Shown here piece after piece: positions 1-60,543 of a stretch of DNA of 60,543 bases. Location: contig JALUTY010000022.1 in NCBI GenBank assembly GCA_027021615.1, positions 1-60,543 on the forward strand, in the 5' to 3' direction. How positions within the stretch are numbered: position 1 is the first letter of the stretch; the number at the start of each line of letters is the position of its first letter. The position numbers were made by a program, and so were the translations under genes. Source of the DNA: a bacterium. GTDB lineage: Bacteria > Desulfobacterota > Deferrisomatia > Deferrisomatales > Deferrisomataceae. The notes below the pieces were generated by a model. That model saw nothing but the letters and a program-made list of their open reading frames with translations. It searched no databases and was not told where the DNA came from.

Positions 1-129
1 ACACTCAACTGGACCATCGCGTCTTCCCTCCTTGCCGCAGTTTCGTCGCTACGGCTCTGGAGGATGACGCGGTGGTCTTCTTCGTTCAAGGGCCCGTGCC
101 CTCTTACACCACGCATCTGGACTCTAATC

Positions 130-1623
130 TCACGGGTCCCCATGGGAGGGACGGAAGGGGGGGGCGGGAGGAGCTCCCGGCCCCCTTTTTATCGGTTTCG
201 TCGGAAGTTCGGTGTCCGGCGGAATCCACGCCTCCGGTCCCACGGCCGGCGAAGCGGTCAAAGGCGGGGAAAATCGCACTCGGTCGAGGGCGAACTTCTC
301 CTGGCCGGTTCCCCAGTTGGTATAGGTCACCTTCGGTTCGTCCCGGCCGTCCCAGATGCGTGAGAGATTTGCCTCGGGGCCGGCCTTTATCTCGGAGCGT
401 GTCTCCTCGTCCCAGTCGTTCTCGCTCACGTCCACCACGCCGGCTGCCTCGGGCAGTCCCCCGCTGAGCATCATGGGGTTGCGTGTGCTGCGCTCCCGGG
501 CCTTCCCCAGAGTGATCTTCTCCGAGCCCTGGCGCCGTTCCCAGTCGGCCGACATGAACCGACCCAACCTCACGTGCCAGTCGTTGTCGACAAACCGGTT
601 TCGTCGTACCTTCGGGTAGGACGAGAAGTCCAGGAATAGAGCGACTCCGTTCCTCTCAAACCGATTCCCCCGAATTTTCGCCCCGGACTTGTGGTCCAGC
701 CGAACGGCTTCCTCATTCCCGACGAATGCGTTGAACCTGAGAAGGGGCCCGCAGAACTGAGAGGCATCCACGCCTTTACCGTTTTTTTTGAACACGCTGG
801 CCTCCACGAGCGGGTGGCTCGTGGAGCGAGCCACGACGGCGATACTGTTCCCCTCGAACCGGCAAAAGGAGATCCGGGGGCTGCGTCGAGACTGACGCAA
901 GAACACCCCTGCGCCCGCGTTGTCGGCGAACGTGCAGCCTTCGAGGGCGGTGTCGCCGCTGTTGGTCTGACCATACCCGGTTTCGTTTTTTTCAAAGACC
1001 CCGTTTTCGATGGTGAGTCGCACCGAGTTCCCTGCTCCGACCCCCACCTTGTTCTCTCGAAACGTGGCCGCGTTCACCGTGACGAGCGCCCCATTGTCGG
1101 CCACGAGCCCCAGGTCGTTTCGCTCGAACCTGACGTCCCGCAGGACCGCCTGGGTGCGCATCTGGAGCCGGAGGGCCGTGGCGTTACCCCGAAACGACGA
1201 CTCGGTGATCACCACGGTCCCGGCCGTGGCGCCGACCACGGTGCCGCAGCCCTCGGCCTCGACCCAATGGAGCCGCACCATGGACCCGGGCAGGGCCATT
1301 TGGAACACCGCTTTCGAGGCCTCCCGGGTGCCGGTGATCCGGACGGGCGCCTCCTCCGTGCCCAGGAGGTAGGCCTTGCCCTGGACGAGTACGGTGCCCC
1401 TGGGCCCGGCCGCGATCTCGGTGCCGGCTTCGACGACGAGGGTCTGGCCGGGGCCTATGGTGACCGGCTCTCCGAGCTCCACCCGTCCCTCCCAGCGAAG
1501 TTGACCTTCCTCGGCCCGGGCGGTTGCGACCAGGGCCACGAGGCACGCCAGAGCTAGGAGCCCAGTCCGGCCTCCTGGCCTCCCAGCCTCCCCCCAGATT
1601 CCCCGAGAGAAGCCATCAACCAT
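130..1623 (-). CDS. Exported right-handed beta-helix protein
   Basis: The product has 497 residues. After a hydrophobic N-terminal segment ending ATARA (about residues 20-37) come many imperfect 20-25 residue turns rich in N, G, F and V, such as FRGNATAL and FERNDLGLV. This is the pattern of parallel beta-helix proteins of the NosD/CASH type. The C-terminal 100 residues leave the repeat pattern and are rich in proline. The ATG has AGGAGG nine bases upstream. The N-terminal codons overlap a GGAGGCTGG-type repeat, so the first 15 residues are uncertain. A second beta-helix protein is encoded at 7170-8135. An envelope location is likely; the ligand or substrate is unknown. Confidence 0.75.
   Translation of the reverse strand: MVDGFSRGIWGEAGRPGGRTGLLALACLVALVATARAEEGQLRWEGRVELGEPVTIGPGQTLVVEAGTEIAAGPRGTVLVQGKAYLLGTEEAPVRITGTREASKAVFQMALPGSMVRLHWVEAEGCGTVVGATAGTVVITESSFRGNATALRLQMRTQAVLRDVRFERNDLGLVADNGALVTVNAATFRENKVGVGAGNSVRLTIENGVFEKNETGYGQTNSGDTALEGCTFADNAGAGVFLRQSRRSPRISFCRFEGNSIAVVARSTSHPLVEASVFKKNGKGVDASQFCGPLLRFNAFVGNEEAVRLDHKSGAKIRGNRFERNGVALFLDFSSYPKVRRNRFVDNDWHVRLGRFMSADWERRQGSEKITLGKARERSTRNPMMLSGGLPEAAGVVDVSENDWDEETRSEIKAGPEANLSRIWDGRDEPKVTYTNWGTGQEKFALDRVRFSPPLTASPAVGPEAWIPPDTELPTKPIKRGPGAPPAPPFRPSHGDP
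1567..1597. repeat. Degenerate GGCTGGGA-type octamer repeat
   Basis: Short run of CCTCCTGGCCTCCCAGCCT type inside the first codons of the beta-helix gene. It is the same class as the cleaner arrays at 8056-8122, 10326-10361 and 19957-19990. Confidence 0.5.
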
Positions 1624-1898
1624 GTTGCAGGGCCTCCTTGGCCGTCCGGGCCCGCACCTCCCGGCAGGACCGGCGGTGGGGCCCGCCGTCGAGCCAGAGT
1701 ATGCGGGTCCGTGCGTTCCAGGCGTTTCGGTGTCGATCCTTCAGTTCGCTCATCACTCGGAGGATGTGGCCATAGCTCTCCGGTCGTGAGTCGAGGCCTT
1801 CGCATATCAGCAGCGCCTCCCACGTCCACGTCGTTCCCCGGCCGCTCCCATCCCAGCCAAAGGTCTGGGAACCGAACAGGTATGCGGCCGCCACGTCG
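1616..1898 (-). pseudogene. Remnant of MNT-type nucleotidyltransferase (antitoxin-like)
   Basis: On the minus strand the frame reading DVAAAYLFGSQTFGW (1855-1898) matches the GSxxxG nucleotide-binding segment of minimal nucleotidyltransferases. The following acidic motif (ERPGNDVDVGG, 1819-1855) is only found in another reading frame, so a frameshift separates the two. The remainder of the open frame (to 1616) reads MSELKDRHRNAW and onward; I do not recognise it. A HEPN remnant lies next to it on the opposite strand. Alternatively 1616-1894 could be a small unrelated gene with a GTG start. Confidence 0.45.
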
Positions 1899-2061
1899 GG
1901 GTCGTCGCCCCCACGGCGACGACGGTCTACCCGGCGGTCGCAATGTCAGGTGTGGGGTGAGCCGTGGGTCTCCCGCCGTGAGATGTTGGCGACACGGAAT
2001 GGGAGTATAATACGCGCGAGGCAGGTAAGACCCAAGCTGCCAGCGAGCAGAAACGGCGGCG

Positions 2062-2285
2062 ATGCTGGTGACGCGGCTGCTCAACAAGCTGCCTCTGCCG
2101 GTTCCGGGCGAGCTGGCGAACAAGGCGAAAGTGCTCAACGGTTACTGCATCCCAACCCGCTACCCCAACGGCCGCACGGCCGGGGGCGCTGGCGGAGCAT
2201 TTATGGCCCCCTCCACGGCGGGCCGGCGGTGAACTATGCCCATGAGATCGCAGCGTTCACCCGTCCTGAACTGGCCCGGGCCTGA
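2062..2285 (+). pseudogene. Remnant of HEPN-domain protein (toxin-like)
   Basis: The frame from the ATG at 2062 encodes a segment ending AKVLNGYCIPTRYPNGR, which is the characteristic C-terminal YxxTRYPxG region of HEPN proteins. The expected continuation, YGPLHGGPAVNYAHEIAAFT, is found only after a frame change between about 2175 and 2200, in the frame that stops at 2285. The N-terminal half, including the Rx4-6H-containing helix, is missing, so this is a broken gene. A perfect TATAAT stands at 2006-2011 but has no good -35 partner. HEPN and MNT genes usually form a co-oriented toxin-antitoxin pair; here the MNT remnant points the other way, suggesting rearrangement. Confidence 0.7.
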
Positions 2286-2463
2286 GGAGGTTCTGGGCGG
2301 CCTGCGGAGCTGGGTCCGGGGAGGGGCGGTCCGGCACCCCGAGCTCCCGCGCCTGGGCGATCTCGGATCCTCCGCACTCGACGGCGTGATGAGAGGCGAG
2401 GTCCGTTGGGTGTGGTCGCCCCCTTCCCGTAACCCCTGATCGTCCCGGCGGGTACCCCCTTCC

Positions 2464-3450
2464 GTGTTGGCCCGAGTCTTCCTCCTCAGCGCCTTTTGCG
2501 CCGCTGTCCTCTGGGCGACGGCAGCCTGCCGCTCGCCGGTGGACCGGGTGTTCGCCTTGCCCTTGGTTCGTCCTCCCGTGGAGGCGGAGTGGGAGGCGGC
2601 GGTGCCTCTACGCGTCCAGGCCGCGGGGGGGCGCACCACCCGTGCGAACGAAGCCTCGGTCGATGCCGACACGGTGCACAAGGCCACGGCATCGTGCCAC
2701 CACGGCACCCAGGCCCCGCCGGTGGACCTGGAGGTACGAGCGTTCTACACGCCGGAGCGGGTCTACCTCCGGCTCACCTGGTCGGACCCGACGCTGCACC
2801 GAGGGCCGGGGTGGATCTGGGACGGGAGCTCGTGGCGGCGGGGACCGTCGGGGCAGGATGGGGTGGCGATCCTCTGGGGGGCGGGAGCGGAAGGGTTCAC
2901 CTGCGCGAGGGCCTGCCACCTGGCGGACTTCCGCATGGCCGGAGTCCGAGCCTTTGCCGACTACCGGATGTCCACGCCCGAGGCATGGGGACGGTTGGAC
3001 CTGTGGGAGTGGAAGGCCGGGTGGGGCGGTCTGGCCGGCGTGGCCGACGATTTGTCCCTCGGCCCGGAAGGGCGCGGGCCCGACGTGCCGGGCGAGCGCT
3101 TTATGGAGAATCGGGCTCCGGACGCGGACGGGCCCCTGCTGGCTCCGGATCCGGAGCCCGGGGCTGAGGCCCCGGCCTTCGTGGACCGGGCTTCCCCGTC
3201 CGGCCGCACCGAGGTGGAGGCCGAGGGCAGGTGGGTCGCTGGGCGGTGGATCGTGACGTTCAGCCGGGATCTTCGGGGAACGGATCCGGGGGACGTGGTG
3301 CTGGAGCCGGGTGCCGTGTACCCGGTGGGGATCGCTCTCCTCGACGGCGTCAGCGAGGATCACACCGCGGTGGCCGAACCGGTGCGCATCTGGCTGGTGC
3401 CGCGGAAGAGGTTGCTTCCGGAGGTCGGTACAGCAGGCCCCGGTCTTTGA
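2464..3450 (+). CDS. Periplasmic haem-binding protein, ethylbenzene-dehydrogenase gamma-like
   Basis: The product has 328 residues with a GTG start and an N-terminal hydrophobic segment ending ATAAC, possibly a lipoprotein signal. The body resembles the beta-sandwich haem domain shared by ethylbenzene dehydrogenase gamma subunits and cytochrome c-552/DMSO-reductase partners (LEVRAFYTPERVYLRLTWSD, GQDGVAILWG). Two Cys-His clusters are visible, SCHHG near residue 78 and CARACH near 146; the second is a CxxxCH variant of a haem c site. The family normally passes electrons to or from a periplasmic molybdoenzyme, but no such enzyme is encoded here. It is first in a rightward set of four envelope genes. 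No clear Shine-Dalgarno was seen. Confidence 0.72.
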   Translation: MLARVFLLSAFCAAVLWATAACRSPVDRVFALPLVRPPVEAEWEAAVPLRVQAAGGRTTRANEASVDADTVHKATASCHHGTQAPPVDLEVRAFYTPERVYLRLTWSDPTLHRGPGWIWDGSSWRRGPSGQDGVAILWGAGAEGFTCARACHLADFRMAGVRAFADYRMSTPEAWGRLDLWEWKAGWGGLAGVADDLSLGPEGRGPDVPGERFMENRAPDADGPLLAPDPEPGAEAPAFVDRASPSGRTEVEAEGRWVAGRWIVTFSRDLRGTDPGDVVLEPGAVYPVGIALLDGVSEDHTAVAEPVRIWLVPRKRLLPEVGTAGPGL

Positions 3451-3517
3451 GCCGGAATGTGCGGGATCTGATACCCCGGCCCGAACGTGAGGGGATGATG
3501 TTGCGAAAAGGGGTGCC

Positions 3518-4255
3518 ATGAGCCGACGAACCCTGTTTCTCCTGGTTCTCGTTTTGTCCACGATCGCGGGGGGCTGCTCAACCTCGGAATGGGACCAGAA
3601 CACCCTCACCAAGGTCCGAGGAACGGTCTACGCACCAGCGGCCGGGGTGGTCCTGGATGTGTACAAGCCGGGCATGGACCTGCGGGGTCCTCCGTACCTG
3701 CAGTTGGGACCCCTGGACGACGGCGGATTCGAGATGGGGTTACCCCCCGGAGAGTACCTGCTGGTGGCGCGTCGCCGGGCGAGCGGGGAGAAGACCGGTC
3801 CGGTTCGGTCCGGGGACCTCAAGAGCGACCCGGTGCGGATCACCGTGGAGGCCGGCAGGCCCGTGGATCTGCCGATATTGGCCTACATAAAGCAGGGTAA
3901 CGCCAAGCAGCCGCTGGGCACGTCCGCAGGGTGGACCACGGGGATCCGGGGCCGTGTGGTGGATGCCGAGGGCAAGCCGGTGGAGGGGGTGCGGATCCAC
4001 GTGTACGACCACATTCAGATGTCGGAGCGGCCCAAATTCGTGTCGGCCAAGACCGGGCCAGACGGCCGCTACGAGGTGAAGCTCCCCGAGGGCGGTACGT
4101 ACTACGTCTGCGCCCGAAACCGCTACGGCGGCCCCCCCGAGGTGGGTGAGCTCTACGGTCGGTACGACCGGGGCACCGTGGACCCGTCGGCCGTGATCGT
4201 GCCCGAGGGCCAGGTGGTGACCGGTGTGGACATCACGGTGCACAAGGTATGGTAA
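3518..4255 (+). CDS. Lipoprotein with two carboxypeptidase-regulatory-like domains
   Basis: The 245 residue product starts with a lipoprotein signal peptide (STIAGGC, Cys about 20). It has two transthyretin-like beta-sandwich modules, about residues 30-120 and 140-245. Each has the typical G-x-V-x-D-x-x-G-x-P-V and PxGxYxLVARxR strands. The first ends with the segment GPVRSGD shared with the paralogue at 8125-9162. The second ends with a GGPPEVGE motif shared by the set. It lies 67 nt after the haem protein gene, and a HEAT-repeat lipoprotein gene follows. It probably forms a surface or periplasmic scaffold; no catalytic residues are evident. Confidence 0.75.
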   Translation: MSRRTLFLLVLVLSTIAGGCSTSEWDQNTLTKVRGTVYAPAAGVVLDVYKPGMDLRGPPYLQLGPLDDGGFEMGLPPGEYLLVARRRASGEKTGPVRSGDLKSDPVRITVEAGRPVDLPILAYIKQGNAKQPLGTSAGWTTGIRGRVVDAEGKPVEGVRIHVYDHIQMSERPKFVSAKTGPDGRYEVKLPEGGTYYVCARNRYGGPPEVGELYGRYDRGTVDPSAVIVPEGQVVTGVDITVHKVW

Positions 4256-4263
4256 GGGCGGCC

Positions 4264-4312
4264 GGGAGGCTCGGAGGCCGGAGGCGTCACCCGTCACCCG
4301 TCACCCGTCACG
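4264..4312. repeat. Tandem heptamer array (GTCACCC) next to GGAGGC repeats
   Basis: Between the stop of the upstream lipoprotein gene and the next start are three consecutive GTCACCC units plus a partial fourth (4286-4311). They are preceded by GGAGGC-like units (4264-4285). The region lies just upstream of the ribosome-binding site of the HEAT-repeat gene. Confidence 0.85.
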
Positions 4313-4338
4313 ACTCTAAGACTGGGGAGCTGAAAAGC

Positions 4339-5259
4339 TTGACAGGTGCCCGGCGACCATCGCTCGTTCTCGCCTCCCTCCTTTTGCTCCTCGTCGCCTG
4401 CGGGGTTCCCCGGACCGTGCCCGTGGAGGAGTTGGCCCAGGCGGCCCGCGCGGGGGATTCGGACGCGGCCGCGGACCTGGTGGGTCGGATGGGCCGGCCC
4501 TGGGACGAGCAGACCCGGTCCGAGGCGTACAAGGCCGTTTTATCCCTGCCAGAGGACGTGGTGGAGGCCCGGGTTCGCGAGGCGTGCCGGTCCCGGGACC
4601 CGGTGCTCCGGGAGCACGCCCTGGCCGTGGCCGGGAACCGGAAGTGGTCCTGGGCGTTCGACGCGGCCGAGGATGCCCTGGTGGACCAGGCGTTCCCGCG
4701 CCGGTATGTGGGAGCCTGGGTGCTGGGCGAGCTAGACCGGTCCGACGCGGCTCCGGTCTTGGTGGCCGCCCTGGCCCAAGGGGGGGATGTGGCCCGCGAG
4801 GTCACCCGGACCTTGGTGAAGCTGGGGAAGGCCGCCGTTCCGGCGATTCTGGAGGTCATGCCCGGGTTGCCGGCCGAGGCCCGGCTCCAGGCGGTACTCG
4901 CCCTGGGGGACATCCGGGACCGCCGCGCCGGGCCCCTTCTGGTGGAGGCCCTAGCCGACCCGTCCACCCGGTCCGCCGCGGCCTGGGCCCTGGGCATGCT
5001 GGGCGATTCGACCTACGCGGAGGACCTGCTGCCGCTCCTGGACGACCCGGACTGGCGCGTGCGGATGGAGGCGGCCCGGGCGCTGGGGGTGCTGGAGGCC
5101 GACCGGGCGGACGCGGACCTCGACCGGCTGCGCCGGGACGATCCGGTAGCCGCGGTGCGGGAGTGGGCGGCCCGCAGCCTCGCCCTGATCCGGAAGACCC
5201 CCCAGACCTTTCCGGACGAAACCGGCCGCCAGCGGCTTCCCGACAACGTGTATCGGTGA
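4339..5259 (+). CDS. HEAT-repeat lipoprotein
   Basis: With the TTG start at 4339 the product has 306 residues. This start is preferred because a GGGGAGC ribosome-binding site precedes it and it gives a clean lipoprotein signal (LLLLLVACG). An upstream ATG at 4249 would translate the repeat array. From about residue 60 to 300 there are helix-pair repeats such as PLLVEALADPSTRSAAAWAL and LLPLLDDPDWRVRMEAARAL, typical of HEAT/PBS-lyase repeats. Such repeats bind other proteins. It is third in the rightward envelope set and is followed by a NapH-like polyferredoxin gene. Confidence 0.8.
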   Translation: MTGARRPSLVLASLLLLLVACGVPRTVPVEELAQAARAGDSDAAADLVGRMGRPWDEQTRSEAYKAVLSLPEDVVEARVREACRSRDPVLREHALAVAGNRKWSWAFDAAEDALVDQAFPRRYVGAWVLGELDRSDAAPVLVAALAQGGDVAREVTRTLVKLGKAAVPAILEVMPGLPAEARLQAVLALGDIRDRRAGPLLVEALADPSTRSAAAWALGMLGDSTYAEDLLPLLDDPDWRVRMEAARALGVLEADRADADLDRLRRDDPVAAVREWAARSLALIRKTPQTFPDETGRQRLPDNVYR

Positions 5260-5262
5260 GGA

Positions 5263-5322
5263 GAGGCTAGAAAGCTGGAAGCCCCCATCGGCCGCACGTC
5301 CCAACGTCCTAACGTCCCAACG
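5263..5322. repeat. Short tandem repeat spacer (AAGCTGGAAGC and CGTCCCAACGTCCTAA classes)
   Basis: The spacer has GGCTAGAAAGCTGGAAGC units (5264-5282) and then CGTCCCAACGTCCTAACGTC units (5296-5322), three approximate 9-mers. It ends right at the GGAG ribosome-binding site of the next gene. The same 9-mer class recurs, in either orientation, at 17762, 19809 and 25680. Confidence 0.85.
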
Positions 5323-5333
5323 GAGTCTTTTGT

Positions 5334-6776
5334 TTGCCGAAGTTCCCTATCGACCTGCTCCAGCACCCCCCGACCCGTCCGCTGCTGCGGCCCGCAGGAG
5401 CTCAGACCGCTGTGCGGGTTGTGCTCCTGGTCGGGTACGTGGCGCTGGCGGCCCTGGGATGGGGGCGGGACGCGATTCCCGGCGTGCCCGACCTGCACCC
5501 TCGGGCGTACACCCACGCCACCACGCTTTTGTTCTGGGTGTTCTGGTTCATGGGGTTGGTGCTGGTGGTGCCGGTGCTCGGCCGGGCCTGGTGCGGGGTA
5601 TGCCCCCTGGGGTGGATGACCGATGCCGTGGGCCGGCGGGGGGTGGGGCTTCCGTGGCCCCGGTGGATCTCCCGGGGATGGGGGGCCCTGGTCGTGTTTG
5701 GACTCGGCGTCGGCGCGGTGGTGGGAACGCGGGCGAACCTGAGCCCCCATGTCACGGCGGTGCTCGTGACCGGGGTGGGAACCCTGGCCTTGGCCTCGGC
5801 CCTGCTGTGGCGGCGCAGCGCGTTCTGCCGGGGGCTGTGCCCGGTGGGCGCGGTGCTCGCCCTGTACGGCCGGCACGCTCCGGTGGCGGTGGGGCCCAAG
5901 GATCCGGGGGCGTGCCGCGCGTGCGGCCGGGCGTGTGTGGCCACGGCCCCAGAGTGGCGGCGTTCGGACTGGGGTCGGTGGGTGTGGTTCCACCGCTGGG
6001 ACCGGGGAGGGTGCCCCGTGGCCCTGGAGCCGGGCCGCATGGATGCCGCGGAGTGCCTCCTGTGCCTGCGGTGCCTGCGGCGGTGTCCCGGGGAGAACCT
6101 GGCGTTGTGGTGGGGCCGCCGGCCCTCTTCCGGGGACCTCGGTCCGGCCCGGGCGGTGTTCCTTGGCCTCCTGCTGGGGCTGGTGACCTTGGCCCTCTAC
6201 CGGACCTGGCCCGCAGCCGAGGTGGCGCTCACCCCGGGGGTCCGCCCGCCCGCGTGGCTGCGCAGCGCCTGGATAGGGGTGGTGGTGCCGGCGTTCCTCC
6301 TGGCCGTTCCCGCGGCCCTGGGCCGGACGGCGCTCTGGCTGGGGGGACGCCCCGAATCGCCGCCCGCTGGGGTCCGGCCGGGGCACGCCCCCCGGACGCG
6401 ACCGTTCGGGTGGCGGTCGGTCCTACCGGCGTTCGTGGGGCCGGTGCTTGGGGCCCACGGGGCACTCGCTCTGGTCAAGCTGAACGCCAAGGCGGGGTAC
6501 CTGCCCTACCTCGCGTACGATCCCCTGGGGGCCGAGACCTACCTGGCCGTGCACGTGTCCCGGGCTCTTGCGAAGCCCGATCTCCTGGTTCCCCTGGCCG
6601 TGCTCCGGTGGTTGGCCCTCGGGATCCTCGGCCTGGGCATCCTGGGCGGGGCCCGGGTGCTCGTCCGCCGGTGGCACAGCCCGGAGACCCGGCAGGAGGC
6701 CCTGTGGTACCTGCCCTCCTGGCTCCTGGTCTCCGGGGGGCTGGCGGCGGCGCTGTGGCATTGGCTGGGGGGGTAG
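5334..6776 (+). CDS. NapH/NosR-type membrane polyferredoxin
   Basis: The product has 480 residues and starts at TTG with GGAG eight bases upstream. Several membrane segments are apparent (near residues 25-45, 60-85, 115-135, 140-160, 265-285, 310-330, 425-450 and 460-480). CGVCPLG (about 89) and CRGLCPVG (about 165) are the motifs of 4Fe-4S membrane proteins of the NapH/MauN family. A soluble loop adds CRACGRAC and CLLCLRCLRRCPG clusters. Such proteins carry electrons between the quinone pool and periplasmic partners. The neighbouring haem protein and beta-helix proteins resemble accessory parts of nos-like systems, but no nosZ or napA is present. Which redox pathway it serves is unknown. Confidence 0.82.
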   Translation: MPKFPIDLLQHPPTRPLLRPAGAQTAVRVVLLVGYVALAALGWGRDAIPGVPDLHPRAYTHATTLLFWVFWFMGLVLVVPVLGRAWCGVCPLGWMTDAVGRRGVGLPWPRWISRGWGALVVFGLGVGAVVGTRANLSPHVTAVLVTGVGTLALASALLWRRSAFCRGLCPVGAVLALYGRHAPVAVGPKDPGACRACGRACVATAPEWRRSDWGRWVWFHRWDRGGCPVALEPGRMDAAECLLCLRCLRRCPGENLALWWGRRPSSGDLGPARAVFLGLLLGLVTLALYRTWPAAEVALTPGVRPPAWLRSAWIGVVVPAFLLAVPAALGRTALWLGGRPESPPAGVRPGHAPRTRPFGWRSVLPAFVGPVLGAHGALALVKLNAKAGYLPYLAYDPLGAETYLAVHVSRALAKPDLLVPLAVLRWLALGILGLGILGGARVLVRRWHSPETRQEALWYLPSWLLVSGGLAAALWHWLGG

Positions 6777-6790
6777 GGAGGAGGGCCGCC

Positions 6791-6860
6791 GGTCGCAGGT
6801 CGTTCGTCGTTCGCTACCAGCCCCATTCCGGGGAGCAACCGACCGGCGACCTGCGACGAG
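6791..6860. repeat. Inverted repeat with GTCGTTCGTCGTTCG units
   Basis: GTCGCAGGTCG (6792-6802) is answered by CGACCTGCGAC (6848-6858). GTCGTTCGTCGTTCG microsatellite-like units lie beside the left arm. It lies after the stop of the NapH-like gene and may act as a weak transcriptional end. Confidence 0.55.
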
Positions 6861-6890
6861 CGATGGACGGACTCCCGGCCGCCTCATAGC

Positions 6891-7165
6891 AAGTTGCGTT
6901 CAAAGCCATCAGACCTCTGAACCGGCGGGGCAAGGGGCCTGGTGGAGCGCCGGGCGTGGCTCCTACAGTCGCTGCACCCGGCACTCAGCCGATGTTTGCC
7001 TCGCGACAATCCCGAACATGCCTTGTCAACGTTCGCTTTTCCAGCGCCCAAGGAGCATAGGGCTGAGTGCCGGGTGCGGCGTAAGTCGGATGCTGCACTC
7101 ACGCACGGCCGGAACCAGGCCCCTTGCCCCGGCCCCCCGGATGGATCTTGGTTTGAACGCAACTT
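6891..7165. repeat. Dispersed hairpin element, copy 1
   Basis: Outer arms AAGTTGCGTTCAAA (6891-6904) and TTTGAACGCAACTT (7152-7165) are perfect complements. Inside, GGGGCAAGGGGCCTGGT (6927-6943) pairs with ACCAGGCCCCTTGCCCC (7114-7130). An asymmetric loop of GGAGC (6944-6948) and CGGA (7110-7113) follows. Then comes a 10 bp helix with one mismatch, 6949-6958 with 7100-7109. A further 17 bp inner stem pairs 6974-6990 with 7061-7077. The element fills the gap between two convergent genes. No protein is encoded in it. Copies at 27615-27801 and 50210-50400 keep the loop but change both arms together. Confidence 0.85.
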
Positions 7166-7169
7166 GGTA

Positions 7170-8135
7170 TCACTCCGGCGGCCGGCCCGGGAACGGCCAC
7201 GGCACCGGAACGGGCCGGGGCAGGACCGGTCGCACGTCGATGCCCCTGCCCACACGGCGCTCCCGCCCGTCCCGCGAGGCCTCCACCACCTGGTCGGCCG
7301 AAAGCCCGCCCCAGTAGTTTTCGGGAAACCGAAGGCCCTGATCCTGCTCCCAGCCGAGCTTCACCGGCACCCGGTTGGCCCGCAGGTTGTTGGAGCGGAA
7401 CACGGTGCCGCCGCCGCACCGGGTCACCGCGAAGATGCCCACCTCGTTGTCCGAGATCTCGTTGCCCTCCACCCGGGCCGGGTGACCCCGCTCCTCGAAC
7501 CGGATCCCGTGGATGTTGTGGTGGATCCACGACCCCTCCAGGGTGAGGTCGGCCGTGGAGAACCGCACACCGTCCACGTTGTCGGCGAACTCGCACCGCC
7601 GGATGGCTGCGGGGCTGTAGTGGACCTGGATGCCGCTGAAGGCGTGCCGAACCCGCACGAACTCCAGCTCCGCGCCCGACGCGAAGTTGACCATCAGGTA
7701 CTTCCAGTCCCCGGGGCGGGGCTCGGGCTCGGCCGAGGCCAGATCGATGGGCCGCTTCGCCGTGCCCCGCGCGGTGAGCCGACCCTCCACCGTGATCTCG
7801 GCGTCGCCGATGCCGTCTCCGTCCCAGTCGACCCGCCGGAACCGCACCCGGGTGCCGGGCGCGATCACCAGCTCCCCGCTCGAGCGCACCACCACGATCC
7901 GGTCGAGCACCACCTCGCCGCTCCACTCGGTGCGGCCCGTGATCGACTCGGTGGGCATGGCGTGGAGGTCGGTGGGGGGCACACCGGGCCCCGGCGTTCG
8001 GCATCCGGCGAGGAACATCAACAGGACGAGATGGGTGACGAGTGACGGGGTTTCCGCTGCCCAGCCGCCCAGCAGCCTAGCGTCCCCGCCTTCCAGCCTC
8101 CCAGCCTCCCAGCCTCCCAGCCGATTAGCCCCCAT
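7170..8135 (-). CDS. Beta-helix lipoprotein-like protein
   Basis: The open frame of 321 residues ends in a beta-helix-like region (about 90-270), with turns such as LEGSWIHHNIHGIRFEER and VEGNEISDNEVGIF. A DWDGDGIGDAEI segment resembles calcium-binding loops. A hydrophobic stretch ending MFLAGC (about residues 36-45) looks like a lipoprotein signal. The true start is uncertain: the ATG at 8135 overlaps the end of the upstream gene by 11 nt but reads through GGCTGGGA repeats (WEAGRL) before the signal, and I see no clean ATG or GTG nearer to it. It is last in the leftward operon from 15.4 kb and paralogous in fold to the 130-1623 product. Confidence 0.7.
   Translation of the reverse strand: MGANRLGGWEAGRLEGGDARLLGGWAAETPSLVTHLVLLMFLAGCRTPGPGVPPTDLHAMPTESITGRTEWSGEVVLDRIVVVRSSGELVIAPGTRVRFRRVDWDGDGIGDAEITVEGRLTARGTAKRPIDLASAEPEPRPGDWKYLMVNFASGAELEFVRVRHAFSGIQVHYSPAAIRRCEFADNVDGVRFSTADLTLEGSWIHHNIHGIRFEERGHPARVEGNEISDNEVGIFAVTRCGGGTVFRSNNLRANRVPVKLGWEQDQGLRFPENYWGGLSADQVVEASRDGRERRVGRGIDVRPVLPRPVPVPWPFPGRPPE
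8056..8122. repeat. GGCTGGGA octamer array
   Basis: About four units of CCCAGCCT (8091-8122) are preceded by degenerate units. The array lies inside the 5' part of the downstream beta-helix frame. The unit is 8 nt, so a change in copy number would shift the frame. Confidence 0.85.
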
Positions 8136-9162
8136 CCAGCACCCTCTTCACCACGATCTCCACCCCCTCCAGCACCCGACCCCGGGGCACCACCAGGCCG
8201 TGGTCGGGCGAGCCCTCGTAGAACCCGAACCACTCTCCCGGCTGGGGCGAGCCCCCGGAGTTCTCCCGACCGCCCAGGTAGAACAGGCCGCCCTCGCCCA
8301 GGGGCAGCTCGAACCGGCCGTCCGGGCCGGTGGGTAGGGTGCGGAAGTCGGGCATGCCGTGGCCGATGGTCCGGTTTCGGTAGGCGAACACGTACACCCC
8401 GGCCACGGGCCGGCCCTGGGGGTCCACCACCCGGCCGCGGACACCGGTGCCGGTGAGCTCCAGGCTGCCGGCGTCAGGGGCCGTGTCCCGTTCCTTCTTC
8501 ACCAGGTGGATGTCGAGCCGGGTCTCCTGGCCGTCCCGGATCGGAACGGGGTTGGCCGGGGCGATTCCGTAGAGGTCGCCCTTGCGCACCGGCCCCATGC
8601 CGCCCTCGTGGAGCCGCTTGCGGGCCACCACCCAGTACCGGCCCGCAAGCACCCCCTCGATCACGTACGCGCCGTCGGGGCCTGTGGGAAACGAGTCCTG
8701 GATGCCCGGTCCCCTCAGGCCCCGGCTTTCGTCCGCATACAGGCTGACGACCGCCCCTTCCACGGGCCGGCCCCGGTGGAGAACCCTGCCTGCGATCGAC
8801 CCGAACCCGGGTTCGGCGTCGGCCAGGAGAGCAAACGTCGGGGACTCTGCAGGCACGGCCTGGAGCCCGATCCAAACCGGTTGGCCCGGCGGCAGGTACA
8901 CCGGGTTCTGTCCTGGGATCGCCGCCAAGGGGCCCGGCCCTCGGGCCTCCACCCGGTACGGGCCCGGCGGAAGGTGGGGGGCCTCGAACCGGCCGTCGGG
9001 GCCGGTGCGAACCTCGGCCCCTGCGCCCCCGTTCGTCGGCTCGAGCCGTACCCGAGCCCCGGCCAGCGGGCTGCCGTCGTGCATCACCCGGCCCCGCACG
9101 GCGGCCCGGGGGGCACAGGCGGAAAGGATTGCCCCGACGAGGAGCAGGGCCCACCCTCTCAT
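8125..9162 (-). CDS. Lipoprotein with three carboxypeptidase-regulatory-like domains
   Basis: The 345 residue product has a lipoprotein signal (AILSACAP, Cys 16). Three transthyretin-like modules follow, at about residues 20-110, 120-225 and 235-345. The second carries RYWVVARKR then GPVRKGDLYG, and the third ends GGSPQPGEWFGFYEG. These motifs are shared with the proteins at 3518, 9159 and 10436. It overlaps the upstream gene by 4 nt and the downstream one by 11 nt, so translation is probably coupled. The fold is a beta-sandwich used for adhesion or scaffolding. There is no catalytic site visible. Confidence 0.75.
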   Translation of the reverse strand: MRGWALLLVGAILSACAPRAAVRGRVMHDGSPLAGARVRLEPTNGGAGAEVRTGPDGRFEAPHLPPGPYRVEARGPGPLAAIPGQNPVYLPPGQPVWIGLQAVPAESPTFALLADAEPGFGSIAGRVLHRGRPVEGAVVSLYADESRGLRGPGIQDSFPTGPDGAYVIEGVLAGRYWVVARKRLHEGGMGPVRKGDLYGIAPANPVPIRDGQETRLDIHLVKKERDTAPDAGSLELTGTGVRGRVVDPQGRPVAGVYVFAYRNRTIGHGMPDFRTLPTGPDGRFELPLGEGGLFYLGGRENSGGSPQPGEWFGFYEGSPDHGLVVPRGRVLEGVEIVVKRVLDGG

Positions 9163-10187
9163 CGCGCTACCCCCACCCGGATCGGCACGGGGCCGGTCTC
9201 CCCCTCGGCCACGTCGGCGTCGCCGAACGGCTCCCCTTCGGCCGGGGGGCCTCCCAGGCTCTTCCGGGCCCGCAGGTACGCGGCCGAGCCCGGCGGGATC
9301 GGGACGAACGTGCGGCCGTCGGGCCCGGTGGGTGAGCTCACGGCCATGGGCGGGCCCGATCGGGTCGGCACGGGGTAGGCCAGCACGTGGTATCCGGCCA
9401 GCGGTTGGCCGTCCTGGCCCGTGACCATGACAAGGAGCCCGTGGTAGGCGTCGGGGTCCTCCTCGAGCTGGCTCAGGCGCTCCACCAGCGGCATCTCCAG
9501 CCGCACCACCTCACCGGCGCCCACCCGCACGGGGTTGCCGGCGTAGAAGTTGAACCGGTCACCGACCTCGATGGGGCCGTACGAGCCGCCCCGGGCCCGC
9601 TTGCGCGCCACCAGGTAGTAGGTGCCCGGCGGCACCGCCACCCGGAACCGGCCCGTGCGCACCGGCACGGTTCGTCGGGCCGGTCCCCGGAACGCCGCAC
9701 CTGGGCCCGAGTACAGGTAGAGGTAGCACTTCTCCACGGGCTCGCCGTCGAAGGTGATGACGCCCTCGATCCGGCTGCGCTCGGACCGGCTCCGGCGTTC
9801 CTCGGGCACCCGGATCAGGTTCAGCCCCACCGCGGTCCACGCCCCGGCGGTCACCACCACGGGGGATCCGGAGTACAGGCACCATAGGTCTCCGGGCTCG
9901 GGCCTCGAGCCCGTGTTCCCCTCGGCCTTGGCCAGCCCTTCCACCACGTACCGGCCTGGGGGAAGCTCGATTCGGTAGGTGCCGTCGGTGGCGGTTCGGG
10001 CCTCGCCCACCGGTCTCTCTCCGGTCCACGGGCCGAAGGTGCCCGGCCGGTACGCGTAGGTCCGCACCACCAGGCCCTCCACCAGGGTGCCCCCCAGGCT
10101 CACCCGGCCGCGCACGCCCTGATCGGCCCCCGCTCTGGCGGCCAATCCCAGGAGAACGACGCCGGCGAGCGAGGCCACCGTCGCCAT
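9159..10187 (-). CDS. Exported protein with carboxypeptidase-regulatory-like domains
   Basis: With the ATG at 10187 the product has 342 residues and starts with a typical signal peptide (LAGVVLLGLAARAGA). Three beta-sandwich modules of the same type as its neighbours follow, with YYLVARKRARGGSYGPIEVG in the second and LGGPPAEGEPFG near the C-terminus. Unlike the paralogues it lacks a lipobox, so it may be soluble in the periplasm or secreted. The frame stays open far upstream, but that part lies over repeats and the neighbouring gene. The ribosome-binding site is weak, so an ATG further up cannot be excluded. Confidence 0.7.
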   Translation of the reverse strand: MATVASLAGVVLLGLAARAGADQGVRGRVSLGGTLVEGLVVRTYAYRPGTFGPWTGERPVGEARTATDGTYRIELPPGRYVVEGLAKAEGNTGSRPEPGDLWCLYSGSPVVVTAGAWTAVGLNLIRVPEERRSRSERSRIEGVITFDGEPVEKCYLYLYSGPGAAFRGPARRTVPVRTGRFRVAVPPGTYYLVARKRARGGSYGPIEVGDRFNFYAGNPVRVGAGEVVRLEMPLVERLSQLEEDPDAYHGLLVMVTGQDGQPLAGYHVLAYPVPTRSGPPMAVSSPTGPDGRTFVPIPPGSAAYLRARKSLGGPPAEGEPFGDADVAEGETGPVPIRVGVAR

Positions 10188-10227
10188 CCAGGCCGTCCGA
10201 CGAGGCCCCGTATCGCGGACCTGCTTC

Positions 10228-10268
10228 CCTCTCCCCTCGGGGGGGAGAGGGCCAGGGGGAGGGGGGGC
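10228..10268. repeat. GC-rich palindromic element (CCCTCTCCCC type)
   Basis: CCCTCTCCCC followed within a few bases by GGGGGGAGAGGG forms a hairpin. A related element lies at 17802-17843. Similar palindromes are dispersed in many proteobacterial genomes. Confidence 0.6.
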
Positions 10269-10325
10269 AGACGGATTCCCGCCGTCCCGCCCCAGTGGGT
10301 CGACGGTCGCTCCCGCGGGAGCGGG

Positions 10326-10361
10326 CCCAGCCTCCCAGCCTCCCAGCCTCCCAGCCTCCCA
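10326..10361. repeat. GGCTGGGA octamer array, four and a half units
   Basis: Perfect tandem CCCAGCCT units in the spacer between the lipoprotein genes at 10436 and 9159. This is the cleanest array of its class in the window. Confidence 0.9.
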
Positions 10362-10435
10362 CGGGCAAAGGGACTCGCATCTTCGCTTGAGGGGGGTTTT
10401 CATCGGCGGGCCACCTGGTTCGTTCGTGTTACCCG

Positions 10436-11476
10436 TCACCATATCTCCTCCACCACGATGCGAACCCCGCGCAGCGGGGCGCCCGGGGCCACCCGCACGC
10501 CGTTCCCGTCGTCGCCCCGGAACGCCCCCACCCGTTCCCCTGGCTCGGCTGGGCCGCCGATCCGGCTGCGGGCGCCCAGCCAGTACGTGCCGGGGCCCGG
10601 CAGATAGATTCGGAACTCGCCCGATGGACCGGTTGGGGGCGCCATGGCTGCGGGTTTCCCCACCATTCTCGGGTCCGTGAACGCCAACACGTAGAGCCCC
10701 TCGGCAGGTCGGCCGCCGGGGTCCACCACCGTGCCCTCCACCCAGGTGTCGCCCTTGGGGGAGGCCCGCAGGGTTTGGCCCCAAATGCTCGGGTCCAGGG
10801 GGCGCAGCGCCAGAGGCGGGGCCTGTACGGTGCCACGGCTGGGTACCTGCACCACGGTCTCGGCCACCTTGTCCCCCGGCACCAAGCTGCCGTGGGGCTC
10901 CCCGCTCCGGCGCCACCGGGCGGCCAGGGTGTACGTTCCCGGCCGAAGGCCGAGCCGATACCGGCCGGCCGTGTCCGGGGCCGCGGCCGCGGCAAACCCG
11001 GGGCCGGTGGGCCGCCGGTGCCGGCCGGGGTACGCGTACACCATGACCTCTGCGAAAGGCGCCCCCCGCACGATCCCCTCCACCGGGATCCCCGAGCCGA
11101 CGCCCGAGGCCCCCAGGGCCGAGGGATCGGTCAGCACAACGTCCGCCCGGGCCGTGCGTCCGGCCTGCACCCGCACCGGCGAGGGCGACGCCTCCCCCCG
11201 GAGCCGCACCGGCCTGCCGTCGCGCTCCGCGGTGGCCCGGGCCCAGATCCAGTACGTGCCGGCCGGCAGTTCCAGCCGGAAGCGGCCGGCCCCGTCGCTG
11301 GCCGCCTCGGCCAGCGGTGCCACGGCTGGGTCGAGATCGGGCCGCGGGTAGGCCTGCACGAGGGCTGTGGCGACGCCCCGACCGTCCCATTTCACGGTGC
11401 CCTCCACCGTTCCCGGGCCGGCTGGGGCGGAGCACCCCATCGCCACGAGGGCGATGCCGAGGATCACCGCTCTCAC
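10436..11476 (-). CDS. Lipoprotein with three carboxypeptidase-regulatory-like domains
   Basis: The 346 residue product has a lipoprotein signal ending VAMGCSAP (Cys 15). Three transthyretin-like modules follow (about 20-115, 125-225, 240-346), each with a PAGTYW, RPGTYTL or PGPGTYWLGAR strand. The C-terminal block GGPAEPGERVGAF followed by a VRIVVEEIW-type end matches the end of the 3518-4255 product (VDITVHKVW). It overlaps the upstream membrane-enzyme gene by 4 nt, which indicates one operon. It is probably a surface or periplasmic scaffold. Confidence 0.75.
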   Translation of the reverse strand: MRAVILGIALVAMGCSAPAGPGTVEGTVKWDGRGVATALVQAYPRPDLDPAVAPLAEAASDGAGRFRLELPAGTYWIWARATAERDGRPVRLRGEASPSPVRVQAGRTARADVVLTDPSALGASGVGSGIPVEGIVRGAPFAEVMVYAYPGRHRRPTGPGFAAAAAPDTAGRYRLGLRPGTYTLAARWRRSGEPHGSLVPGDKVAETVVQVPSRGTVQAPPLALRPLDPSIWGQTLRASPKGDTWVEGTVVDPGGRPAEGLYVLAFTDPRMVGKPAAMAPPTGPSGEFRIYLPGPGTYWLGARSRIGGPAEPGERVGAFRGDDGNGVRVAPGAPLRGVRIVVEEIW

Positions 11477-13911
11477 CGGCCCCCTCCCAGCCGCGGTACT
11501 AGGATCGCCGCACTCGCGTACACCGCCGCGCCCGCGACCAGGGTGCCGGTGTATCCGAAGTGCAGCGCCACGAGCAGCGCGCCCACCGATCCCAGGATCC
11601 CCGCGGCGCCGTTAAGGGCCCAGCACCAGGGCAGGCTGGCCCCAGCCGTCCGCCCGAGGAGGGCCATGCCGGAGGGGAACGGGATGCCCATGAGAAACGC
11701 CAAGGGAGCGAGCGCCGCAACGGCCACGGCAGCCCGACCGACCAGCCCCCAGGGGTGATCGGGCCGGAACCAACCGGGGGCCAGGAGGGCCCAGGCCCAG
11801 ACCCCGGCGGCCACCACCAGCAGAACCGCCGCCAGGCGCCTGGGATTCGGAGCGATCCGAGGGGCCAGCAGGCTTCCCAAACCGCTGCCGCACAGGAACG
11901 CGGCCAGCACGGCGGCGGCGGCGTAGACGGGGTGGGCCAGGAACAGGACGAGCCGTTTCAAGATGCCGATCTCCACCAGCATGTACCCCAGCCCGATGGC
12001 CGCTGCATAGGCGAGCGCCGGCCCTCCCCCCCGGGGAAGCGCGTGGCGCAGCGCCACCGGCGCCACCAGTCCGACCAGGGTGAGCAGCGCCAGCACCAGG
12101 AAGGCGGAGCGGAGCAGCAGCACTCCCTGGTTGTCGAACCCCACGGCCCGGGACCCGGGCTGCAGAAAGTCTTGGAGCCTCAATGTGTAGTAGAAGAACG
12201 GCCGGTCGTCCGTGGGAGGAGACAGGTCGTAGGGCAATCGGTCCAGCGCAGACGAAAGCTCCGGGGCTTCCAGGATCCGGGCTAGGAGGTTGTCTCCCCC
12301 CTCCGGCGGGTAGAGCATCCGGAATCGGGCAGCTTTCACCCGCTCTCGGAGCGATCGGTCCTCCTGCGGGGTGAACGGCCTCCGGCTCACGAGCACGTTG
12401 GCCACGGCCCGGTCCCCCACCACCCGCACGTGGGCCTGGGGCCCCGCCACCCCCTGGCGGTCCAACAGGTCGCGAACGAGCGCCACCAACCGGGGGGCCC
12501 TGCGCTCGTGGGCGAACAACGTGATGGACAGGATGCCATCGGGCGACAGGCGTCGCCAGTACGCCTCCAAGGCCTCCCGCGTGTGGAGGAAGTCCTCCGA
12601 CAAGGTGAACACGCCGGCTGCCGGCGGCATCCGGCCGAACACGGCCGAGGCCTCGATCACGTCGTACCGGGCCGGGTCCCGCGCCGTGAAGGCCCGGGCG
12701 TCGGCCACCGCGAGGCGTACCCGGGCATCGGAGTACGGGCGGCCCGTGAACCCGGCGAACACCTCCTCCACCATCTCGACGACCCCGGGGTTGATCTCCA
12801 CGGCCTGGACCCGGGTCCCGGGGAACGACAGGGCCACCCACACGTCCTTGCCCCCGCCCGGCCCCACGATCAGGGTCCGGGCCCCGGGTCTCAGGTGCCA
12901 TGCCAAAGCCACCAGGTTCTGGCGGAAGTAGTCCGGGTTGGCCCGGGCGGCATCCCCCTCGTACAGGTTGGTGTAGCCTGAGTCGTCCACCACGAGCCCG
13001 AGCTGCTGCGGGTGGGGACCCCGGTACCTCGGCGAGAGCCCGAACGGCCGGGCGGCCCCACCCGGGGCCAAAGGGTAGGCGGCCACCCGGCTCATGGGGT
13101 TCCACCGCACGGCCAGCAGGCCCGGCTCGTACCGGCCCCGGGCCAGGGGCAGCTCGGCTGCGCCGGTCACGTCCAGCCCCCAGGCCAGGGCGCACCCGGC
13201 CAGCAGCATGAGGATCGTACCGAGCGGGGCGCGTCTTCGCCCTGCGGCAGCGGCGAAGGCCAGGGACGCCACCGCGGCCAAGGCAGCCGGCGCGCTCCAC
13301 ACCGTGAGGGCCGCCGGAACGGCCGCGGCCCCGATCCCGGAACCGCCCAGGATCCAGGCATAGGTGCGGTGGATCCGGCCCCTCCCTGCCGAGAGCGCCG
13401 CGGCCAGTGCCACGCCGGCCCCCAAAAACGGAAGCCCCGCGGCCCCGGCCAGGGCGGCCACCCTCCACCCGATGCCGGAGTCGGGAAGCGCGGCCAGGGT
13501 GCGCGCGAACGGTTGGAAGAACGGTTGGTGGAACGGCGCCAGGGCCCAGGCCGCGAGGCGGGGGCTGAAGTGAACGGCCACGAGCCCGGCCAGGAACCCC
13601 AGCACCCCCACGCCGAACCCGGCGGCGCCCCATCGAACCAGCCCCGGGCCTGGGCGCCGCACCAGGCCCACCCAGACCGCCCCGGCCGACAGCCCCAGGA
13701 GCGCGACCCCGATGGTGAGGCTGGCGAAGTGGTACCACATGAGCACCGAGAACAGCCGCAGCAGGAGGAGCTCATAGGCCAGCACCCCGGCCGACAGGGC
13801 CAGGAGCGCCAGCCCCCCTGCGGACGAACAAAAGGGCTGCCCCTGGGCAGCCCTGCTTGGTTCCGCTCGAGGCACCCGCTCAGCGGGAAGCGAGCTCACG
13901 CGGCTCCTCAA
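11473..13911 (-). CDS. Membrane-bound spermidine-synthase-like methyltransferase-fold protein
   Basis: The product has 812 residues. About six or seven hydrophobic segments come first (residues 30-240). A soluble domain (about 270-560) follows with the nucleotide-binding loop TLIVGPGGGKDVWVAL, the acidic VQAVEINPGVVEMV, and ADARAFTARDPARYDVIEAS, as in spermidine synthases. A second block of membrane segments (about 590-812) completes it. Proteins of this layout are common in bacteria but mostly uncharacterised; polyamine synthesis is not proven for them. The start overlaps the upstream gene by 32 nt. It sits between a VCBS protein gene and lipoprotein genes, so a role in modifying or exporting that system's parts is possible. 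Confidence 0.75.
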   Translation of the reverse strand: MRSRVSSLPAERVPRAEPSRAAQGQPFCSSAGGLALLALSAGVLAYELLLLRLFSVLMWYHFASLTIGVALLGLSAGAVWVGLVRRPGPGLVRWGAAGFGVGVLGFLAGLVAVHFSPRLAAWALAPFHQPFFQPFARTLAALPDSGIGWRVAALAGAAGLPFLGAGVALAAALSAGRGRIHRTYAWILGGSGIGAAAVPAALTVWSAPAALAAVASLAFAAAAGRRRAPLGTILMLLAGCALAWGLDVTGAAELPLARGRYEPGLLAVRWNPMSRVAAYPLAPGGAARPFGLSPRYRGPHPQQLGLVVDDSGYTNLYEGDAARANPDYFRQNLVALAWHLRPGARTLIVGPGGGKDVWVALSFPGTRVQAVEINPGVVEMVEEVFAGFTGRPYSDARVRLAVADARAFTARDPARYDVIEASAVFGRMPPAAGVFTLSEDFLHTREALEAYWRRLSPDGILSITLFAHERRAPRLVALVRDLLDRQGVAGPQAHVRVVGDRAVANVLVSRRPFTPQEDRSLRERVKAARFRMLYPPEGGDNLLARILEAPELSSALDRLPYDLSPPTDDRPFFYYTLRLQDFLQPGSRAVGFDNQGVLLLRSAFLVLALLTLVGLVAPVALRHALPRGGGPALAYAAAIGLGYMLVEIGILKRLVLFLAHPVYAAAAVLAAFLCGSGLGSLLAPRIAPNPRRLAAVLLVVAAGVWAWALLAPGWFRPDHPWGLVGRAAVAVAALAPLAFLMGIPFPSGMALLGRTAGASLPWCWALNGAAGILGSVGALLVALHFGYTGTLVAGAAVYASAAILVPRLGGGR

Positions 13912-15343
13912 TGGTGAGCACCCGGCCGGGAGTGATCCCGGTGAGGACCTTGCGGGCCCCGCTCGGGAACCGCACCTCTACGGTGTAGGTGCTGCCGGCC
14001 TGGACCCCGAAGAGGAGCTCCTGGGGGGGTTGGGCGCAAAATCCGGAGGCCGTGGGGAGCTCGGCCATGCCCACCAACTTGCCTTCCCGGCGCACCCACA
14101 CCCGGGAGCCCACGGCCATGCGGTTCGACAGGGTGCCCACGAGCCGCACCTTGAGCCAGTTGCCGTCGTCGAGCGTGTTGCGCAACAGCCGGTTCTCCAC
14201 GCCCCAGTTCACCACGTACAGGTCCAGGTCCCCGTCCGAGTCCACGTCGGCGAACATCGTGCCCTTGGTCCGCACGGTCTCGCACCGCACGTCCGGGTTG
14301 CGGTCCGCGATGTTCGTGAAGGTACCGTCCCCGTTGTTCCGGTAGAGCTGGTTCGCCACCTTGCAGTCGCCCTCGTACAGGTCCAGGTCGCCGTCGTGAT
14401 CGATGTCTCCGAAAGCAGGGCCCTTACCCCACCCCTCGTCGGCCAGCCCGGCCCGGGCTCCCACCTCGGTGAACCGGCCGGTGCCGTCGTTCAGGTACAG
14501 GGCGTTGGGGCCCACGTAGTTCGACACGAACAGGTCCAGGTCGCCGTCCGAGTCCACGTCGGCAAAGGCCGCGCCCAGGCCCCAGTTGGCGTCCGCCACG
14601 CCGGCCTCCCGGCTCACCTCCCGGAACGTGCCGTCCCGGTTGTTCAGGTACAGCCGGTTCGGCTCGCCGGCCGGGTACCGGCCGTTCACCACGTACAGGT
14701 CCTGCCACCCGTCCCCGTTCACGTCGGCCCACACCGCCATCCACGACCACGACCGGTCGCCCACGCCCGCCTGGTCGGTGACCTCGGTGAACGTTCCGTC
14801 CCCGTTGTTGTGAAACAGCTGGTTCTTGGCGCCCACGCCGTAGTTGGCCAGGTACAGGTCCAGGTACCCGTCGTTGTCGTAGTCGGCCGCAGCCGCGGCA
14901 TAGGTGAACGCCTTGGATCCCACTCCGGCCGAGTCGGTCACGTCCACGAACCGGCCGCCCACGTTCCTGAGCAGGCGGTTGGCCTCCACCTCGTACCGGC
15001 CACCCTTGGCGAGGTAGAGGTCCACCCACCCGTCGTTGTCATAGTCGAAGAAGATCGATCCCATGGCGAAGCCGGCATCCCCCAAGTTGTCGCCGGCCTC
15101 GGCCGTGATGTCGGTGAACGTGCCGTCGCCGTTGTTGCGGTACAGACGGTTGGCTCCGCCCTTGTTCGACACGTACAGGTCCCAGTCGCCGTCGTTGTCG
15201 ATGTCGGCAAACGCCACGCCCTTGCCGTTGCCCGCGTCACCCACTCCGGCCAAGCGGGTCACGTCGGTAAACAGGCTGTCGGCACCGAAGGCGGGCGCCG
15301 AGCAAAGTGCGGCAATGAGGATCGCGGAAACGGTGTGTTTCAT
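13880..15343 (-). CDS. VCBS/FG-GAP repeat protein with ASPIC/UnbV C-terminus
   Basis: The 487 residue product begins with a signal peptide (LIAALCSAPAFGA). It has about seven repeats containing ADxDxDGDxDLYV calcium-binding loops followed by NxLYxNxGDGTFT, the FG-GAP/VCBS blade pattern of beta-propellers. The C-terminal 90 residues (GNWLKVRLVG onward) match the ASPIC/UnbV domain. The CRTAC1-like family is secreted or cell-surface and binds calcium. It is first in the leftward operon, behind a good promoter at 15397-15425. Confidence 0.88.
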   Translation of the reverse strand: MKHTVSAILIAALCSAPAFGADSLFTDVTRLAGVGDAGNGKGVAFADIDNDGDWDLYVSNKGGANRLYRNNGDGTFTDITAEAGDNLGDAGFAMGSIFFDYDNDGWVDLYLAKGGRYEVEANRLLRNVGGRFVDVTDSAGVGSKAFTYAAAAADYDNDGYLDLYLANYGVGAKNQLFHNNGDGTFTEVTDQAGVGDRSWSWMAVWADVNGDGWQDLYVVNGRYPAGEPNRLYLNNRDGTFREVSREAGVADANWGLGAAFADVDSDGDLDLFVSNYVGPNALYLNDGTGRFTEVGARAGLADEGWGKGPAFGDIDHDGDLDLYEGDCKVANQLYRNNGDGTFTNIADRNPDVRCETVRTKGTMFADVDSDGDLDLYVVNWGVENRLLRNTLDDGNWLKVRLVGTLSNRMAVGSRVWVRREGKLVGMAELPTASGFCAQPPQELLFGVQAGSTYTVEVRFPSGARKVLTGITPGRVLTIEEPRELASR

Positions 15344-15396
15344 GGGAATGCCGCCTCCAGAGAAGAGCGGAAGGCCTGCAACGCAACGCGGTCCCT

Positions 15397-15425
15397 AGTA
15401 TGGCCCAGCCACCCGGACCCGTCAA
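15397..15425 (-). promoter_or_regulatory. Sigma-70-like promoter of the VCBS/lipoprotein operon
   Basis: On the minus strand TTGACG is separated by 17 nt from CATACT, about 50 nt upstream of the 15343 start. Confidence 0.7.
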
Positions 15426-15560
15426 AGACGGACCGGGACGCCTCAGGTACACCCGCGGAGGCGAGAAGTTACCTCGCGCGTCCCTCCGGTCTTTTTTGCG
15501 GAGTCGGCGCATTCGGTCGGGGGCGCTTTGCCCCTGCGAGGAGCAGGATGCCTAAAGAAA

Positions 15561-15598
15561 AGAGCCCCGGAGGGAAGGACCCTCCGGGGCTCTTTTTG
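15561..15598 (-). terminator. Intrinsic terminator after the porin-like gene
   Basis: A perfect 14 bp stem, AGAGCCCCGGAGGG and its complement, has a 5 nt loop and T-rich sequence on both sides, so it can work in either direction. Confidence 0.9.
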
Positions 15599-15618
15599 TG
15601 GCGTGGTGGGCGCCGGGC

Positions 15619-16962
15619 TTAGAAGCCCACGTTCACCATGGCGTAAAGGACATAGGGGTTGTCCGGGTCCTCGCCGCCCGCCTGCTTGTCGAAGAAGTCG
15701 CCCAGGCTCAGGATCGACCCGTTCAAGGAGACGTCCACGATCTCGGCGACCTTGTACCCCACCCGGGCCGCGATCTCGGTGCCAAGGCTGTTGCCCTCGC
15801 GCTTCGTGCCCGCCGTGTTCCGGTCGTCCTCCACAGCGGCCATGTAGCCGACAGAGACCTTGGCGTACGCCTGCTTCATCGTCGGCGGCACATAGGAGGT
15901 GCTCAGGATGGCGCCCCACAGGCCGTAGCCCGCGGCCTGGGCGTCATTGAAGCCGTAGCCCTCAGACCCGATGGTGGTCCAGGTGGCATCAGGGGTGAGG
16001 AGCATGAGGTTGTCCATGTAGAACGGGAAGTTCTCCTGGGCAGTCGTGAGGAGGACCGCGGAGTTCACGTCACCGTCCGCGGCGTCGTCATCACCGGAGA
16101 AGTAGAACAGCCGCAGGCCCACCTTGGCGCCGGCCAAGGACGTAGTGCCCTTGATGCTCGCGGCCCAGCCGGACACATCGGCTTCCTCGTCGCCCTCGGC
16201 GTTCATGGTGCCGAAGTTGTAGAACGCCCAGGCCTTCAGGTTCACCTGGGGCAGCTTGTAGGCGGCGTTCACGCCCAGGTAGTACAGGTCATCCCCCGCG
16301 CTCACCGGAATACCCAGGCTGCCGTCCCCGTTGGCGTTGATGTAGTACCCGTCCACGCCGAGCTTCAGGCCCTGCACCGGCTTCAGGCCGACCTGCAGCC
16401 CCCAGAAGTCCACATCGTCCTCGTTGCTGTCCCCGCCGGCGCTGCCTTCCTGCCACTTGGACCAGATGCCGGTCACGTTGAAGGCATCGAGCTTGGCGGA
16501 GACCTTCACCCCGGCCATGTCGGCGCCGACGAACACGAGGTCCCAGTTGTCGCCAAAACCCTGCAGGCCCACCCGGGCGCTCACCGGGGTGTCGGGGACC
16601 TTCACGTTCACGTACAGGTTCTTGGTCTCCAGGTTCACGGTGTCGCCGCCGATGGCGCCGCCCTGGTTCCGGGTCGAGCCGGGGGCTCCGCCACGAGCTC
16701 CGCCGTAGGCCGCGTCACCGTACTGCATGTCCACCTCGCCGTAGTACGTGACGCTCACGTACTCGTTGAGGCCCATCGTCCACTTGAACCGGGCCCGCTG
16801 GTCGACGAGGGTGTTGGGCTCCATGTCCTTGGCCAGCTTCTGGCCGTACTGCATGAAACGGACGCGATAGAACCCATTGATGCTGTGGTCCTTCGCGAAG
16901 GCCGGCAGGGCCATCGCGATGGCCAGGGTGCTCGACAGAGCGACAAGCAGTTTTTTCTTCAT
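15619..16962 (-). CDS. Outer-membrane beta-barrel (porin-like) protein
   Basis: With the ATG at 16962 the product has 447 residues, a strong signal peptide (LSSTLAIAMALPAFA) and an aromatic C-terminus ending MVNVGF, typical for outer-membrane barrel insertion. Alternating short beta strands such as VKVSAKLDAFNVTGIWSKW run throughout. The start is set by AGGAGG seven bases upstream; a second ATG at 16968 is too close to it. It is monocistronic, with its own strong promoter about 200 nt upstream and a terminator directly behind. It resembles porins of delta-type proteobacteria. The substrate cannot be inferred. Confidence 0.8.
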   Translation of the reverse strand: MKKKLLVALSSTLAIAMALPAFAKDHSINGFYRVRFMQYGQKLAKDMEPNTLVDQRARFKWTMGLNEYVSVTYYGEVDMQYGDAAYGGARGGAPGSTRNQGGAIGGDTVNLETKNLYVNVKVPDTPVSARVGLQGFGDNWDLVFVGADMAGVKVSAKLDAFNVTGIWSKWQEGSAGGDSNEDDVDFWGLQVGLKPVQGLKLGVDGYYINANGDGSLGIPVSAGDDLYYLGVNAAYKLPQVNLKAWAFYNFGTMNAEGDEEADVSGWAASIKGTTSLAGAKVGLRLFYFSGDDDAADGDVNSAVLLTTAQENFPFYMDNLMLLTPDATWTTIGSEGYGFNDAQAAGYGLWGAILSTSYVPPTMKQAYAKVSVGYMAAVEDDRNTAGTKREGNSLGTEIAARVGYKVAEIVDVSLNGSILSLGDFFDKQAGGEDPDNPYVLYAMVNVGF

Positions 16963-17165
16963 TCCCATTCCTCCTGTAGTTGGTTGACCCAACCCTTCAC
17001 GCAACGTTCGGTCCTGTAAACCCTCTCCTTGCTTCCTCCGGTGGCACACCTCCTTTTTGCCAGATCGTTGGAAATGGAAACTACCCCTCCGAACCCTCAC
17101 TTTATCGCCGAACCAAGCCGCCCGAAGCCGGACGGTGGAGGTCAATAAAAAACCTCGCGCGCGGA

Positions 17166-17194
17166 GCATAACAGCGGTTCAAAACGGGTGTCAA
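17166..17194 (-). promoter_or_regulatory. Strong sigma-70-like promoter of the porin-like gene
   Basis: On the minus strand a perfect TTGACA and TTATGC stand 17 nt apart. Transcription would begin near 17159, giving an untranslated leader of about 195 nt. Confidence 0.75.
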
Positions 17195-17366
17195 GACCCG
17201 AAGCGCCGTATTTTCGCCGCAAAACGCGAGGTCGTCGGTCGGGGTGGTCCGGCAATCCGTCTCTCCCACGAACGGTAGGGCCGAATCGGCGGCGAGTATA
17301 TCCATCGGCCGAACGGTTGGCAAGAGGGACGTGCGGGCCCACGGAGCCCGTGTGGGCGGCAATGGG

Positions 17367-17747
17367 TCAGCCGGTCTGGTCCGTTGGGCGTCGTCGCAGG
17401 GTGGTGAGGCGTTGAAGGAGGGTGTCGGGATCGAGGGGCTTCAGGAGGTAGCCGTCCACGCCCAACTCCCGGGCCTGGAGCACGGTGTCCGAATCGGAGC
17501 GGGAGGTGAGCACAAGGATCGGCACCTCGCGGGTCTTGGCGCCGGCCCGGAGTCGAAGAATCAGCTTCAGTCCGTCGAGCACCGGCATCACGATGTCGGT
17601 GAGAATGGCGTCGTAGGTGTTGGAGAGGGCCATCTTGATGCCTTCGAGGCCGTTTTCCGCCAGGTCGCACTCGTGACCGGCCTGCTCCAGGATCTCGGCG
17701 GCCTTCCTCCGGATGACGCTGCTGTCGTCCACGACCAGGATGCGCAT
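17367..17747 (-). CDS. Single-domain response regulator receiver
   Basis: The 126 residue product is a CheY-like receiver and nothing else. The acidic pair is D7-D8, the phosphoacceptor is D51 in LTDIVMP, VLTS supplies the conserved Thr/Ser, and LKPLDPD supplies the Lys near residue 103. It has no output domain, so it would act by protein contact. No kinase gene is nearby, and its partner system (chemotaxis, motility or another) is not shown by the sequence. Confidence 0.85.
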   Translation of the reverse strand: MRILVVDDSSVIRRKAAEILEQAGHECDLAENGLEGIKMALSNTYDAILTDIVMPVLDGLKLILRLRAGAKTREVPILVLTSRSDSDTVLQARELGVDGYLLKPLDPDTLLQRLTTLRRRPTDQTG

Positions 17748-17761
17748 GGCGGGTCCGTTAT

Positions 17762-17797
17762 GACGTGAGGACGTTGGGACGTGCGGACGTTAGGACG
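17762..17797. repeat. GACGTTGGGACGTTAGG-type tandem repeat
   Basis: Four approximate 9 nt units (GACGTGAGG, ACGTTGGG, ACGTGCGG, ACGTTAGG) lie upstream of the response-regulator gene. Confidence 0.8.
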
Positions 17798-17801
17798 CTC
17801 G

Positions 17802-17843
17802 CCCTCCGCACCCCGGCCCCCTCCCCGCGGCGGGGGAGAGGGA
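17802..17843. repeat. GC-rich palindromic element (CCCTCCCCGC type)
   Basis: CCCCTCCCCGC is followed by GCGGGGGAGAGGG, a hairpin related to that at 10228-10268. It follows directly on the 9-mer repeat array. Confidence 0.6.
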
Positions 17844-17992
17844 GATTAGCGCTGAGGGAACTGTGCGCTGGTGCTGGCCGTCCCGGCCGCGCCCTATGAG
17901 GATTCATCGGCAGGAGGGCGGTGCTCCTTGAGGAGGCACGAGGCCGGGTGCTAGAGTCGGGCCCCAGGCCTTTCGGGGGATTGGAGGAGCGG

Positions 17993-19816
17993 ATGGAACA
18001 GGCAACCGCCGGAAACCGCCGCAGGGTGAGGGTTCTGCCCGACGAGATCGCCAACCGGATCGCCGCGGGAGAGGTGGTGGAGCGGCCCGCCAGCGTGGTG
18101 AAGGAGCTGGTGGAGAACGCCGTGGACGCGGGCGCCACCCGGGTGCGGGTGCGGCTGGAAGGCGCCGGCAAGCGGCTCATCGCGGTGGAGGACGACGGCG
18201 AGGGCATGGGGCGGGAGGACGCCCTGCTGGCCCTGGAGCGCCACGCCACGAGCAAGATCGCCACGGCCGACGATCTGGACACCATCACCACGCTGGGATT
18301 CCGGGGGGAGGCCCTGCCGAGCATCGCTTCGGTGAGCCGGGTACGGATCGTGACCCGGCCGCCCGAAGCCCCGGAGGCCGCGGTGGTGAGGGTGGAGGGG
18401 GGCAAGGTCGTGGCCGTGGAGGCGGCCGGCGCTCCTCCGGGCACCACGGTGGAGGTGGCTGACCTGTTCTTCAACGTGCCGGCCCGTTTGAAGTTTCTCA
18501 AGGGCGACGCCACCGAGCTTCGACACTGCGTGGAAACGGTGACCCAGCTGGCCTTGGTGCACTTCGACGTAGGGTTCGAGCTCAGGAGCCAGGGCCGGGT
18601 CTCTCTGGTCGTGCCGTCGGGGCAGAGCCTGGAGGAGCGGGCGGCCCAGGTGGCCGGCGCCGAGGCGCCGGGGGGCCTCTACTGGGCTCGAGCCGAGGCG
18701 GGCGGGCGGGAGCTGGTCTTAGCGTTCGCCGCCCCCCACGAAGGCCGGGGGCACCGGCGGGGGCTCAGGCTGTTCGTGAACGGCAGGCCGGTGCAGGATC
18801 GCTTGCTGGTGCGGGCGGTGACCGAGGGGTATCGGGGGCTCCTGGAGAAGGGGCGGTACCCGGTGGCCCTCCTGTGGGTCGAGATACCGCCGGACGAGAT
18901 CGACGTGAACGTGCATCCGGCAAAGCGGGAGGTCCGGTTCCGGGACGAGGGCCGGGTGTTCCGGTGGGTGGCGGGGTTTGTGGCCGAGAGCCTGGCGGGA
19001 GCCCCCTGGCTGAGCCGGGGCGCCGTGACGCCCGCGCCCGAGCCGCCCCGCCGGCCCGAGCTGGAGCGGGTGTCCGAGGCCGTGGCGGAGTACGCCGGAC
19101 GGGTCTCTGTCGGAGCCGGCGGGCGGTCTCCCTCGCCGCCGGTGAGGAGGGGCAGCGGAGAAGGCGCCGGCCGCCCTCGGGTGGGGGGGCTGCCCCCCGT
19201 TGCTCCCTCCCAGCCCGCGTTGTGGCTCGAAGGGGGGGCGGGCCAGGGGCCTTACGACGGGCTCCGGTTCCTGGGCTCGGTGGAGGCCACCTATCTGGTG
19301 TTCCAGGATCCGGACCGACGGGGGCTGGTGATCCTCGATCAGCACGCGGCCCACGAGCGGGTGCTGTACGAGCGGTTCCTGGGACAAGGGGGTGCCCGTT
19401 CCGTCCAACGGCTGCTGGTGCCGGTGCCGGTCGAGTGCTCCCCCGCCGAGCGGGCCGCGTTCGAGGAATGCAAGGAGGCCCTCGAGACCCTGGGGTTTGG
19501 AGTGGAGCCGTTCGGCGACACCGCCCTGGCCGTGACCGAGGCCCCGGCCGATCTGCCGGCGGCCGCGGTCGAGGCGGTGGTACGCGACATTCTCGGCGCC
19601 GGTCCTGCGGCATTGGCCGAAGGACACGACGCCTTGGCCCGCCGGGCTGCCTGCGCCGCCGCGGTGAAAGCCCGCAGCGCCCTGGACGCTTCCGAGGCCG
19701 AGGCCCTGGTTCGATCCCTGGCGGCCGCCCGTCACCCCTCCCACTGCCCCCACGGCCGGCCCCTGGTGATCCGGCTGGGCCGGAAGGAGCTGGAGGGGAT
19801 GTTCCACCGACGTTAG
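17993..19816 (+). CDS. mutL: DNA mismatch repair protein MutL
   Basis: The 607 residue product has the GHKL ATPase motifs: ENAVDAG near residue 40, DDGEGM near 65, ATSKI near 85 and GFRGEALPSI near 100. A variable linker (about 340-410) precedes a dimerisation domain carrying DQHAAHERVLYE, which fits the endonuclease motif DQHAxxExxxxE. CPHGRP near the end is the second metal-site motif. MutL therefore probably nicks DNA itself, as in bacteria without MutH. The ATG has GGAGGAG just upstream. Its stop codon falls inside a 9-mer repeat array. miaA and hfq follow. Confidence 0.96.
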   Translation: MEQATAGNRRRVRVLPDEIANRIAAGEVVERPASVVKELVENAVDAGATRVRVRLEGAGKRLIAVEDDGEGMGREDALLALERHATSKIATADDLDTITTLGFRGEALPSIASVSRVRIVTRPPEAPEAAVVRVEGGKVVAVEAAGAPPGTTVEVADLFFNVPARLKFLKGDATELRHCVETVTQLALVHFDVGFELRSQGRVSLVVPSGQSLEERAAQVAGAEAPGGLYWARAEAGGRELVLAFAAPHEGRGHRRGLRLFVNGRPVQDRLLVRAVTEGYRGLLEKGRYPVALLWVEIPPDEIDVNVHPAKREVRFRDEGRVFRWVAGFVAESLAGAPWLSRGAVTPAPEPPRRPELERVSEAVAEYAGRVSVGAGGRSPSPPVRRGSGEGAGRPRVGGLPPVAPSQPALWLEGGAGQGPYDGLRFLGSVEATYLVFQDPDRRGLVILDQHAAHERVLYERFLGQGGARSVQRLLVPVPVECSPAERAAFEECKEALETLGFGVEPFGDTALAVTEAPADLPAAAVEAVVRDILGAGPAALAEGHDALARRAACAAAVKARSALDASEAEALVRSLAAARHPSHCPHGRPLVIRLGRKELEGMFHRR

Positions 19817-19855
19817 GACGTTGGGACGTGGGGATGTTCGGACGGGAGGATGTTG
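19809..19855. repeat. GACGTTAGG-type tandem repeat spanning the mutL stop
   Basis: Five imperfect units (GACGTTAGG, ACGTTGGG, ACGTGGGG, ATGTTCGG, ACGGGAGG). The first contains the mutL TAG and the last supplies the GGGAGG before the first miaA start candidate. Confidence 0.85.
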
Positions 19856-20896
19856 TTGGATAAGTCGCCGGCTCGGCCGGTTCCCGACGCCGGGGATCCG
19901 CCAGGCGGATCCTGCGCCACGACGAACGACGAACGACGAACGACGGGCGGGCCGGGCCTCCCAGCTTCCCAGCTTCCCAGCCTCCCAGCCATTCTCGTGA
20001 TCACCGGTCCCACGGCCTCGGGCAAGACCCGGCTCGCCATCGAGGTGGCGGAGGCGGTGGGGGGCGAGATCGTGTCGGCCGACTCGATGCAGGTGTACCG
20101 CCACCTGGACATCGGCACGGCCAAGCCCACGGCTCGGGAGCGGGGCCGGGTTCCCCACCACCTGATCGACGTGGCCGACCCCGACGAGGCGTTCCACGCG
20201 GCCCGCTTCTTGTCCGAAGCGGACCGGGTCATTGCGGATATCGCCGGCCGGGGGCGGGTGGCCGTCGTGTGCGGGGGCACCGCGCTCTACCTGAAAGCGC
20301 TCCTCCACGGCCTCGCGCCGGCACCCGGCCGGGACCCGGAGGTAAGGGCGGAGCTGGAGGCCCGGTGGGACCGGGGGGAACGGGAGGCGTTGTGCCGGGA
20401 GTTGGCCCGGGTGGACCCCGAGGCGGCCCGCCGTCTGCACCCCAACGACCGTACCCGGATCGTGCGGGCCCTGGAGGTGTGGCGGGTGACGGGGCGGCCG
20501 ATGTCGGTGTTCCACCGGGGCCACGCGTTTGCCCCGGTTCGGTACCGCGCCCTGATGGTGGGGCTGCGCATCGACCGCGAAGCGTTGTACCGGAAGATCG
20601 ACGCAAGGGTGGTAAGCATGGTCGAGGCCGGGTGGGTGGAGGAGGTCCGGCGGGTCCTCTCCATGGGGTATGGCGCCAACCTCCCCCCACTCCAGGCCAT
20701 CGGGTATCGCCAGATCTGCTCCCACCTTCTGGAGCGCCGTCCCCTGGACCAGGCGGTTGCCGAGATCCAACAAAAGACCCGCCGGTTTGCGAAGCGGCAG
20801 ATGACCTGGTTCCGCCGTATGCCGATCCGCTGGGTACGGCCCGAGGCGGCGGCCGAGGTCCTGGCCCTGTGGCGAGCTTTTAGCAGAGCCCCCTGA
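19850..20896 (+). CDS. miaA: tRNA dimethylallyltransferase MiaA
   Basis: The enzyme adds the dimethylallyl group to A37 of tRNAs reading U-starting codons. GPTASGKT is the P-loop, DSMQVYRHLDIGTAKPT the substrate motif, and RRMPIRW lies near the C-terminus. The family length (about 300) is reached from the GTG at 19997 or an ATT at 19991. The open frame continues to an ATG at 19850, adding about 49 residues encoded by AACGACG and GGCTGGGA repeats. The better ribosome-binding site (GGGAGG) is at the upstream candidate. The start is therefore undecided. hfq follows. Confidence 0.93.
   Translation: MLLDKSPARPVPDAGDPPGGSCATTNDERRTTGGPGLPASQLPSLPAILVITGPTASGKTRLAIEVAEAVGGEIVSADSMQVYRHLDIGTAKPTARERGRVPHHLIDVADPDEAFHAARFLSEADRVIADIAGRGRVAVVCGGTALYLKALLHGLAPAPGRDPEVRAELEARWDRGEREALCRELARVDPEAARRLHPNDRTRIVRALEVWRVTGRPMSVFHRGHAFAPVRYRALMVGLRIDREALYRKIDARVVSMVEAGWVEEVRRVLSMGYGANLPPLQAIGYRQICSHLLERRPLDQAVAEIQQKTRRFAKRQMTWFRRMPIRWVRPEAAAEVLALWRAFSRAP
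19920..19946. repeat. AACGACG heptamer array
   Basis: Perfect tandem GAACGAC units, three and a half copies, within the possible 5' part of miaA. Confidence 0.9.
19957..19990. repeat. GGCTGGGA/AGCTGGGA octamer array
   Basis: Four units of CCTCCCAG or CTTCCCAG run directly into the conserved part of miaA (ILVITGPTASGKT). Confidence 0.85.
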
Positions 20897-20941
20897 GCTT
20901 GAAAAGGGAGAGGGGTACGGCCCGGAGGGGCAAAATGGGGT

Positions 20942-20969
20942 TTGCAACGACGCGGAGGGGCGCTAAGAT
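20942..20969 (+). promoter_or_regulatory. Candidate promoter for hfq
   Basis: TTGCAA and TAAGAT are 16 nt apart, ending 57 nt before the hfq ATG. hfq may also be read from upstream genes. Confidence 0.5.
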
Positions 20970-21026
20970 ACCCCGCCGTTTCCATGTTTCATCTTTTTTC
21001 TTCCCTTTCCCAAGAGGGGGTTTCCC

Positions 21027-21269
21027 ATGGCCAAGGCGAAGCTCAATATCCAGGATCAGTTCCTCAACAATCTGCGGCGTGAGAAGGCCCAGGTCACGGT
21101 CCGCCTCACCTCGGGAGAGGAGGTGGAAGGGGTGGTCAAGGCCTTCGACAACTTCTGCGTCGTGGTGAAAACCCCGGGGAACTACCTTCTCCTCTACAAG
21201 CACGCCATCGCCTACATCCGACCGTTCGAACCCCTGAAAAAGTTTGACGCCATCTACGAGAACTTCTAG
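21027..21269 (+). CDS. hfq: RNA chaperone Hfq
   Basis: The 80 residue product is a complete Hfq with the Sm1 region (QDQFLNNLRREKAQVTVRL) and the Sm2 signature YKHAIAYI. It forms a hexameric ring that helps small RNAs pair with mRNAs. The mutL-miaA-hfq order is widely conserved. Its last 26 nt overlap the start of the next gene. Confidence 0.97.
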   Translation: MAKAKLNIQDQFLNNLRREKAQVTVRLTSGEEVEGVVKAFDNFCVVVKTPGNYLLLYKHAIAYIRPFEPLKKFDAIYENF

Positions 21270-22383
21270 GGCCCTCGGCCTCGCCCTGTGGATCCTGTTG
21301 GCCGCGGTGGCCCGCCCTGCCGGGGCCGCCGGGATGCCGGTGGTGGTCGAGGTGACCGCCGACACCGGGCCCGGGGGGGAAGGTTTGCCCCCGCATCTCC
21401 TGCGCGAGGCGCGGAAGCGGGGGGTGGAGGCCGTGGTGTTCCGGCATGTGGCCGAGGTCGAGCGCAGGCGGGCTCTGGCTGCTCTGGGGAGCCCCTCGCG
21501 GTATGTGCTGCGCTTGGCCGTGGTGTCGGAACGGATCGAGGCAGGTCAGCGGAAGGCCGATGTCGAGGTGGAGGTGGACCGGGACCGGATCCTGGGGCTG
21601 CTGGCCCGAGCGGGGTTCGGGGTGCGTCGTCTGGAAGTGCGGCCGCGAATTCTGGTGGCCGCCCGGTCGGGCCCCACGGCCGCCCCGCTGCTTCAGGCCC
21701 TTGCCGACACATTGGGGCGGGAGGGGTGGGGGTTCCGGGTGGCAGCCGGCGCGGAGTCGCCCGACGCGGCGTTGGGGTTGGGTCGGACCCTGGGGTGTCA
21801 CGTGGTGTTCTTCGTTTCGGGCGAGGCGAGGGTCGAGGCGTCGGTGCCGTGGGACCCCCACGAACGGGCCGCCACCCCGGCCGAGTCGTCCGGGATGACG
21901 GGCCCTGGGGTGGCACGGGCCACGGCCGTGGGCCAGGGGGCGGTCCTGGATGCCCTCACCGGGGCCTTCCTTGCTCGGGTCGAGGCTCAGGCCCAAGGGG
22001 CGGGCCTCGACGGGGTGGAGGCCGAGGCCCGGGCGGCCGTCCGGCTGGGCCGGCGCCTGGGCCAGGAGCTCCTCGCCGGGCTGGAGCAGTCGGGGTGGAC
22101 CCTGCCCCCTGCCGAGCGGGAGGTGCGGATCCGGGTGCAGGGGATCCCGACGCCGCAGGGGCTCGAGACGGCGGAGGCGGGACTGGGAGGGCTGGCCGAG
22201 GTGGCCGAGATCCGGCTAGCCGAGGTGGCGTGGCACGAAGGGGTGTGGGTGGCCCGCGTCCGGCCCAGCGGGATTCCCTGGGGTGCGGTGCTGGCCTGGG
22301 CCTCGATCGGATCGGGCCGGCTGCGGGTGGAGGCGACCGGCCCCGACGAGGTGGCCTGCCGCTGGGTGACGGATGCTCCCTGA
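21244..22383 (+). CDS. Exported protein of unknown function
   Basis: The 379 residue product starts at a TTG inside the end of hfq. It has a signal peptide (LALWILLAAVARPAGAAG). The rest is a mixed alpha/beta protein with repeated charged segments (EVERRRALAALG, EVEVDRDRILGLLA). I do not recognise the family. The start overlap with hfq and the 11 nt overlap with the following dus gene indicate one transcript and coupled translation. Without a better start the signal peptide is the main support for 21244. Confidence 0.65.
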   Translation: MTPSTRTSRALGLALWILLAAVARPAGAAGMPVVVEVTADTGPGGEGLPPHLLREARKRGVEAVVFRHVAEVERRRALAALGSPSRYVLRLAVVSERIEAGQRKADVEVEVDRDRILGLLARAGFGVRRLEVRPRILVAARSGPTAAPLLQALADTLGREGWGFRVAAGAESPDAALGLGRTLGCHVVFFVSGEARVEASVPWDPHERAATPAESSGMTGPGVARATAVGQGAVLDALTGAFLARVEAQAQGAGLDGVEAEARAAVRLGRRLGQELLAGLEQSGWTLPPAEREVRIRVQGIPTPQGLETAEAGLGGLAEVAEIRLAEVAWHEGVWVARVRPSGIPWGAVLAWASIGSGRLRVEATGPDEVACRWVTDAP

Positions 22384-23398
22384 ACCCGGCGGTGGTGCCC
22401 CGGCCCCAGGGCTGGAGGCCCGGGGGCTCCGGATCGATCCCCCCTTGCTCCTGGCCCCCATGGCGGGCCTCACCCACACCGCCCTGCGGCGGCTCCTGAC
22501 CGAGCTGGGTGGGGTGGGGCTGCTGAGCACCGAGATGCTCTCGGCCCGCGCCCTGCCCCACGAACGGCCCGATCACCCGTTTCTGGCGCGGACTCCGTCG
22601 GAGTCCCCTTTGTCCTGGCAGCTTCTCGTGGCCCGCCCCGAAGAGGTGGGGCCGGCTGTCGAGGTGCTGGATCGGTGGGGGACCGAGGTCCTCGACCTGA
22701 ACCTGGGCTGCCCTGCGCCCCAGGCGCGACGCCGGGGAGGCGGGGCGTTCCTGGCAGCCGATCTCCCCCGAACCCGGGCCGTGGTCCGGGAGATCCGTCG
22801 CCGGTGGGCAGGCCCGCTCTCGGCCAAGTTCCGCCTGGGACCGGGGCCGGACGAGGCCCCGGTACAAGACCTGGTGCGGCTGTTGGGGGACGAGGGTGCG
22901 GACTGGATCACGGTGCACGCTCGGTTTCGGGGCGAGCCCTACGGCCGGCCGGCCCGGTGGGACTGGATCGCCCGCGTCAAGGTCTGGGCCTCGGTGCCGG
23001 TGGTGGGCAACGGCGACGTGGCCTCGCCCGAGGACGTCGGTCGGATGATGGCGCAGACCGGTTGCGACGCCGTGATGATCGGGCGGGCGGCGGCGAGGAC
23101 CCCCTGGATCTTCCGGCGGGCTGCCGTGCAGGTCTTCCACCGAGGGAGCCTGGGGCCGAACCCCGACCCGGCCCGGGTGTACCTCCGGTACGCCGAGCTC
23201 CTGGCCGAGAGCTTCGACGAGCGCCGTGCCCTGGGCCGGTTTAAGGAGTTCACGCACCACTTTGCCGAGAACTACGCCTTCGGCCACCTCCTGGCCAGCT
23301 CGGTCCAGGCGAGCTCGTGCTTCGAGCAGGCCGTGGCCCGGGCCCGGCGGTTCCTGGAGGAGAACGGGCCCCAATGTTCCACCCCGGCCTGCCTCTGA
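22373..23398 (+). CDS. dus: tRNA-dihydrouridine synthase
   Basis: The 341 residue product is a flavoprotein of the Dus family. PMAGLTHTALRRL is the N-terminal FMN site, DLNLGCPAPQ contains the catalytic cysteine, ITVHARF supplies the phosphate and base-contact histidine, and NGDVASPEDV and MIGRAAARTPWIF close the barrel. Which D-loop uridine it reduces cannot be told. It overlaps its upstream neighbour by 11 nt, and the downstream maf begins 25 nt before its stop. Confidence 0.93.
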   Translation: MLPEPGGGAPAPGLEARGLRIDPPLLLAPMAGLTHTALRRLLTELGGVGLLSTEMLSARALPHERPDHPFLARTPSESPLSWQLLVARPEEVGPAVEVLDRWGTEVLDLNLGCPAPQARRRGGGAFLAADLPRTRAVVREIRRRWAGPLSAKFRLGPGPDEAPVQDLVRLLGDEGADWITVHARFRGEPYGRPARWDWIARVKVWASVPVVGNGDVASPEDVGRMMAQTGCDAVMIGRAAARTPWIFRRAAVQVFHRGSLGPNPDPARVYLRYAELLAESFDERRALGRFKEFTHHFAENYAFGHLLASSVQASSCFEQAVARARRFLEENGPQCSTPACL

Positions 23399-23970
23399 TC
23401 CTGGCGTCGACCAGCCCCTACCGCAGGGACCTTCTGGCCCGGCTGCGGATCCCCTTCGAGGTCGCTGCGCCCGCCTATGAAGAGCCACCCCTCGCGGACC
23501 TCTCCCCGCCCGACCTGGCTCGGACCCACTCCCTGGGCAAGGCCCGGGCGGTGGCCGAGGGGCACCCGAATCGCGTGGTGGTGGGGTCTGACCAGGTGGC
23601 GGAGCTTAATGGGGAGGTTCTGGGGAAGCCGGCCACCCGCGACCGGGCCGTGGAGCAGCTGCTTCGGTGCTCCGGCCGGACGGTGCGGTTCCACACCGGC
23701 GTGGCCGTGGTGTGGGGGCAGCGGGAGACGGCGTGGGTGGAGCCGTTCTCCGTGACGTTCCGGCGGCTCACCCGCGCCGAGATTGAGGCCTACGTGGATC
23801 TGGACCGGCCCCTGGGGTCGGCCGGATCGTTCAAGATCGAGTCCCTGGGCATCGTCCTCATGGAGCGGACGAGCGGGCGGGACTTCACGTCCCTGATCGG
23901 GCTGCCCCTAATGGCCCTGTCCGAACTCCTGGCAGGGTTCGGGGTAGAGGTGCTGTTGCTGCGGCGTTAG
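23374..23970 (+). CDS. Maf-family nucleotide pyrophosphatase (YceF type)
   Basis: The 198 residue product begins at an ATG with GGAGGAG upstream. It has the N-terminal LILASTSPYRRDLL motif and GSDQVAELNGEVLGKP. The SDQ rather than ADT form points to the YceF subgroup, which hydrolyses N7-methyl-GTP, rather than the dTTP/UTP-specific YhdE group. This is a house-cleaning role in the cytoplasm. Its 3' end overlaps the convergent gene by 63 nt. Confidence 0.9.
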   Translation: MFHPGLPLILASTSPYRRDLLARLRIPFEVAAPAYEEPPLADLSPPDLARTHSLGKARAVAEGHPNRVVVGSDQVAELNGEVLGKPATRDRAVEQLLRCSGRTVRFHTGVAVVWGQRETAWVEPFSVTFRRLTRAEIEAYVDLDRPLGSAGSFKIESLGIVLMERTSGRDFTSLIGLPLMALSELLAGFGVEVLLLRR

Positions 23971-24309
23971 GGCGGCCACGTACCGGGCCCGCAAGTGTCG
24001 GAGTGTCTCCTCCAACGCCAGGCGCACCGAGGCCGACAGGTCGGGCGGGAGACCGGCGCACGCGCCGAGCAGGGTCTCCTTCAGGTACATCTCGAAGTGA
24101 TCCCAGTACACCGGGCTTCGCAGGGCCCAGGTCCGGCACGGGTCGGCCTCGTTCTCGGCGATGGTCCGCTGGAGCGCGGTCTGGATGCCGGAGAGGAGTT
24201 CGTGCACGGCCAAGGGCTCGCTCCACACCCCTTCCGCCTGGGCAGCGTGGAGCGCGCTTTGCAGCCGGCTCGTGCTTTCGGATGGGAGTCCGGCACGGGT
24301 CGCGGGCAT
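23908..24309 (-). CDS. Hypothetical protein
   Basis: The 133 residue product, from the ATG with GGAGGAGG about five bases upstream, is mostly alpha helical and without signal or membrane segment. I do not recognise it. Its last 21 codons overlap the end of maf on the other strand, which is unusual. The good ribosome-binding site and a Glu/Leu-rich helical composition support it. It stands alone, divergent from the radical SAM gene. Confidence 0.55.
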   Translation of the reverse strand: MPATRAGLPSESTSRLQSALHAAQAEGVWSEPLAVHELLSGIQTALQRTIAENEADPCRTWALRSPVYWDHFEMYLKETLLGACAGLPPDLSASVRLALEETLRHLRARYVAALTPQQQHLYPEPCQEFGQGH

Positions 24310-24497
24310 GGGGCCTCCTCCTGTGAACCGGGGTGCACGTCCCCGACCTTTATGCACGCTCTATGCCCGGCATTTGGACGGTTTGGATGTGTCAAATGAG
24401 AAAGTGGGTTCCCAATGTGGGCACTTGATTGCTCTCCAAGGGCAAGGAGCCGGCACCGTAAGATTCCTGCCGCCGGACTTCGAACGCGGGGTCGGTC

Positions 24498-25703
24498 GTG
24501 AGAAGCGCCCCCCTTTGCGTCCTGCGTGAGACCCCCACGAACCGGTACTCGGTCAACATCGTGGCCGCCCTGATCCAGCAGGCAGGCCTTCCCTGGGTCG
24601 TGGCCCGATCCGAGGCCGAGGTGGTCCGGCTGGCCGGGGAGGCCGGCCGGGCGTTCGGGCTGTACTCGTTCATGACCCCCGACCTCCCGCTCGTCCGGGC
24701 CGAGATCGCGGCCCTACGGCCCCGGCTCCCGGGTGTGCGATGGCTGGCCGGCGGGCCCCACCCCACGGCCGACCCGGAGGGCACTCTGGCCACGGGGTTC
24801 GACCACGTGGTGGTGGGAGAGGCTGAGCGGGTCCTGGGGCCGTTCCTGCAGGGGGGAGACGGGCCGTCCGTGATCCGGGATCCGGACGGCGGCCCCCCCG
24901 ACCTGGACCCCCATCCAGCCCGGGTGGTGGGGCGGCCCGGACCCGTGGAGATCACCCGCGGGTGTCGGGGAGGGTGCCGGTTCTGCTCGGTGGGCCGGCG
25001 GCGGGTACGGCACCGCGGTCTCCCCGCGGTGGTGGCCGCGGCCCGGGCCCTGGTGGCCGAGGGCCGCCGGGTGATCCGGTTCGTCACCCCCGATGCCCTG
25101 GCCTACGGGGGGAGCCTCGAGGCCGTGGCCGGGCTGCTCTCCGCCCTCCGGGGGGTGGGGATCGAGCCGGTCCTCGGCGCCTTCCCGTCCGAGGTCCGGC
25201 CCGAGCGGGTGACCCCGGAGGCGGTGACCCTGCTCCAGGCCCACTGCCACAACCGAACGCTGGTGATCGGAGGGCAGTCGGGAAGCGACCGGGTGCTGCG
25301 GTTCCTGGGCCGCGGTCACACCGTGGCCGACGTGGTTCAAGCCGCGGCCCACGCCCAAAAGGGGGGGCTTCGGCCCCACGTGGACCTGATCTTCGGGATC
25401 CCCGGCGAGACCCCCGAGGAGCAGGCTGCCACGGTGGAGCTGGCCCAGCTCCTCCAGCGGGAGCACGGCGCCAGGGTCCATGCCCACTACTTTCACCCCC
25501 TGCCCGGTACCCCCCTCTGGGGCGCCGACCCGGCGCCCCTGGAGCCGGAGACCCGGGCGTTTCTGGGACGGGCCGAGCGGGCCGGCACCCTGGACGGGGA
25601 CTGGAGGCGACAGGTTGCGCTGGCTCGGAACTTGCGGGAGTGGGCCGAACGGGGCTGGATCCGAGCCAAGAGCACCTCCCGTCCCAACGTCCTAACATCC
25701 TAA
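24498..25703 (+). CDS. B12-binding-like radical SAM protein
   Basis: The 401 residue product has an N-terminal Rossmann-like domain (about 1-130) of the type preceding cobalamin-linked radical SAM enzymes. It has no DxHxxG motif. The radical SAM core follows with CRGGCRFC (about residue 155; spacing Cx3Cx2C), FGIPGETPEE and HYFHPLPGTPLWG. It resembles a small family of uncharacterised B12-binding/radical SAM proteins. The start is GTG. The last residues (RPNVLTS) are encoded by a 9-mer repeat array, so the natural C-terminus was probably changed by the repeat. Confidence 0.8.
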   Translation: MRSAPLCVLRETPTNRYSVNIVAALIQQAGLPWVVARSEAEVVRLAGEAGRAFGLYSFMTPDLPLVRAEIAALRPRLPGVRWLAGGPHPTADPEGTLATGFDHVVVGEAERVLGPFLQGGDGPSVIRDPDGGPPDLDPHPARVVGRPGPVEITRGCRGGCRFCSVGRRRVRHRGLPAVVAAARALVAEGRRVIRFVTPDALAYGGSLEAVAGLLSALRGVGIEPVLGAFPSEVRPERVTPEAVTLLQAHCHNRTLVIGGQSGSDRVLRFLGRGHTVADVVQAAAHAQKGGLRPHVDLIFGIPGETPEEQAATVELAQLLQREHGARVHAHYFHPLPGTPLWGADPAPLEPETRAFLGRAERAGTLDGDWRRQVALARNLREWAERGWIRAKSTSRPNVLTS

Positions 25704-25715
25704 CGTCCCAGCATC
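25680..25715. repeat. CGTCCCAACGTCCTAAC-type tandem repeat over a gene end
   Basis: Four approximate 9 nt units. The radical SAM gene stop (TAA within CCTAACG) lies inside the array. Confidence 0.85.
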
Positions 25716-25807
25716 ACTAACGCCCGAATCCCCCCTTTCCGTCCCATCGGTATTTTCCATATACTCATTCCCGTTTTCCGATCCGCACGGCTCTACTGAG
25801 GTGCTCC

Positions 25808-26623
25808 ATGTCGTACAAAGTACTCGATCTGTTCAAGGATCTGCCCGGGACCAACTGTGGAGACTGCGGCAAGGCGGGGTGTTTCGCGTTCGCCACCGCC
25901 GTATATCTGGAGGCCTACCCCCTGGAGCGCTGCCCCCACCTGGGGAACGAGGCCCGCGAGATCGCCGCCAGGCTCCAGGCCGACCGGGACGAGGGAGGGG
26001 GCCGAAAACCGGACTCGAGCGAGCAGGCCCTGGAGCACCTCCGGGGCGTGATCGCGGAGATGCCCCTCGACCAAGTGGCCGCGCGCTGCGGGGGCACGTA
26101 CGACCCGGGTCTGGCCGAGTCGGTGACGGTGGAGTTCCTGGGGGCGCCCCATCGGGTCCTCAGGGACGACGTGACCTGCCCCGGGTCGGCGCCGACGGTA
26201 TGGGTGAAGATCCTCCTTTTGATCTACGTGACCCGGGCGTCAGGCCGGCCCCCGGAAGAAGACTGGGTGGCCTTCCGGGAGCTGCCGAACACGGTGAGCA
26301 AGGCGAAGTCGTTCGAGGCCTCGGCCCACCGCATCGCCGATGCCTTCGCCGGCCGGGCCGAGCAGCTGGCCGAGGCCGTGGCCGGGGTGGGGGGCGAGCG
26401 CATCCCCCACCCGTCGGCTCCGTGGGCGTTCCGGATCCGGGCGTTGCCCCGGGTCCCTCTGCTCCTCCTGTTCTGGGACCGGGACGAGGAGTTCGAGGCC
26501 CGGGCCTCCCTGCTGGTGGACCGGTCGGTGCTCGAGTACCTGGATCAGGAAGGGCTCGTGTTCCTGTCGGAGGCCCTGGCCCAGAAGCTGCGCGGAGGCG
26601 ATCTGGCCGAGGTGATCCCATGA
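25808..26623 (+). CDS. DUF3786 iron-sulfur protein
   Basis: The 271 residue product begins with a small iron-sulfur segment (TNCGDCGKAGCFAFATAVY then CPHL near residue 43). Its Cx2Cx4C arrangement resembles the Fe-S domain of corrinoid iron-sulfur proteins. The rest (about 80-270) matches the DUF3786 family of anaerobes. It is probably cytoplasmic and its function is unknown. The stop overlaps the ATG of the LysR gene (ATGA), so the two are co-translated. A TATACT lies at 25760-25765, without a clear -35. Confidence 0.8.
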   Translation: MSYKVLDLFKDLPGTNCGDCGKAGCFAFATAVYLEAYPLERCPHLGNEAREIAARLQADRDEGGGRKPDSSEQALEHLRGVIAEMPLDQVAARCGGTYDPGLAESVTVEFLGAPHRVLRDDVTCPGSAPTVWVKILLLIYVTRASGRPPEEDWVAFRELPNTVSKAKSFEASAHRIADAFAGRAEQLAEAVAGVGGERIPHPSAPWAFRIRALPRVPLLLLFWDRDEEFEARASLLVDRSVLEYLDQEGLVFLSEALAQKLRGGDLAEVIP

Positions 26624-27498
26624 CCTTCCGGCACCTGGAGGCGTTCGTGGCCGTGGCCGGGGAGGGCGGCTTCACCCGGGCGGCCGAGGTTCTGTGCCTC
26701 ACCCAGCCCACCGTGAGCGGCCAGATCCGCGAGCTGGAGGAGGAGCTGGGGGTGACCCTGTTCCACCGGCTCCCCCGGGCCGTGGAGCTCACCGAGGCCG
26801 GCCGGCGGTTCCTGGTGCGGGCTCGCGAGGTCCTGGCAGGCCGGGACCGGCTGCTCGAGGAGGCCGCGGCGTACCGCGGCGTGGTGGACGGGACCCTGGA
26901 GATCCATGCGAGCACCATCCCGGGGGAGTACCTCCTTCCCCCGGTGCTCGCCCGGTTCAAGGCCGAGCACCCCCGGGTGCGGGTGGTCCTGCGGGTGGCG
27001 GACACGGGCGAGGTGCTCCGCCGGGTCGAGTCCGGGGAGGTCGGCCTCGGCGTGGTGGGACGACCGGCCGGCACGGACCTGGAGTGCCGGCCCCTGTGGC
27101 GGGATCGGGTCGTGTGCGTGGTGCCTGCCGGATGGGAGGTGGCGGATCGGCTGGAGCCGCCGGACCTGGAGCGTCTGCCCCTGGTGGTCCGGGAGGAGGG
27201 GTCCGGGACCCGCACCACCGTGGAGGAGGCCCTGGGGGAGCGGTGGTGCCGGATGCGCGTGGTGGCCGAGTTGGGGTCCACCGCCGCGGTGCTCGAGGCC
27301 GTCAAGGCCGGCCTGGGGGCGGGCTTCGTTTCGGAGCGGGCCGCCCGCGAGGCGGCCGAGGCGGGAAAGGTCCGGTTCGTGGCGGTGGAAGGGGTGCTGC
27401 CGGTGGAACGCCGGTTCCACGCCGTGTGGCATCCGCGAAGGGTGCTCAGCCCCGCGGCCCGGGCCCTGCTCGAGCTGCTTTCCGGCGACGGTGGCTAG
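26620..27498 (+). CDS. LysR-family transcriptional regulator
   Basis: The 292 residue product has an N-terminal winged helix-turn-helix (GGFTRAAEVLCLTQPTVSGQ, about 14-35). The substrate-binding domain reads IHASTIPGEYLLPPVLARFK, as in CysB/CysL-like regulators and the LysR proteins linked to selenium metabolism in anaerobes. Its effector is unknown. The ATGA overlap with the DUF3786 gene suggests that it controls that protein or acts with it, an unusual co-directional arrangement for LysR genes. Confidence 0.85.
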   Translation: MTFRHLEAFVAVAGEGGFTRAAEVLCLTQPTVSGQIRELEEELGVTLFHRLPRAVELTEAGRRFLVRAREVLAGRDRLLEEAAAYRGVVDGTLEIHASTIPGEYLLPPVLARFKAEHPRVRVVLRVADTGEVLRRVESGEVGLGVVGRPAGTDLECRPLWRDRVVCVVPAGWEVADRLEPPDLERLPLVVREEGSGTRTTVEEALGERWCRMRVVAELGSTAAVLEAVKAGLGAGFVSERAAREAAEAGKVRFVAVEGVLPVERRFHAVWHPRRVLSPAARALLELLSGDGG

Positions 27499-27566
27499 TG
27501 TCGCGCTTCGTCGGAGCCCCCAGCCCCACCGAAGCAATCCGCATACGTTTTTGCGAAACGGAACAC

Positions 27567-27594
27567 TAGGCAACTAGGCGGCTGGGAGGTTCCC
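27567..27594. repeat. CTAGGCAACTAGGCGGCTGG degenerate repeat
   Basis: A short GGCTGGGAGG-class run beside hairpin element copy 2. Confidence 0.4.
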
Positions 27595-27614
27595 GAGCCA
27601 CGGCCAATCCATGA

Positions 27615-27801
27615 GGGGCATGGGGCCTGCTGGAGAGCCGCGTGCGGCCCCTTGGCTCGCCGCGCAGCGCCTCTGACGCTCGGACCACGAAAGGGTTTGG
27701 ATTCCACCGAGTTGTCATGAAGCCAGATCTTCGGTCCCGTGCCTGCGCGGCGAATCTCGATGCCCGGCTTCGCGCGCGGCCGGAAGCAGGCCCCATGCCC
27801 C
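27615..27801. repeat. Dispersed hairpin element, copy 2
   Basis: GGGGCATGGGGCCTGCT (27615-27631) pairs perfectly with AGCAGGCCCCATGCCCC (27785-27801). The loop of GGAGA (27632-27636) and CGGA (27781-27784) follows. Then a 9 bp helix pairs 27637-27645 with 27772-27780, and an inner stem CGCCGCGCAG pairs 27658-27667 with 27743-27752. It fills the gap between the convergent lysR and tatC genes. It has no coding potential that I would accept. Confidence 0.85.
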
Positions 27802-27831
27802 GCACGCCATGCGCTCCGCCGAAGTTCCCCG

Positions 27832-28650
27832 TTACCCGGCCGCGGCCGGGTCGTCGGCGGTCTCCTCGGGTTCGTCCTCCTCCCCCTCCTCGTCGGGCTT
27901 GGGCCCGAACACGCGGGCCACCAGGATGCTGATCTCGTAGAGGATCCACAGGGGCCCGGCCATCATCAGCTGGGTCACTACGTCGGGCGGGGTGAGCACG
28001 GCCGCGGCCACGAAGATGATCACCACGGCGTACCCGCGGTTTCGGGACAGGGTGGCATGGGTGATCAGCCCCATCTTGGCCAGGAAGAACACGATCACCG
28101 GCAGCTCGAACACCACCCCGAACGCCAGCAGGAGCTTGATCGCGAACCCCACGTAAGCGTCGATCGAGATCGATGCCTGGATCGGCCCGCCGGCCGCGTA
28201 GCCCAGCAGGAACTTGAACCCGAACGGGAACACCACCGTGAACGCAAAGGTCACCCCCGCGAAGAAGAACAGGGTGGCCGTGCCCACGAACGGCCACACG
28301 TAGCGCTTCTCGTGGGGGTAGAGACCCGGCGCCACGAACTTCCACGCCTGGTACAGGATCACGGGGCTGGCGAGCAGGATCCCGCCCAGGAACCCGATCT
28401 TGAGGTGGGTGAGGAAGCCCTCCTGCACCCGGATCATGGCCAGCGTGCTCCCCTCGGGAAGAGCCGCGACCAGGGGCTGCACGAAAAAGGTGAACAGCCG
28501 GTCGCTCACCCCGTAGCACGCCGCGAACCCCGCCACCACCGCTACGGCGCACTTGATCAACCGCTGGCGCAGCTCCTCCAGGTGGGCCGTGAACGGGAGC
28601 TTCTCCTGCTCCTCGGGGTCCTGGGGCGGCGGGGTGGAGGCTTCGGTCAT
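27832..28650 (-). CDS. tatC: Sec-independent protein translocase TatC
   Basis: The 272 residue product has six membrane segments and the conserved N-terminal HLEELRQRLIKC. It also has VAPGLYPHEKR and the inner loop FGVVFELPVIVFFL. TatC recognises twin-arginine signal peptides of folded, often cofactor-bearing, exported proteins. The last 25 residues are an acidic tail (DEEGEEDEPEE). tatB lies 21 nt upstream in the same direction. Confidence 0.96.
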   Translation of the reverse strand: MTEASTPPPQDPEEQEKLPFTAHLEELRQRLIKCAVAVVAGFAACYGVSDRLFTFFVQPLVAALPEGSTLAMIRVQEGFLTHLKIGFLGGILLASPVILYQAWKFVAPGLYPHEKRYVWPFVGTATLFFFAGVTFAFTVVFPFGFKFLLGYAAGGPIQASISIDAYVGFAIKLLLAFGVVFELPVIVFFLAKMGLITHATLSRNRGYAVVIIFVAAAVLTPPDVVTQLMMAGPLWILYEISILVARVFGPKPDEEGEEDEPEETADDPAAAG

Positions 28651-28671
28651 GGGGGTCTGGGCCGTGTCGGG

Positions 28672-28986
28672 TTACGCGGGGGAAGAGGGGCCCGGGGGGT
28701 CTTTATCGTCGGCCCTCGGCTCCGCACGGGGTTCGGCGTCGGTGTCCGGGGGCGGACCGGGCTTGGTCTGGGCCCGGGCCTTCTCCAGGTCCTTCCAGAG
28801 CTCCTGGGGGTCCAGGGGCTTGTGGACCTCCTGGTAGATGGTACGCTGGATGTCCTCGGTGGCCCGGCGGAACTCGGCCAGCCCCCGGCCCAGGGCCCGG
28901 GCCAGGTCGGGGAGTCGTTTCGGGCCGATCACGATCAGGGCGATCCCCAACACCAGCAGGATCTCGCCCATTCCCATCCCAAACAT
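28672..28986 (-). CDS. tatB: Twin-arginine translocase TatA/TatB subunit
   Basis: The 104 residue product has one membrane helix ([19 protein letters not shown]) followed by an amphipathic helix and a proline-rich acidic tail. The FGMGMGE start and [13 protein letters not shown] motif fit TatB, although some TatA proteins look alike. It is directly upstream of tatC. Confidence 0.88.
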
Positions 28987-29104
28987 CCGGCACCTCGGCT
29001 TCTTCGAGTGGAAGTTCTCCAGGCTACGGTCCTGGACCGCGGAGTGTCAAGGAGCCGGGCCGACCAAAAGCGGCCGGCCCACGCGCAGCCGTTGTTTTTC
29101 CCCA

Positions 29105-29134
29105 TTGACACGCCGGGAGCCCCGCTGGTATAGA
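29105..29134 (+). promoter_or_regulatory. Promoter of tRNA-Val
   Basis: A perfect TTGACA and TATAGA stand 18 nt apart, about 47 nt before the tRNA. Confidence 0.85.
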
Positions 29135-29180
29135 GAGCGTTCTTCGGGCCCCGGGCCCGGACGGAGCGAGACCCACTCGT

Positions 29181-29255
29181 AGGCACGTAGCTCAGTGGGA
29201 GAGCACCTGCCCGACACGCAGGGGGTCGGCGGTTCAATCCCGCCCGTGCCTACCA
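29181..29255 (+). tRNA. tRNA-Val (GAC)
   Basis: 75 nt with a 7 bp acceptor stem (AGGCACG and CGTGCCT), D arm, anticodon stem CCTGC/GCAGG with loop CCGACAC, T arm with TTCAATC, and encoded CCA. The anticodon is GAC. Confidence 0.95.
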
Positions 29256-29274
29256 CTTCCTGCTCGTTCCCAAG

Positions 29275-29306
29275 AGGCATCGCGTGGTCTCCACCGGTGC
29301 CTTTTT
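29275..29306 (+). terminator. Terminator between tRNA-Val and thrS
   Basis: The stem AGGCA and TGCCT encloses GTGG and CCAC, followed by TTTTT. It ends the tRNA transcript; thrS starts 65 nt later. It could also act as an attenuator of read-through into thrS. Confidence 0.7.
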
Positions 29307-29370
29307 GCTTTTGGGCGGCCGGTGTCCGGGTCGAGAGCGGCCCCGCCGCCGAGTTCCAAGGAGTTGTCCC

Positions 29371-31296
29371 ATGACGATCCGGGTCACCCTGCCCGACGGA
29401 AGCGTGAAGGAACTCCCCCGGGGCGCCACCCCGCTCCAGGTGGCCGAGGCGATCGGCAAGCGCCTGGCCCGCGAGGCCGTGACGGCCGAGGTGGACGGCC
29501 GGCTGGTGGACCTGACCGCACCGCTGGAGGCCGACTGTCGGCTGCGGATCCTCACCGGCGACACTCCCGAGGGGCTCGACGTGCTCCGCCACTCCGCGTC
29601 CCACGTGATGGCCCAGGCCGCCAAACGGGTGCTGGGCGAGGTGAAGCTGGCCATCGGCCCGGCCACGGCCGAGGGGTTCTACTACGACCTGGACACCCCC
29701 CGGCCCCTCACGCCCGACGACCTGGAGGCCATCGAGGCCGAGATGGCCCGGATCGTCAAAGAGGACCTTCCGGTGCGGAGGCGGGAGCTGCCCCGGGAGG
29801 AGGCCCTGAGGCTCTTCCGGGAGCGGGGCGAGAGCTACAAGGTGGAGCTGATCGAGGACCTGCCCGACGAGGACACCATCTCCCTGTACGAGCAGGGGGA
29901 GTTCGCCGACCTGTGCCGGGGGCCCCACGTGCCGAGCACCGGCCGGGTCAAGGTGTTCAAGCTGCTGTCCGTGGCCGGGGCCTACTGGCGGGGCGACGAG
30001 CGCAACCCCATGCTCCAGCGGATCTACGGCACCGCGTTTCCCACCAAGGAGCAGCTCAAGGAGCGGCTGCGGCTTTTGGAGGAGGCCAAGAAGCGCGACC
30101 ACCGCAAGCTCGGCCGGGAGCTCGACCTGTTCTCGATCGAGGACGAGGTGGGGCCCGGGCTGGTGATCTGGCATCCCAAGGGGGCGTTGGTGCGAACGCT
30201 GCTCGAGGACTTCGAGCGCCGGGAGCACCTGCGGCGCGGATACCAGATCGTGATCGGGCCCCAGCTCCTGCGCCGGGAGCTGTGGGAGCGGTCGGGGCAC
30301 TACGACAACTACCGCGAGAACATGTACTTCACCGAGGTGGAGGGCCAGGCCTACGGCATCAAGCCCATGAACTGCCTGGCCCACATGGTCATCTACCGGT
30401 CGCGGGTGCGCTCGTACCGGGAGCTTCCCCTGCGGTTCTTCGAACTGGGCACCGTGCACCGCCACGAGAAGTCGGGGGTGCTCCACGGGCTCACGCGGGT
30501 GCGGGGGTTCACCCAGGACGACGCCCACATCCTGTGCACCCCGGACCAGCTGCTCGACGAGATCTCGGGCATCCTGGACTTCGTGCAGGACGTGATGGGG
30601 CTCTTTGGGTTCGAGTACGAGGTGGAGCTCTCCACGCGGCCCGAGAAGTCCATCGGCGACGACCAGGCCTGGGAGCGGGCCACCCGGGCCCTGGAGGAGG
30701 CCCTGCGCAGCCGGGGCATGGAGTTCGGGGTGTGCGAGGGCGAGGGCGCGTTCTACGGCCCGAAGATCGACGTGAAACTGAGGGACGCGCTTGACAGAAA
30801 GTGGCAGTGTGCTACAATCCAGGCCGATTTTACCCTTCCCGAGCGCTTTGATCTCACCTACGTGGGGCCCGACGGGGAACGCCACCGGCCGGTGATGCTC
30901 CACCGGGTCATTCTGGGGTCGATCGAGCGGTTCGTCGGGATTTTAATTGAGCATTTCGCCGGAGCGTTTCCGACCTGGCTGGCCCCGGTTCAGGTCGTCC
31001 TCCTGCCCATTGCCGACCGACACGTCCCCTACGCCCGGAAGGCGGAGGGGCTTTTGCGTTCGCGGGGGGTGCGGGTGGAGGTGGACGCCCGCAACGAGAC
31101 GCTCCGCTACAAGATCCGCGAGGCCCAGGTCCAGAAGGTGCCGTACATGGTGGTCCTGGGCGACCGCGAGGTCTCGGACGGCACGGTCAGCCCCCGGCCC
31201 CGGTCGGGGGACCCGTTGCCCACCATGGTGCTGGACGAGTTCGTGGAGCGGGTGGCTGCCGAGGCCGGCCTACCCCGATTGGAGGATCGACGCTGA
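29371..31296 (+). CDS. thrS: Threonyl-tRNA synthetase
   Basis: The 641 residue class II enzyme has an N-terminal TGS domain (1-60), an editing domain ([10 protein letters not shown] near 74 and YCDL-like [14 protein letters not shown] near 180), the catalytic core with MNCLAHM and HRHEKSG zinc and ATP motifs, and a C-terminal anticodon domain. The ATG with AAGGAG seven bases upstream is chosen; an upstream in-frame GTG lacks support. It is the first gene of the translation operon. I saw no T-box in front. Confidence 0.97.
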
Positions 31297-31320
31297 ACGA
31301 CCTGACCGAGGAGGTGCCCC

Positions 31321-31848
31321 ATCGCTGATCAACCCCGCATCAACCGCATGATCCGGGTCCGAGAGGTCCGGACCATCGGCCCCGACGGCACGCAACTGGG
31401 GATCCTGCCCATCGAACGGGCCCTGGCCATGGCCGAGGAGATGGACATGGATCTGGTGGAGGTGGCGCCCCAGGCCCGCCCCCCCGTCTGCAAGATCATG
31501 GACTACGGGCGATTCAAGTACCACCAGGCGAAAAAGGCCCAGGAGGCTCGCAAACGCCAGGTGCAGACCCAGGTCAAGGAGGTCAAGGTCCGGCCCAAGA
31601 CCGACGAGCACGACTTCCAGGTCAAGCTCAAGAAGGTCCGGGAGTTCCTCGGAGATGGGCACAAGGTCAAGGTCACCGTGATGTTCCGCGGCAGGGAGGT
31701 CACCCTGCCGGAGAGGGGCCTGCAGCAGCTCCAGAAGATGCTCGAGAACCTGGGCGACGATGTGAGGGTGGAGCACCCCCCCCGCATGGAGGGGCGCAAC
31801 ATGTTCATGCTGCTCGCCCCCGTGTCTCGCTCCGCAAAAAAGTCCTGA
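31321..31848 (+). CDS. infC: Translation initiation factor IF-3 (ATC start)
   Basis: The 175 residue product begins, by my choice, at ATC (31321) with GAGGAGG upstream. It then reads ADQPRINRMIRVREVR, the normal IF-3 N-terminus. A later ATG at 31348 has no ribosome-binding site and would cut nine conserved residues. Rare AUU, AUA or AUC starts are typical of infC because IF-3 itself discriminates against them, giving autoregulation. KIMDYGRFKY and the C-terminal RGREVT helix are conserved. Confidence 0.93.
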   Translation: MADQPRINRMIRVREVRTIGPDGTQLGILPIERALAMAEEMDMDLVEVAPQARPPVCKIMDYGRFKYHQAKKAQEARKRQVQTQVKEVKVRPKTDEHDFQVKLKKVREFLGDGHKVKVTVMFRGREVTLPERGLQQLQKMLENLGDDVRVEHPPRMEGRNMFMLLAPVSRSAKKS

Positions 31849-31872
31849 GTCTTTCGGGGAAAGGAAACCGTC

Positions 31873-32070
31873 ATGCCGAAGATGAAGACCCACCGGGCGG
31901 CGGCCAAGCGGTTCAAGAAGACCGCCTCCGGCAAGTTCAGGTACCGCAGGGCGTTCCGAAGCCACCTGCTGGGCGGCAAGAAGGCCAAGCGCAAGCGGCA
32001 GTTGCGGCGGCCCGACTTCGTCGACGCCAGCCACGCCCGGCACATGCAAAAGCTCTTGCCCTATACCTGA
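31873..32070 (+). CDS. rpmI: Ribosomal protein bL35
   Basis: The 65 residue basic protein begins [20 protein letters not shown] and has RSHLLGGK in the middle, both diagnostic. It has a good AAGGAAA upstream and lies between infC and rplT as usual. Confidence 0.97.
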
Positions 32071-32081
32071 CCCCCCCTGAT

Positions 32082-32157
32082 CCCCGCGGAGCGACCTGAT
32101 CCCCGGGCTTGCCATGTGCCTGGGGGATAGGGGGTCCGAACCGGACCGGCCGCGGGG
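32082..32157 (+). promoter_or_regulatory. Nested inverted repeats between rpmI and rplT
   Basis: CCCCGCGG (32082-32089) pairs with CCGCGGGG (32150-32157). Inside are ATCCCC/GGGGAT and GGTCCG/CGGACC stems. There is no long T tract, so a leader structure is more likely than a terminator. It may be the site where L20 represses its own operon, as in other bacteria. Confidence 0.45.
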
Positions 32158-32186
32158 ACGGTTTTGTTGAGCAAAGGAGAAAAGCC

Positions 32187-32540
32187 ATGGCACGTTCGCG
32201 TCCGTCCGTCGCTTCCCGTAAGCGCCGGAAGAAGATCCTCAAGCAAGCCCGCGGATTCTACGGTGCCCGGCGCCGCACCCTGCGGGCCGCCACCGAGACC
32301 CTGCACCGCGCCTGGGTGTACGCGTACCGGGACCGCAAGAACCGGAAGCGCGAGTTCCGCCGGCTGTGGATCACCCGCATCGGCGCAGCCGCCAAGATGC
32401 ACGGCACCTCGTACAGCCGCCTGACCCACGCCCTGAAGCAGGCCGGGGTGGAGCTGAACCGAAAGATGCTCGCCGAGATCGCCGTGCGCCACCCGGAGGA
32501 CTTCGCCCGGATCGTGGACGAGGTCCGCTCGGCTGGCTGA
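32187..32540 (+). CDS. rplT: Ribosomal protein bL20
   Basis: The 117 residue protein starts ARSRPSVASRKRRKKILKQA and has the conserved AKGFYGxRRR-like segment QARGFYGARRRTLRAA. AAAGGAG precedes the ATG. It binds 23S rRNA, and in several bacteria also its own mRNA leader. Confidence 0.97.
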   Translation: MARSRPSVASRKRRKKILKQARGFYGARRRTLRAATETLHRAWVYAYRDRKNRKREFRRLWITRIGAAAKMHGTSYSRLTHALKQAGVELNRKMLAEIAVRHPEDFARIVDEVRSAG

Positions 32541-32567
32541 CCGCCGGCCCGGCCCGCGTCCCTAGCC

Positions 32568-33587
32568 ATGATCGAACGGCTCCAATCCATCGGCGCCCAG
32601 GCCGTGGAGGAGATCCGCGCTGCGGACGACTCCGCGGGCCTGGAGGCCCTGCGGGTCCGGTACCTGGGCCGGAAGGGCGAGCTGACGGCCTGTCTGAAGG
32701 ACATGGGCCGGCTCGACCCGTCCGAGCGACCCCGGGTGGGTAAGGTGGCCAACGAGGTCAAGGCCGCCATCGAGGCCGCCCTGGCCGAGCGCAGGGAGGC
32801 CCTGCGAGCGGCCGAGCTGGAGCGCCGGCTAGGTCGCGAGGCCGTGGACGTGACCCTGCCGGGCCGCCGGGGACACGGCGGCGGGCTCCACCCCCTGACC
32901 CTGGTGGTTCGTGAGCTTCTCGACATCTTCGGGCAGATGGGATTCTCGGTGGCCGAGGGGCCGGAGGTGGAGCGGGAGTACTATAACTTCGAGGCCCTCA
33001 ACATCCCCGAGGACCACCCGGCCCGCGACATGCAGGACACCTTCTTCGTGGAGCCGGGGGTGGTGCTGCGCACCCATACGAGCCCCGTGCAGATCCGCAC
33101 CATGGAGGCCCAGAAGCCCCCGGTCAAGATCGTGGCTCCGGGCAAAGTGTACCGATGCGACTCCGACGTGACCCACTCGCCCATGTTCCACCAGATCGAG
33201 GGGCTCCTGGTGGACCGGGACGTCACCTTCGCCGACCTGAAGGGCGTGCTCACCGAGTTCGTGCACCGGTACTACGGCCCGGACACCGGGGTCCGGTTCC
33301 GGCCGAGCTTCTTCCCGTTCACCGAACCCAGCGCCGAGGTGGACATCCAGTGCGTGCTGTGCCGCGGGTCCGGGTGCCGGGTATGCTCGGGGACGGGGTG
33401 GCTCGAGATCCTGGGCTCGGGCATGGTGGACCCGGCCGTGTACGGGTTCGTGGACTACGACCCCGAGGAGGTCCAGGGGTTCGCCTTCGGCATGGGGGTG
33501 GAGCGGATCGCCATGCTCAAGTACGGCATCGACGACATCCGCCTGTTCTTCGAGAACGACCTACGGTTCCTCCGGCACTTCGGCTAG
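32568..33587 (+). CDS. pheS: Phenylalanyl-tRNA synthetase alpha subunit
   Basis: The 339 residue subunit has the coiled-coil N-terminus (1-90), then the catalytic class II core with DTFFVEPGVVLRTHTSPVQ and FRPSFFPFTEPSAEVD. The four-cysteine insertion CVLCRGSGCRVC is common in this protein. GFAFGMGVERIAML is motif 3. It pairs with PheT, encoded six bases further on. Confidence 0.97.
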   Translation: MIERLQSIGAQAVEEIRAADDSAGLEALRVRYLGRKGELTACLKDMGRLDPSERPRVGKVANEVKAAIEAALAERREALRAAELERRLGREAVDVTLPGRRGHGGGLHPLTLVVRELLDIFGQMGFSVAEGPEVEREYYNFEALNIPEDHPARDMQDTFFVEPGVVLRTHTSPVQIRTMEAQKPPVKIVAPGKVYRCDSDVTHSPMFHQIEGLLVDRDVTFADLKGVLTEFVHRYYGPDTGVRFRPSFFPFTEPSAEVDIQCVLCRGSGCRVCSGTGWLEILGSGMVDPAVYGFVDYDPEEVQGFAFGMGVERIAMLKYGIDDIRLFFENDLRFLRHFG

Positions 33588-33593
33588 GGTTCC

Positions 33594-36008
33594 ATGCGCA
33601 TTCCCATCTCTTGGCTCCGTGAGTACGTGGACGTGGACCTCGCGCCCGAGGCGCTCGCCGAGCGGCTCACCATGGCCGGGCTCGAGGTCTCGGCCGTGGA
33701 CCACCTGGGCGAGGGGATCCGAGGCGTGGTCGTGGCCCAGATCGTGGAGAAGGGGCCCCATCCCAACGCCGACCGCCTGAGCCTGTGTCGGGTGACCGAC
33801 GGCACCGGCATCCACGAGATCGTGTGCGGGGCCACCAACATGGGGCCAGGGGACAAGGTGGCCCTGGCCCGGGTGGGGGCGCGGCTGCCCGGCGGGTTCA
33901 AGATCAAGAAGACCAAGATCCGGGGTCAGGTGAGCCACGGCATGATGTGCTCGGAGCGGGAGCTCGGCCTCGGAGAGGATCACTCGGGCATCCTGATCCT
34001 GCCGGCCGACGCCCCGGTGGGCACCGACCTGCTGGAGTACCTGGGCCTGCCCGAGACCGTGATCGAGGTGGAGATCACCCCCAACCGGGCCGACTGCCTC
34101 TCGGTGGTGGGGGTGGCCCGGGAGGTGGCGGCCCTGACCGGCAAGGAGCTTCGAATCCCCCAGCCGGAGGTGCCCGAGTCGGGGCCCGAGATCGCCGGAA
34201 TCACCTCGGTGGAGATCCGGGCCCCCGAGCTGTGCCACCGGTACGCGGCCCGGGTGATCCGGGGCGTGCGGGTGGGCCCGTCGCCGATGTGGCTGCGCCG
34301 GCGGCTGGAGGCGTGCGGGGTGCGGTCCATTAACAACGTGGTGGACGTGACCAATTACGTGCTCCTGGAGCTGGGCCATCCGCTGCACGCCTTCGACATG
34401 AACCGGCTGGCCGAGGGACGGATCGTGGTGCAGCGGGCCCGGGCCGGAGAGCGGTTCACCACCCTGGACGGCCAGGAGCGGGATCTGGACGCCGACAGCC
34501 TGGTCATCTGCGACGCCGGGCGGCCGGTGGCTTTGGCCGGCATCATGGGCGGCGAGAACTCCGAGGTGGAGCCCGACACCACCGACGTGCTCTTAGAGAG
34601 CGCCTGGTTCCTGCCCGCGAACATCCGGCGGACCTCGCGCCGGCTGGGGCTGCGCACCGAGGCCTCGTACCGGTTCGAGCGGGGCACCGACATCGAGGGC
34701 CTGATCCGGGCCCTGGACCGGGCGACGGAGCTGATCGCCCGGCTGGCCGGCGGCACCGTGGCCCGCGGGATCTTCGACGCCTACCCCATCGTGCACGAGC
34801 CCAAGCGGATCCCCGTGCGCCACGACCGGGTAAGGCGGCTGCTGGGGGTGGCGGTGCCGCCCGAGGAGGTCCGACGCATCCTGCGCAGCCTCGGCATGAT
34901 CGAGGAGGCGGTTGACGACCGCTCGGTGACCGTTCGGGTGCCCACCCACCGGGTGGACCTGGAGCGGGAGGTGGACCTGGTGGAGGAGGTGGCCCGGATC
35001 CACGGGTACGACCGGATCCCCACCACCCTGCCCCGGGTGCCCATGCGGCCCGACCCGGCCCCCCTACGGCGGCGCATCGCCAACGTCGCCCGCGACCTCC
35101 TGGCAGGGCAGGGGTTCCACGAGGCCGTGTGTCTGAGCTTCGGCGACCCGGCCGACGACGGCCGGCTGGGGCTGCCCGAGGGGCACGCTCTGGCCCGCCA
35201 CGTGACCTTGGCGAACCCCCTGGGCCGGGAGACGTCCGTGCTCCGGACCACCTTGCTCCCCGGGCTCCTGGGGGGGCTCGCCCGAAACCAGCGCCGCCAG
35301 GAGCGGGCCGCGCGCCTGTTCGAGGTGGGCCGCAGCTTCCACCCGCGGGAGGAAGAGCCCCTTCCCCAAGAGGTGCTCCGGGCGGCGGCCGTGGCAGCCG
35401 GGCCCCGGGACCCGCTGGCCTGGTGGGCGAGCGAGGAGCCGGTGGGTTTCTTCGATGCGAAGGGCGCGGTCGAGACGCTCCTGGCGGGCCTGGGAGTTCG
35501 AGACGCCGGGTTCGAGTCGGCCACGGACCTGCCGTGGCTCCACCCCGGCCGGGCCGCGCGGGTGACCGCGGGCGATGCGGTTCTGGGGTGGGTGGGCGAG
35601 CTCCACCCGCTGCGTCTGGATGCTTGGGACCTCGAGGGGCCGGTGGCGGTGTTCGAGCTGGACCTGGACGCCGTGGCCCGGGTCCGGCAGGAGCCGGGGC
35701 CGTTTCCCGGGCTGCCCCGGTATCCGGCCACCCAGCGGGACCTGGCGATTCTGGTGGAGGCGGGCCGGGTGCGGGCCCGGGACGTGGTGGAGGCGGTGTG
35801 GCAGGCCGGCTTGACGCTGGTGCGCAACGTGGAGATCTTCGATGTGTACCGGGGTGATCGGATCCCCGAGGGCATGGTGAGCCTGGCGCTTCGGATCACC
35901 TACCGCGCGGACGACCGCACCCTCACCGACGAAGAGGTCCGCGCCGAGGAGACGCGTATTCTCGAACACCTGGCCGAGCGGACCGGAGCGAGGCTCCGGG
36001 AGGGGTGA
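33594..36008 (+). CDS. pheT: Phenylalanyl-tRNA synthetase beta subunit
   Basis: The 804 residue subunit is full length: a tRNA-binding OB domain (about 40-150, GATNMGPGDKVALARVG), the B3/B4 editing domain (about 215-385), B5 (about 405-475), a degenerate catalytic core, and the C-terminal ferredoxin-fold anticodon-binding domain (about 710-804, YPATQRDLAILV). Downstream comes ihfA, as in most proteobacteria. Confidence 0.97.
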   Translation: MRIPISWLREYVDVDLAPEALAERLTMAGLEVSAVDHLGEGIRGVVVAQIVEKGPHPNADRLSLCRVTDGTGIHEIVCGATNMGPGDKVALARVGARLPGGFKIKKTKIRGQVSHGMMCSERELGLGEDHSGILILPADAPVGTDLLEYLGLPETVIEVEITPNRADCLSVVGVAREVAALTGKELRIPQPEVPESGPEIAGITSVEIRAPELCHRYAARVIRGVRVGPSPMWLRRRLEACGVRSINNVVDVTNYVLLELGHPLHAFDMNRLAEGRIVVQRARAGERFTTLDGQERDLDADSLVICDAGRPVALAGIMGGENSEVEPDTTDVLLESAWFLPANIRRTSRRLGLRTEASYRFERGTDIEGLIRALDRATELIARLAGGTVARGIFDAYPIVHEPKRIPVRHDRVRRLLGVAVPPEEVRRILRSLGMIEEAVDDRSVTVRVPTHRVDLEREVDLVEEVARIHGYDRIPTTLPRVPMRPDPAPLRRRIANVARDLLAGQGFHEAVCLSFGDPADDGRLGLPEGHALARHVTLANPLGRETSVLRTTLLPGLLGGLARNQRRQERAARLFEVGRSFHPREEEPLPQEVLRAAAVAAGPRDPLAWWASEEPVGFFDAKGAVETLLAGLGVRDAGFESATDLPWLHPGRAARVTAGDAVLGWVGELHPLRLDAWDLEGPVAVFELDLDAVARVRQEPGPFPGLPRYPATQRDLAILVEAGRVRARDVVEAVWQAGLTLVRNVEIFDVYRGDRIPEGMVSLALRITYRADDRTLTDEEVRAEETRILEHLAERTGARLREG

Positions 36009-36055
36009 CCGTCCCTCCCCGCCGGGCCGAAGAAACGGAAAGGGAAGCAAAGACC

Positions 36056-36337
36056 ATGACCAAGTCCGATCTGGTGGAGGCATTGCACGGCCGCGTGGGC
36101 TTCAGCCGCAAGCGCTCGGCCGAGGTGGTGGGGCTCATGCTCGAGCTCATCAAAGAGGCGTTGGAACGGGGCGAGAAGGTCAAGATCAGCGGGTTCGGCA
36201 ACTTCGAGGTCCGCGAGAAGGCGGCCCGCCGGGGTCGCAACCCCCAGACCGGCGAGACCATCACCATCACCGAGCGGCGGGTTCTCACCTTCAAGCCGAG
36301 CCAGGTGCTCAAAGAGCGCCTGAACCACCGCCGGTAG
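36056..36337 (+). CDS. ihfA: Integration host factor alpha subunit
   Basis: The 93 residue DNA-bending protein reads TKSDLVEALHGRVGFSRKRS and then FGNFEVREKAARRGRNPQTG, which holds the conserved arm proline. The ATG at 36056 with AGGGAAG upstream fits the family length; an upstream in-frame GTG overlapping pheT does not. The position after pheT supports ihfA over hupB. Confidence 0.93.
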   Translation: MTKSDLVEALHGRVGFSRKRSAEVVGLMLELIKEALERGEKVKISGFGNFEVREKAARRGRNPQTGETITITERRVLTFKPSQVLKERLNHRR

Positions 36338-36410
36338 CCGTCCTCCCCCTCGTTGCGTTGGGGCGGCCGGCCTGGTATGATTCAGCCCCTTCCGGGCAAA
36401 GGAGCGGGCG

Positions 36411-36767
36411 TTGGAGGGCCGGGGGATTCCCCAAAAGCTCTACTACCGTATCGGCGAGGTGGCGGAGATTGCGGGCGTCAAGCCCCACGTGCTCCGGTAC
36501 TGGGAGACGGAGTTCCCCTTTCTCTCCCCCCGTAAGAGCGACGGCAACCAGCGGCTTTACACTCACCAGGACCTGCAGAAGGTCCTGATGATCAAAAAGC
36601 TCCTCTACGAAGACCGGTTCACTATCAGCGGGGTGAAGCGCAAGTTCCGGGAGGAGTGGAAGAAAACGCAGCAGGGGCCCAAGCAGCAGGGACGCCGTCG
36701 GCTCCTCCAGGCCCTACGGCGCGACGCGGAGGAGCTGCTGCGGCTTTTGGGTGAAGACCGAGCATAG
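36411..36767 (+). CDS. MerR-family regulator
   Basis: The 118 residue product starts at TTG with AAAGGAG upstream. It has the winged helix YYRIGEVAEIAGVKPHVLRYW followed by the tyrosine-rich RLYTHQDLQKVLMIKKLL. The C-terminal half is a charged helix, likely for dimerisation. It lacks a recognisable metal or drug site. This short MerR-like protein next to ihfA and tRNA-Pro is a recurrent, uncharacterised neighbour in proteobacteria. Confidence 0.9.
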   Translation: MEGRGIPQKLYYRIGEVAEIAGVKPHVLRYWETEFPFLSPRKSDGNQRLYTHQDLQKVLMIKKLLYEDRFTISGVKRKFREEWKKTQQGPKQQGRRRLLQALRRDAEELLRLLGEDRA

Positions 36768-36779
36768 AACCATTCGTGT

Positions 36780-36856
36780 CGGGACGTGGCGCAGTCTGGT
36801 AGCGCACCTGAATGGGGTTCAGGGGGTCGGAGGTTCGAATCCTCTCGTCCCGACCA
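36780..36856 (+). tRNA. tRNA-Pro (GGG)
   Basis: 77 nt with acceptor CGGGACG/CGTCCCG, anticodon stem CCTGA/TCAGG with loop ATGGGGT, T loop TTCGAAT and encoded CCA. The anticodon is GGG. Confidence 0.95.
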
Positions 36857-36866
36857 TCACCAAACC

Positions 36867-36903
36867 AAAGGGCCTGCGGGTTGGAACCCGCAGGCCCTTT
36901 TTG
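36867..36903 (+). terminator. Intrinsic terminator after tRNA-Pro
   Basis: A perfect 16 bp stem, AAAGGGCCTGCGGGTT with its complement, and a GG loop followed by T residues closes the translation operon. Confidence 0.95.
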
Positions 36904-37039
36904 TGGTGCGCCGCATGGCCCACAGCGCCGTGACCGGCGCTGTCAGTGGAGGGGCAGCGAAGCGGGAAGCGGCTTTGGAGTTGCCCCGGTTTTGTGGAAT
37001 GCTGGAAGTGCGGTTTGCCTGTGGGGTACCCTGGGGGGC

Positions 37040-38440
37040 ATGAACACGGTGCGCAGCTTTGCGAGACGGTGGGTTGCGGTGGCCACGGCCGCCTTGCTGA
37101 CGGCCTGCGCCGTGGCACGACCGGCGGGCGGGGGGGCCCTGACCCGGGCCGAGGAGCGCAAGCTCGGGGAGCGGGTGGTGGCCCAGGTGCGCCGGGAGTT
37201 CCGGATCCTGGACGACCCGTACCTCACGGGCTATCTGGAGGCGGTCGGGGGGCGGGTGGCCCGGGCCATGAAGGCCCGCACGTTCGAGCTGAGGTTCCAC
37301 GTGGTGGCCGATCCGCGCATCAACGCCTTTGCCGTGCCCGGCGGCCACGTGTTCGTGACCACCCAGACGATCCTGTCCTGCGGCGACGAGAGCGAGCTGG
37401 CCGGGGTGGTGGCCCACGAGGTGGGCCACGTGGAGGGCCGGCACATCGCCCGCCGTATGCAGAAGGCGGCGCGGGTGAACCTGGGGGCCATGGCCGCGGT
37501 GCTGGCCGGGGCGTTCCTGGGGGGGGCCAAGGCCGGCGCGGCGGTGGCCACGTTCGGCGTGGCCGGTGCCCAGGCCAAGATGCTCCAGTACAGCCGGCAG
37601 GATGAGGAGGACGCCGACCGCCGGGCGGCTCGGGCCCTGGTGGCCGCAGGGTACGATCCTTGGGGGTTGGTGCGGTTCATGGAGACGATCCGACGGGCCT
37701 CGCCACGGCCCGAGGGGATGCCGGCCTACCTGTTCACCCACCCCCTGCCCGAGAACCGGGCGGCCTACCTGGCCGACATGATGCCCCGGGGCACGAAGCC
37801 CCGGCCCGAGGACCCGGAGCAGCTGTGGCGGGCCCAAGCCCGGGTGCTGGTGGAGGACCCGCGGCCCTGGGGTGAGGATCTGTTCCGGCAGCGGACCCGG
37901 GAGCATCCCCAGAGCGCGTCGGCCTGGGTGGGCTTGGCGCTTCTCGTTCGGAACCGGGGGCTGTACGACCAGGCGTTGGATGCGTTGGCGCGGGCCGGGA
38001 GGCTGGCGCCGTCCGACCCCGAGATCCTGCACGAACGCGCCGCTACCTGGCTGCGGCAGGGCCGAACCGACTGGGCCCTGGCACTGCTCGAGCGGCTCCG
38101 GGCCGAGGGCCGGGCCACGGTTCCGGCCCTCCGGGACCTGGGGTGGACGTACCTGGAGGCGGGCCGGGGCAGAGAGGCCCTGGCCGTGTACGACGATCTG
38201 GCCCGGGTCGATCCGGATTGGGAGAAGCTCCCCTACTACCGTGGGATGGCCCTGGGCAAGGCGGGCCGGCCCGGGGAGGGACATGCTTTGCTGGGGGACT
38301 ACTACCGATCGGTGGGCCGAGTCGCCCTGGCCGTCCGCCACTACCGCCAAGCCCTGGAGGATCTGCCGCCGGGCGTCCGGCGAACCGAGGTCGAGAAGGC
38401 TCTTCGGTCGCTTCGAGATCACCGCCGCGGGGAGAGGTGA
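37040..38440 (+). CDS. M48-family metalloprotease with TPR repeats (BepA-like lipoprotein)
   Basis: The 466 residue product has a lipoprotein signal (ATAALLTACAVA). The zinc protease domain has HEVGH at about residue 129 and the third ligand in the EDADRRA region near 195. The C-terminal half (about 300-460) has tetratricopeptide-like repeats. This is the BepA/YfgC layout, a periplasmic protease and chaperone that helps outer-membrane barrel proteins assemble. The ATG at 37040 is chosen because it begins directly before the signal. It is convergent with ugd, 12 nt away. Confidence 0.88.
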   Translation: MNTVRSFARRWVAVATAALLTACAVARPAGGGALTRAEERKLGERVVAQVRREFRILDDPYLTGYLEAVGGRVARAMKARTFELRFHVVADPRINAFAVPGGHVFVTTQTILSCGDESELAGVVAHEVGHVEGRHIARRMQKAARVNLGAMAAVLAGAFLGGAKAGAAVATFGVAGAQAKMLQYSRQDEEDADRRAARALVAAGYDPWGLVRFMETIRRASPRPEGMPAYLFTHPLPENRAAYLADMMPRGTKPRPEDPEQLWRAQARVLVEDPRPWGEDLFRQRTREHPQSASAWVGLALLVRNRGLYDQALDALARAGRLAPSDPEILHERAATWLRQGRTDWALALLERLRAEGRATVPALRDLGWTYLEAGRGREALAVYDDLARVDPDWEKLPYYRGMALGKAGRPGEGHALLGDYYRSVGRVALAVRHYRQALEDLPPGVRRTEVEKALRSLRDHRRGER

Positions 38441-38452
38441 GGGGGGCATGTT

Positions 38453-39790
38453 CTAGCCCCCCTGCCTCCCAATCCCGAAGTACGCGAACCCCATCTTCTT
38501 CATCTTGGCCGGCTCGTAGATGTTGCGGCCGTCGAACACGGCGGGCCGGCGCATCAGGGCCTTCACCCGCTCGAAGTCGGGCCGTCGGAACACGCCCCAC
38601 TCGGTGCACACGGCCAGGCAGTCCACCCCTTCCACGGCCTCGTAGTTGTTGGTGCAGTAGGTGACGCCGTCGTTGCCAAGGACCCGGCGCGCGCTCTCCT
38701 CGGCCACCGGGTCGTAGACCCGGATGCGGCACCCGGCCTCCCGCAGGCGACCGATCACCGTGAGGCTGGGGGCCTCGCGCATGTCGTCGGTGTTGGGCTT
38801 GAACGCGAGGCCCCACACGGCCACCGCGGCCTGGGCCGGGTCGACGCCCTCGGTCCGGAACCACTCCAGGATCTTGTCGGCCAGCACGTGCTTCTGTCGG
38901 GCGTTCACCGAGTCCACGGCCTCCAGCACCCGGGCGCCGTAGCCGGCCTTCTTTGCGGTCTGGATCAGGGCCTTGACGTCCTTGGGAAAGCACGACCCGC
39001 CGTAGCCCACGCCGGGGAACAGAAACTGGTACCCGATGCGGGAGTCCGCGCCCATGCCCAGCCGAACCGCAGCCACGTCGGCCCCCACCCGTTCGCAGAT
39101 GTTGGCGATCTCGTTGATGAACGAGATCTTGGTGGCCAGCATGGCGTTGGAGGCGTACTTGGTCATCTCGGCCGACCGGATGTCCATGACGAGGATCGGG
39201 TGGTTGGTGCGGGTGAACGGGGCATAGAGCTCCTTGAGGATCTCGGCGGTGCGCACGTTGTCGGTGCCCACGATGATCCGGTCGGGCTTGAGGCAGTCCT
39301 GGACCGCATTGCCCTCCTTGAGGAACTCGGGGTTTGCGACCACATCGAACTCCAGGTCGTCGAGCCCCCGCCCGTGGAGCTCGACCCGGATGGCGTCCCG
39401 GACCTTCTCGGCCGTGCCCACCGGCACGGTGGACTTGATCACCACGATCCGGTAAGCCTCCATCACCTGCCCGACGGACCGGGCCACCGCCAGCACGTGC
39501 TGGAGGTCGGCCGAGCCGTCCTCGCCCTCGGGCGTGCCCACCGCGATGAACAGCAGGAGGCTGCGCTCCACCCCCTCGGCCAGATCGGTGGTGAAGGTGA
39601 GGCGCCCCTCGTCCACGTTGCGCTCGAGCAGCTCCTGGAGGCCCGGCTCGAAGATCGGCACCTCTTTGCGCCGGAGCCTCTCGATCTTCTCCTGGTCGAT
39701 GTCCACGCACACCACATCGTTGCCCATCTCGGCAAAGCACGTGCCCGTGACGAGCCCCACGTATCCGGTTCCGATGACACAAAGTTTCAT
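38453..39790 (-). CDS. ugd: UDP-glucose 6-dehydrogenase
   Basis: The 445 residue enzyme has the NAD site IGTGYVGLVTG at residues 5-15 and the catalytic cysteine in YGGSCFPKD near 262. It also has the conserved NPEFLKEGNAVQD. It makes UDP-glucuronate for surface polysaccharide. The epimerase at 43946 would act on the same product. It follows coaBC after a 45 nt spacer made of GTTG repeats. Confidence 0.95.
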   Translation of the reverse strand: MKLCVIGTGYVGLVTGTCFAEMGNDVVCVDIDQEKIERLRRKEVPIFEPGLQELLERNVDEGRLTFTTDLAEGVERSLLLFIAVGTPEGEDGSADLQHVLAVARSVGQVMEAYRIVVIKSTVPVGTAEKVRDAIRVELHGRGLDDLEFDVVANPEFLKEGNAVQDCLKPDRIIVGTDNVRTAEILKELYAPFTRTNHPILVMDIRSAEMTKYASNAMLATKISFINEIANICERVGADVAAVRLGMGADSRIGYQFLFPGVGYGGSCFPKDVKALIQTAKKAGYGARVLEAVDSVNARQKHVLADKILEWFRTEGVDPAQAAVAVWGLAFKPNTDDMREAPSLTVIGRLREAGCRIRVYDPVAEESARRVLGNDGVTYCTNNYEAVEGVDCLAVCTEWGVFRRPDFERVKALMRRPAVFDGRNIYEPAKMKKMGFAYFGIGRQGG

Positions 39791-39795
39791 GATAT

Positions 39796-39834
39796 CGGTT
39801 CTCAGTTGTTGGTTGTTGGTTTCTGGTTGGTTGG
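39796..39834. repeat. GTTGGTTG-type tandem repeat spacer
   Basis: GTTGTTGGTTGTTGG and GGTTGGTTGG units fill the spacer between coaBC and ugd, upstream of the ugd start. Confidence 0.8.
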
Positions 39835-39835
39835 A

Positions 39836-41092
39836 TCAGCCCTCCTCCCAGAACTCGGGCCGTTGGGCCTCGGGTTCCCAGGAGGGCTTCTGGCTTCCCC
39901 GTCGGAGCTTGGCCACCAGGCCCAGGATCCGGTCGGCCACCCGGTCCTTGCTCATGCGGGGTACCCCGATGCGCTCGCCCGAGGCGGTGAAGATCACCAC
40001 CTCGTTGGTGTCAACGTGGAAGCCGGATCCGGGTGCGGTCACGTCGTTGGCCACAATGGCGTCGAGCCGTTTCTCCGCCAGCTTGACCCGGGCCCCCTTC
40101 TCCATGTCGTGGGTCTCGGCTGCGAACCCCACCAGGACTTGGTCCGGACGCTTGTTGCGACCGAGTTCCTTGAGGATGTCGGGGTTGGGTTCCAGCTCCA
40201 GGGAGGGGGGGGCGCCGGAGCGCTTCTTGATCTTCTGGGATGCCATGGCCACCGGCCGCCAGTCGCACACCGCTGCGGCCATCACGATCACGCTGGCCCG
40301 GGCCGCCTGGGTCAGGACCGCCTCGCGCATCTCCCGGGCCGTGGTGACCCGGATCATCTCGGCGTTGAGGGGGGGCGGCAGCGAGGTGGGGCCGGAGACA
40401 AGGATCACCCGGGCGCCCCGCCGCACAGCGGCCCGGGCCAGGGCATATCCCATCTTCCCTGACGAGTGGTTCGAGATGAACCGCACGGGGTCCATGGGCT
40501 CCAAGGTGGGGCCGGCGGTCACCAGCACGGTCTCCCCGGCCAGGTCGTCGGGGGTGAGCACCCCCTCCAGGGCCTCCACGATCTGCAAAGGGTCGGCCAT
40601 CTTGCCCTTGCCTTTGACCCCGCAGGCCAGCTCCCCCTCGGCCGGGCCCACGAACGTGAAGCCCCGCTCCTTCAGCCGACGGACGTTGTCCTGGACGGCC
40701 GCGCTCTCCCACATGACCACGTTCATGGCCGGGGCGAACAGCACCGGTACCCGGGTGGCCATGATCATGGTGGAGAGGAAGTCGTCGGCCAGGCCGTTGG
40801 CCACCTTGCCCAGGATGTTCGCGGTGGCCGGGGCCACCACCAGGGCGTGGGCCCGGTCGGCCAGGGCCACGTGGCCGATCTCGGGGCCCCGGAACAGCTC
40901 GAACATCCGGTGGATCACGGGGTTGCCGGAGATCGTCTGGAAGGTCAGCGGGGTGACGAAGTTCATGGCGTTCTTCGTCATCACCACGTGCACGTTGGCC
41001 CCACGCACCGTGAGCTCTCGGCACAGGTACACGCTCTTGTAGGCGGCGATGCCGCCGGTGACCCCCAGGAGGATCTCCTTGCCCCGGAGCAT
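39836..41092 (-). CDS. coaBC: Bifunctional phosphopantothenoylcysteine synthetase/decarboxylase
   Basis: The 418 residue protein has the flavin-binding decarboxylase half (ILLGVTGGIAAYKSVYLCRE; APAMNVVMWES near 145) and the CTP-dependent ligase half (VTAGPTLEPMDPVRFISNHS; KKRSGAPP). It gives 4-phosphopantetheine for coenzyme A. It starts 3 nt after the MBL-fold gene, so the two are co-transcribed. Confidence 0.95.
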   Translation of the reverse strand: MLRGKEILLGVTGGIAAYKSVYLCRELTVRGANVHVVMTKNAMNFVTPLTFQTISGNPVIHRMFELFRGPEIGHVALADRAHALVVAPATANILGKVANGLADDFLSTMIMATRVPVLFAPAMNVVMWESAAVQDNVRRLKERGFTFVGPAEGELACGVKGKGKMADPLQIVEALEGVLTPDDLAGETVLVTAGPTLEPMDPVRFISNHSSGKMGYALARAAVRRGARVILVSGPTSLPPPLNAEMIRVTTAREMREAVLTQAARASVIVMAAAVCDWRPVAMASQKIKKRSGAPPSLELEPNPDILKELGRNKRPDQVLVGFAAETHDMEKGARVKLAEKRLDAIVANDVTAPGSGFHVDTNEVVIFTASGERIGVPRMSKDRVADRILGLVAKLRRGSQKPSWEPEAQRPEFWEEG

Positions 41093-41095
41093 CGG

Positions 41096-41719
41096 TCAGT
41101 ACACGAAAAAGGGGTTGGTGCGCTTTTCGGTGGCCACGGTGGTGGCCGGGCCGTGGCCCGGGTACACCACGGTGTCGTCGGGCAGGGTGAAGATCTTCTC
41201 CCGCACCGACCGGATCAGGGTGTCGTAGTCGCCGCCCTGGAGGTCGGTCCGGCCGATGGACCCGGCGAACAGCAGGTCGCCCACGAACACCTTCTTGTCC
41301 ACCACCAGGCTCACGGAGCCGGGGCTGTGCCCCGGGGTGTGGAGCACGCTGAGGGCGAAGGAGCCGAACGGGATCGTCTGACCCTCCTCCAGGAGCACGT
41401 CGGGCTCGGGTGCGGCCTCCACCCGCATGCCGAACAGCAGCCCCTGGCCGGGCAGGCCCTTGAGCAGCGGCAGTTCGTCGGGGTGCACGCACACCGGCGC
41501 GTCGGTGGCCCGCTTCATGCCCGCCAGGCCCTCCACGTGGTCGAAGTGGCCGTGGGTGGCCACGATCGCCACGGGCTTCAGGTCCCGCGCTTGGAGGGCC
41601 CTAAGGATCATCGGGGTGTCGCCGCCCGGATCGATCACCACGGCTTCGCGGGTGGTCTCGTCGCCCAGGATGTAGCAGTTGGCCTGGATCGGCCCGACCA
41701 CGAGTTGTTCGAGAATCAT
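41096..41719 (-). CDS. MBL-fold metallo-hydrolase (glyoxalase II-like)
   Basis: The 207 residue enzyme has the binuclear metal motif THGHFDH near residue 57, then HTPGHSPG, GDLLFAGSIGRTDL and a final YPGHGPATT. The pattern fits the hydroxyacylglutathione hydrolase-like group, although the substrate (glutathione or another thioester) is not resolved. It is in an operon with the phosphohexomutase, coaBC and ugd. Confidence 0.9.
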   Translation of the reverse strand: MILEQLVVGPIQANCYILGDETTREAVVIDPGGDTPMILRALQARDLKPVAIVATHGHFDHVEGLAGMKRATDAPVCVHPDELPLLKGLPGQGLLFGMRVEAAPEPDVLLEEGQTIPFGSFALSVLHTPGHSPGSVSLVVDKKVFVGDLLFAGSIGRTDLQGGDYDTLIRSVREKIFTLPDDTVVYPGHGPATTVATEKRTNPFFVY

Positions 41720-41734
41720 GGCAACGCCTCGATT

Positions 41735-43177
41735 TCAGGAGTTCGTTCCTTCCCCCAGCACCCAGGCCCGGCCGGCCTCCAGGAGCCGTTCGAGCGCCTC
41801 GTCGGAGTCGGCCTCGGCGTAGAGCCGCACCACCGGCTCGGTGCCCGATTTGCGCACCAGCACCCACGCCCCCCCCTCCAGCAGGAACTTGTGGCCGTCC
41901 GTGGTGACCACGTCCCGTACCCGTCGGCCCGCGAACCCCTCGGGGGTCTCGCGGACCTTGGCCTCGAAGGCCTCCTCGTGCCGGGGTGTCAGGCGCAGGT
42001 TCACCCTGCGGGTGCGGTACCGGCCCACCCGGCCGTACAGCTCCTCGAGCTGCCGGATGAGGGGGGTGCCCCGCCGGGCCACCATCTCGGCCGCCAGCAG
42101 GCAGGCCAGGATGCCGTCCTTCTCCGGCACGTGGCCCCTTACGGAGAGGCCTGCCGACTCCTCGCCCCCCAGGGCCACCTGGTCCCGGCGGATGAGATCG
42201 CCGATGAACTTGAACCCCACCGGGGTCTCGAACACGGGCCGCCCCAGGTCCCGGGCCACGGCGTCCAGGAGGTGGCTCGTGGCCACGCTGCGGGCGACCC
42301 CTCCCTCGAACCCGCGCTCGCGCACCAGGTAGTCGAACAGGAGTCCCAGGAAGTAGTTGGGCTCCAGGAACGCGCCGCCCCGGTCCACCACCCCGAACCG
42401 GTCCGCGTCGCCGTCGGTAGCCAGGCCCAGGCAGACCCCCGGGTCGTCGGAGACCGCTGCGATCAGCTCGGGGATGTTCGAACGGCTGGGCTCGGGCGCC
42501 CGGCCGCCGAACAGGGGGTCGGGGTTGTCGTGGAACACGACCACGTCGCACCCGGCCTCGCGCAGCAGCTCGTCCAGGTACTCGCGGGCCGTGCCGTGGA
42601 GCACGTCCACCGCGACGCGCAGCCCGGCCGAGCGGATCGCGTCCAGGTCCACCAGATCGCGGATCCGGTCCAGGTAGCCGGGCCGCGGGTCGTGGGCCGC
42701 CACCAGTCCCCGGTCCCGGGCCTCCTCGAACCCGAGGGACCGGTACGAGCCGTCGGCCATCCGGCGGTTGGCCCGCTCCTCGATGTCGCGGGTGGTCTCG
42801 GGCAGGGCCGGGCCGCCCCAGGCCGGGCTGAACTTCACCCCGTTGTACTCCGGAGGGTTGTGGGAGGCGGTGAAGTTCACGGCACCGTCGCGGCCGTGGC
42901 GCAGGATGTCGTACGACACCACCGGGGTCGGCACGTCGCGCGGGGGCAGGAACGTGCGGATCCCGTTGCCCGCGAACACCTCGCAGGCGACCCGGGCGAA
43001 CCGCTCGCCCATGAACCGGGTATCGTAGGCCACGAGCACGCCCCGTTCGTCCAGCCCCCCAGCCTTGAGGTGGTCGGCGATGGCCTGGACCACCACCCGG
43101 ACGTTGTCGAAGGTGAACGCCTCGCACAACACGGCCCTCCAGCCGGAGGTGCCGAACTTCACGGTGGGAGTGGTCAT
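41735..43177 (-). CDS. Phosphohexomutase (phosphoglucomutase/phosphomannomutase family)
   Basis: The 480 residue enzyme has the active-site serine in TASHNPPEYNG near 107, the metal loop DGDADRFG near 245, the sugar loop GGEESAGL and the phosphate loop KSGTEPVVRLYAE. The ATG has GAGGAC upstream and the family length fits; a longer frame upstream runs over the nitroreductase. It likely supplies glucose-1-phosphate or mannose-1-phosphate to sugar-nucleotide synthesis, in line with ugd downstream. Confidence 0.92.
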   Translation of the reverse strand: MTTPTVKFGTSGWRAVLCEAFTFDNVRVVVQAIADHLKAGGLDERGVLVAYDTRFMGERFARVACEVFAGNGIRTFLPPRDVPTPVVSYDILRHGRDGAVNFTASHNPPEYNGVKFSPAWGGPALPETTRDIEERANRRMADGSYRSLGFEEARDRGLVAAHDPRPGYLDRIRDLVDLDAIRSAGLRVAVDVLHGTAREYLDELLREAGCDVVVFHDNPDPLFGGRAPEPSRSNIPELIAAVSDDPGVCLGLATDGDADRFGVVDRGGAFLEPNYFLGLLFDYLVRERGFEGGVARSVATSHLLDAVARDLGRPVFETPVGFKFIGDLIRRDQVALGGEESAGLSVRGHVPEKDGILACLLAAEMVARRGTPLIRQLEELYGRVGRYRTRRVNLRLTPRHEEAFEAKVRETPEGFAGRRVRDVVTTDGHKFLLEGGAWVLVRKSGTEPVVRLYAEADSDEALERLLEAGRAWVLGEGTNS

Positions 43178-43212
43178 GGGATGTCCTCGTCGCAGGGTCG
43201 GGATACGCAGGA

Positions 43213-43719
43213 TCAGAACCGCCCCACGATCAGGTCCTCGAGGGGCAGGCGCTGGGGGTTGCCGTGGCGGTCCCCCTGGGGGAAGCCCACGGCCACCACG
43301 GCCATCAGCTCCAGGTGGGGGGGCACCCCCAGGATCCGCTCCACCTCCTCCCGCCGGTTCAGGATCTCGCCGAGCCAGCACGCCCCCAGCCCGGTCGCGT
43401 GGGCCTCGAGGAGGAGGTTCTGCAGGCACGCCCCCACGCCCTGGAGGTCCTTCTCCCGGTGGTAGGAGGAGGCCGTGTCGAGGAGCACGGCCACGGCCAG
43501 GGGCGCCGATCGGAGGATCCGGCCGTACTTGGTGCACCGGGCCAGCTGCTCGCGCACCTCCGGGGCCTGGACCACCACGAACCGCCAGGGCTGGTTGTTC
43601 AGACCCGAGGGCGCCCACCGGGCCGCGTCGAGCAGGCGCTCGATGTGGTCGGCCGGGACCGGGTCGGGCCGGAACCGGCGCACGCTGCGGCGGCTGCGAA
43701 TGGCTTCGGAAGTGTCCAT
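43213..43719 (-). CDS. Nitroreductase-family flavoprotein
   Basis: The 168 residue protein begins at ATG with GAAGGA upstream. It has the FMN-binding SRRSVRRFRPDPVP and ARWAPSGLNNQPWRFVVV motifs and the late AVVAVGFPQGDRHGNPQR. Such proteins reduce nitro groups, quinones or flavins with NAD(P)H; the substrate is not set by sequence. It has its own promoter and is divergent from the epimerase. Confidence 0.92.
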   Translation of the reverse strand: MDTSEAIRSRRSVRRFRPDPVPADHIERLLDAARWAPSGLNNQPWRFVVVQAPEVREQLARCTKYGRILRSAPLAVAVLLDTASSYHREKDLQGVGACLQNLLLEAHATGLGACWLGEILNRREEVERILGVPPHLELMAVVAVGFPQGDRHGNPQRLPLEDLIVGRF

Positions 43720-43810
43720 GGGTCCTTCGTGTGCCCGGCCGCGAAGGGCCGAGGGAAAACGGACGAACACCAGGGCGAAGGGCCGGCTCGCGGCCGGCGA
43801 CAGGGCGCGG

Positions 43811-43840
43811 AGTATACCAGCGCCGTCCGGAAAGGGTCAA
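43811..43840 (-). promoter_or_regulatory. Promoter of the nitroreductase gene
   Basis: On the minus strand TTGACC and TATACT are 18 nt apart, about 90 nt upstream of the start. Confidence 0.75.
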
Positions 43841-43945
43841 GAATCCCGCGATTTCAGGCGAGTTTCGCCGGGGTTCCTGGCCGGGCGACCGGGGTTCTGC
43901 TACCATCCCGGCGATCGGAATTCAACCGAGGAAAGGAGCGGCGGC

Positions 43946-44923
43946 ATGGATGTTCTCGTCACCGGCGCGGCCGGGTTCATCGGGGCCGCGGTGGCCGGGT
44001 TCTTGCTCGACCGGGGAGACCGGGTTGTGGGGCTGGACAACCTGAACGACTACTACGACGTCGGGCTGAAGGAGGCCCGCCTGAGCCGTTTGCAGGAGCG
44101 AGGCGGGTTCTCGTTCCTCCGGGGGGACGTGGCCGACCCCGGCGACGTGGCCGCGGCCTTCGACCGGGGCCCGTTCGACGTGGTGTGCCACCTGGCCGCC
44201 CAGGCCGGGGTGCGCTACAGCCTGCAGAACCCCCTGGCCTACGGCCGGGCGAACCTGATGGGGTTCCTGCACGTCCTTGAGGCGTGCCGCCACCGGGGAA
44301 CCGGCAACCTGGTGTACGCCTCCTCCTCGTCGGTGTACGGGGCGAACGAGAAGGTGCCGTTCTCCGAGGCGGACCGGGTGGACCGGCCCGTGAGCCTGTA
44401 CGCGGCCACCAAGGTGGCCAACGAGCTGATGGCCCACACCTACCACCACCTCTACGGCATCCCGGCCACGGGGCTTCGGTTCTTCACCGTGTACGGTCCC
44501 TGGGGCCGGCCGGATATGGCGCTGTTCAAGTTCACCCAGAAGATCCTGACCGGCGAGCCCATCGACGTGTACAACCACGGCGACATGGAACGCGACTTCA
44601 CCTACATCGACGACATCGTGCGGGGGGTGGTCGCCGCCATCGACCGGCCCCTGGGGTTCGAGGTGGTGAACCTGGGCAACCACCGGCCGGTGCGGCTGGA
44701 GCGGTTCATCGCGGTGCTGGAGGGCGCTCTCGGCAAGAAGGCCCGGCGCAACTACCTGCCCATGCAGCCGGGCGACGTCCCCCGCACCTACGCGGACGTG
44801 TCCCGGGCCAAGGAGCTCTGGGGGTGGGAGCCCACGACCCCGATCGAGGTGGGCATCCCCCGGTTCGTGGAGTGGTACGTCGGCTGGGCGGCTGGCGTTG
44901 GACACGGACGATCCGGGGGGTAG
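43946..44923 (+). CDS. UDP-glucuronate 4-epimerase-like NAD-dependent epimerase
   Basis: The 325 residue enzyme has the NAD site VTGAAGFIGAAVAG, the SSSSVYG serine motif near 130, and the catalytic YAATK near 153. DNLNDYYDVGLKEARL and RFFTVYGPWGRPDMA are features of UDP-glucuronate epimerases, making UDP-galacturonate for surface polysaccharide. AAAGGAG precedes the ATG. The last 12 residues run toward the half copy of the hairpin element and look non-conserved. Confidence 0.92.
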   Translation: MDVLVTGAAGFIGAAVAGFLLDRGDRVVGLDNLNDYYDVGLKEARLSRLQERGGFSFLRGDVADPGDVAAAFDRGPFDVVCHLAAQAGVRYSLQNPLAYGRANLMGFLHVLEACRHRGTGNLVYASSSSVYGANEKVPFSEADRVDRPVSLYAATKVANELMAHTYHHLYGIPATGLRFFTVYGPWGRPDMALFKFTQKILTGEPIDVYNHGDMERDFTYIDDIVRGVVAAIDRPLGFEVVNLGNHRPVRLERFIAVLEGALGKKARRNYLPMQPGDVPRTYADVSRAKELWGWEPTTPIEVGIPRFVEWYVGWAAGVGHGRSGG

Positions 44924-44931
44924 ATTGGGTC

Positions 44932-44961
44932 GCGCGCGGCCGGAAGCAGACCCCATGCCCC
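44932..44961. repeat. Dispersed hairpin element, half copy 4
   Basis: Only the right half is present: GCGCGCGGC (44932-44940), the CGGA loop (44941-44944) and AGCAGACCCCATGCCCC (44945-44961). This is 16 of 17 identical to the arm of copy 2. No matching left arm is found upstream. Confidence 0.75.
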
Positions 44962-45084
44962 ACCGCCGAACCTGAGCGGCGATCGGTGCAAGTTCCCTTG
45001 TTTCGCAACCAGGCTGTCTCGCGACCTGCCGGAGCTTCCCACTGGATCGCGTGCCGAAAAGGGCGCGGAAAAGGAGAGACCCCC

Positions 45085-45552
45085 ATGGGCACCCAAGAGC
45101 TGTTGAGGGCTTTAGAGCCGGTGTTCGACGTGCTGGCCGGGCTGGATCTGTCCCGGCCGGATGAGGCACGGGAGCGGCTGGCTGCGGCGTTCCCGCCGGA
45201 CGGGGAGGTGGTGAGGAGACTCCGGGCCCTGGTCCAGGCGGGGGTGGCCGAGGGGTGGTTGTGCGATCGGGAGGCGGGCGGAGCCCGGTTCTCCCGGGTG
45301 GCCAAGCCCGGCGAGGCCACGCGCGGGTTCTCCGTGGACGCGGTGGAGCTTTCGGGCCCTGGGGTGTGGCACCGGCACCCGGCGGGCGAGGTGAACCTGT
45401 GCTTCGCCCTCGATCCCGAGGCCGCCTTCGACGGGTTTGCCGAGGGGTGGGTGGTGTTCGGCGAGGGCTCGGACCACGTGCCCACGGTCTCGGGCGGGAG
45501 GATGCTCCTGCTCTACTTCCTCCCGGGCGGCCGGATCGATTGGAAGCGCTGA
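45085..45552 (+). CDS. DUF4863 protein (4-hydroxylaminobenzoate lyase-like)
   Basis: The 155 residue protein has an N-terminal helical part and a cupin-like half with GVWHRHPAGEVNLCFAL and GSDHVPTVSGGRMLLLYFLP. These match the DUF4863 family, which includes the hydroxylaminobenzoate lyase of 4-nitrobenzoate breakdown. The conserved histidines could hold a metal. AAAAGGAG precedes the ATG. A nitroreductase gene 1.4 kb away could supply the hydroxylamine substrate, but this link is only suggestive. Confidence 0.7.
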   Translation: MGTQELLRALEPVFDVLAGLDLSRPDEARERLAAAFPPDGEVVRRLRALVQAGVAEGWLCDREAGGARFSRVAKPGEATRGFSVDAVELSGPGVWHRHPAGEVNLCFALDPEAAFDGFAEGWVVFGEGSDHVPTVSGGRMLLLYFLPGGRIDWKR

Positions 45553-45587
45553 TCCGCCGGGTTCCACTGCCCCCGAAGAGGACGCCC

Positions 45588-46955
45588 ATGGTCCGTCTCG
45601 TCTTCCCGCTACTCCTGGTCCTGGCCGTTCCGGCCTGGGCGGAGGAGTTCGTCTTTTATCCGAAGATCCTGAACACCACCACCGGCCTGCCCGCCTCGCC
45701 GGGCCAGTTCGTCTCCGCAGAGAAGTGTGCCTACTGCCACCCGCTCCAGTACGAGCAGTGGAAGGGATCGATGCACGCGAACGCCCTGGCCGATCCGCTG
45801 TTCCAGGCCGTATGGCGGGAGTCGTCCCGGGAGACCGGGGGGCGCACCGACCGGTTTTGCGCGGGGTGCCACGCGCCCGTGGGGGCCCTGACCGAGCAGG
45901 TGTGGATCCGGGAGTCCGGGCAGATCGTGATCGACCCCCGGGCCGACGAGGGGGTGACCTGCGACTTCTGTCACTCCGTGGTATCGGTGAAGCTTCTGGA
46001 GAAGGGGGGGAACCCGGGGAACTCGGGGTTGGCCGTGGAGCCGGAGGGCGCGAAGCAAGGCCCCTACGCCGACGCCCATAGCACATTCCACGCCACCGCC
46101 TACTCCGACGTCCACACCCGCAGCGAGTTCTGCGGCGCCTGCCACAACGTGTTCCACCCGGCGAACAACACCGCCATCGCCCGCACCTACGAGGAGTGGA
46201 AGGGAAGCGAGTACGCCCGCGCAGGGATCCAGTGCCAGGACTGCCACATGGTGCCCCCGGAGGTGGCGGCCCGGGTCGCCGATACCATGGAGAAGGCCGT
46301 CCGGACGGGTCTGACCAGCGTGTTCGACACGGAGCGCACCCCGTTCTTCGACCACGACTTCACCGGGGCCAACGCAGCCGTCACCACCCTGTTGAACCAG
46401 TGGACCCGTGCCAACGAGGCCCGGCTGAGGCTTCAGAGCGCGGCCCGGTTGGAGCTGGTCGTGCCCGATACGGTGGCGCCGAGCCGGGTCCTGGAGGTTG
46501 GGGTGCGGGTAGAGAACGCCAGGGCGGGCCACAACCTGCCCACATCCATGACGGAGCTTCGGGAGATGTGGCTCGAGGTGACCGTCCGGGATCTGGGCAA
46601 GGACGGGCAAGTGGTGTTCCAAAGCGGCGGTCTCGGCGAGGGACGCCGGCTGGACCCGAAGGCCCGGCGGTTCGGGGCCCAGGCCATGGATGCCGACGGC
46701 CGGCCCACGTGGAAGCCTTGGCGTATCGCCCGGATCGTGCGGGACACCTCGATCCCGCCCCGCGGGGCCGTGACCGAGCGGTTCGAGATCTCCCTGCCCC
46801 CGGGGGCGAAGGGGCCCTTCGAGGTGGTCGCCCGTCTCCTGTACCGGAGCCTGCCCCAGGGGGTGGCCGATGCGTATCTGGGCCGACCCGGCTGGAAGGT
46901 GCCCCTCGTGGAGATGGCCGCCACGCGGGCCGAGGTGGGGGTGGCTGGGGAGTAG
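45588..46955 (+). CDS. Five-haem cytochrome c (c554-like)
   Basis: The 455 residue protein has a signal peptide (LLLVLAVPAWA) and five haem c motifs: CAYCH, CAGCH, CDFCH, CGACH and CQDCH, between about residues 45 and 225. The N-terminal part matches the cytochrome c554-type multihaem family. The C-terminal 200 residues have no Cys and look like a beta-rich domain (RVLEVGVRVENARAGHNLPT), so the layout is haem domain plus sandwich. It would act in periplasmic or surface electron transfer. It lies 35 nt after the DUF4863 gene. Confidence 0.9.
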   Translation: MVRLVFPLLLVLAVPAWAEEFVFYPKILNTTTGLPASPGQFVSAEKCAYCHPLQYEQWKGSMHANALADPLFQAVWRESSRETGGRTDRFCAGCHAPVGALTEQVWIRESGQIVIDPRADEGVTCDFCHSVVSVKLLEKGGNPGNSGLAVEPEGAKQGPYADAHSTFHATAYSDVHTRSEFCGACHNVFHPANNTAIARTYEEWKGSEYARAGIQCQDCHMVPPEVAARVADTMEKAVRTGLTSVFDTERTPFFDHDFTGANAAVTTLLNQWTRANEARLRLQSAARLELVVPDTVAPSRVLEVGVRVENARAGHNLPTSMTELREMWLEVTVRDLGKDGQVVFQSGGLGEGRRLDPKARRFGAQAMDADGRPTWKPWRIARIVRDTSIPPRGAVTERFEISLPPGAKGPFEVVARLLYRSLPQGVADAYLGRPGWKVPLVEMAATRAEVGVAGE

Positions 46956-47039
46956 GGGGGCGGGCTCGTCCGGCCGGGTCAAGGTTGCACGACGGAGCGC
47001 CGATAGAGCGCGAAGGATGGGGGGGCGAGGAGGACGAAG

Positions 47040-47234
47040 ATGGATCTCAGGGCGCTGGGGAACGGCGACCTCACCACGGGTCTCATCGAGGAAATGATCG
47101 GGATCGAGGCCGGCCGGCTCCAGGATGAGGCCGGCACGGGGGTCTTGAAGAAGATTCTGGACACCCAGGAGGTGCTTGCGGCAGAGTTGTTCCAGGCGCT
47201 TGGGGTGGGAGCGAATCTGGACGTGAGAGCATGA
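47040..47234 (+). CDS. Small YjfB-like protein (putative motility protein)
   Basis: The 64 residue protein has GAGGAGG well placed before the ATG. It is a likely helical hairpin ending LKKILDTQEVLAAELFQALG, which resembles the small YjfB family sometimes called putative motility protein. The match is by eye and weak. It is followed by a stem-loop. Confidence 0.55.
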   Translation: MDLRALGNGDLTTGLIEEMIGIEAGRLQDEAGTGVLKKILDTQEVLAAELFQALGVGANLDVRA

Positions 47235-47254
47235 TCCCCGCCGCCTTCCCGTAG

Positions 47255-47282
47255 AACGGGCGGCCCCCACGGGCCGCCCGTT
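47255..47282 (+). terminator. Stem-loop after the small YjfB-like gene
   Basis: A perfect 12 bp stem, AACGGGCGGCCC and its complement, with loop CCAC. There is no T run, so it may end transcripts weakly or protect the 3' end. Confidence 0.55.
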
Positions 47283-47326
47283 CGTACGTGTGGGGGGCGA
47301 GGAAACCGAACGAGGAGAACGAACCG

Positions 47327-47734
47327 GTGGACGAGGCGTTTTGGTACGAGCGGGCCCGGGAGATCTTTGCCGGAATCGCCCTGGCCCGGCATCTGGGGTT
47401 CGAGCTGTTGGAGGTGGGGCCGGAGACGGCCGTGATGGCCGTGACGGTGGACGAGCGCCACGGCAACTATCTGGGGGGCCTCCACGGCGGCGTGCTGGCC
47501 GCCCTGGTGGACACCGTGGCCTTCTTCCCGGGTCGGCTGCTGCCCTCGGGGCTGCGGTTCACCACAGAGGGGTTGGAGTTGCACTTCATGCGGCCGGCCG
47601 GCCCGGGCGCCCGCATCGTCGCCCGGGCAGATATCCTTCGACTGGGTCGGCGAGTGGCCACGGTGCAGGTGCAAGCGAAGGCCGGCCAGGGCCAGCTCCT
47701 GTGCCACGCCGTGGCGACCCTGCTCACGGTGTAA
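47327..47734 (+). CDS. PaaI-type hotdog thioesterase
   Basis: With the GTG at 47327 (GAGGAG nine bases upstream) the product has 135 residues. It has the hotdog motif GNYLGGLHGGVLAALVDTVA and the later LHFMRPAG. This group hydrolyses acyl-CoA thioesters; the substrate is not determined. Confidence 0.85.
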   Translation: MDEAFWYERAREIFAGIALARHLGFELLEVGPETAVMAVTVDERHGNYLGGLHGGVLAALVDTVAFFPGRLLPSGLRFTTEGLELHFMRPAGPGARIVARADILRLGRRVATVQVQAKAGQGQLLCHAVATLLTV

Positions 47735-47739
47735 AAGCG

Positions 47740-47764
47740 GTCGCCGGTCGTCGGTCAACGGTTT
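47740..47764. repeat. GGTCGTCGGTCAACGG-type repeat
   Basis: A short run of GGTCGCC/GGTCGTC/GGTCAAC units just after the thioesterase gene, similar to that at 6791. Confidence 0.4.
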
Positions 47765-47860
47765 TTCGGCCGGACCCGCTTCTGCCGCCAGGTGCTGGTG
47801 AGCCGGCTCCCCCGCGCCCTCCGTGGGTTCGAATCACGGGGCCGGCGGTCTTCGTGGGAA

Positions 47861-48868
47861 CTACCCATCCGCCGAAGTGGAGGCGTGCTCATCGTCGCCG
47901 GGACCCAGGAGCGCCCTCACGTGGGCCCCCACGGCCGGCCCCAGTCCCACAAGGTCGTACCCCCCCTCCAACACGCTCACGATCCTTCCCCCGCACAGGA
48001 CCCGGGCCGCCTCCGCGAGCCGCTCGGTGGCCCGGCCAAACCCCCCGGATCGCACCGTCAGATGGGCCAAGGGGTCCGTGGCGAGCGCATCGAACCCCAT
48101 GGAGACGACCAGGAGCTCCGGCCGAAACGATTCGAGCTCGGGGAGCACCGCGTCCTCCAGGGCGGCCGCGAGCTCGTCGTCTCCGGCGCCGTGGGCGAGG
48201 CAGAGGTTCCGGGTGAACCCCACGCCGGGCCCTGCCCCGGTCTCTCCGGGCCAGCCCGTACCGGGGTATGGGAGGGTCAAAGGGTGCTCGTGGACCGAGA
48301 CGTAGAGCACGTCCGCTCGATCCCAGAACATGGCCTGGGTGCCGTTGCCGTGGTGGGCGTCGAGGTCTACCACGGCCACCCGGGCGAGGCCCCCGCGCCG
48401 GAGGGCGTGCTCTGCCGCCAGGGCCGCGTGGTTCACCAGGCAGAAGCCCCCGGCCCGGTCGGGGCCGGCATGGTGCCCCGGAGGCCGTACGGCGCAGAAC
48501 GCCTGGCCGACGCGGCCGTGGATCACGGCGTCGGCGGCCGCCAGCACGCCGCCAGCGGCCCAGGACGCCACCTCGAAGCTCTCGGGGCAGATCCGGGTCT
48601 CGGGCTCTGCGATGTGCCCGAACCCGCTCTCGCAGGCGAGCCTCAGGAGCTCCACGTAGGCGGGATGGTGGACGAGGGCCAGGTCCTGGGCCGTGGCCGG
48701 GCCGAACCTGAGCCGCACGAGCCTGCCCAAGAGACCCTGGGCTTCCAGAACCCCCTCGATCACCTCGAGCCGCAGGGGAGACTCGGGGTGGTCGGCCCCC
48801 GTACGATGGTGGCGGAAGAAGGGGTGCCCCACCCACCCCACGGCCGGCCTCGGCCCGCCCTCACCCAC
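47861..48868 (-). CDS. Histone-deacetylase-family hydrolase (AcuC/acetylpolyamine-like)
   Basis: The 335 residue enzyme has the zinc and charge-relay motifs HHRTGADHPESPLRL, RPPGHHAG, VVDLDAHHGNGTQ and MGFDALATDPL. The family removes acetyl groups from polyamines, lysine side chains or acetoin-system proteins. The ATG overlaps the end of the upstream alkyl-transferase gene by 8 nt, so the two are in one operon. Confidence 0.9.
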   Translation of the reverse strand: MGEGGPRPAVGWVGHPFFRHHRTGADHPESPLRLEVIEGVLEAQGLLGRLVRLRFGPATAQDLALVHHPAYVELLRLACESGFGHIAEPETRICPESFEVASWAAGGVLAAADAVIHGRVGQAFCAVRPPGHHAGPDRAGGFCLVNHAALAAEHALRRGGLARVAVVDLDAHHGNGTQAMFWDRADVLYVSVHEHPLTLPYPGTGWPGETGAGPGVGFTRNLCLAHGAGDDELAAALEDAVLPELESFRPELLVVSMGFDALATDPLAHLTVRSGGFGRATERLAEAARVLCGGRIVSVLEGGYDLVGLGPAVGAHVRALLGPGDDEHASTSADG

Positions 48869-49340
48869 GGGAGCGGGCCTCCAGCTCCAAGAGGAACCGC
48901 TTCACCGAGCCTGCGGCGCCCTTTTCCCAGTCTCCCGCGTACCCCCCCAGGCCGGACCGGGACACCACCCGGTGGCAGGGCACCACGAGGGGCACCGGGT
49001 TGTGGCGGCAGGCCCCGCCCACAGCCCGAGGGCTGGTGCCCAGCGCCCGGGCCAGCTCGCCATAGGTGCGTACCTCCCCGAAGGGGATCTGCCGGAGGGC
49101 CTCCCACACCCGGAGCCGGAACGCGGAGGCCCCCGCAGGGAACCGGACCGGCACCGTGAACCGGGTCCGCTCCCCCGCGAAGTACTCCTCGATCTCCCGA
49201 ACCGCCTGGGCGAGGATCGTATCGGCAGGGGCGGCCGTGGGGCCCCCGGCGCCGAACCGGATGGCCACCAAGGCCCCGCCCTCGGCCACGAGGGTGAGGG
49301 GACCCACCGGGGTCGTCAGGGTGAGCTCGCTCGTGTGCAA
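48861..49340 (-). CDS. ogt: Methylated-DNA--protein-cysteine methyltransferase
   Basis: The 159 residue product has the active cysteine in VPCHRVV, the helix-turn-helix RTYGELARALGTSPRAVGGA and TPVGPLTLV near the start. It removes O6-alkyl groups from guanine in DNA. The TTG at 49340 with AGGAGG seven bases upstream is chosen over ATGs further up that have no ribosome-binding site. Confidence 0.92.
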   Translation of the reverse strand: MHTSELTLTTPVGPLTLVAEGGALVAIRFGAGGPTAAPADTILAQAVREIEEYFAGERTRFTVPVRFPAGASAFRLRVWEALRQIPFGEVRTYGELARALGTSPRAVGGACRHNPVPLVVPCHRVVSRSGLGGYAGDWEKGAAGSVKRFLLELEARSRG

Positions 49341-49439
49341 GGGGGTTCCTCCTGGGGGAAGGGGTGTTGCGGAGGTGGGGAACTCGGGTACCCTCATTGT
49401 GCCACAGGACATTCAGAACCGACATGAGGAGGTTTGGCC

Positions 49440-49769
49440 ATGGCATCCAAGGCCCCCGTTTCGACCCCGATCGACCTGGCGAGCTTCGTGGAGTACGCGG
49501 AGGGCTCGATCGTGAGCCGCACGCTCGTGGACCGCAAGGCCGGAACGCTCACGCTCTTCGCCTTCGACGAGGGGCAGGGCCTCAGCGAGCACACCGCGCC
49601 CTTCGACGCCGTGGTCCAGATCGTGGACGGCGAGGCCCTGCTGGTGATCGGCGGCAAGGAGGTCCGGGCCGGGACGGGGGAGCTCGTGGTCATGCCCGCA
49701 AACGTGCCCCACTCGGTGCGGGCGGAGAAGCGGTTCAAGATGCTCCTCATCATGATCCGGGGCGAGTAG
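49440..49769 (+). CDS. Small cupin-domain protein
   Basis: The 109 residue single-domain cupin has SEHTAPFDAVVQIVDGEAL and ANVPHSVRAEKRF, giving the two metal-binding histidine motifs in weak form. GAGGAGG precedes the ATG. It is divergent from ogt and followed by a terminator. The function is unknown. Confidence 0.85.
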   Translation: MASKAPVSTPIDLASFVEYAEGSIVSRTLVDRKAGTLTLFAFDEGQGLSEHTAPFDAVVQIVDGEALLVIGGKEVRAGTGELVVMPANVPHSVRAEKRFKMLLIMIRGE

Positions 49770-49800
49770 GGGACCGGCGCAGCCCCGGTGCAACACAACA

Positions 49801-49843
49801 AAACGGCCCAGACGGCAGGGTCGCCGGTCCGGGCCGTTTTTGA
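49801..49843. terminator. Bidirectional terminator between cupin gene and tRNA-Glu
   Basis: AAAACGGCCC (49801-49810) pairs with GGGCCGTTTT (49832-49841), with T or A runs at each side, so it can serve both convergent units. Confidence 0.85.
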
Positions 49844-49849
49844 GAAAAT

Positions 49850-49926
49850 GGCGTCCCCAGGGGGATTTGAACCCCCGTCGCCGGCGTGAAAGGCCGGTGT
49901 CCTGGGCCAGGCTAGACGATGGGGAC
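49850..49926 (-). tRNA. tRNA-Glu (TTC)
   Basis: 77 nt with acceptor GTCCCCA/TGGGGAC, anticodon stem CCGGC and loop CTTTCAC, T loop TTCAAAT and encoded CCA. The anticodon is TTC. Confidence 0.95.
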
Positions 49927-49988
49927 GGAATCGGAACGGTTCGAACGAAAACGGGGCCGCACGGAGGGCCCCGGGGTGTCCCAAGGGA

Positions 49989-50064
49989 TGGTGAGCCGTC
50001 CAGGATTCGAACCTGGGACCCTCTGATTAAAAGTCAGATGCTCTGCCAGCTGAGCTAACGGCCC
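49989..50064 (-). tRNA. tRNA-Lys (TTT)
   Basis: 76 nt with acceptor GGGCCGT/ACGGCTC (one G-T pair), anticodon stem TCTGA and loop CTTTTAA, T loop TTCGAAT and encoded CCA. The anticodon is TTT. Confidence 0.95.
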
Positions 50065-50082
50065 ACGCCGATAAGGCGCGCC

Positions 50083-50111
50083 TTTATACACGAGCCCAGG
50101 ACCCGTGTCAA
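50083..50111 (-). promoter_or_regulatory. Promoter of the tRNA-Lys/tRNA-Glu unit
   Basis: On the minus strand a perfect TTGACA and TATAAA stand 17 nt apart, just upstream of tRNA-Lys. Confidence 0.9.
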
Positions 50112-50123
50112 CCGGACTTCCGG

Positions 50124-50159
50124 CCCCCGGATGGATCTCGGCTCGACCCCAACTTGGTA
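50124..50159. repeat. Outer flank shared with hairpin copy 1
   Basis: The sequence CCCCCGGATGGATCTCGG up to CCAACTTGGTA matches, with few changes, the right outer flank of copy 1 (7133-7169). Here it stands left of copy 3, as if it were the tail of a decayed neighbouring copy. Confidence 0.65.
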
Positions 50160-50209
50160 CTAATACCAACGGAACTATTGTCAGATCCCCGGCGTTCACA
50201 AGGGAACCA

Positions 50210-50400
50210 GCGGGTGGGGGGCTGGTGGAGAGCCGGGCGCGGCCCCTTACGTCGCCGCGCCCTCACCCGGCCTAGATCGCCCTGTAAGTTCAGGAACTTC
50301 CGCCACCAGAGCCCCGGCCTACCGGGCTGACGACGGCATGCGAAGGCGCGGCGAAGGGGGTGCCGCACTCGCGCCCGGCCGGAACCAGTCCCCCACCCGC
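50210..50400. repeat. Dispersed hairpin element, copy 3
   Basis: GCGGGTGGGGGGCTGGT (50210-50226) pairs with ACCAGTCCCCCACCCGC (50384-50400), with one G-T pair. The GGAGA (50227-50231) and CGGA (50380-50383) loop follows. GCCGGGCGC (50232-50240) pairs with GCGCCCGGC (50371-50379), and CGCCGCGCC (50253-50261) with GGCGCGGCG (50345-50353). It lies between the purA stop and the tRNA promoter. Confidence 0.85.
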
Positions 50401-50429
50401 GTCCGGCAATACCTTCGTAGGCCTTAGTA

Positions 50430-53032
<2,603 letters not shown>

Positions 53033-53045
53033 CGAAAACGTCCGA

Positions 53046-54629
53046 TCAGAGGCGGGCCGGGGTCACGCTCACCACGTTGGGAAGCCCGCGCAGCTCTTCC
53101 AGGACCTCGGGCGGGACCGGTGAGTCCACGTTGACCACCGTCACGGCCCGGCCTCCCGGGGCCTCACGGCCGAACTGCATCTGGCCGATGTTGATCTGGT
53201 GGCGGCCCAGGGTGGTGCCGATGCTACCCACCAGGCCCGGCCGGTCATAGTTCCAGAACACCAGCAAGTCTCCCTGGGGGATCGCTTCGATCGGGATGCC
53301 GTCGATCTCCACCAGCCGTGGCTCCCGCCGTCCGAAGATGGCCCCGGCCAGGCTGAATCGGCCCTGGGTGGTCTCCACCCGAAGCCGCATCATGGCCGTG
53401 TAGTCCTCGCCGTTCTTGGCCGTGGTCTCCGATACCCGGATGCCCCGTTCCCGAGCCAGCACCGGTGCGTTGACCAGGTTCACCCGCTCACCCACGCTCA
53501 CGGCCAGCAGCCCCTCCAGGGCCGCGGCCGTGAGCAGGCCGGTCCGACCCTCGGCCATCCGGCCGGAGTACTGCAGCTCCACGGCCTTGAGGCCCTCGAC
53601 CCCGAGCTGGGCCTGGAGCCGGCCCAAGCTCCGGGCCAGGTCCAGGTAGGGGGCCATCTGGTTGAGGACCTCGGCCGGCACGCTGGGCACGTTCACGGCG
53701 TTGCGGATGATGCCCCGCTGCAGGTAGCCCACGATCTGCTCGGCCACCTGAATCGCCACGGCGTCCTGGGCCTCCACCGTGCTGGCGCCCAGGTGGGGCG
53801 TGCACACCACCCGCTCGTGGGCCACCAGGGGGGTGAGCCCCGGCGGCTCCTCGCGGAACACGTCCAGGGCGGCGCCGGCCACCTTGCCGCTGTCGAGCGC
53901 CTCGACGAGCGCCTCCTCATCCACGATGCCCCCCCGTGCCGCGCACACCAAATACACCCCCTCCTTCATCCGGGCGAAGGCGTCCCGCCCGATCAGGTTC
54001 CGGGTCTCGTCGAGCAGGGGCACGTGCACCGTGATGATGTCGGCCCGCTGGTACAGCCCGTCCAGGTCCAAAAGCTCCACCCCCAGCTCGGCGGCACGCT
54101 CCTGGCTCAGGTAGGGGTCGTACCCCACCACCTTCATCTTGAGCCCCTGGGCCCGGTCGGCCACGATGGAGCCTATGTTCCCGAGGCCGATCACCCCCAA
54201 GGTCTTGCCGCACAGCTCGTGGCCCTGGAACCTCTTCTTCTCCCACTTCCCCTGTTTCATGCTCATGGTGGCCTGCGGGATGTTCCGCACCAGGCTCATG
54301 ATCAGGGCCAGGGCGTGCTCGGCCGTGGTGACCGAGTTGCCGCCGGGGGTGTTCATGACCACCACCCCCCGCTTTGTGGCCTCGGGCACGTCCACGTTGT
54401 CGACGCCCATGCCGGCCCGACCGATCACCTTGAGCCGGCTCGCTCGCTCGAGCACCTTGGCCGTGACCCTGGTGCCCGATCGGATCACCAGGGCGTCGTA
54501 CCCCCCGATGACCGCCTGAAGCTCCTCGGGCTCGAGGCCGGTCTTTACGTCCACATCGAGGTCCTCTGCCGCTCGGAGGATCTCCAGCCCCCGGGCCGAG
54601 AGGTTGTCGCTGACGAGCACCCGCTTCAT
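53046..54629 (-). CDS. serA: D-3-phosphoglycerate dehydrogenase
   Basis: The 527 residue enzyme has the NAD loop LGVIGLGNIGSIVADRA near residue 143, the substrate and catalytic segments (CAARGGIVDEEAL, CTPHLGASTVEAQ), the intervening domain and a C-terminal ACT domain (about 450-527). This long form makes serine and is feedback-inhibited in some bacteria. An aminotransferase gene lies 1 nt upstream, which suggests one serine pathway transcript. Confidence 0.96.
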   Translation of the reverse strand: MKRVLVSDNLSARGLEILRAAEDLDVDVKTGLEPEELQAVIGGYDALVIRSGTRVTAKVLERASRLKVIGRAGMGVDNVDVPEATKRGVVVMNTPGGNSVTTAEHALALIMSLVRNIPQATMSMKQGKWEKKRFQGHELCGKTLGVIGLGNIGSIVADRAQGLKMKVVGYDPYLSQERAAELGVELLDLDGLYQRADIITVHVPLLDETRNLIGRDAFARMKEGVYLVCAARGGIVDEEALVEALDSGKVAGAALDVFREEPPGLTPLVAHERVVCTPHLGASTVEAQDAVAIQVAEQIVGYLQRGIIRNAVNVPSVPAEVLNQMAPYLDLARSLGRLQAQLGVEGLKAVELQYSGRMAEGRTGLLTAAALEGLLAVSVGERVNLVNAPVLARERGIRVSETTAKNGEDYTAMMRLRVETTQGRFSLAGAIFGRREPRLVEIDGIPIEAIPQGDLLVFWNYDRPGLVGSIGTTLGRHQINIGQMQFGREAPGGRAVTVVNVDSPVPPEVLEELRGLPNVVSVTPARL

Positions 54630-54630
54630 C

Positions 54631-55770
54631 TTATGCTTCTCCCAGAATCGAAAGGGCCTTGGCCACGCCGGTGCCCACGGCCACGGGATGACCTAGCTCG
54701 TTGAGGGCGAGCTCCAAGGCTGCCAAGGCCCCGACCACGTCCAATGGATCCACGTGCCCCATGTGGGAGATCCGAACGATCTTGCCCTTGGCCTGGTCCT
54801 GGCCGCCGGCCACGGTCATGGAGAACCGTTCCCGCAGCGCTTTCTTGAGGGCCTGGCCGTCCACTCCCTCGGGCACCTTGACGGCGGTGCAAGCGTCGCT
54901 GGGGCTGTCAGGGGCGAACAGCTCCAGCCCCAGGGCCTTCACCGCCTCGCGGGTGGCCCTAGCCATGAGGGCGGTGCGGCCGTGGACCCCCTCCAGGGTT
55001 TCCGCCCGGATCCGGTCCAGCACCTCCCTGAGCCCCACGATCAGGCTCACCGCTGGCGTGTAGGCCGTCTGGTTGTCGGCCTGCTTCTTGCGCTCGCTCT
55101 TGAGGTCGAAGTAGTACCGCGGCAGGTCTGAGGTCTCGAGGAACCGGTCGGCCTTCTCGCTCCAGGCGATGAACGCGAGCCCCGGCGGGAGCATTAGGGC
55201 CTTCTGGCTGCCCGTGACCACCACGTCGATGCCCCAATCGTCCATGGGTAGGGGGAACACTCCCACGGCCGTGATGCCATCCACCACCAGGAGAACGTCC
55301 CGGGCCCGGGTGATCCGGGCGAGCTCCTCCACCGGGTGGCGCACGGCCGTGCTGGTTTCGCTGGCCTGCACGTACACGGCCCGGATGGCCGGGTCCGCGT
55401 CCAGGGCCCGACGGATCTCGCCCGGGTCCACCGCCCGGCCCCACTCCACCTTGACCTCCACCGGATCGCAGCCGTATGCGGCGAGGATCCTGCCCCACCG
55501 CTCCCCGAACTTTCCGCCGTTCACGTACAGGGCCCGATCCCCCCGCCGCAGGAAGTTGGTCACCGCGGCCTCCATGGCGCCGGTGCCCGACGCGGCCAGG
55601 ATCAGCACGTCCCGCTGGGTCTGGAACACGTACCGCAGCCCCTCGCGGCACGCGGCGAAGACGGGCCTGAACTCGGGCTCCCGGTGGTGAAGAGCGGGCC
55701 GGGCCATGGCCAGCCGGGCCTCGTCGGGAACAGGGGTGGGGCCTGGGGCGAGCAGGCGGTATTTGTACAC
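54631..55770 (-). CDS. Class V aminotransferase (serine-glyoxylate/phosphoserine-like)
   Basis: The 379 residue PLP enzyme has the LLAPGPTPVP start, the cofactor lysine in VTGSQKALMLPPG near 195, and the HREPEFRPVF motif of the alanine-glyoxylate aminotransferase group. In anaerobes with this serA neighbour it often serves as the phosphoserine transaminase. That role is an inference from position. Confidence 0.88.
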   Translation of the reverse strand: MYKYRLLAPGPTPVPDEARLAMARPALHHREPEFRPVFAACREGLRYVFQTQRDVLILAASGTGAMEAAVTNFLRRGDRALYVNGGKFGERWGRILAAYGCDPVEVKVEWGRAVDPGEIRRALDADPAIRAVYVQASETSTAVRHPVEELARITRARDVLLVVDGITAVGVFPLPMDDWGIDVVVTGSQKALMLPPGLAFIAWSEKADRFLETSDLPRYYFDLKSERKKQADNQTAYTPAVSLIVGLREVLDRIRAETLEGVHGRTALMARATREAVKALGLELFAPDSPSDACTAVKVPEGVDGQALKKALRERFSMTVAGGQDQAKGKIVRISHMGHVDPLDVVGALAALELALNELGHPVAVGTGVAKALSILGEA

Positions 55771-55839
55771 GGCGGACCTCCCTTTTGGTTCCGAAAACGA
55801 CGAACGCGAAGAAGTGTGCGGATCGGCACAAACTCAGAA

Positions 55840-55869
55840 ACGCTAGCAAACCGATCGTGAGGGGGTCAA
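55840..55869 (-). promoter_or_regulatory. Promoter of the aminotransferase/serA unit
   Basis: On the minus strand TTGACC and TAGCGT are 18 nt apart, about 65 nt before the start. Confidence 0.6.
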
Positions 55870-55918
55870 GGATGGGGCGGTGCCCGGTCGTTGGTGCCGC
55901 TCAGGCGTCGGCCCCGGG

Positions 55919-58339
55919 TCACCCCTCGCCGACTCCTTCCCCCGTGTCGCCGCTGGAGCCGGCTTCTCCGTGGCCCTCGGTCGGCTCTTCAGCCTTCCTG
56001 CGGGTCCTGCGGCGCTTGGGCTTGGGCTGCTCCTCGCTGCCGGCCTCTTCCGGGGGAGCGGGCTGGGCCACGTCCGACTGGGCGGGCTCCTCGGTTTTCT
56101 TTCGGGAGGTCCGTCGCCGACGGTTGGTTTTTTTCTCGTCGCCCGTCTCGGCCGGGCCCACTGCATCGGGCGCTGCCGCATCGGTTTGGGTTGGCTCCTG
56201 GGGCTTCCTGCGGGTCCTGCGGCGCTTGGGCTTGGACTCTGCCCCCTTGTCGGCCTCGGATCCGGAGGGGGGCTCCTGGGGCTCGGGCGGGGGGGGCGAG
56301 ATGGCCTTCTCCACCGGCTCCGGAGCCTTTTCTCGGGTCCTGCGACGTTTCGGCTGGGGCTTTTCGGCCCCGTCGGCCTCGGCCTGGGGCTCGGCCTCTG
56401 GGGGGGGAACCCCGGCCGGTGTCGGTTCCCCCACCGCCTCCTCAGGCTCCCCCCCGGCGTCGGCCGGGACCGGCTTCTTCTTGCGGCGCCGGCGCCGGCG
56501 CTTCTTCCTGACGGACTGCTGGGCCTCGGTCTCCTCCGGCTCGGCCTCTTCCCCCGGGGGCTCCCCGCCGGCCTCCTGTTCCGAGCTTTTTCCCTCCGGT
56601 TGAGTGTCCCCTTCCGGTGTGGGCTCGCTTGCCTCGGCCGGCAGGGCCTCGGTTGGCGCCGTCTTCTTCTTCCGGCGTCGGCGCCGTCGCTTCTTCTTGG
56701 CGAGGGGCTGGGTCTCGGCCTCCTCGGCCTCGGGGGCCGAGGGCTCTTCCTCCTCTTCCGGCTCCTCGTCCATCAGGATGTACGCCGGCGCCCGCTGGAT
56801 GCGAGTGGGGGGCTCGGGGATCCCGTGGTACGCCGCCACCAGCTCGGGGGGCACGTCGGTGGTGTTGGTCTCGATCCGGGGGGTTCCATTCTCTACGAAC
56901 ACGAAAAAGTAGTCGTTGGGGCCCAGGTGGGGCTCAGAGAACACCTGCACCGATGTCTCGAACTCCCGCTCCCAGTCCGCCAGGCGCCGCCGCTTGCGGT
57001 TCACGATCAAGGCGGCCACGTCGGCCGGCACTCCCACGCGCACCTGACGCAGTTCCTTGCGGGGTAGCTCGGCCTGGATCATGCGAAGCACCGATAGGGC
57101 GAAGCTCTCCGGCGACCGCACCCGGCCCGACCCCCGGCAGGAGGGGCACGGTCGGGTCACGGCCGCAGCCGCCCCGGGCTTGAGCCGTTGGCGCGACAGC
57201 TCCAGGAGGCCGAACTGGGAAATGGACCCCACGCGCGTGCGGGCCTTGTCCTCCTTCAGGGCCTTCTGGAGGGCGCGGCGCACGGCACTGCGGTTCCCGG
57301 AGCCTCTCATGTCGATGAAGTCGATCACGATCAGGCCTCCCAGGTCCCGCAGTCGCAGCTGCCGGGCGGCCTCCCGGGCCGCCTCCTCGTTGACCCTCAG
57401 TGCGGTCTCCTCGATGTCCTTGCCCTGAAACGACCCGCCCGAGTTCACGTCGATGCTGACCAGCGCCTCGGTCTGCTCGATCACGATGGACCCGCCCGAG
57501 GGCAGCGGTACGCTCTTCTCGTAGATCGTGGCCAGCTGCTGCTCCACGTTGTACCGGGCGAAGATCGGGGTGCGCCGCTGATGGAGCTTCACCCTCCGCG
57601 TGTACCACGGCATCACGGCCTGGAAGAACCGCCGGACCTGCTCGAACACCTCCGGGTTGTCGATCCACACCTCCTCCACGCTAGGGGTGAAGTAGTCGCG
57701 AATGGTGCGGATCACGATGTCCGAGTCCTGGTACAGCAGGCTCGGCACGGGTGCGTCCTCGGCGTCCCTCAGGATGCGCTTCCACAGCCGCAGCAGGTAG
57801 TTGGCATCGCGGGTGAGCTCCTGTTTGGTGCGGCCCTCCGCCGCCGTGCGGACGATGTAGCCCATCTCCTCGGGGATCTGTGCCGCGTCCAGGGCGTCGC
57901 GGAGCTGCTTGCGGGTCGCCTCGTCCTCGATCTTCTTCGACACCCCCCGCTTGGCCACGTAGGGCATCAGGACAAAGTACCGGCCGGGCAGGCTGATGTA
58001 CGTGGTGAGGGCGGCCCCCTTCTGCCCCACCTCGCCTTTGCGTATCTGAACCAGCAGCTCCTGCCCTGTTTTCATCGCCGAGGTGGATCGTCTCCCGTTC
58101 GGGAAGTATCTGGGGTGAATGTCCTCCAGTGGCAGAAAACCGTTCTTCTCGGCCCCGAAGTCCACGAACACGGCGTCCAGGCTGGGGACCACCTTGACGA
58201 CCCGGGCCTTGTAGATGTTTCCTTCGAGACGTTCCACCTGGGCGGTCTCGATCGCCACCTCTTCGAGGAGCCCGTCGGCCACGATGGCGATCCGGCTCTC
58301 CTCCTCGTTGACTACGTTGACCAGCATCACTTTTGACAT
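55919..58339 (-). CDS. rne: Ribonuclease E/G
   Basis: The 806 residue enzyme has an S1 RNA-binding domain (about 38-125), the catalytic acidic motifs ALVSIDVNSGG and GLIVIDFIDMRGSGNR, and the zinc link CPSCRGSGR near 405. The conserved core ends near residue 500. The C-terminal 300 residues are disordered and alternate acidic blocks with six basic clusters, the first two being KKKRRRRRRKKK-like and the others PKRRRTRRK-like. Such tails bind RNA and degradosome partners. I cannot name a partner. Confidence 0.94.
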   Translation of the reverse strand: MSKVMLVNVVNEEESRIAIVADGLLEEVAIETAQVERLEGNIYKARVVKVVPSLDAVFVDFGAEKNGFLPLEDIHPRYFPNGRRSTSAMKTGQELLVQIRKGEVGQKGAALTTYISLPGRYFVLMPYVAKRGVSKKIEDEATRKQLRDALDAAQIPEEMGYIVRTAAEGRTKQELTRDANYLLRLWKRILRDAEDAPVPSLLYQDSDIVIRTIRDYFTPSVEEVWIDNPEVFEQVRRFFQAVMPWYTRRVKLHQRRTPIFARYNVEQQLATIYEKSVPLPSGGSIVIEQTEALVSIDVNSGGSFQGKDIEETALRVNEEAAREAARQLRLRDLGGLIVIDFIDMRGSGNRSAVRRALQKALKEDKARTRVGSISQFGLLELSRQRLKPGAAAAVTRPCPSCRGSGRVRSPESFALSVLRMIQAELPRKELRQVRVGVPADVAALIVNRKRRRLADWEREFETSVQVFSEPHLGPNDYFFVFVENGTPRIETNTTDVPPELVAAYHGIPEPPTRIQRAPAYILMDEEPEEEEEPSAPEAEEAETQPLAKKKRRRRRRKKKTAPTEALPAEASEPTPEGDTQPEGKSSEQEAGGEPPGEEAEPEETEAQQSVRKKRRRRRRKKKPVPADAGGEPEEAVGEPTPAGVPPPEAEPQAEADGAEKPQPKRRRTREKAPEPVEKAISPPPPEPQEPPSGSEADKGAESKPKRRRTRRKPQEPTQTDAAAPDAVGPAETGDEKKTNRRRRTSRKKTEEPAQSDVAQPAPPEEAGSEEQPKPKRRRTRRKAEEPTEGHGEAGSSGDTGEGVGEG

Positions 58340-58368
58340 GGGCTCCTCGCAGGCGCCTGGGACGGATC

Positions 58369-59868
58369 ATGGGCAAGCACAACCCGGAAAACGCGAAAGT
58401 ATACACCATTCCAAGGGCAGGCCGGGAGGAAGTTGAGGGGTTGCTGTCCCGACTGGAGGCGTGGGAGCGCTCGCCCCGGGCCCAGTCCTTGCGCGAGGCC
58501 TTGGCACGGGCCGGGGTGACAACGGCGTGGTTGGTGGGTGGCGCGGTGCGTGACCTTGCCCTCGGGCGCCCGGAGCCGCCCGACCTGGACCTGGCCCTGC
58601 CGGGGGGGGCGGATCGAGTCGCCTCCGAACTGGCGCGGTTGGGGCGGGGCACCGCGTTTCCCCTGGACGAGGGTAGGGGTGTGTGGCGTGTGGCCCTGGG
58701 GGGCGGGGTGACCGTGGACCTGGCCCCCTTGCGGGCTCCCACCCTGGTCGAGGACTTGGCAGGCCGAGACTTCACCGTGAACGCCATGGCCTGGGAGCTG
58801 GGCGGGGCCCGGGGCCTGGTGGACCCTTTAGGAGGGCTCCGGGACATGGCAGAGGGGTGGCTGCGGCTGTGCGGGCCCTCGGCCCTGGAGCAGGACCCGG
58901 CACGGGTTCTTCGGGCGTACCGGTTTGCCGTGGGGCTGGGGCTGGGGCTCGATCCGGCCCTCGTCCGGGCCTTGGCTCACGCCGCCCCAGGCCTAGCCCG
59001 GGTGGCCCCGGAGCGGATCCGCACGGAGCTGTTCGCCTGCCTGGGCCTGCCCGGGGGCAGCAGGGGGCTGCGCCTCATGGCCGCCCACGGCGTGCTGGAG
59101 GTGCTGTTCCCGTTCGTGAGGGGCTGGCGGGGGTTCGATCAGGGCGACTACCATGCCCACGACCTGTGGGAGCACGCCCTGCGCACGGCCGAGGAGGCCG
59201 AGCGGCTGGCCGAGGGGGAGCCGTGGATGCCCCGACCCGACCGCCTGCGGGAGCACCTGGCCGAGGAGCTGGAGGAGGGGGTCACCCGTCGGGCCCTGCT
59301 GGTGCTCGCCGCCTACCTCCACGACCTGGCCAAGCCCGAGTGCGCCTCCCTGGACGGCAGCCGCCGCCGGTTCACCGGTCACGAGACCCGGGGGGGGCAC
59401 CTGCTTCGGGGAGTTCTGGCCGGGCTGCGGGCGGGGCGCCGGGCCCGGGGCGCGGCCCAGAGGGCCGTGGCTGCCCACCTGCGGCTGTTCCAGCTCTCGC
59501 GCCAGAGCCCCCCCACCGAGCGGGCCCGGCTGCGCTACCTTCGGGACCTTCGGGCCGAGACCCCCGAGGCCGTGCTCCTGTCGGTGGCGGACGAGCGGGC
59601 CACGGGCCCGGCGCCTCCTGCCCGCGAGGCGGTGGAGCGCACGGCGGCAGAGGTGCTGGGCCTGTACTGGCGCAAGCGCGACCAGCAGGAGATCCCACCG
59701 CTCTTGCGGGGCCGGGATCTGGTCGAGCTGGGCGTGCCCCCGGGGCCGGAGGTGGGCCGGCTGCTACGGACGGTGGCCGAGGCCGAGGCCCGGGGCGAGG
59801 TGGCCACCCGCAACGAGGCTCTGGCCCTGGTCAGGAGGGAGTGGGAAAAAGCTCGTCTTCCCCCTTGA
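58369..59868 (+). CDS. Poly(A)/CCA polymerase-like nucleotidyltransferase with HD domain
   Basis: From the ATG at 58369 the product has 499 residues. The N-terminal nucleotidyltransferase domain has AWLVGGAVRDLALG, the PPDLDLAL aspartates and RDFTVNAMAWE. The C-terminal part has an HD phosphohydrolase motif (YLHDLAKPE). This is the CCA-adding-like layout with HD fusion. The start is uncertain: an in-frame start at 58333 overlaps rne, and a TTG at 58441 would also keep the domain. It is divergent from rne by 29 nt. Confidence 0.88.
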   Translation: MGKHNPENAKVYTIPRAGREEVEGLLSRLEAWERSPRAQSLREALARAGVTTAWLVGGAVRDLALGRPEPPDLDLALPGGADRVASELARLGRGTAFPLDEGRGVWRVALGGGVTVDLAPLRAPTLVEDLAGRDFTVNAMAWELGGARGLVDPLGGLRDMAEGWLRLCGPSALEQDPARVLRAYRFAVGLGLGLDPALVRALAHAAPGLARVAPERIRTELFACLGLPGGSRGLRLMAAHGVLEVLFPFVRGWRGFDQGDYHAHDLWEHALRTAEEAERLAEGEPWMPRPDRLREHLAEELEEGVTRRALLVLAAYLHDLAKPECASLDGSRRRFTGHETRGGHLLRGVLAGLRAGRRARGAAQRAVAAHLRLFQLSRQSPPTERARLRYLRDLRAETPEAVLLSVADERATGPAPPAREAVERTAAEVLGLYWRKRDQQEIPPLLRGRDLVELGVPPGPEVGRLLRTVAEAEARGEVATRNEALALVRREWEKARLPP

Positions 59869-59893
59869 CACGTTCCGGCCGTTGGTCTAGCAT
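59865..59893 (+). promoter_or_regulatory. Promoter of the tRNA-Thr/Tyr/Gly/Thr-tuf cluster
   Basis: A perfect TTGACA (59865-59870) and TAGCAT (59888-59893) are 17 nt apart, 40 nt before the first tRNA. Confidence 0.85.
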
Positions 59894-59933
59894 CCCCGTT
59901 CCTTCGCGGGGGCGCGGATCCCTGCGGTTTCCG

Positions 59934-60009
59934 GCTGGCGTAGCTCAACTGGCAGAGCGGCTGACTTGTAATCAGCAGGTTGCGGGTTCGAGTCCCACCG
60001 CCAGCTCCA
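59934..60009 (+). tRNA. tRNA-Thr (TGT)
   Basis: 76 nt with acceptor GCTGGCG/CGCCAGC, anticodon stem GCTGA and loop CTTGTAA, T loop TTCGAGT and encoded CCA. The anticodon is TGT. Confidence 0.95.
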
Positions 60010-60031
60010 AGAGAGATTGAGGCGATTTCGT

Positions 60032-60116
60032 GGTGGGGTTCCCGAGTGGTCAAAGGGAGCAGACTGTAAATCTGCCGGCGACGCCTTCGGAGGTTCGAAT
60101 CCTCCCCCCACCACCA
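60032..60116 (+). tRNA. tRNA-Tyr (GTA)
   Basis: 85 nt with a long variable arm, acceptor GGTGGGG/CCCCACC, anticodon loop CTGTAAA and encoded CCA. The anticodon is GTA. Confidence 0.95.
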
Positions 60117-60133
60117 CTTTCTTCCGCCCGGTA

Positions 60134-60210
60134 GCGGGAGTAGCTCAGTTGGCTAGAGCATCAGCCTTCCAAGCTGAGGGTCGCGGGTTCGAGACCCGTC
60201 TCCCGCTCCA
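60134..60210 (+). tRNA. tRNA-Gly (TCC)
   Basis: 77 nt with acceptor GCGGGAG/CTCCCGC, anticodon loop CTTCCAA, T loop TTCGAGA and encoded CCA. The anticodon is TCC. Confidence 0.95.
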
Positions 60211-60233
60211 ACCTTATAGAGTGCGGTTCGAGG

Positions 60234-60309
60234 GCCCACGTAGCTCAGGCGGTGGAGCACTTCCTTGGTAAGGAAGAGGTCACCGGTTCAAGTCCGGTCG
60301 TGGGCTCCA
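60234..60309 (+). tRNA. tRNA-Thr (GGT)
   Basis: 76 nt with acceptor GCCCACG/CGTGGGC, anticodon stem CTTCC and loop TTGGTAA, T loop TTCAAGT and encoded CCA. The anticodon is GGT. The Thr-Tyr-Gly-Thr-tuf order is widely conserved. Confidence 0.95.
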
Positions 60310-60317
60310 GCTCGTGA

Positions 60318-60543
<226 letters not shown>

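Follow-up and report, generated by a model that had tools for sequence, protein, structure and literature searches.

The window analysed here, a stretch of 60,543 nucleotides of bacterial DNA, contains three copies of a long hairpin and one solo arm (Table 1). All three copies follow a common plan, in which a G-rich helix of 17 bp leads to an asymmetric loop with GGAGA or GGAGC on one side and CGGA on the other, followed by an inner helix of 10 bp and an inner stem. Direct reading of the window sequence gave GGGGCAAGGGGCCTGGT-GGAGC ... CGGA-ACCAGGCCCCTTGCCCC for copy 1, GGGGCATGGGGCCTGCT-GGAGA ... CGGA-AGCAGGCCCCATGCCCC for copy 2 and GCGGGTGGGGGGCTGGT-GGAGA ... CGGA-ACCAGTCCCCCACCCGC for copy 3. 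The shared layout described in a first-pass annotation of this DNA is therefore exact, and the arm changes that it reported as matched on both sides are true two-sided changes in the three window copies. The half copy that it mentioned is real as well and matches core type c2 by BLAST. Copy 1 folds with -127.7 kcal/mol (z -8.1 against dinucleotide shuffles), and a left-arm motif of 37 nt occurs three times in the window and not once in 100 shuffles.

Table 1. Hairpin elements of the window, their parts and their flanks (positions are those of the window).
Feature	Position	Strand	Basis and remarks
Left TCA target-site duplication of copy 1	6884..6886	.	same TCA at 7170-7172
Copy 1, whole element, coat A, core type c1, 283 bp, TIRs TAGCAAGTTGCGTTCAAA / TACCAAGTTGCGTTCAAA	6887..7169	+	TIR scan; size class 281-285 bp
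Copy 1, G-rich helix, left arm	6927..6943	+	sequence and fold
Copy 1, asymmetric loop, left side GGAGC	6944..6948	+	GGAG kept in nearly all of at least 195 copies
Copy 1, loop, right side CGGA	7110..7113	+	sequence; family alignment
Copy 1, G-rich helix, right arm	7114..7130	+	sequence and fold
Right TCA duplication of copy 1, equal to the stop codon (TGA, minus strand) of the convergent gene 7170-8135	7170..7172	.	
Copy 2, core type c2, coat degenerate	27615..27801	+	helix 27615-27631 / 27785-27801; loop 27632-27636 / 27781-27784
Solo right arm, degraded core	44930..44961	+	BLAST match to c2 positions 158-189
Older coat-A element, remnant right end, CCCCAACTTGGTA, then C	50124..50159	-	A_R and A_TIR matches
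Left TA target dinucleotide of copy 3	50158..50159	.	sequence
Copy 3, whole element, coat C, core type c3, 268 bp, TIRs CTAATACCAACGGAACTATTGTCAGA / CTAAGGCCTACGAAGGTATTGCCGGA	50160..50427	+	TIR type is that of an IS630-family IS in G002
Copy 3, core hairpin	50210..50400	+	helix 50210-50226 / 50384-50400; loop 50227-50231 / 50380-50383
Right TA target dinucleotide of copy 3	50428..50429	.	sequence

The full element is larger and contains the hairpin only as its middle part. Beyond the G-rich helix the hairpin is enclosed by a 'coat' with its own TIRs, and several kinds of coat were found. The extents first given for copies 1 and 3 (6927-7130 and 50210-50400) are correct for the core hairpin but too short for the full element, which reaches further on both sides (Table 1). 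The TIR scan and the sequence place the insertion point of copy 3 at the terminal TA of the older coat-A remnant. Copies 1 and 2 are each flanked by convergent genes, as had been noted before, and copy 2 is also present at the orthologous locus of a sister species with a complete genome (G002).

Copy 1 has at least 71 relatives among the matches in its own genome, and the loci of that genome contain at least 109 full copies of the core types c1, c2 and c3 together, which were named after window copies 1, 2 and 3. Six contigs of this assembly (C3, C37, C46, C81, C87 and C102 of G000) terminate inside c3 copies, which indicates that the assembly breaks at the hairpins and that the copy number is underestimated. 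The plus-strand orientation reported for the window copies holds within the window but not genome-wide, as c2 was found 22 times on the plus and 22 times on the minus strand in the own-genome loci listed. The element also occurs in two species of the same genus (G001 and G002) and in one species of the same family (G003), giving at least 195 non-identical full copies across the four genomes. The other genomes among 39 relatives gave a marginal short match at most, and none of 395 genomes of the phylum outside the bacterial family of this organism matched at 1e-6. An exact-pattern scan of 84,980 species genomes gave at least two Deferrisomatales-type MAGs among the matches listed; the range of the element is better judged from the sample of 395 genomes.

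Several properties identify the element as mobile. It is short (268-283 bp), lacks a transposase gene, is present in more than 100 copies and has TIRs at each end. Coat-A elements are flanked by identical triplets in 35 of 53 cases (34 TNA and one TTT), against 13.9 expected from composition and 1-4 in offset controls. TA is found at both flanks of 9 of 15 coat-B elements and of 17 of 20 coat-C elements, with offset controls within 0-4 for both coats. TA is frequent at both ends of coats B and C and the composition null is high, so that empty sites are the better evidence for these coats. Comparison with G002 revealed such sites. At L101, CCCAAA[272 bp]TAGCTACGG stands against CCCAAATAGCCACGG, with TA duplicated; at L027, GGGCGT[270 bp]TACTTCC stands against GGGCGTTACTTCC; and at L016, 275 bp are inserted. 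Comparison of orthologous loci also showed that single copies were lost, deleted or inserted between the sister species. The G002 ortholog of copy 1 (L111:1141-2613, on contig C1) is split by an IS4-family IS, which encodes a 399-aa transposase (NF033592), shows an apparent 10-bp duplication, GACTTACGCC, and has seven equal-scoring matches in G002.

The coat-A TNA duplications frequently fall on the stop codon of an adjacent gene, as in the window at 7170-7172 and 50430-50432, with a beta-helix gene and a purA-like gene as neighbours. Where this is the case, the insertion restores the stop codon. Targeting of stop codons by coat A was considered and rejected, since coat A ends exactly on a stop codon in 39 of 93 cases, which equals the 41% expected if all TNA outside genes were hit equally.

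The ends of two coats could be traced to transposons. A DDE_3 search for IS630 transposases gave seven matches in G002 and none in the assembly that contains the window, so that mobility of the element in its own genome may have ended. One IS of G002, of 1104 bp and flanked by TA, has the ends CTAATACCTACAAAAGTATTGCC / CTAAGACCTTCAAAAGTATTGCCGGA, which are those of coat C, including the difference between its left and right ends. Another, of 1107 bp and likewise flanked by TA, has the ends TTAACCCGGCGATTAAATAGGCGCG / TTAACCCGGTGGCTAAATAGGCGCG, which are those of coat B. The match with the coats covers roughly 25 bp at each end; inside the TIRs the 1104- and 1107-bp ISs have nothing obvious in common with the hairpin element. 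The proteins of both IS types are IS630-family transposases (NF033545, E 2e-83 and 4e-73; PF13358). TIRs equal to those of an autonomous IS630 element, together with a TA target, were thus found for coats B and C only, with the ISs coming from G002. Coat A, which encloses copy 1, is flanked by a TNA instead of a TA duplication, and no IS with coat-A TIRs was found. A search for its transposase gave no candidate, as PF13340 and PF13586 were absent and the PF01609 loci lacked coat-A TIRs. TIR pairs 0.9-3 kb apart in G002 were considered as an autonomous coat-A element but proved to be adjoining MITEs. By analogy with the behaviour proposed for MITEs such as RUP, coats B and C would be recognized in trans by the two IS630-family transposases of G002 and inserted at TA, and coat A would be inserted at TNA by a further transposase.

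The target-site duplications, the empty sites and the TIRs shared with IS630-family transposons bear out the mobile hairpin element that was among the options of the first-pass annotation. The repeated hairpin is very probably a modular MITE-like element, with a core that sits in TIR coats of different origin and is moved by the transposases of other elements, and with a covariation that is largely a by-product. As a MITE the family is of a known kind; what is unusual is that it is modular across transposon systems and that it covaries without selection in resident copies.

The closest known system is RUP of Streptococcus pneumoniae, an intergenic, high-copy MITE of IS630-Spn1 with TIRs that match an IS630-family IS and with a TA target, and for which transcripts with long hairpins are expected (PMC2229807, PMC3049150). 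RUP is AT-rich, 107 bp long and a single simple unit with one set of ends, whereas the hairpin family is GC-rich, about 270 bp long and modular, one core being combined with the ends of two or more IS630 elements and of a third system. Correia/NEMIS, ERIC and similar bacterial MITEs are also TIR elements of 100-200 bp with high copy number, mostly 5'-TA ends and stable stem-loop transcripts, but one core common to several TIR systems is not described for them in the part of the source that covers them, and no sequence relation to the hairpin family was seen (PMC2229807). BOX elements of pneumococcus are likewise modular MITEs with shared and variable blocks; the blocks of BOX are boxA, boxB and boxC, with boxB in a tandem array, whereas the hairpin family consists of nested palindromic shells (PMC3049150).

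The core is a palindrome of 190-205 bp nested in the TIR coats, and the matrix of coats and cores shows that the two are combined in many ways. Core c1 was found in coats A, B, B2 and D, c2 in coats A2, B and E, and c3 in coats C, C2 and F/E. Hybrids in which the left coat differs from the right coat are common, and in further copies, L023 and L112 among them, the orientation of the core is opposite to that of the coat. Forms of only 67-114 bp also exist; as most of them have one G-rich arm left, they look like internal deletions. Deletions in place were seen directly between two species (L016 and L214, L018 and L135, L031 and L208), with breakpoints at short direct repeats. The arms form a long inverted repeat, at which template switching during replication or recombination between arms could copy one arm onto the other, flip the core or delete sequence across the hairpin; joining or copying of arms would also let one core switch coats. 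From the hybrids, we infer that coats changed by such copying of arms or by recombination that joined halves of elements.

More tentatively, and with the odds somewhat against it, the palindromic core could have switched its transposase allegiance repeatedly, gaining, through arm copying or recombination at its own inverted repeats, ends from three or more transposon systems (two IS630 elements and one with a TNA target), with GGAG/CGGA kept for a role in propagation such as binding of a shared host or transposition factor. If true, the core would be a selfish hairpin that persists after its transposases are gone. One MITE core with the ends of several transposons implies that the extinction of a parent IS need not be the end of its MITEs. 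Two minor observations concern the joints between modules. The sequence TATAAGGGCCCCAATGGTTAACTTTGTTATCTCGGTAGGGCGTGG lies between core and coat on opposite arms at L017:3310-3370 and L022:3050-3092, possibly as another small insertion or through a rearrangement that joined both loci. Low-complexity sequence of the type TTCAGGAGCCAGAATTCAGGGGACAG is joined to truncated cores in L132, L206 and L214 and recurs at several loci.

Within the core, the block GGAG-N-GCCG ... CGGC-CGGA is nearly invariant while the outer helix varies freely. The statement that the loop is almost constant thus extends from the window to the family (Table 1). A purely end-driven MITE does not explain the low variation of the loop and the first inner pairs. 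An old insertion may have left the block as its target duplication, with GGA on each side; the block may also be a protein site, or both. A K-turn was considered for the GGAGA/CGGA loop and rejected, because c1 has GGAGC and misses the second G.A pair. Another explanation of the block and of the many coats is that the core is a separate transposon, repeatedly inserted at the apex of different palindromic MITEs, with GGA...GGA as its own target duplication. One core does occur in several coats with the boundary always where the G-rich arm starts, the GGA direct repeat bounds the inner hairpin, and elements of 112-114 bp with a single GGA exist (L125, L131). Against this, the inner hairpin was never found outside the G-rich helix (0 copies), so that it was rejected as an independent transposon. 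The short coat forms mostly retain one G-rich arm and resemble deletions, and a coat with an intact empty target opposite a full copy at an orthologous locus was not found except via deletion. We consider this explanation unlikely.

It also seems quite improbable that the modular mobile element serves as a bidirectional transcription terminator or 3'-end stabilizer that is kept between convergent genes. The placement of copies 1 and 2 and the very stable hairpins would fit such a function, and a strong terminator had been listed among the possible identities. Terminator function is not supported, because a T-run following the 3' arm is missing in all three window copies. Moreover, copies are missing at orthologous sites of G002, and a TNA target combined with avoidance of genes already predicts copies at gene ends, as the stop-codon count given above shows.

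Covariation of helix arms is commonly taken as near proof of a functional RNA, and it is strong in this family. The alignment comprised 165 alignable copies and 27 pairs (4455 cells), of which 94.6% were paired, against 84.1% (sd 0.3) in column shuffles and 41-61% when the helix was slid by 1-3 columns. Double-change cells numbered 478, against 157 (sd 14) in the shuffles, and two-sided changes occurred in 17 of the 27 pairs. Within subfamilies there were 25 complementary double-change states and 4 broken ones, and among double changes private to one copy 14 were complementary and 4 broken. Several of the double changes have no route through G.U (A-T to T-A, G-C to C-G, G-C to T-A). Counting all states within subfamilies, G.U products slightly exceeded A.C products (44 and 26, p 0.04), a hint of constraint on one strand; among singletons (27 and 18) the difference was not significant.

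A different picture emerged from copies that stayed in place. In ten cleanly aligned loci orthologous between the two species, 43 of 1812 paired bases had changed (2.4%), and the flanks had changed at much the same rate (about 2.3%). The ten loci contained no compensatory double change, and G.U and A.C products were about equal (11 and 13); a second comparison of resident copies gave a concordant result. Drift at the rate of the flanks without compensation is not the behaviour expected of a selected host RNA. At one locus an event of another type could be observed. L010 of the own genome and L106 of G002 share about 99% identity in the flanks and have coats and G-rich arms with few or no differences, but the core interior is inverted in place, with 169 of 170 bases matching once it is flipped. 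Inversion of a spacer together with homogenization of the arms is the signature of template switching at inverted repeats (PMC8604942), and the histories of RNA genes contain compensatory changes that are consistent with template switching (PMC8794818). Both the homogenized arms and inverted spacers of the former study and the compensatory stem changes of the latter resemble what is seen here; the published cases concern short repeats in yeast coding genes and RNA genes, and the present one a dispersed mobile family with a spacer of about 170 bp. Recombination between the arms could also produce the core inversion.

Since template switching yields the same pattern, covariation is not diagnostic of a structured RNA, and since inversion of the core and matching of the arms create covariation without selection, selection on structure is not shown. 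The reading of the matched arms as a signature of such selection is accordingly not supported, given the resident copies without compensation and the events of template-switch type. We consider it probable that copying between arms, together with the need of a TIR element for matching arms, is the main cause of the covariation, which would then mostly be a by-product of arm homogenization. The family also offers a natural test set to separate selection on RNA from mutation at inverted repeats.

The reading that this leaves very little room for is that of a functional structured RNA, acting in cis or in trans, with helices that covary under selection, a loop that binds a protein or ligand and only secondary mobility. 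We regard it as very unlikely. Strong pairing, the two-sided changes, the high conservation of the GGAG/CGGA loop and the inner GCCG/CGGC pairs in all subfamilies and the slightly higher number of G.U than of A.C states inside subfamilies are what it would predict. It conflicts with the flank-rate divergence of resident copies, which show no compensation and similar numbers of G.U and A.C products, with the loss, deletion and insertion of copies between sister species, one ortholog being split by the IS4-family IS, and with the equal use of both strands by c2. An Rfam match is also lacking: the scan of the window gave tRNAs only, in agreement with the first-pass statement that no RNA family was recognized.

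A REPIN/BIME-like element moved by a RAYT (REP-associated tyrosine transposase), with GGAG as foot tetranucleotide, is already contradicted and can hardly be correct. GGAG does stand before a hairpin, the genome has three Y1_Tnp matches, and a c3 copy lies downstream of one of them at a distance of about 58 bp, but that copy (L118) is a coat-C element at TA inside a coat-A remnant, so that nested insertion explains its position, and the remaining two Y1_Tnp loci have no full copy. Furthermore, the family has DDE-type TIRs and duplications of TA and TNA, and the sequence of the right end, taken on its own strand, is TCCG, which means that the two ends are not inverted REPs with a foot tetranucleotide. 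The gene beside the c3 copy (L118:745-1830) encodes a Y1_Tnp protein with a C-terminal DnaA-like domain (PF08299) and a weak REP_Tyr_transpos match, and we judge its proximity to the hairpin to be coincidental nesting.

Follow-up and report, generated by a model that had tools for sequence, protein, structure and literature searches.

A degenerate octamer array at a gene junction is probably translated as the leader of a beta-helix lipoprotein in a member of the Deferrisomataceae

Short tandem arrays dispersed between genes and tandem repeats within coding sequence are usually separate subjects, which the locus described here joins. Among coding repeats, the neuO gene of Escherichia coli K1 has AAGACTC heptamers in its 5′ coding region, with 3–53 repeats in 64 genomes (20 being the commonest number), and in one strain 93% of cells carried 21 units and the others 20 or 22 (PMC13001214). 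The opa genes of Neisseria have CTCTT pentamers in the leader-peptide region, with phase variation at approximately 10−3 per cell per generation (PMC3960869). Among dispersed arrays, the multicopy elements of Geobacter metallireducens are described as including tandem hepta- and octanucleotides, for which roles as regulatory sites or RNAs were proposed (PMC2700814). The open-licence literature that we searched yielded no arrays of the kind reported below in Deferrisomatales or as lipoprotein leaders.

The array lies in a window of 60,543 nucleotides, the whole stretch of DNA analysed, from a genome of the Deferrisomataceae (G000), which we compared with two sister genomes of the same genus (G001 and G002) and with more distant relatives. 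It occupies positions 8056–8122 of the minus strand, between the start of a beta-helix gene and the signal core, and it is genuine. Tandem Repeats Finder reports 8060–8122 with a period of 8, 7.9 copies and 81% matches, and the longest pure period-8 run (30 nt, 8122–8093) compares with a maximum of 20 nt when the window was replicated 60 times under a first-order Markov model. Three of ten successive in-register octamers are exact copies of GGCTGGGA and the remainder are degenerate. The features of the junction, in reading order, are as follows.

8125–9162, minus strand: upstream gene for a carboxypeptidase-regulatory-like protein with a lipobox-like N terminus; its stop overlaps the gene that begins at ATG 8135
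8133–8135, minus strand: ATG, the sole usable in-frame start of the beta-helix gene, overlapping the last codons upstream
8093–8122, minus strand: pure octamer run, 3.75 units of GGCTGGGA
8056–8092, minus strand: degenerate octamers
8033–8049, minus strand: remnant of a CGTCACC-type heptamer array, after the octamers; longer in G002
8001–8030, minus strand: short hydrophobic core and lipobox (LVLLMFLAGC), read from the sequence
7170–8003, minus strand: mature beta-helix protein (Pfam Beta_helix, NosD)

From ATG 8135 through the array to the lipobox (LAGC) the frame is open and unchanged, and because the upstream stop codon (TAA) lies at 8127–8125, this ATG overlaps the end of the upstream gene. 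The only other in-frame ATG, GTG or TTG codons ahead of the lipobox cysteine (8003–8001) are TTG 8021 and ATG 8018, which are 6 and 5 codons from it, a distance too small for a signal peptide, so that neither is a usable start. The initial annotation had placed the array in frame between the only evident ATG and the signal peptide, and it is supported both by this lack of other usable starts and by the matching ATG positions in G004 and G002 described below. The encoded protein has 321 residues, with Beta_helix and NosD matches that exceed the Pfam cut-offs, and shows the succession of hydrophobic core and lipobox that marks a lipoprotein. The positively charged n-region, another mark of lipoproteins, is absent from the G000 beta-helix leader, which has a net charge of −1 (0 across the final 15 residues); the remaining four leaders considered below range from +8 to +10, the G002 beta-helix leader having +10.

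The gene is part of a cluster (window 2464–17169) that encodes carboxypeptidase-regulatory-like proteins and beta-helix and HEAT lipoproteins, together with ethylbenzene-dehydrogenase-domain, 4Fe-4S, FG-GAP/ASPIC and alginate-export-like proteins; portions of this cluster are likewise grouped in G003 and G005. Directly after the beta-helix gene, at window 6927–7170, there are inverted repeats resembling a mobile element. Copies of their end motif, CCAAGTTGCGTTCAAACC, number 5 in G000, 4 in G001, 6 in G002 and 0 in 10 other genomes, and in G002 the motif is found at the same position as in the window, after the beta-helix gene.

Six orthologues of the beta-helix protein were checked outside the genus (55–70% identity). 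Five (G003, G004, G008, G009 and G010) are free of an array and start at the upstream stop (GTGA, ATGA or TGATG); the sixth (G005) has a different period-7 repeat and then an ordinary GTG start. When G004 (GTGCTGGAATGAGG) is set against the window (GTGCTGGATGGGGGCTAA), the ATG positions match, as an ATGA overlap in G004, and in the window the array follows the ATG. The G002 orthologue (93% identity over residues 34–321) keeps the ATG and has a longer, differently built array with a frame that is open to the lipobox; its leader contains no second ATG, GTG or TTG before the lipobox. Between G000 and G002 the array lengths diverge by one octamer plus a further 73 nt elsewhere, a net 81 nt, and the reading frame is therefore kept. 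Two of two beta-helix alleles among the relatives are thus in frame, although the sample is small.

Our preferred explanation is that the junction array is probably translated as the N-terminal leader of the beta-helix lipoprotein and that its frame is kept. Degenerate 7- and 8-nt tandem arrays of a genus-wide family are found at gene junctions. The focal array sits just 3′ of the old start codon that overlaps the upstream stop and, being downstream of that codon, would be translated as a leader, which extends for roughly 35 residues up to the hydrophobic core in G000 and roughly 60 in G002. Repeats with a 7- or 8-nt unit encode one repeating peptide whatever the frame (GWEAGRLG; RHPSPVT), and because the peptide is identical in each frame, such arrays can grow in a coding region with few stops, given the right exit frame. 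The exit frame of the leader arrays has been maintained through changes in length. The position, the open frame, the absence of other usable starts, the in-frame length changes and the in-frame arrays of an enzyme gene (see below) are established at the level of sequence; ribosome initiation at ATG 8135 and lipoprotein export we infer.

The focal array is one member of a large family. Matches to a degenerate octamer pattern, with overlapping matches counted separately, number 291 in G000, 415 in G001, 300 in G002, 63 in G007, 14 in G022, 11 in G005 and 7 in G003, and there are none in the remaining 23 of 30 genomes; the reversed pattern, used as a control, gave 0 matches. When periods of 4 to 16 were compared (in the window, 239 kb of C78 and 340 kb of G002), 7 and 8 were prominent, besides their multiples 14 and 16, and first-order Markov copies had 0 or 1 repeat region per period. 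Of 116 arrays in a first sample, 115 lie outside coding cores, as do 90 of the 91 in a further 400 kb; the cores come from a home-made gene finder and arrays in leaders and loops are also scored as outside. The many related copies across the genome and their predominant location at junctions are those of a dispersed-array class; the focal copy appears to depart from the non-coding character of that class, translation being its best reading.

Blocks in the alignment of G000 with G002 are mostly 82–98% identical, and many of the breaks contain arrays or other repeats. In intergenic regions (L079–L090 of G000 C78; L067–L078 of G002), mosaics that differ by lineage are composed of arrays, GGGCCTTCGGCCC hairpins and longer elements (some 270–500 nt, with matching ends) that one sister genome has and the other is without.

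A screen for genes in which an array would have to be translated gave one hit in the first sample and no hit in the additional 400 kb, a zero that means little because the screen catches only one of the four G000 and G002 beta-helix and HEAT leaders. Manual reading of the 22 open-frame array cases in the 400 kb revealed an asparagine-synthase-like gene. Among the other 21, 20 have an ATG, GTG or TTG that either lies between the array and the gene core or falls no more than 15 nt from where that core begins; the last one (161988) has an ATG 10 codons past the array.

The asparagine-synthase-like gene has its array inside the conserved body in G002 (L165:2–1099, minus strand), G000 (L180) and G001 (L181), so that no doubt about the start codon arises. 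In G002 the gene is intact (668 codons) and the array falls between RGPDEEGYFVN and GHRRLSIIDLS; the protein scores above the cut-off of TIGR01536, whereas TIGR03108 gives the top score but below its cut-off. The orthologues in G000 and G001 are 94% and 89% identical, with different arrays at the same site, and the motif-to-motif spacing is 180, 171 and 183 nt in G000, G002 and G001, respectively, all multiples of three with no in-frame stops. Against the solved homologue 7ylz, residues 1–39 and 83 onward align and the intervening stretch is unmatched, the solved homologues being without the array-encoded loop. The G012 protein has a loop of comparable length at this site that is not array-like, and the site therefore tolerates inserts. 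Unless the gene is dead, it shows independently of the leaders that 7- and 8-nt arrays of this family are translated in one or more further genes, and the in-frame arrays in the enzyme suggest coding sequence that is tolerated, not a dedicated switch.

Arrays of the family also touch other genes in the window.

4249–5259, plus strand: HEAT-repeat lipoprotein of the same design as the beta-helix gene, with an ATG overlapping the upstream stop, an array (4265–4323) and a signal core
10313–10376, minus strand: octamer array in the 5′ open frame of the gene at 9159
19805–20002, plus strand: octamer and heptamer arrays at the mutL–miaA junction, open in the miaA frame

The design of the HEAT lipoprotein is common to G000, G001 and G002, which are three species. 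In each, the ATG is created by an upstream GTA codon, where relatives have GTC or GTG (GTA makes up 1.6% of valine codons), and the frame passes through octamers and CGTCACC heptamers and is open through to the signal core. Alternative starts are a TTG after the array (G000), an in-frame GTG inside the array (G001) and CTG codons near the core (G001 and G002). The gene is array-free in G003, G005, G006, G008, G009, G010 and G011, with a start at most 4 nt from the upstream stop; in G004 there is an array and then GTG codons. Period-7 arrays of other kinds are thus found in other genera, at the HEAT junction (L127, G004) and at the beta-helix junction (L015, G005), and as ordinary GTG starts follow them, arrays have entered such junctions more than once.

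We dropped the gene at 9159 as a case requiring translation of its array, since starts are available downstream of it. MiaA was also dropped as an obligate translated array: the miaA frame (19850) is open across two arrays whose lengths are unchanged in G002, and in the long reading TIGR00174 matches from residue 49 onward, which leaves a GTG at residue 50 as a possible start. At the same junction an octamer unit contributes the TAG stop of mutL (GTTAGG), and the arrays of G000 and G002 are equal in length, with one base changed.

All five leaders (132, 213, 150, 210 and 207 nt) are divisible by three and stop-free in the ATG frame. Every other frame has at least one stop, a comparison that is weaker than it appears because one non-ATG frame must contain the stop of the upstream gene. 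As the leaders are related to each other and two were found because they are in frame, we give no combined probability. The background of open frames in intervals centred on sampled arrays is 157 of 552 (28%) at 150 nt and 119 of 552 (22%) at 200 nt. Among 28 array surroundings that changed in length between G000 and G002, 12 did so by a multiple of three; without the arrays of the beta-helix gene and the gene at 9159 the figure is 10 of 26, two of the 10 sharing a region.

The weak n-region in G000 is compatible with an array that is untranslated, the beta-helix gene either starting at a non-canonical codon near the hydrophobic core or decaying at its 5′ end, and the CTG codons near the HEAT core in G001 and G002 point the same way. 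We regard this as unlikely. In G002, the codons just before the beta-helix core include no CTG, only ATC; the mature part is under purifying selection between G000 and G002 (dN 0.020, dS 0.087, dN/dS of approximately 0.23); and the asparagine-synthase-like gene, unless dead, translates its arrays.

The initial annotation held that one 8-nt unit gained or lost would shift the frame, and this is borne out: the unit is not a triplet, it lies within the apparent coding start, and one of the shifted frames stops after 12 codons while the other is open and encodes an unrelated sequence. Slippage is plausible because intergenic arrays of the sister genomes gain and lose whole units: in six aligned G000–G002 intergenic arrays, picked for small length differences, five have gaps of 7, 8 or 16 nt (one has 15 and 16), and the focal array itself differs by one octamer. 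It is nevertheless doubtful that octamer slippage toggles the lipoprotein at a high rate, as at a phase-variable contingency locus. Phase-variable coding repeats are typically long pure arrays, and the longest pure run here is 30 nt, or 3.75 units. Both alleles are in frame, the octamer difference being offset by other indels; the arrays at 10326, 19809, 19919, 19956 and 25682 are unchanged in length in G002, and of 38 anchored arrays, 10 are equally long in G000 and G002; and arrays of the same family are in frame inside the body of an enzyme in three of three species. The further claim that the protein is switched off and on thus found no support, and phase variation at the beta-helix locus is possible but unproven.

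The octamers contain GGGAGG or AGGAGG, and a chain of Shine–Dalgarno sites was considered and dropped because sense bias is absent: relative to co-directional genes, 18 octamer arrays are sense and 19 antisense (a count that pools orthologous stretches from two genomes), and 4 are sense and 12 antisense in a further 400 kb. A quadruplex as the main role was also dropped, the fold energy with quadruplexes being −29.1 against a mean of −33.5 (s.d. 9.8) for 100 mononucleotide shuffles. That the array is a DNA or RNA regulatory element (a regulator site or G-quadruplex) with incidental coding capacity is very improbable, given that the orientation is inconsistent, the fold no better than in shuffles and the kept frame left unexplained, even though the family is chiefly intergenic and similar arrays are described as proposed regulator sites in Geobacter and as quadruplexes in vitro in Xanthomonas and Nostoc.

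Beyond the probable leader at the beta-helix locus, we tentatively suggest that 7- and 8-nt junction arrays are frame-agnostic coding material, made into lipoprotein leaders and an enzyme loop. Because each would specify a single repeating peptide in every frame, with few stops, such arrays may be able to enter gene starts and loops, and an octamer array in tandem with a heptamer array may allow a two-part reset. If this is true, a shift in the octamer array could be offset in the adjoining heptamer array, which would be switching with an unusual two-part reset, and different species would carry different arrays as leaders or as the enzyme loop. Overlapping stop and start codons, which leave a junction array within the next gene, are a plausible intermediate step. 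The array-free relatives supply an outgroup state, so that the conversion of repeat DNA to a protein leader or loop is testable within one genus. Gene starts in array-rich genomes may be miscalled.

Among the described systems, neuO is like the focal array in having a translated non-triplet tandem unit near the N terminus, the number of which sets the frame, and differs in its many out-of-frame alleles and measured within-strain variants (PMC13001214); the focal array, by comparison, has 3.75 pure units, is degenerate, is in frame in both known alleles and is one of a large dispersed family. In the opa genes, too, an exported protein has a coding repeat at its leader, but there a rate of phase variation is reported (PMC3960869). 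The Geobacter elements are also dispersed 7- and 8-nt tandem repeats, some of them intragenic (in a heptanucleotide family of 49), but their units are unlike the focal one and the passages describing them include no leader role (PMC2700814). Genome-wide short arrays at gene junctions are reported for GGGNATC in Xanthomonas and Nostoc, a different unit that is described as mostly non-coding and under-represented in coding regions (PMC4692102), and for TAACTGA in Beggiatoaceae, which changes in 7-nt steps between close strains and is again a different, mostly non-coding unit (PMC4679880). On our best reading, the focal array belongs to the dispersed heptamer and octamer kind and, at the beta-helix locus, acts like an N-terminal coding repeat.
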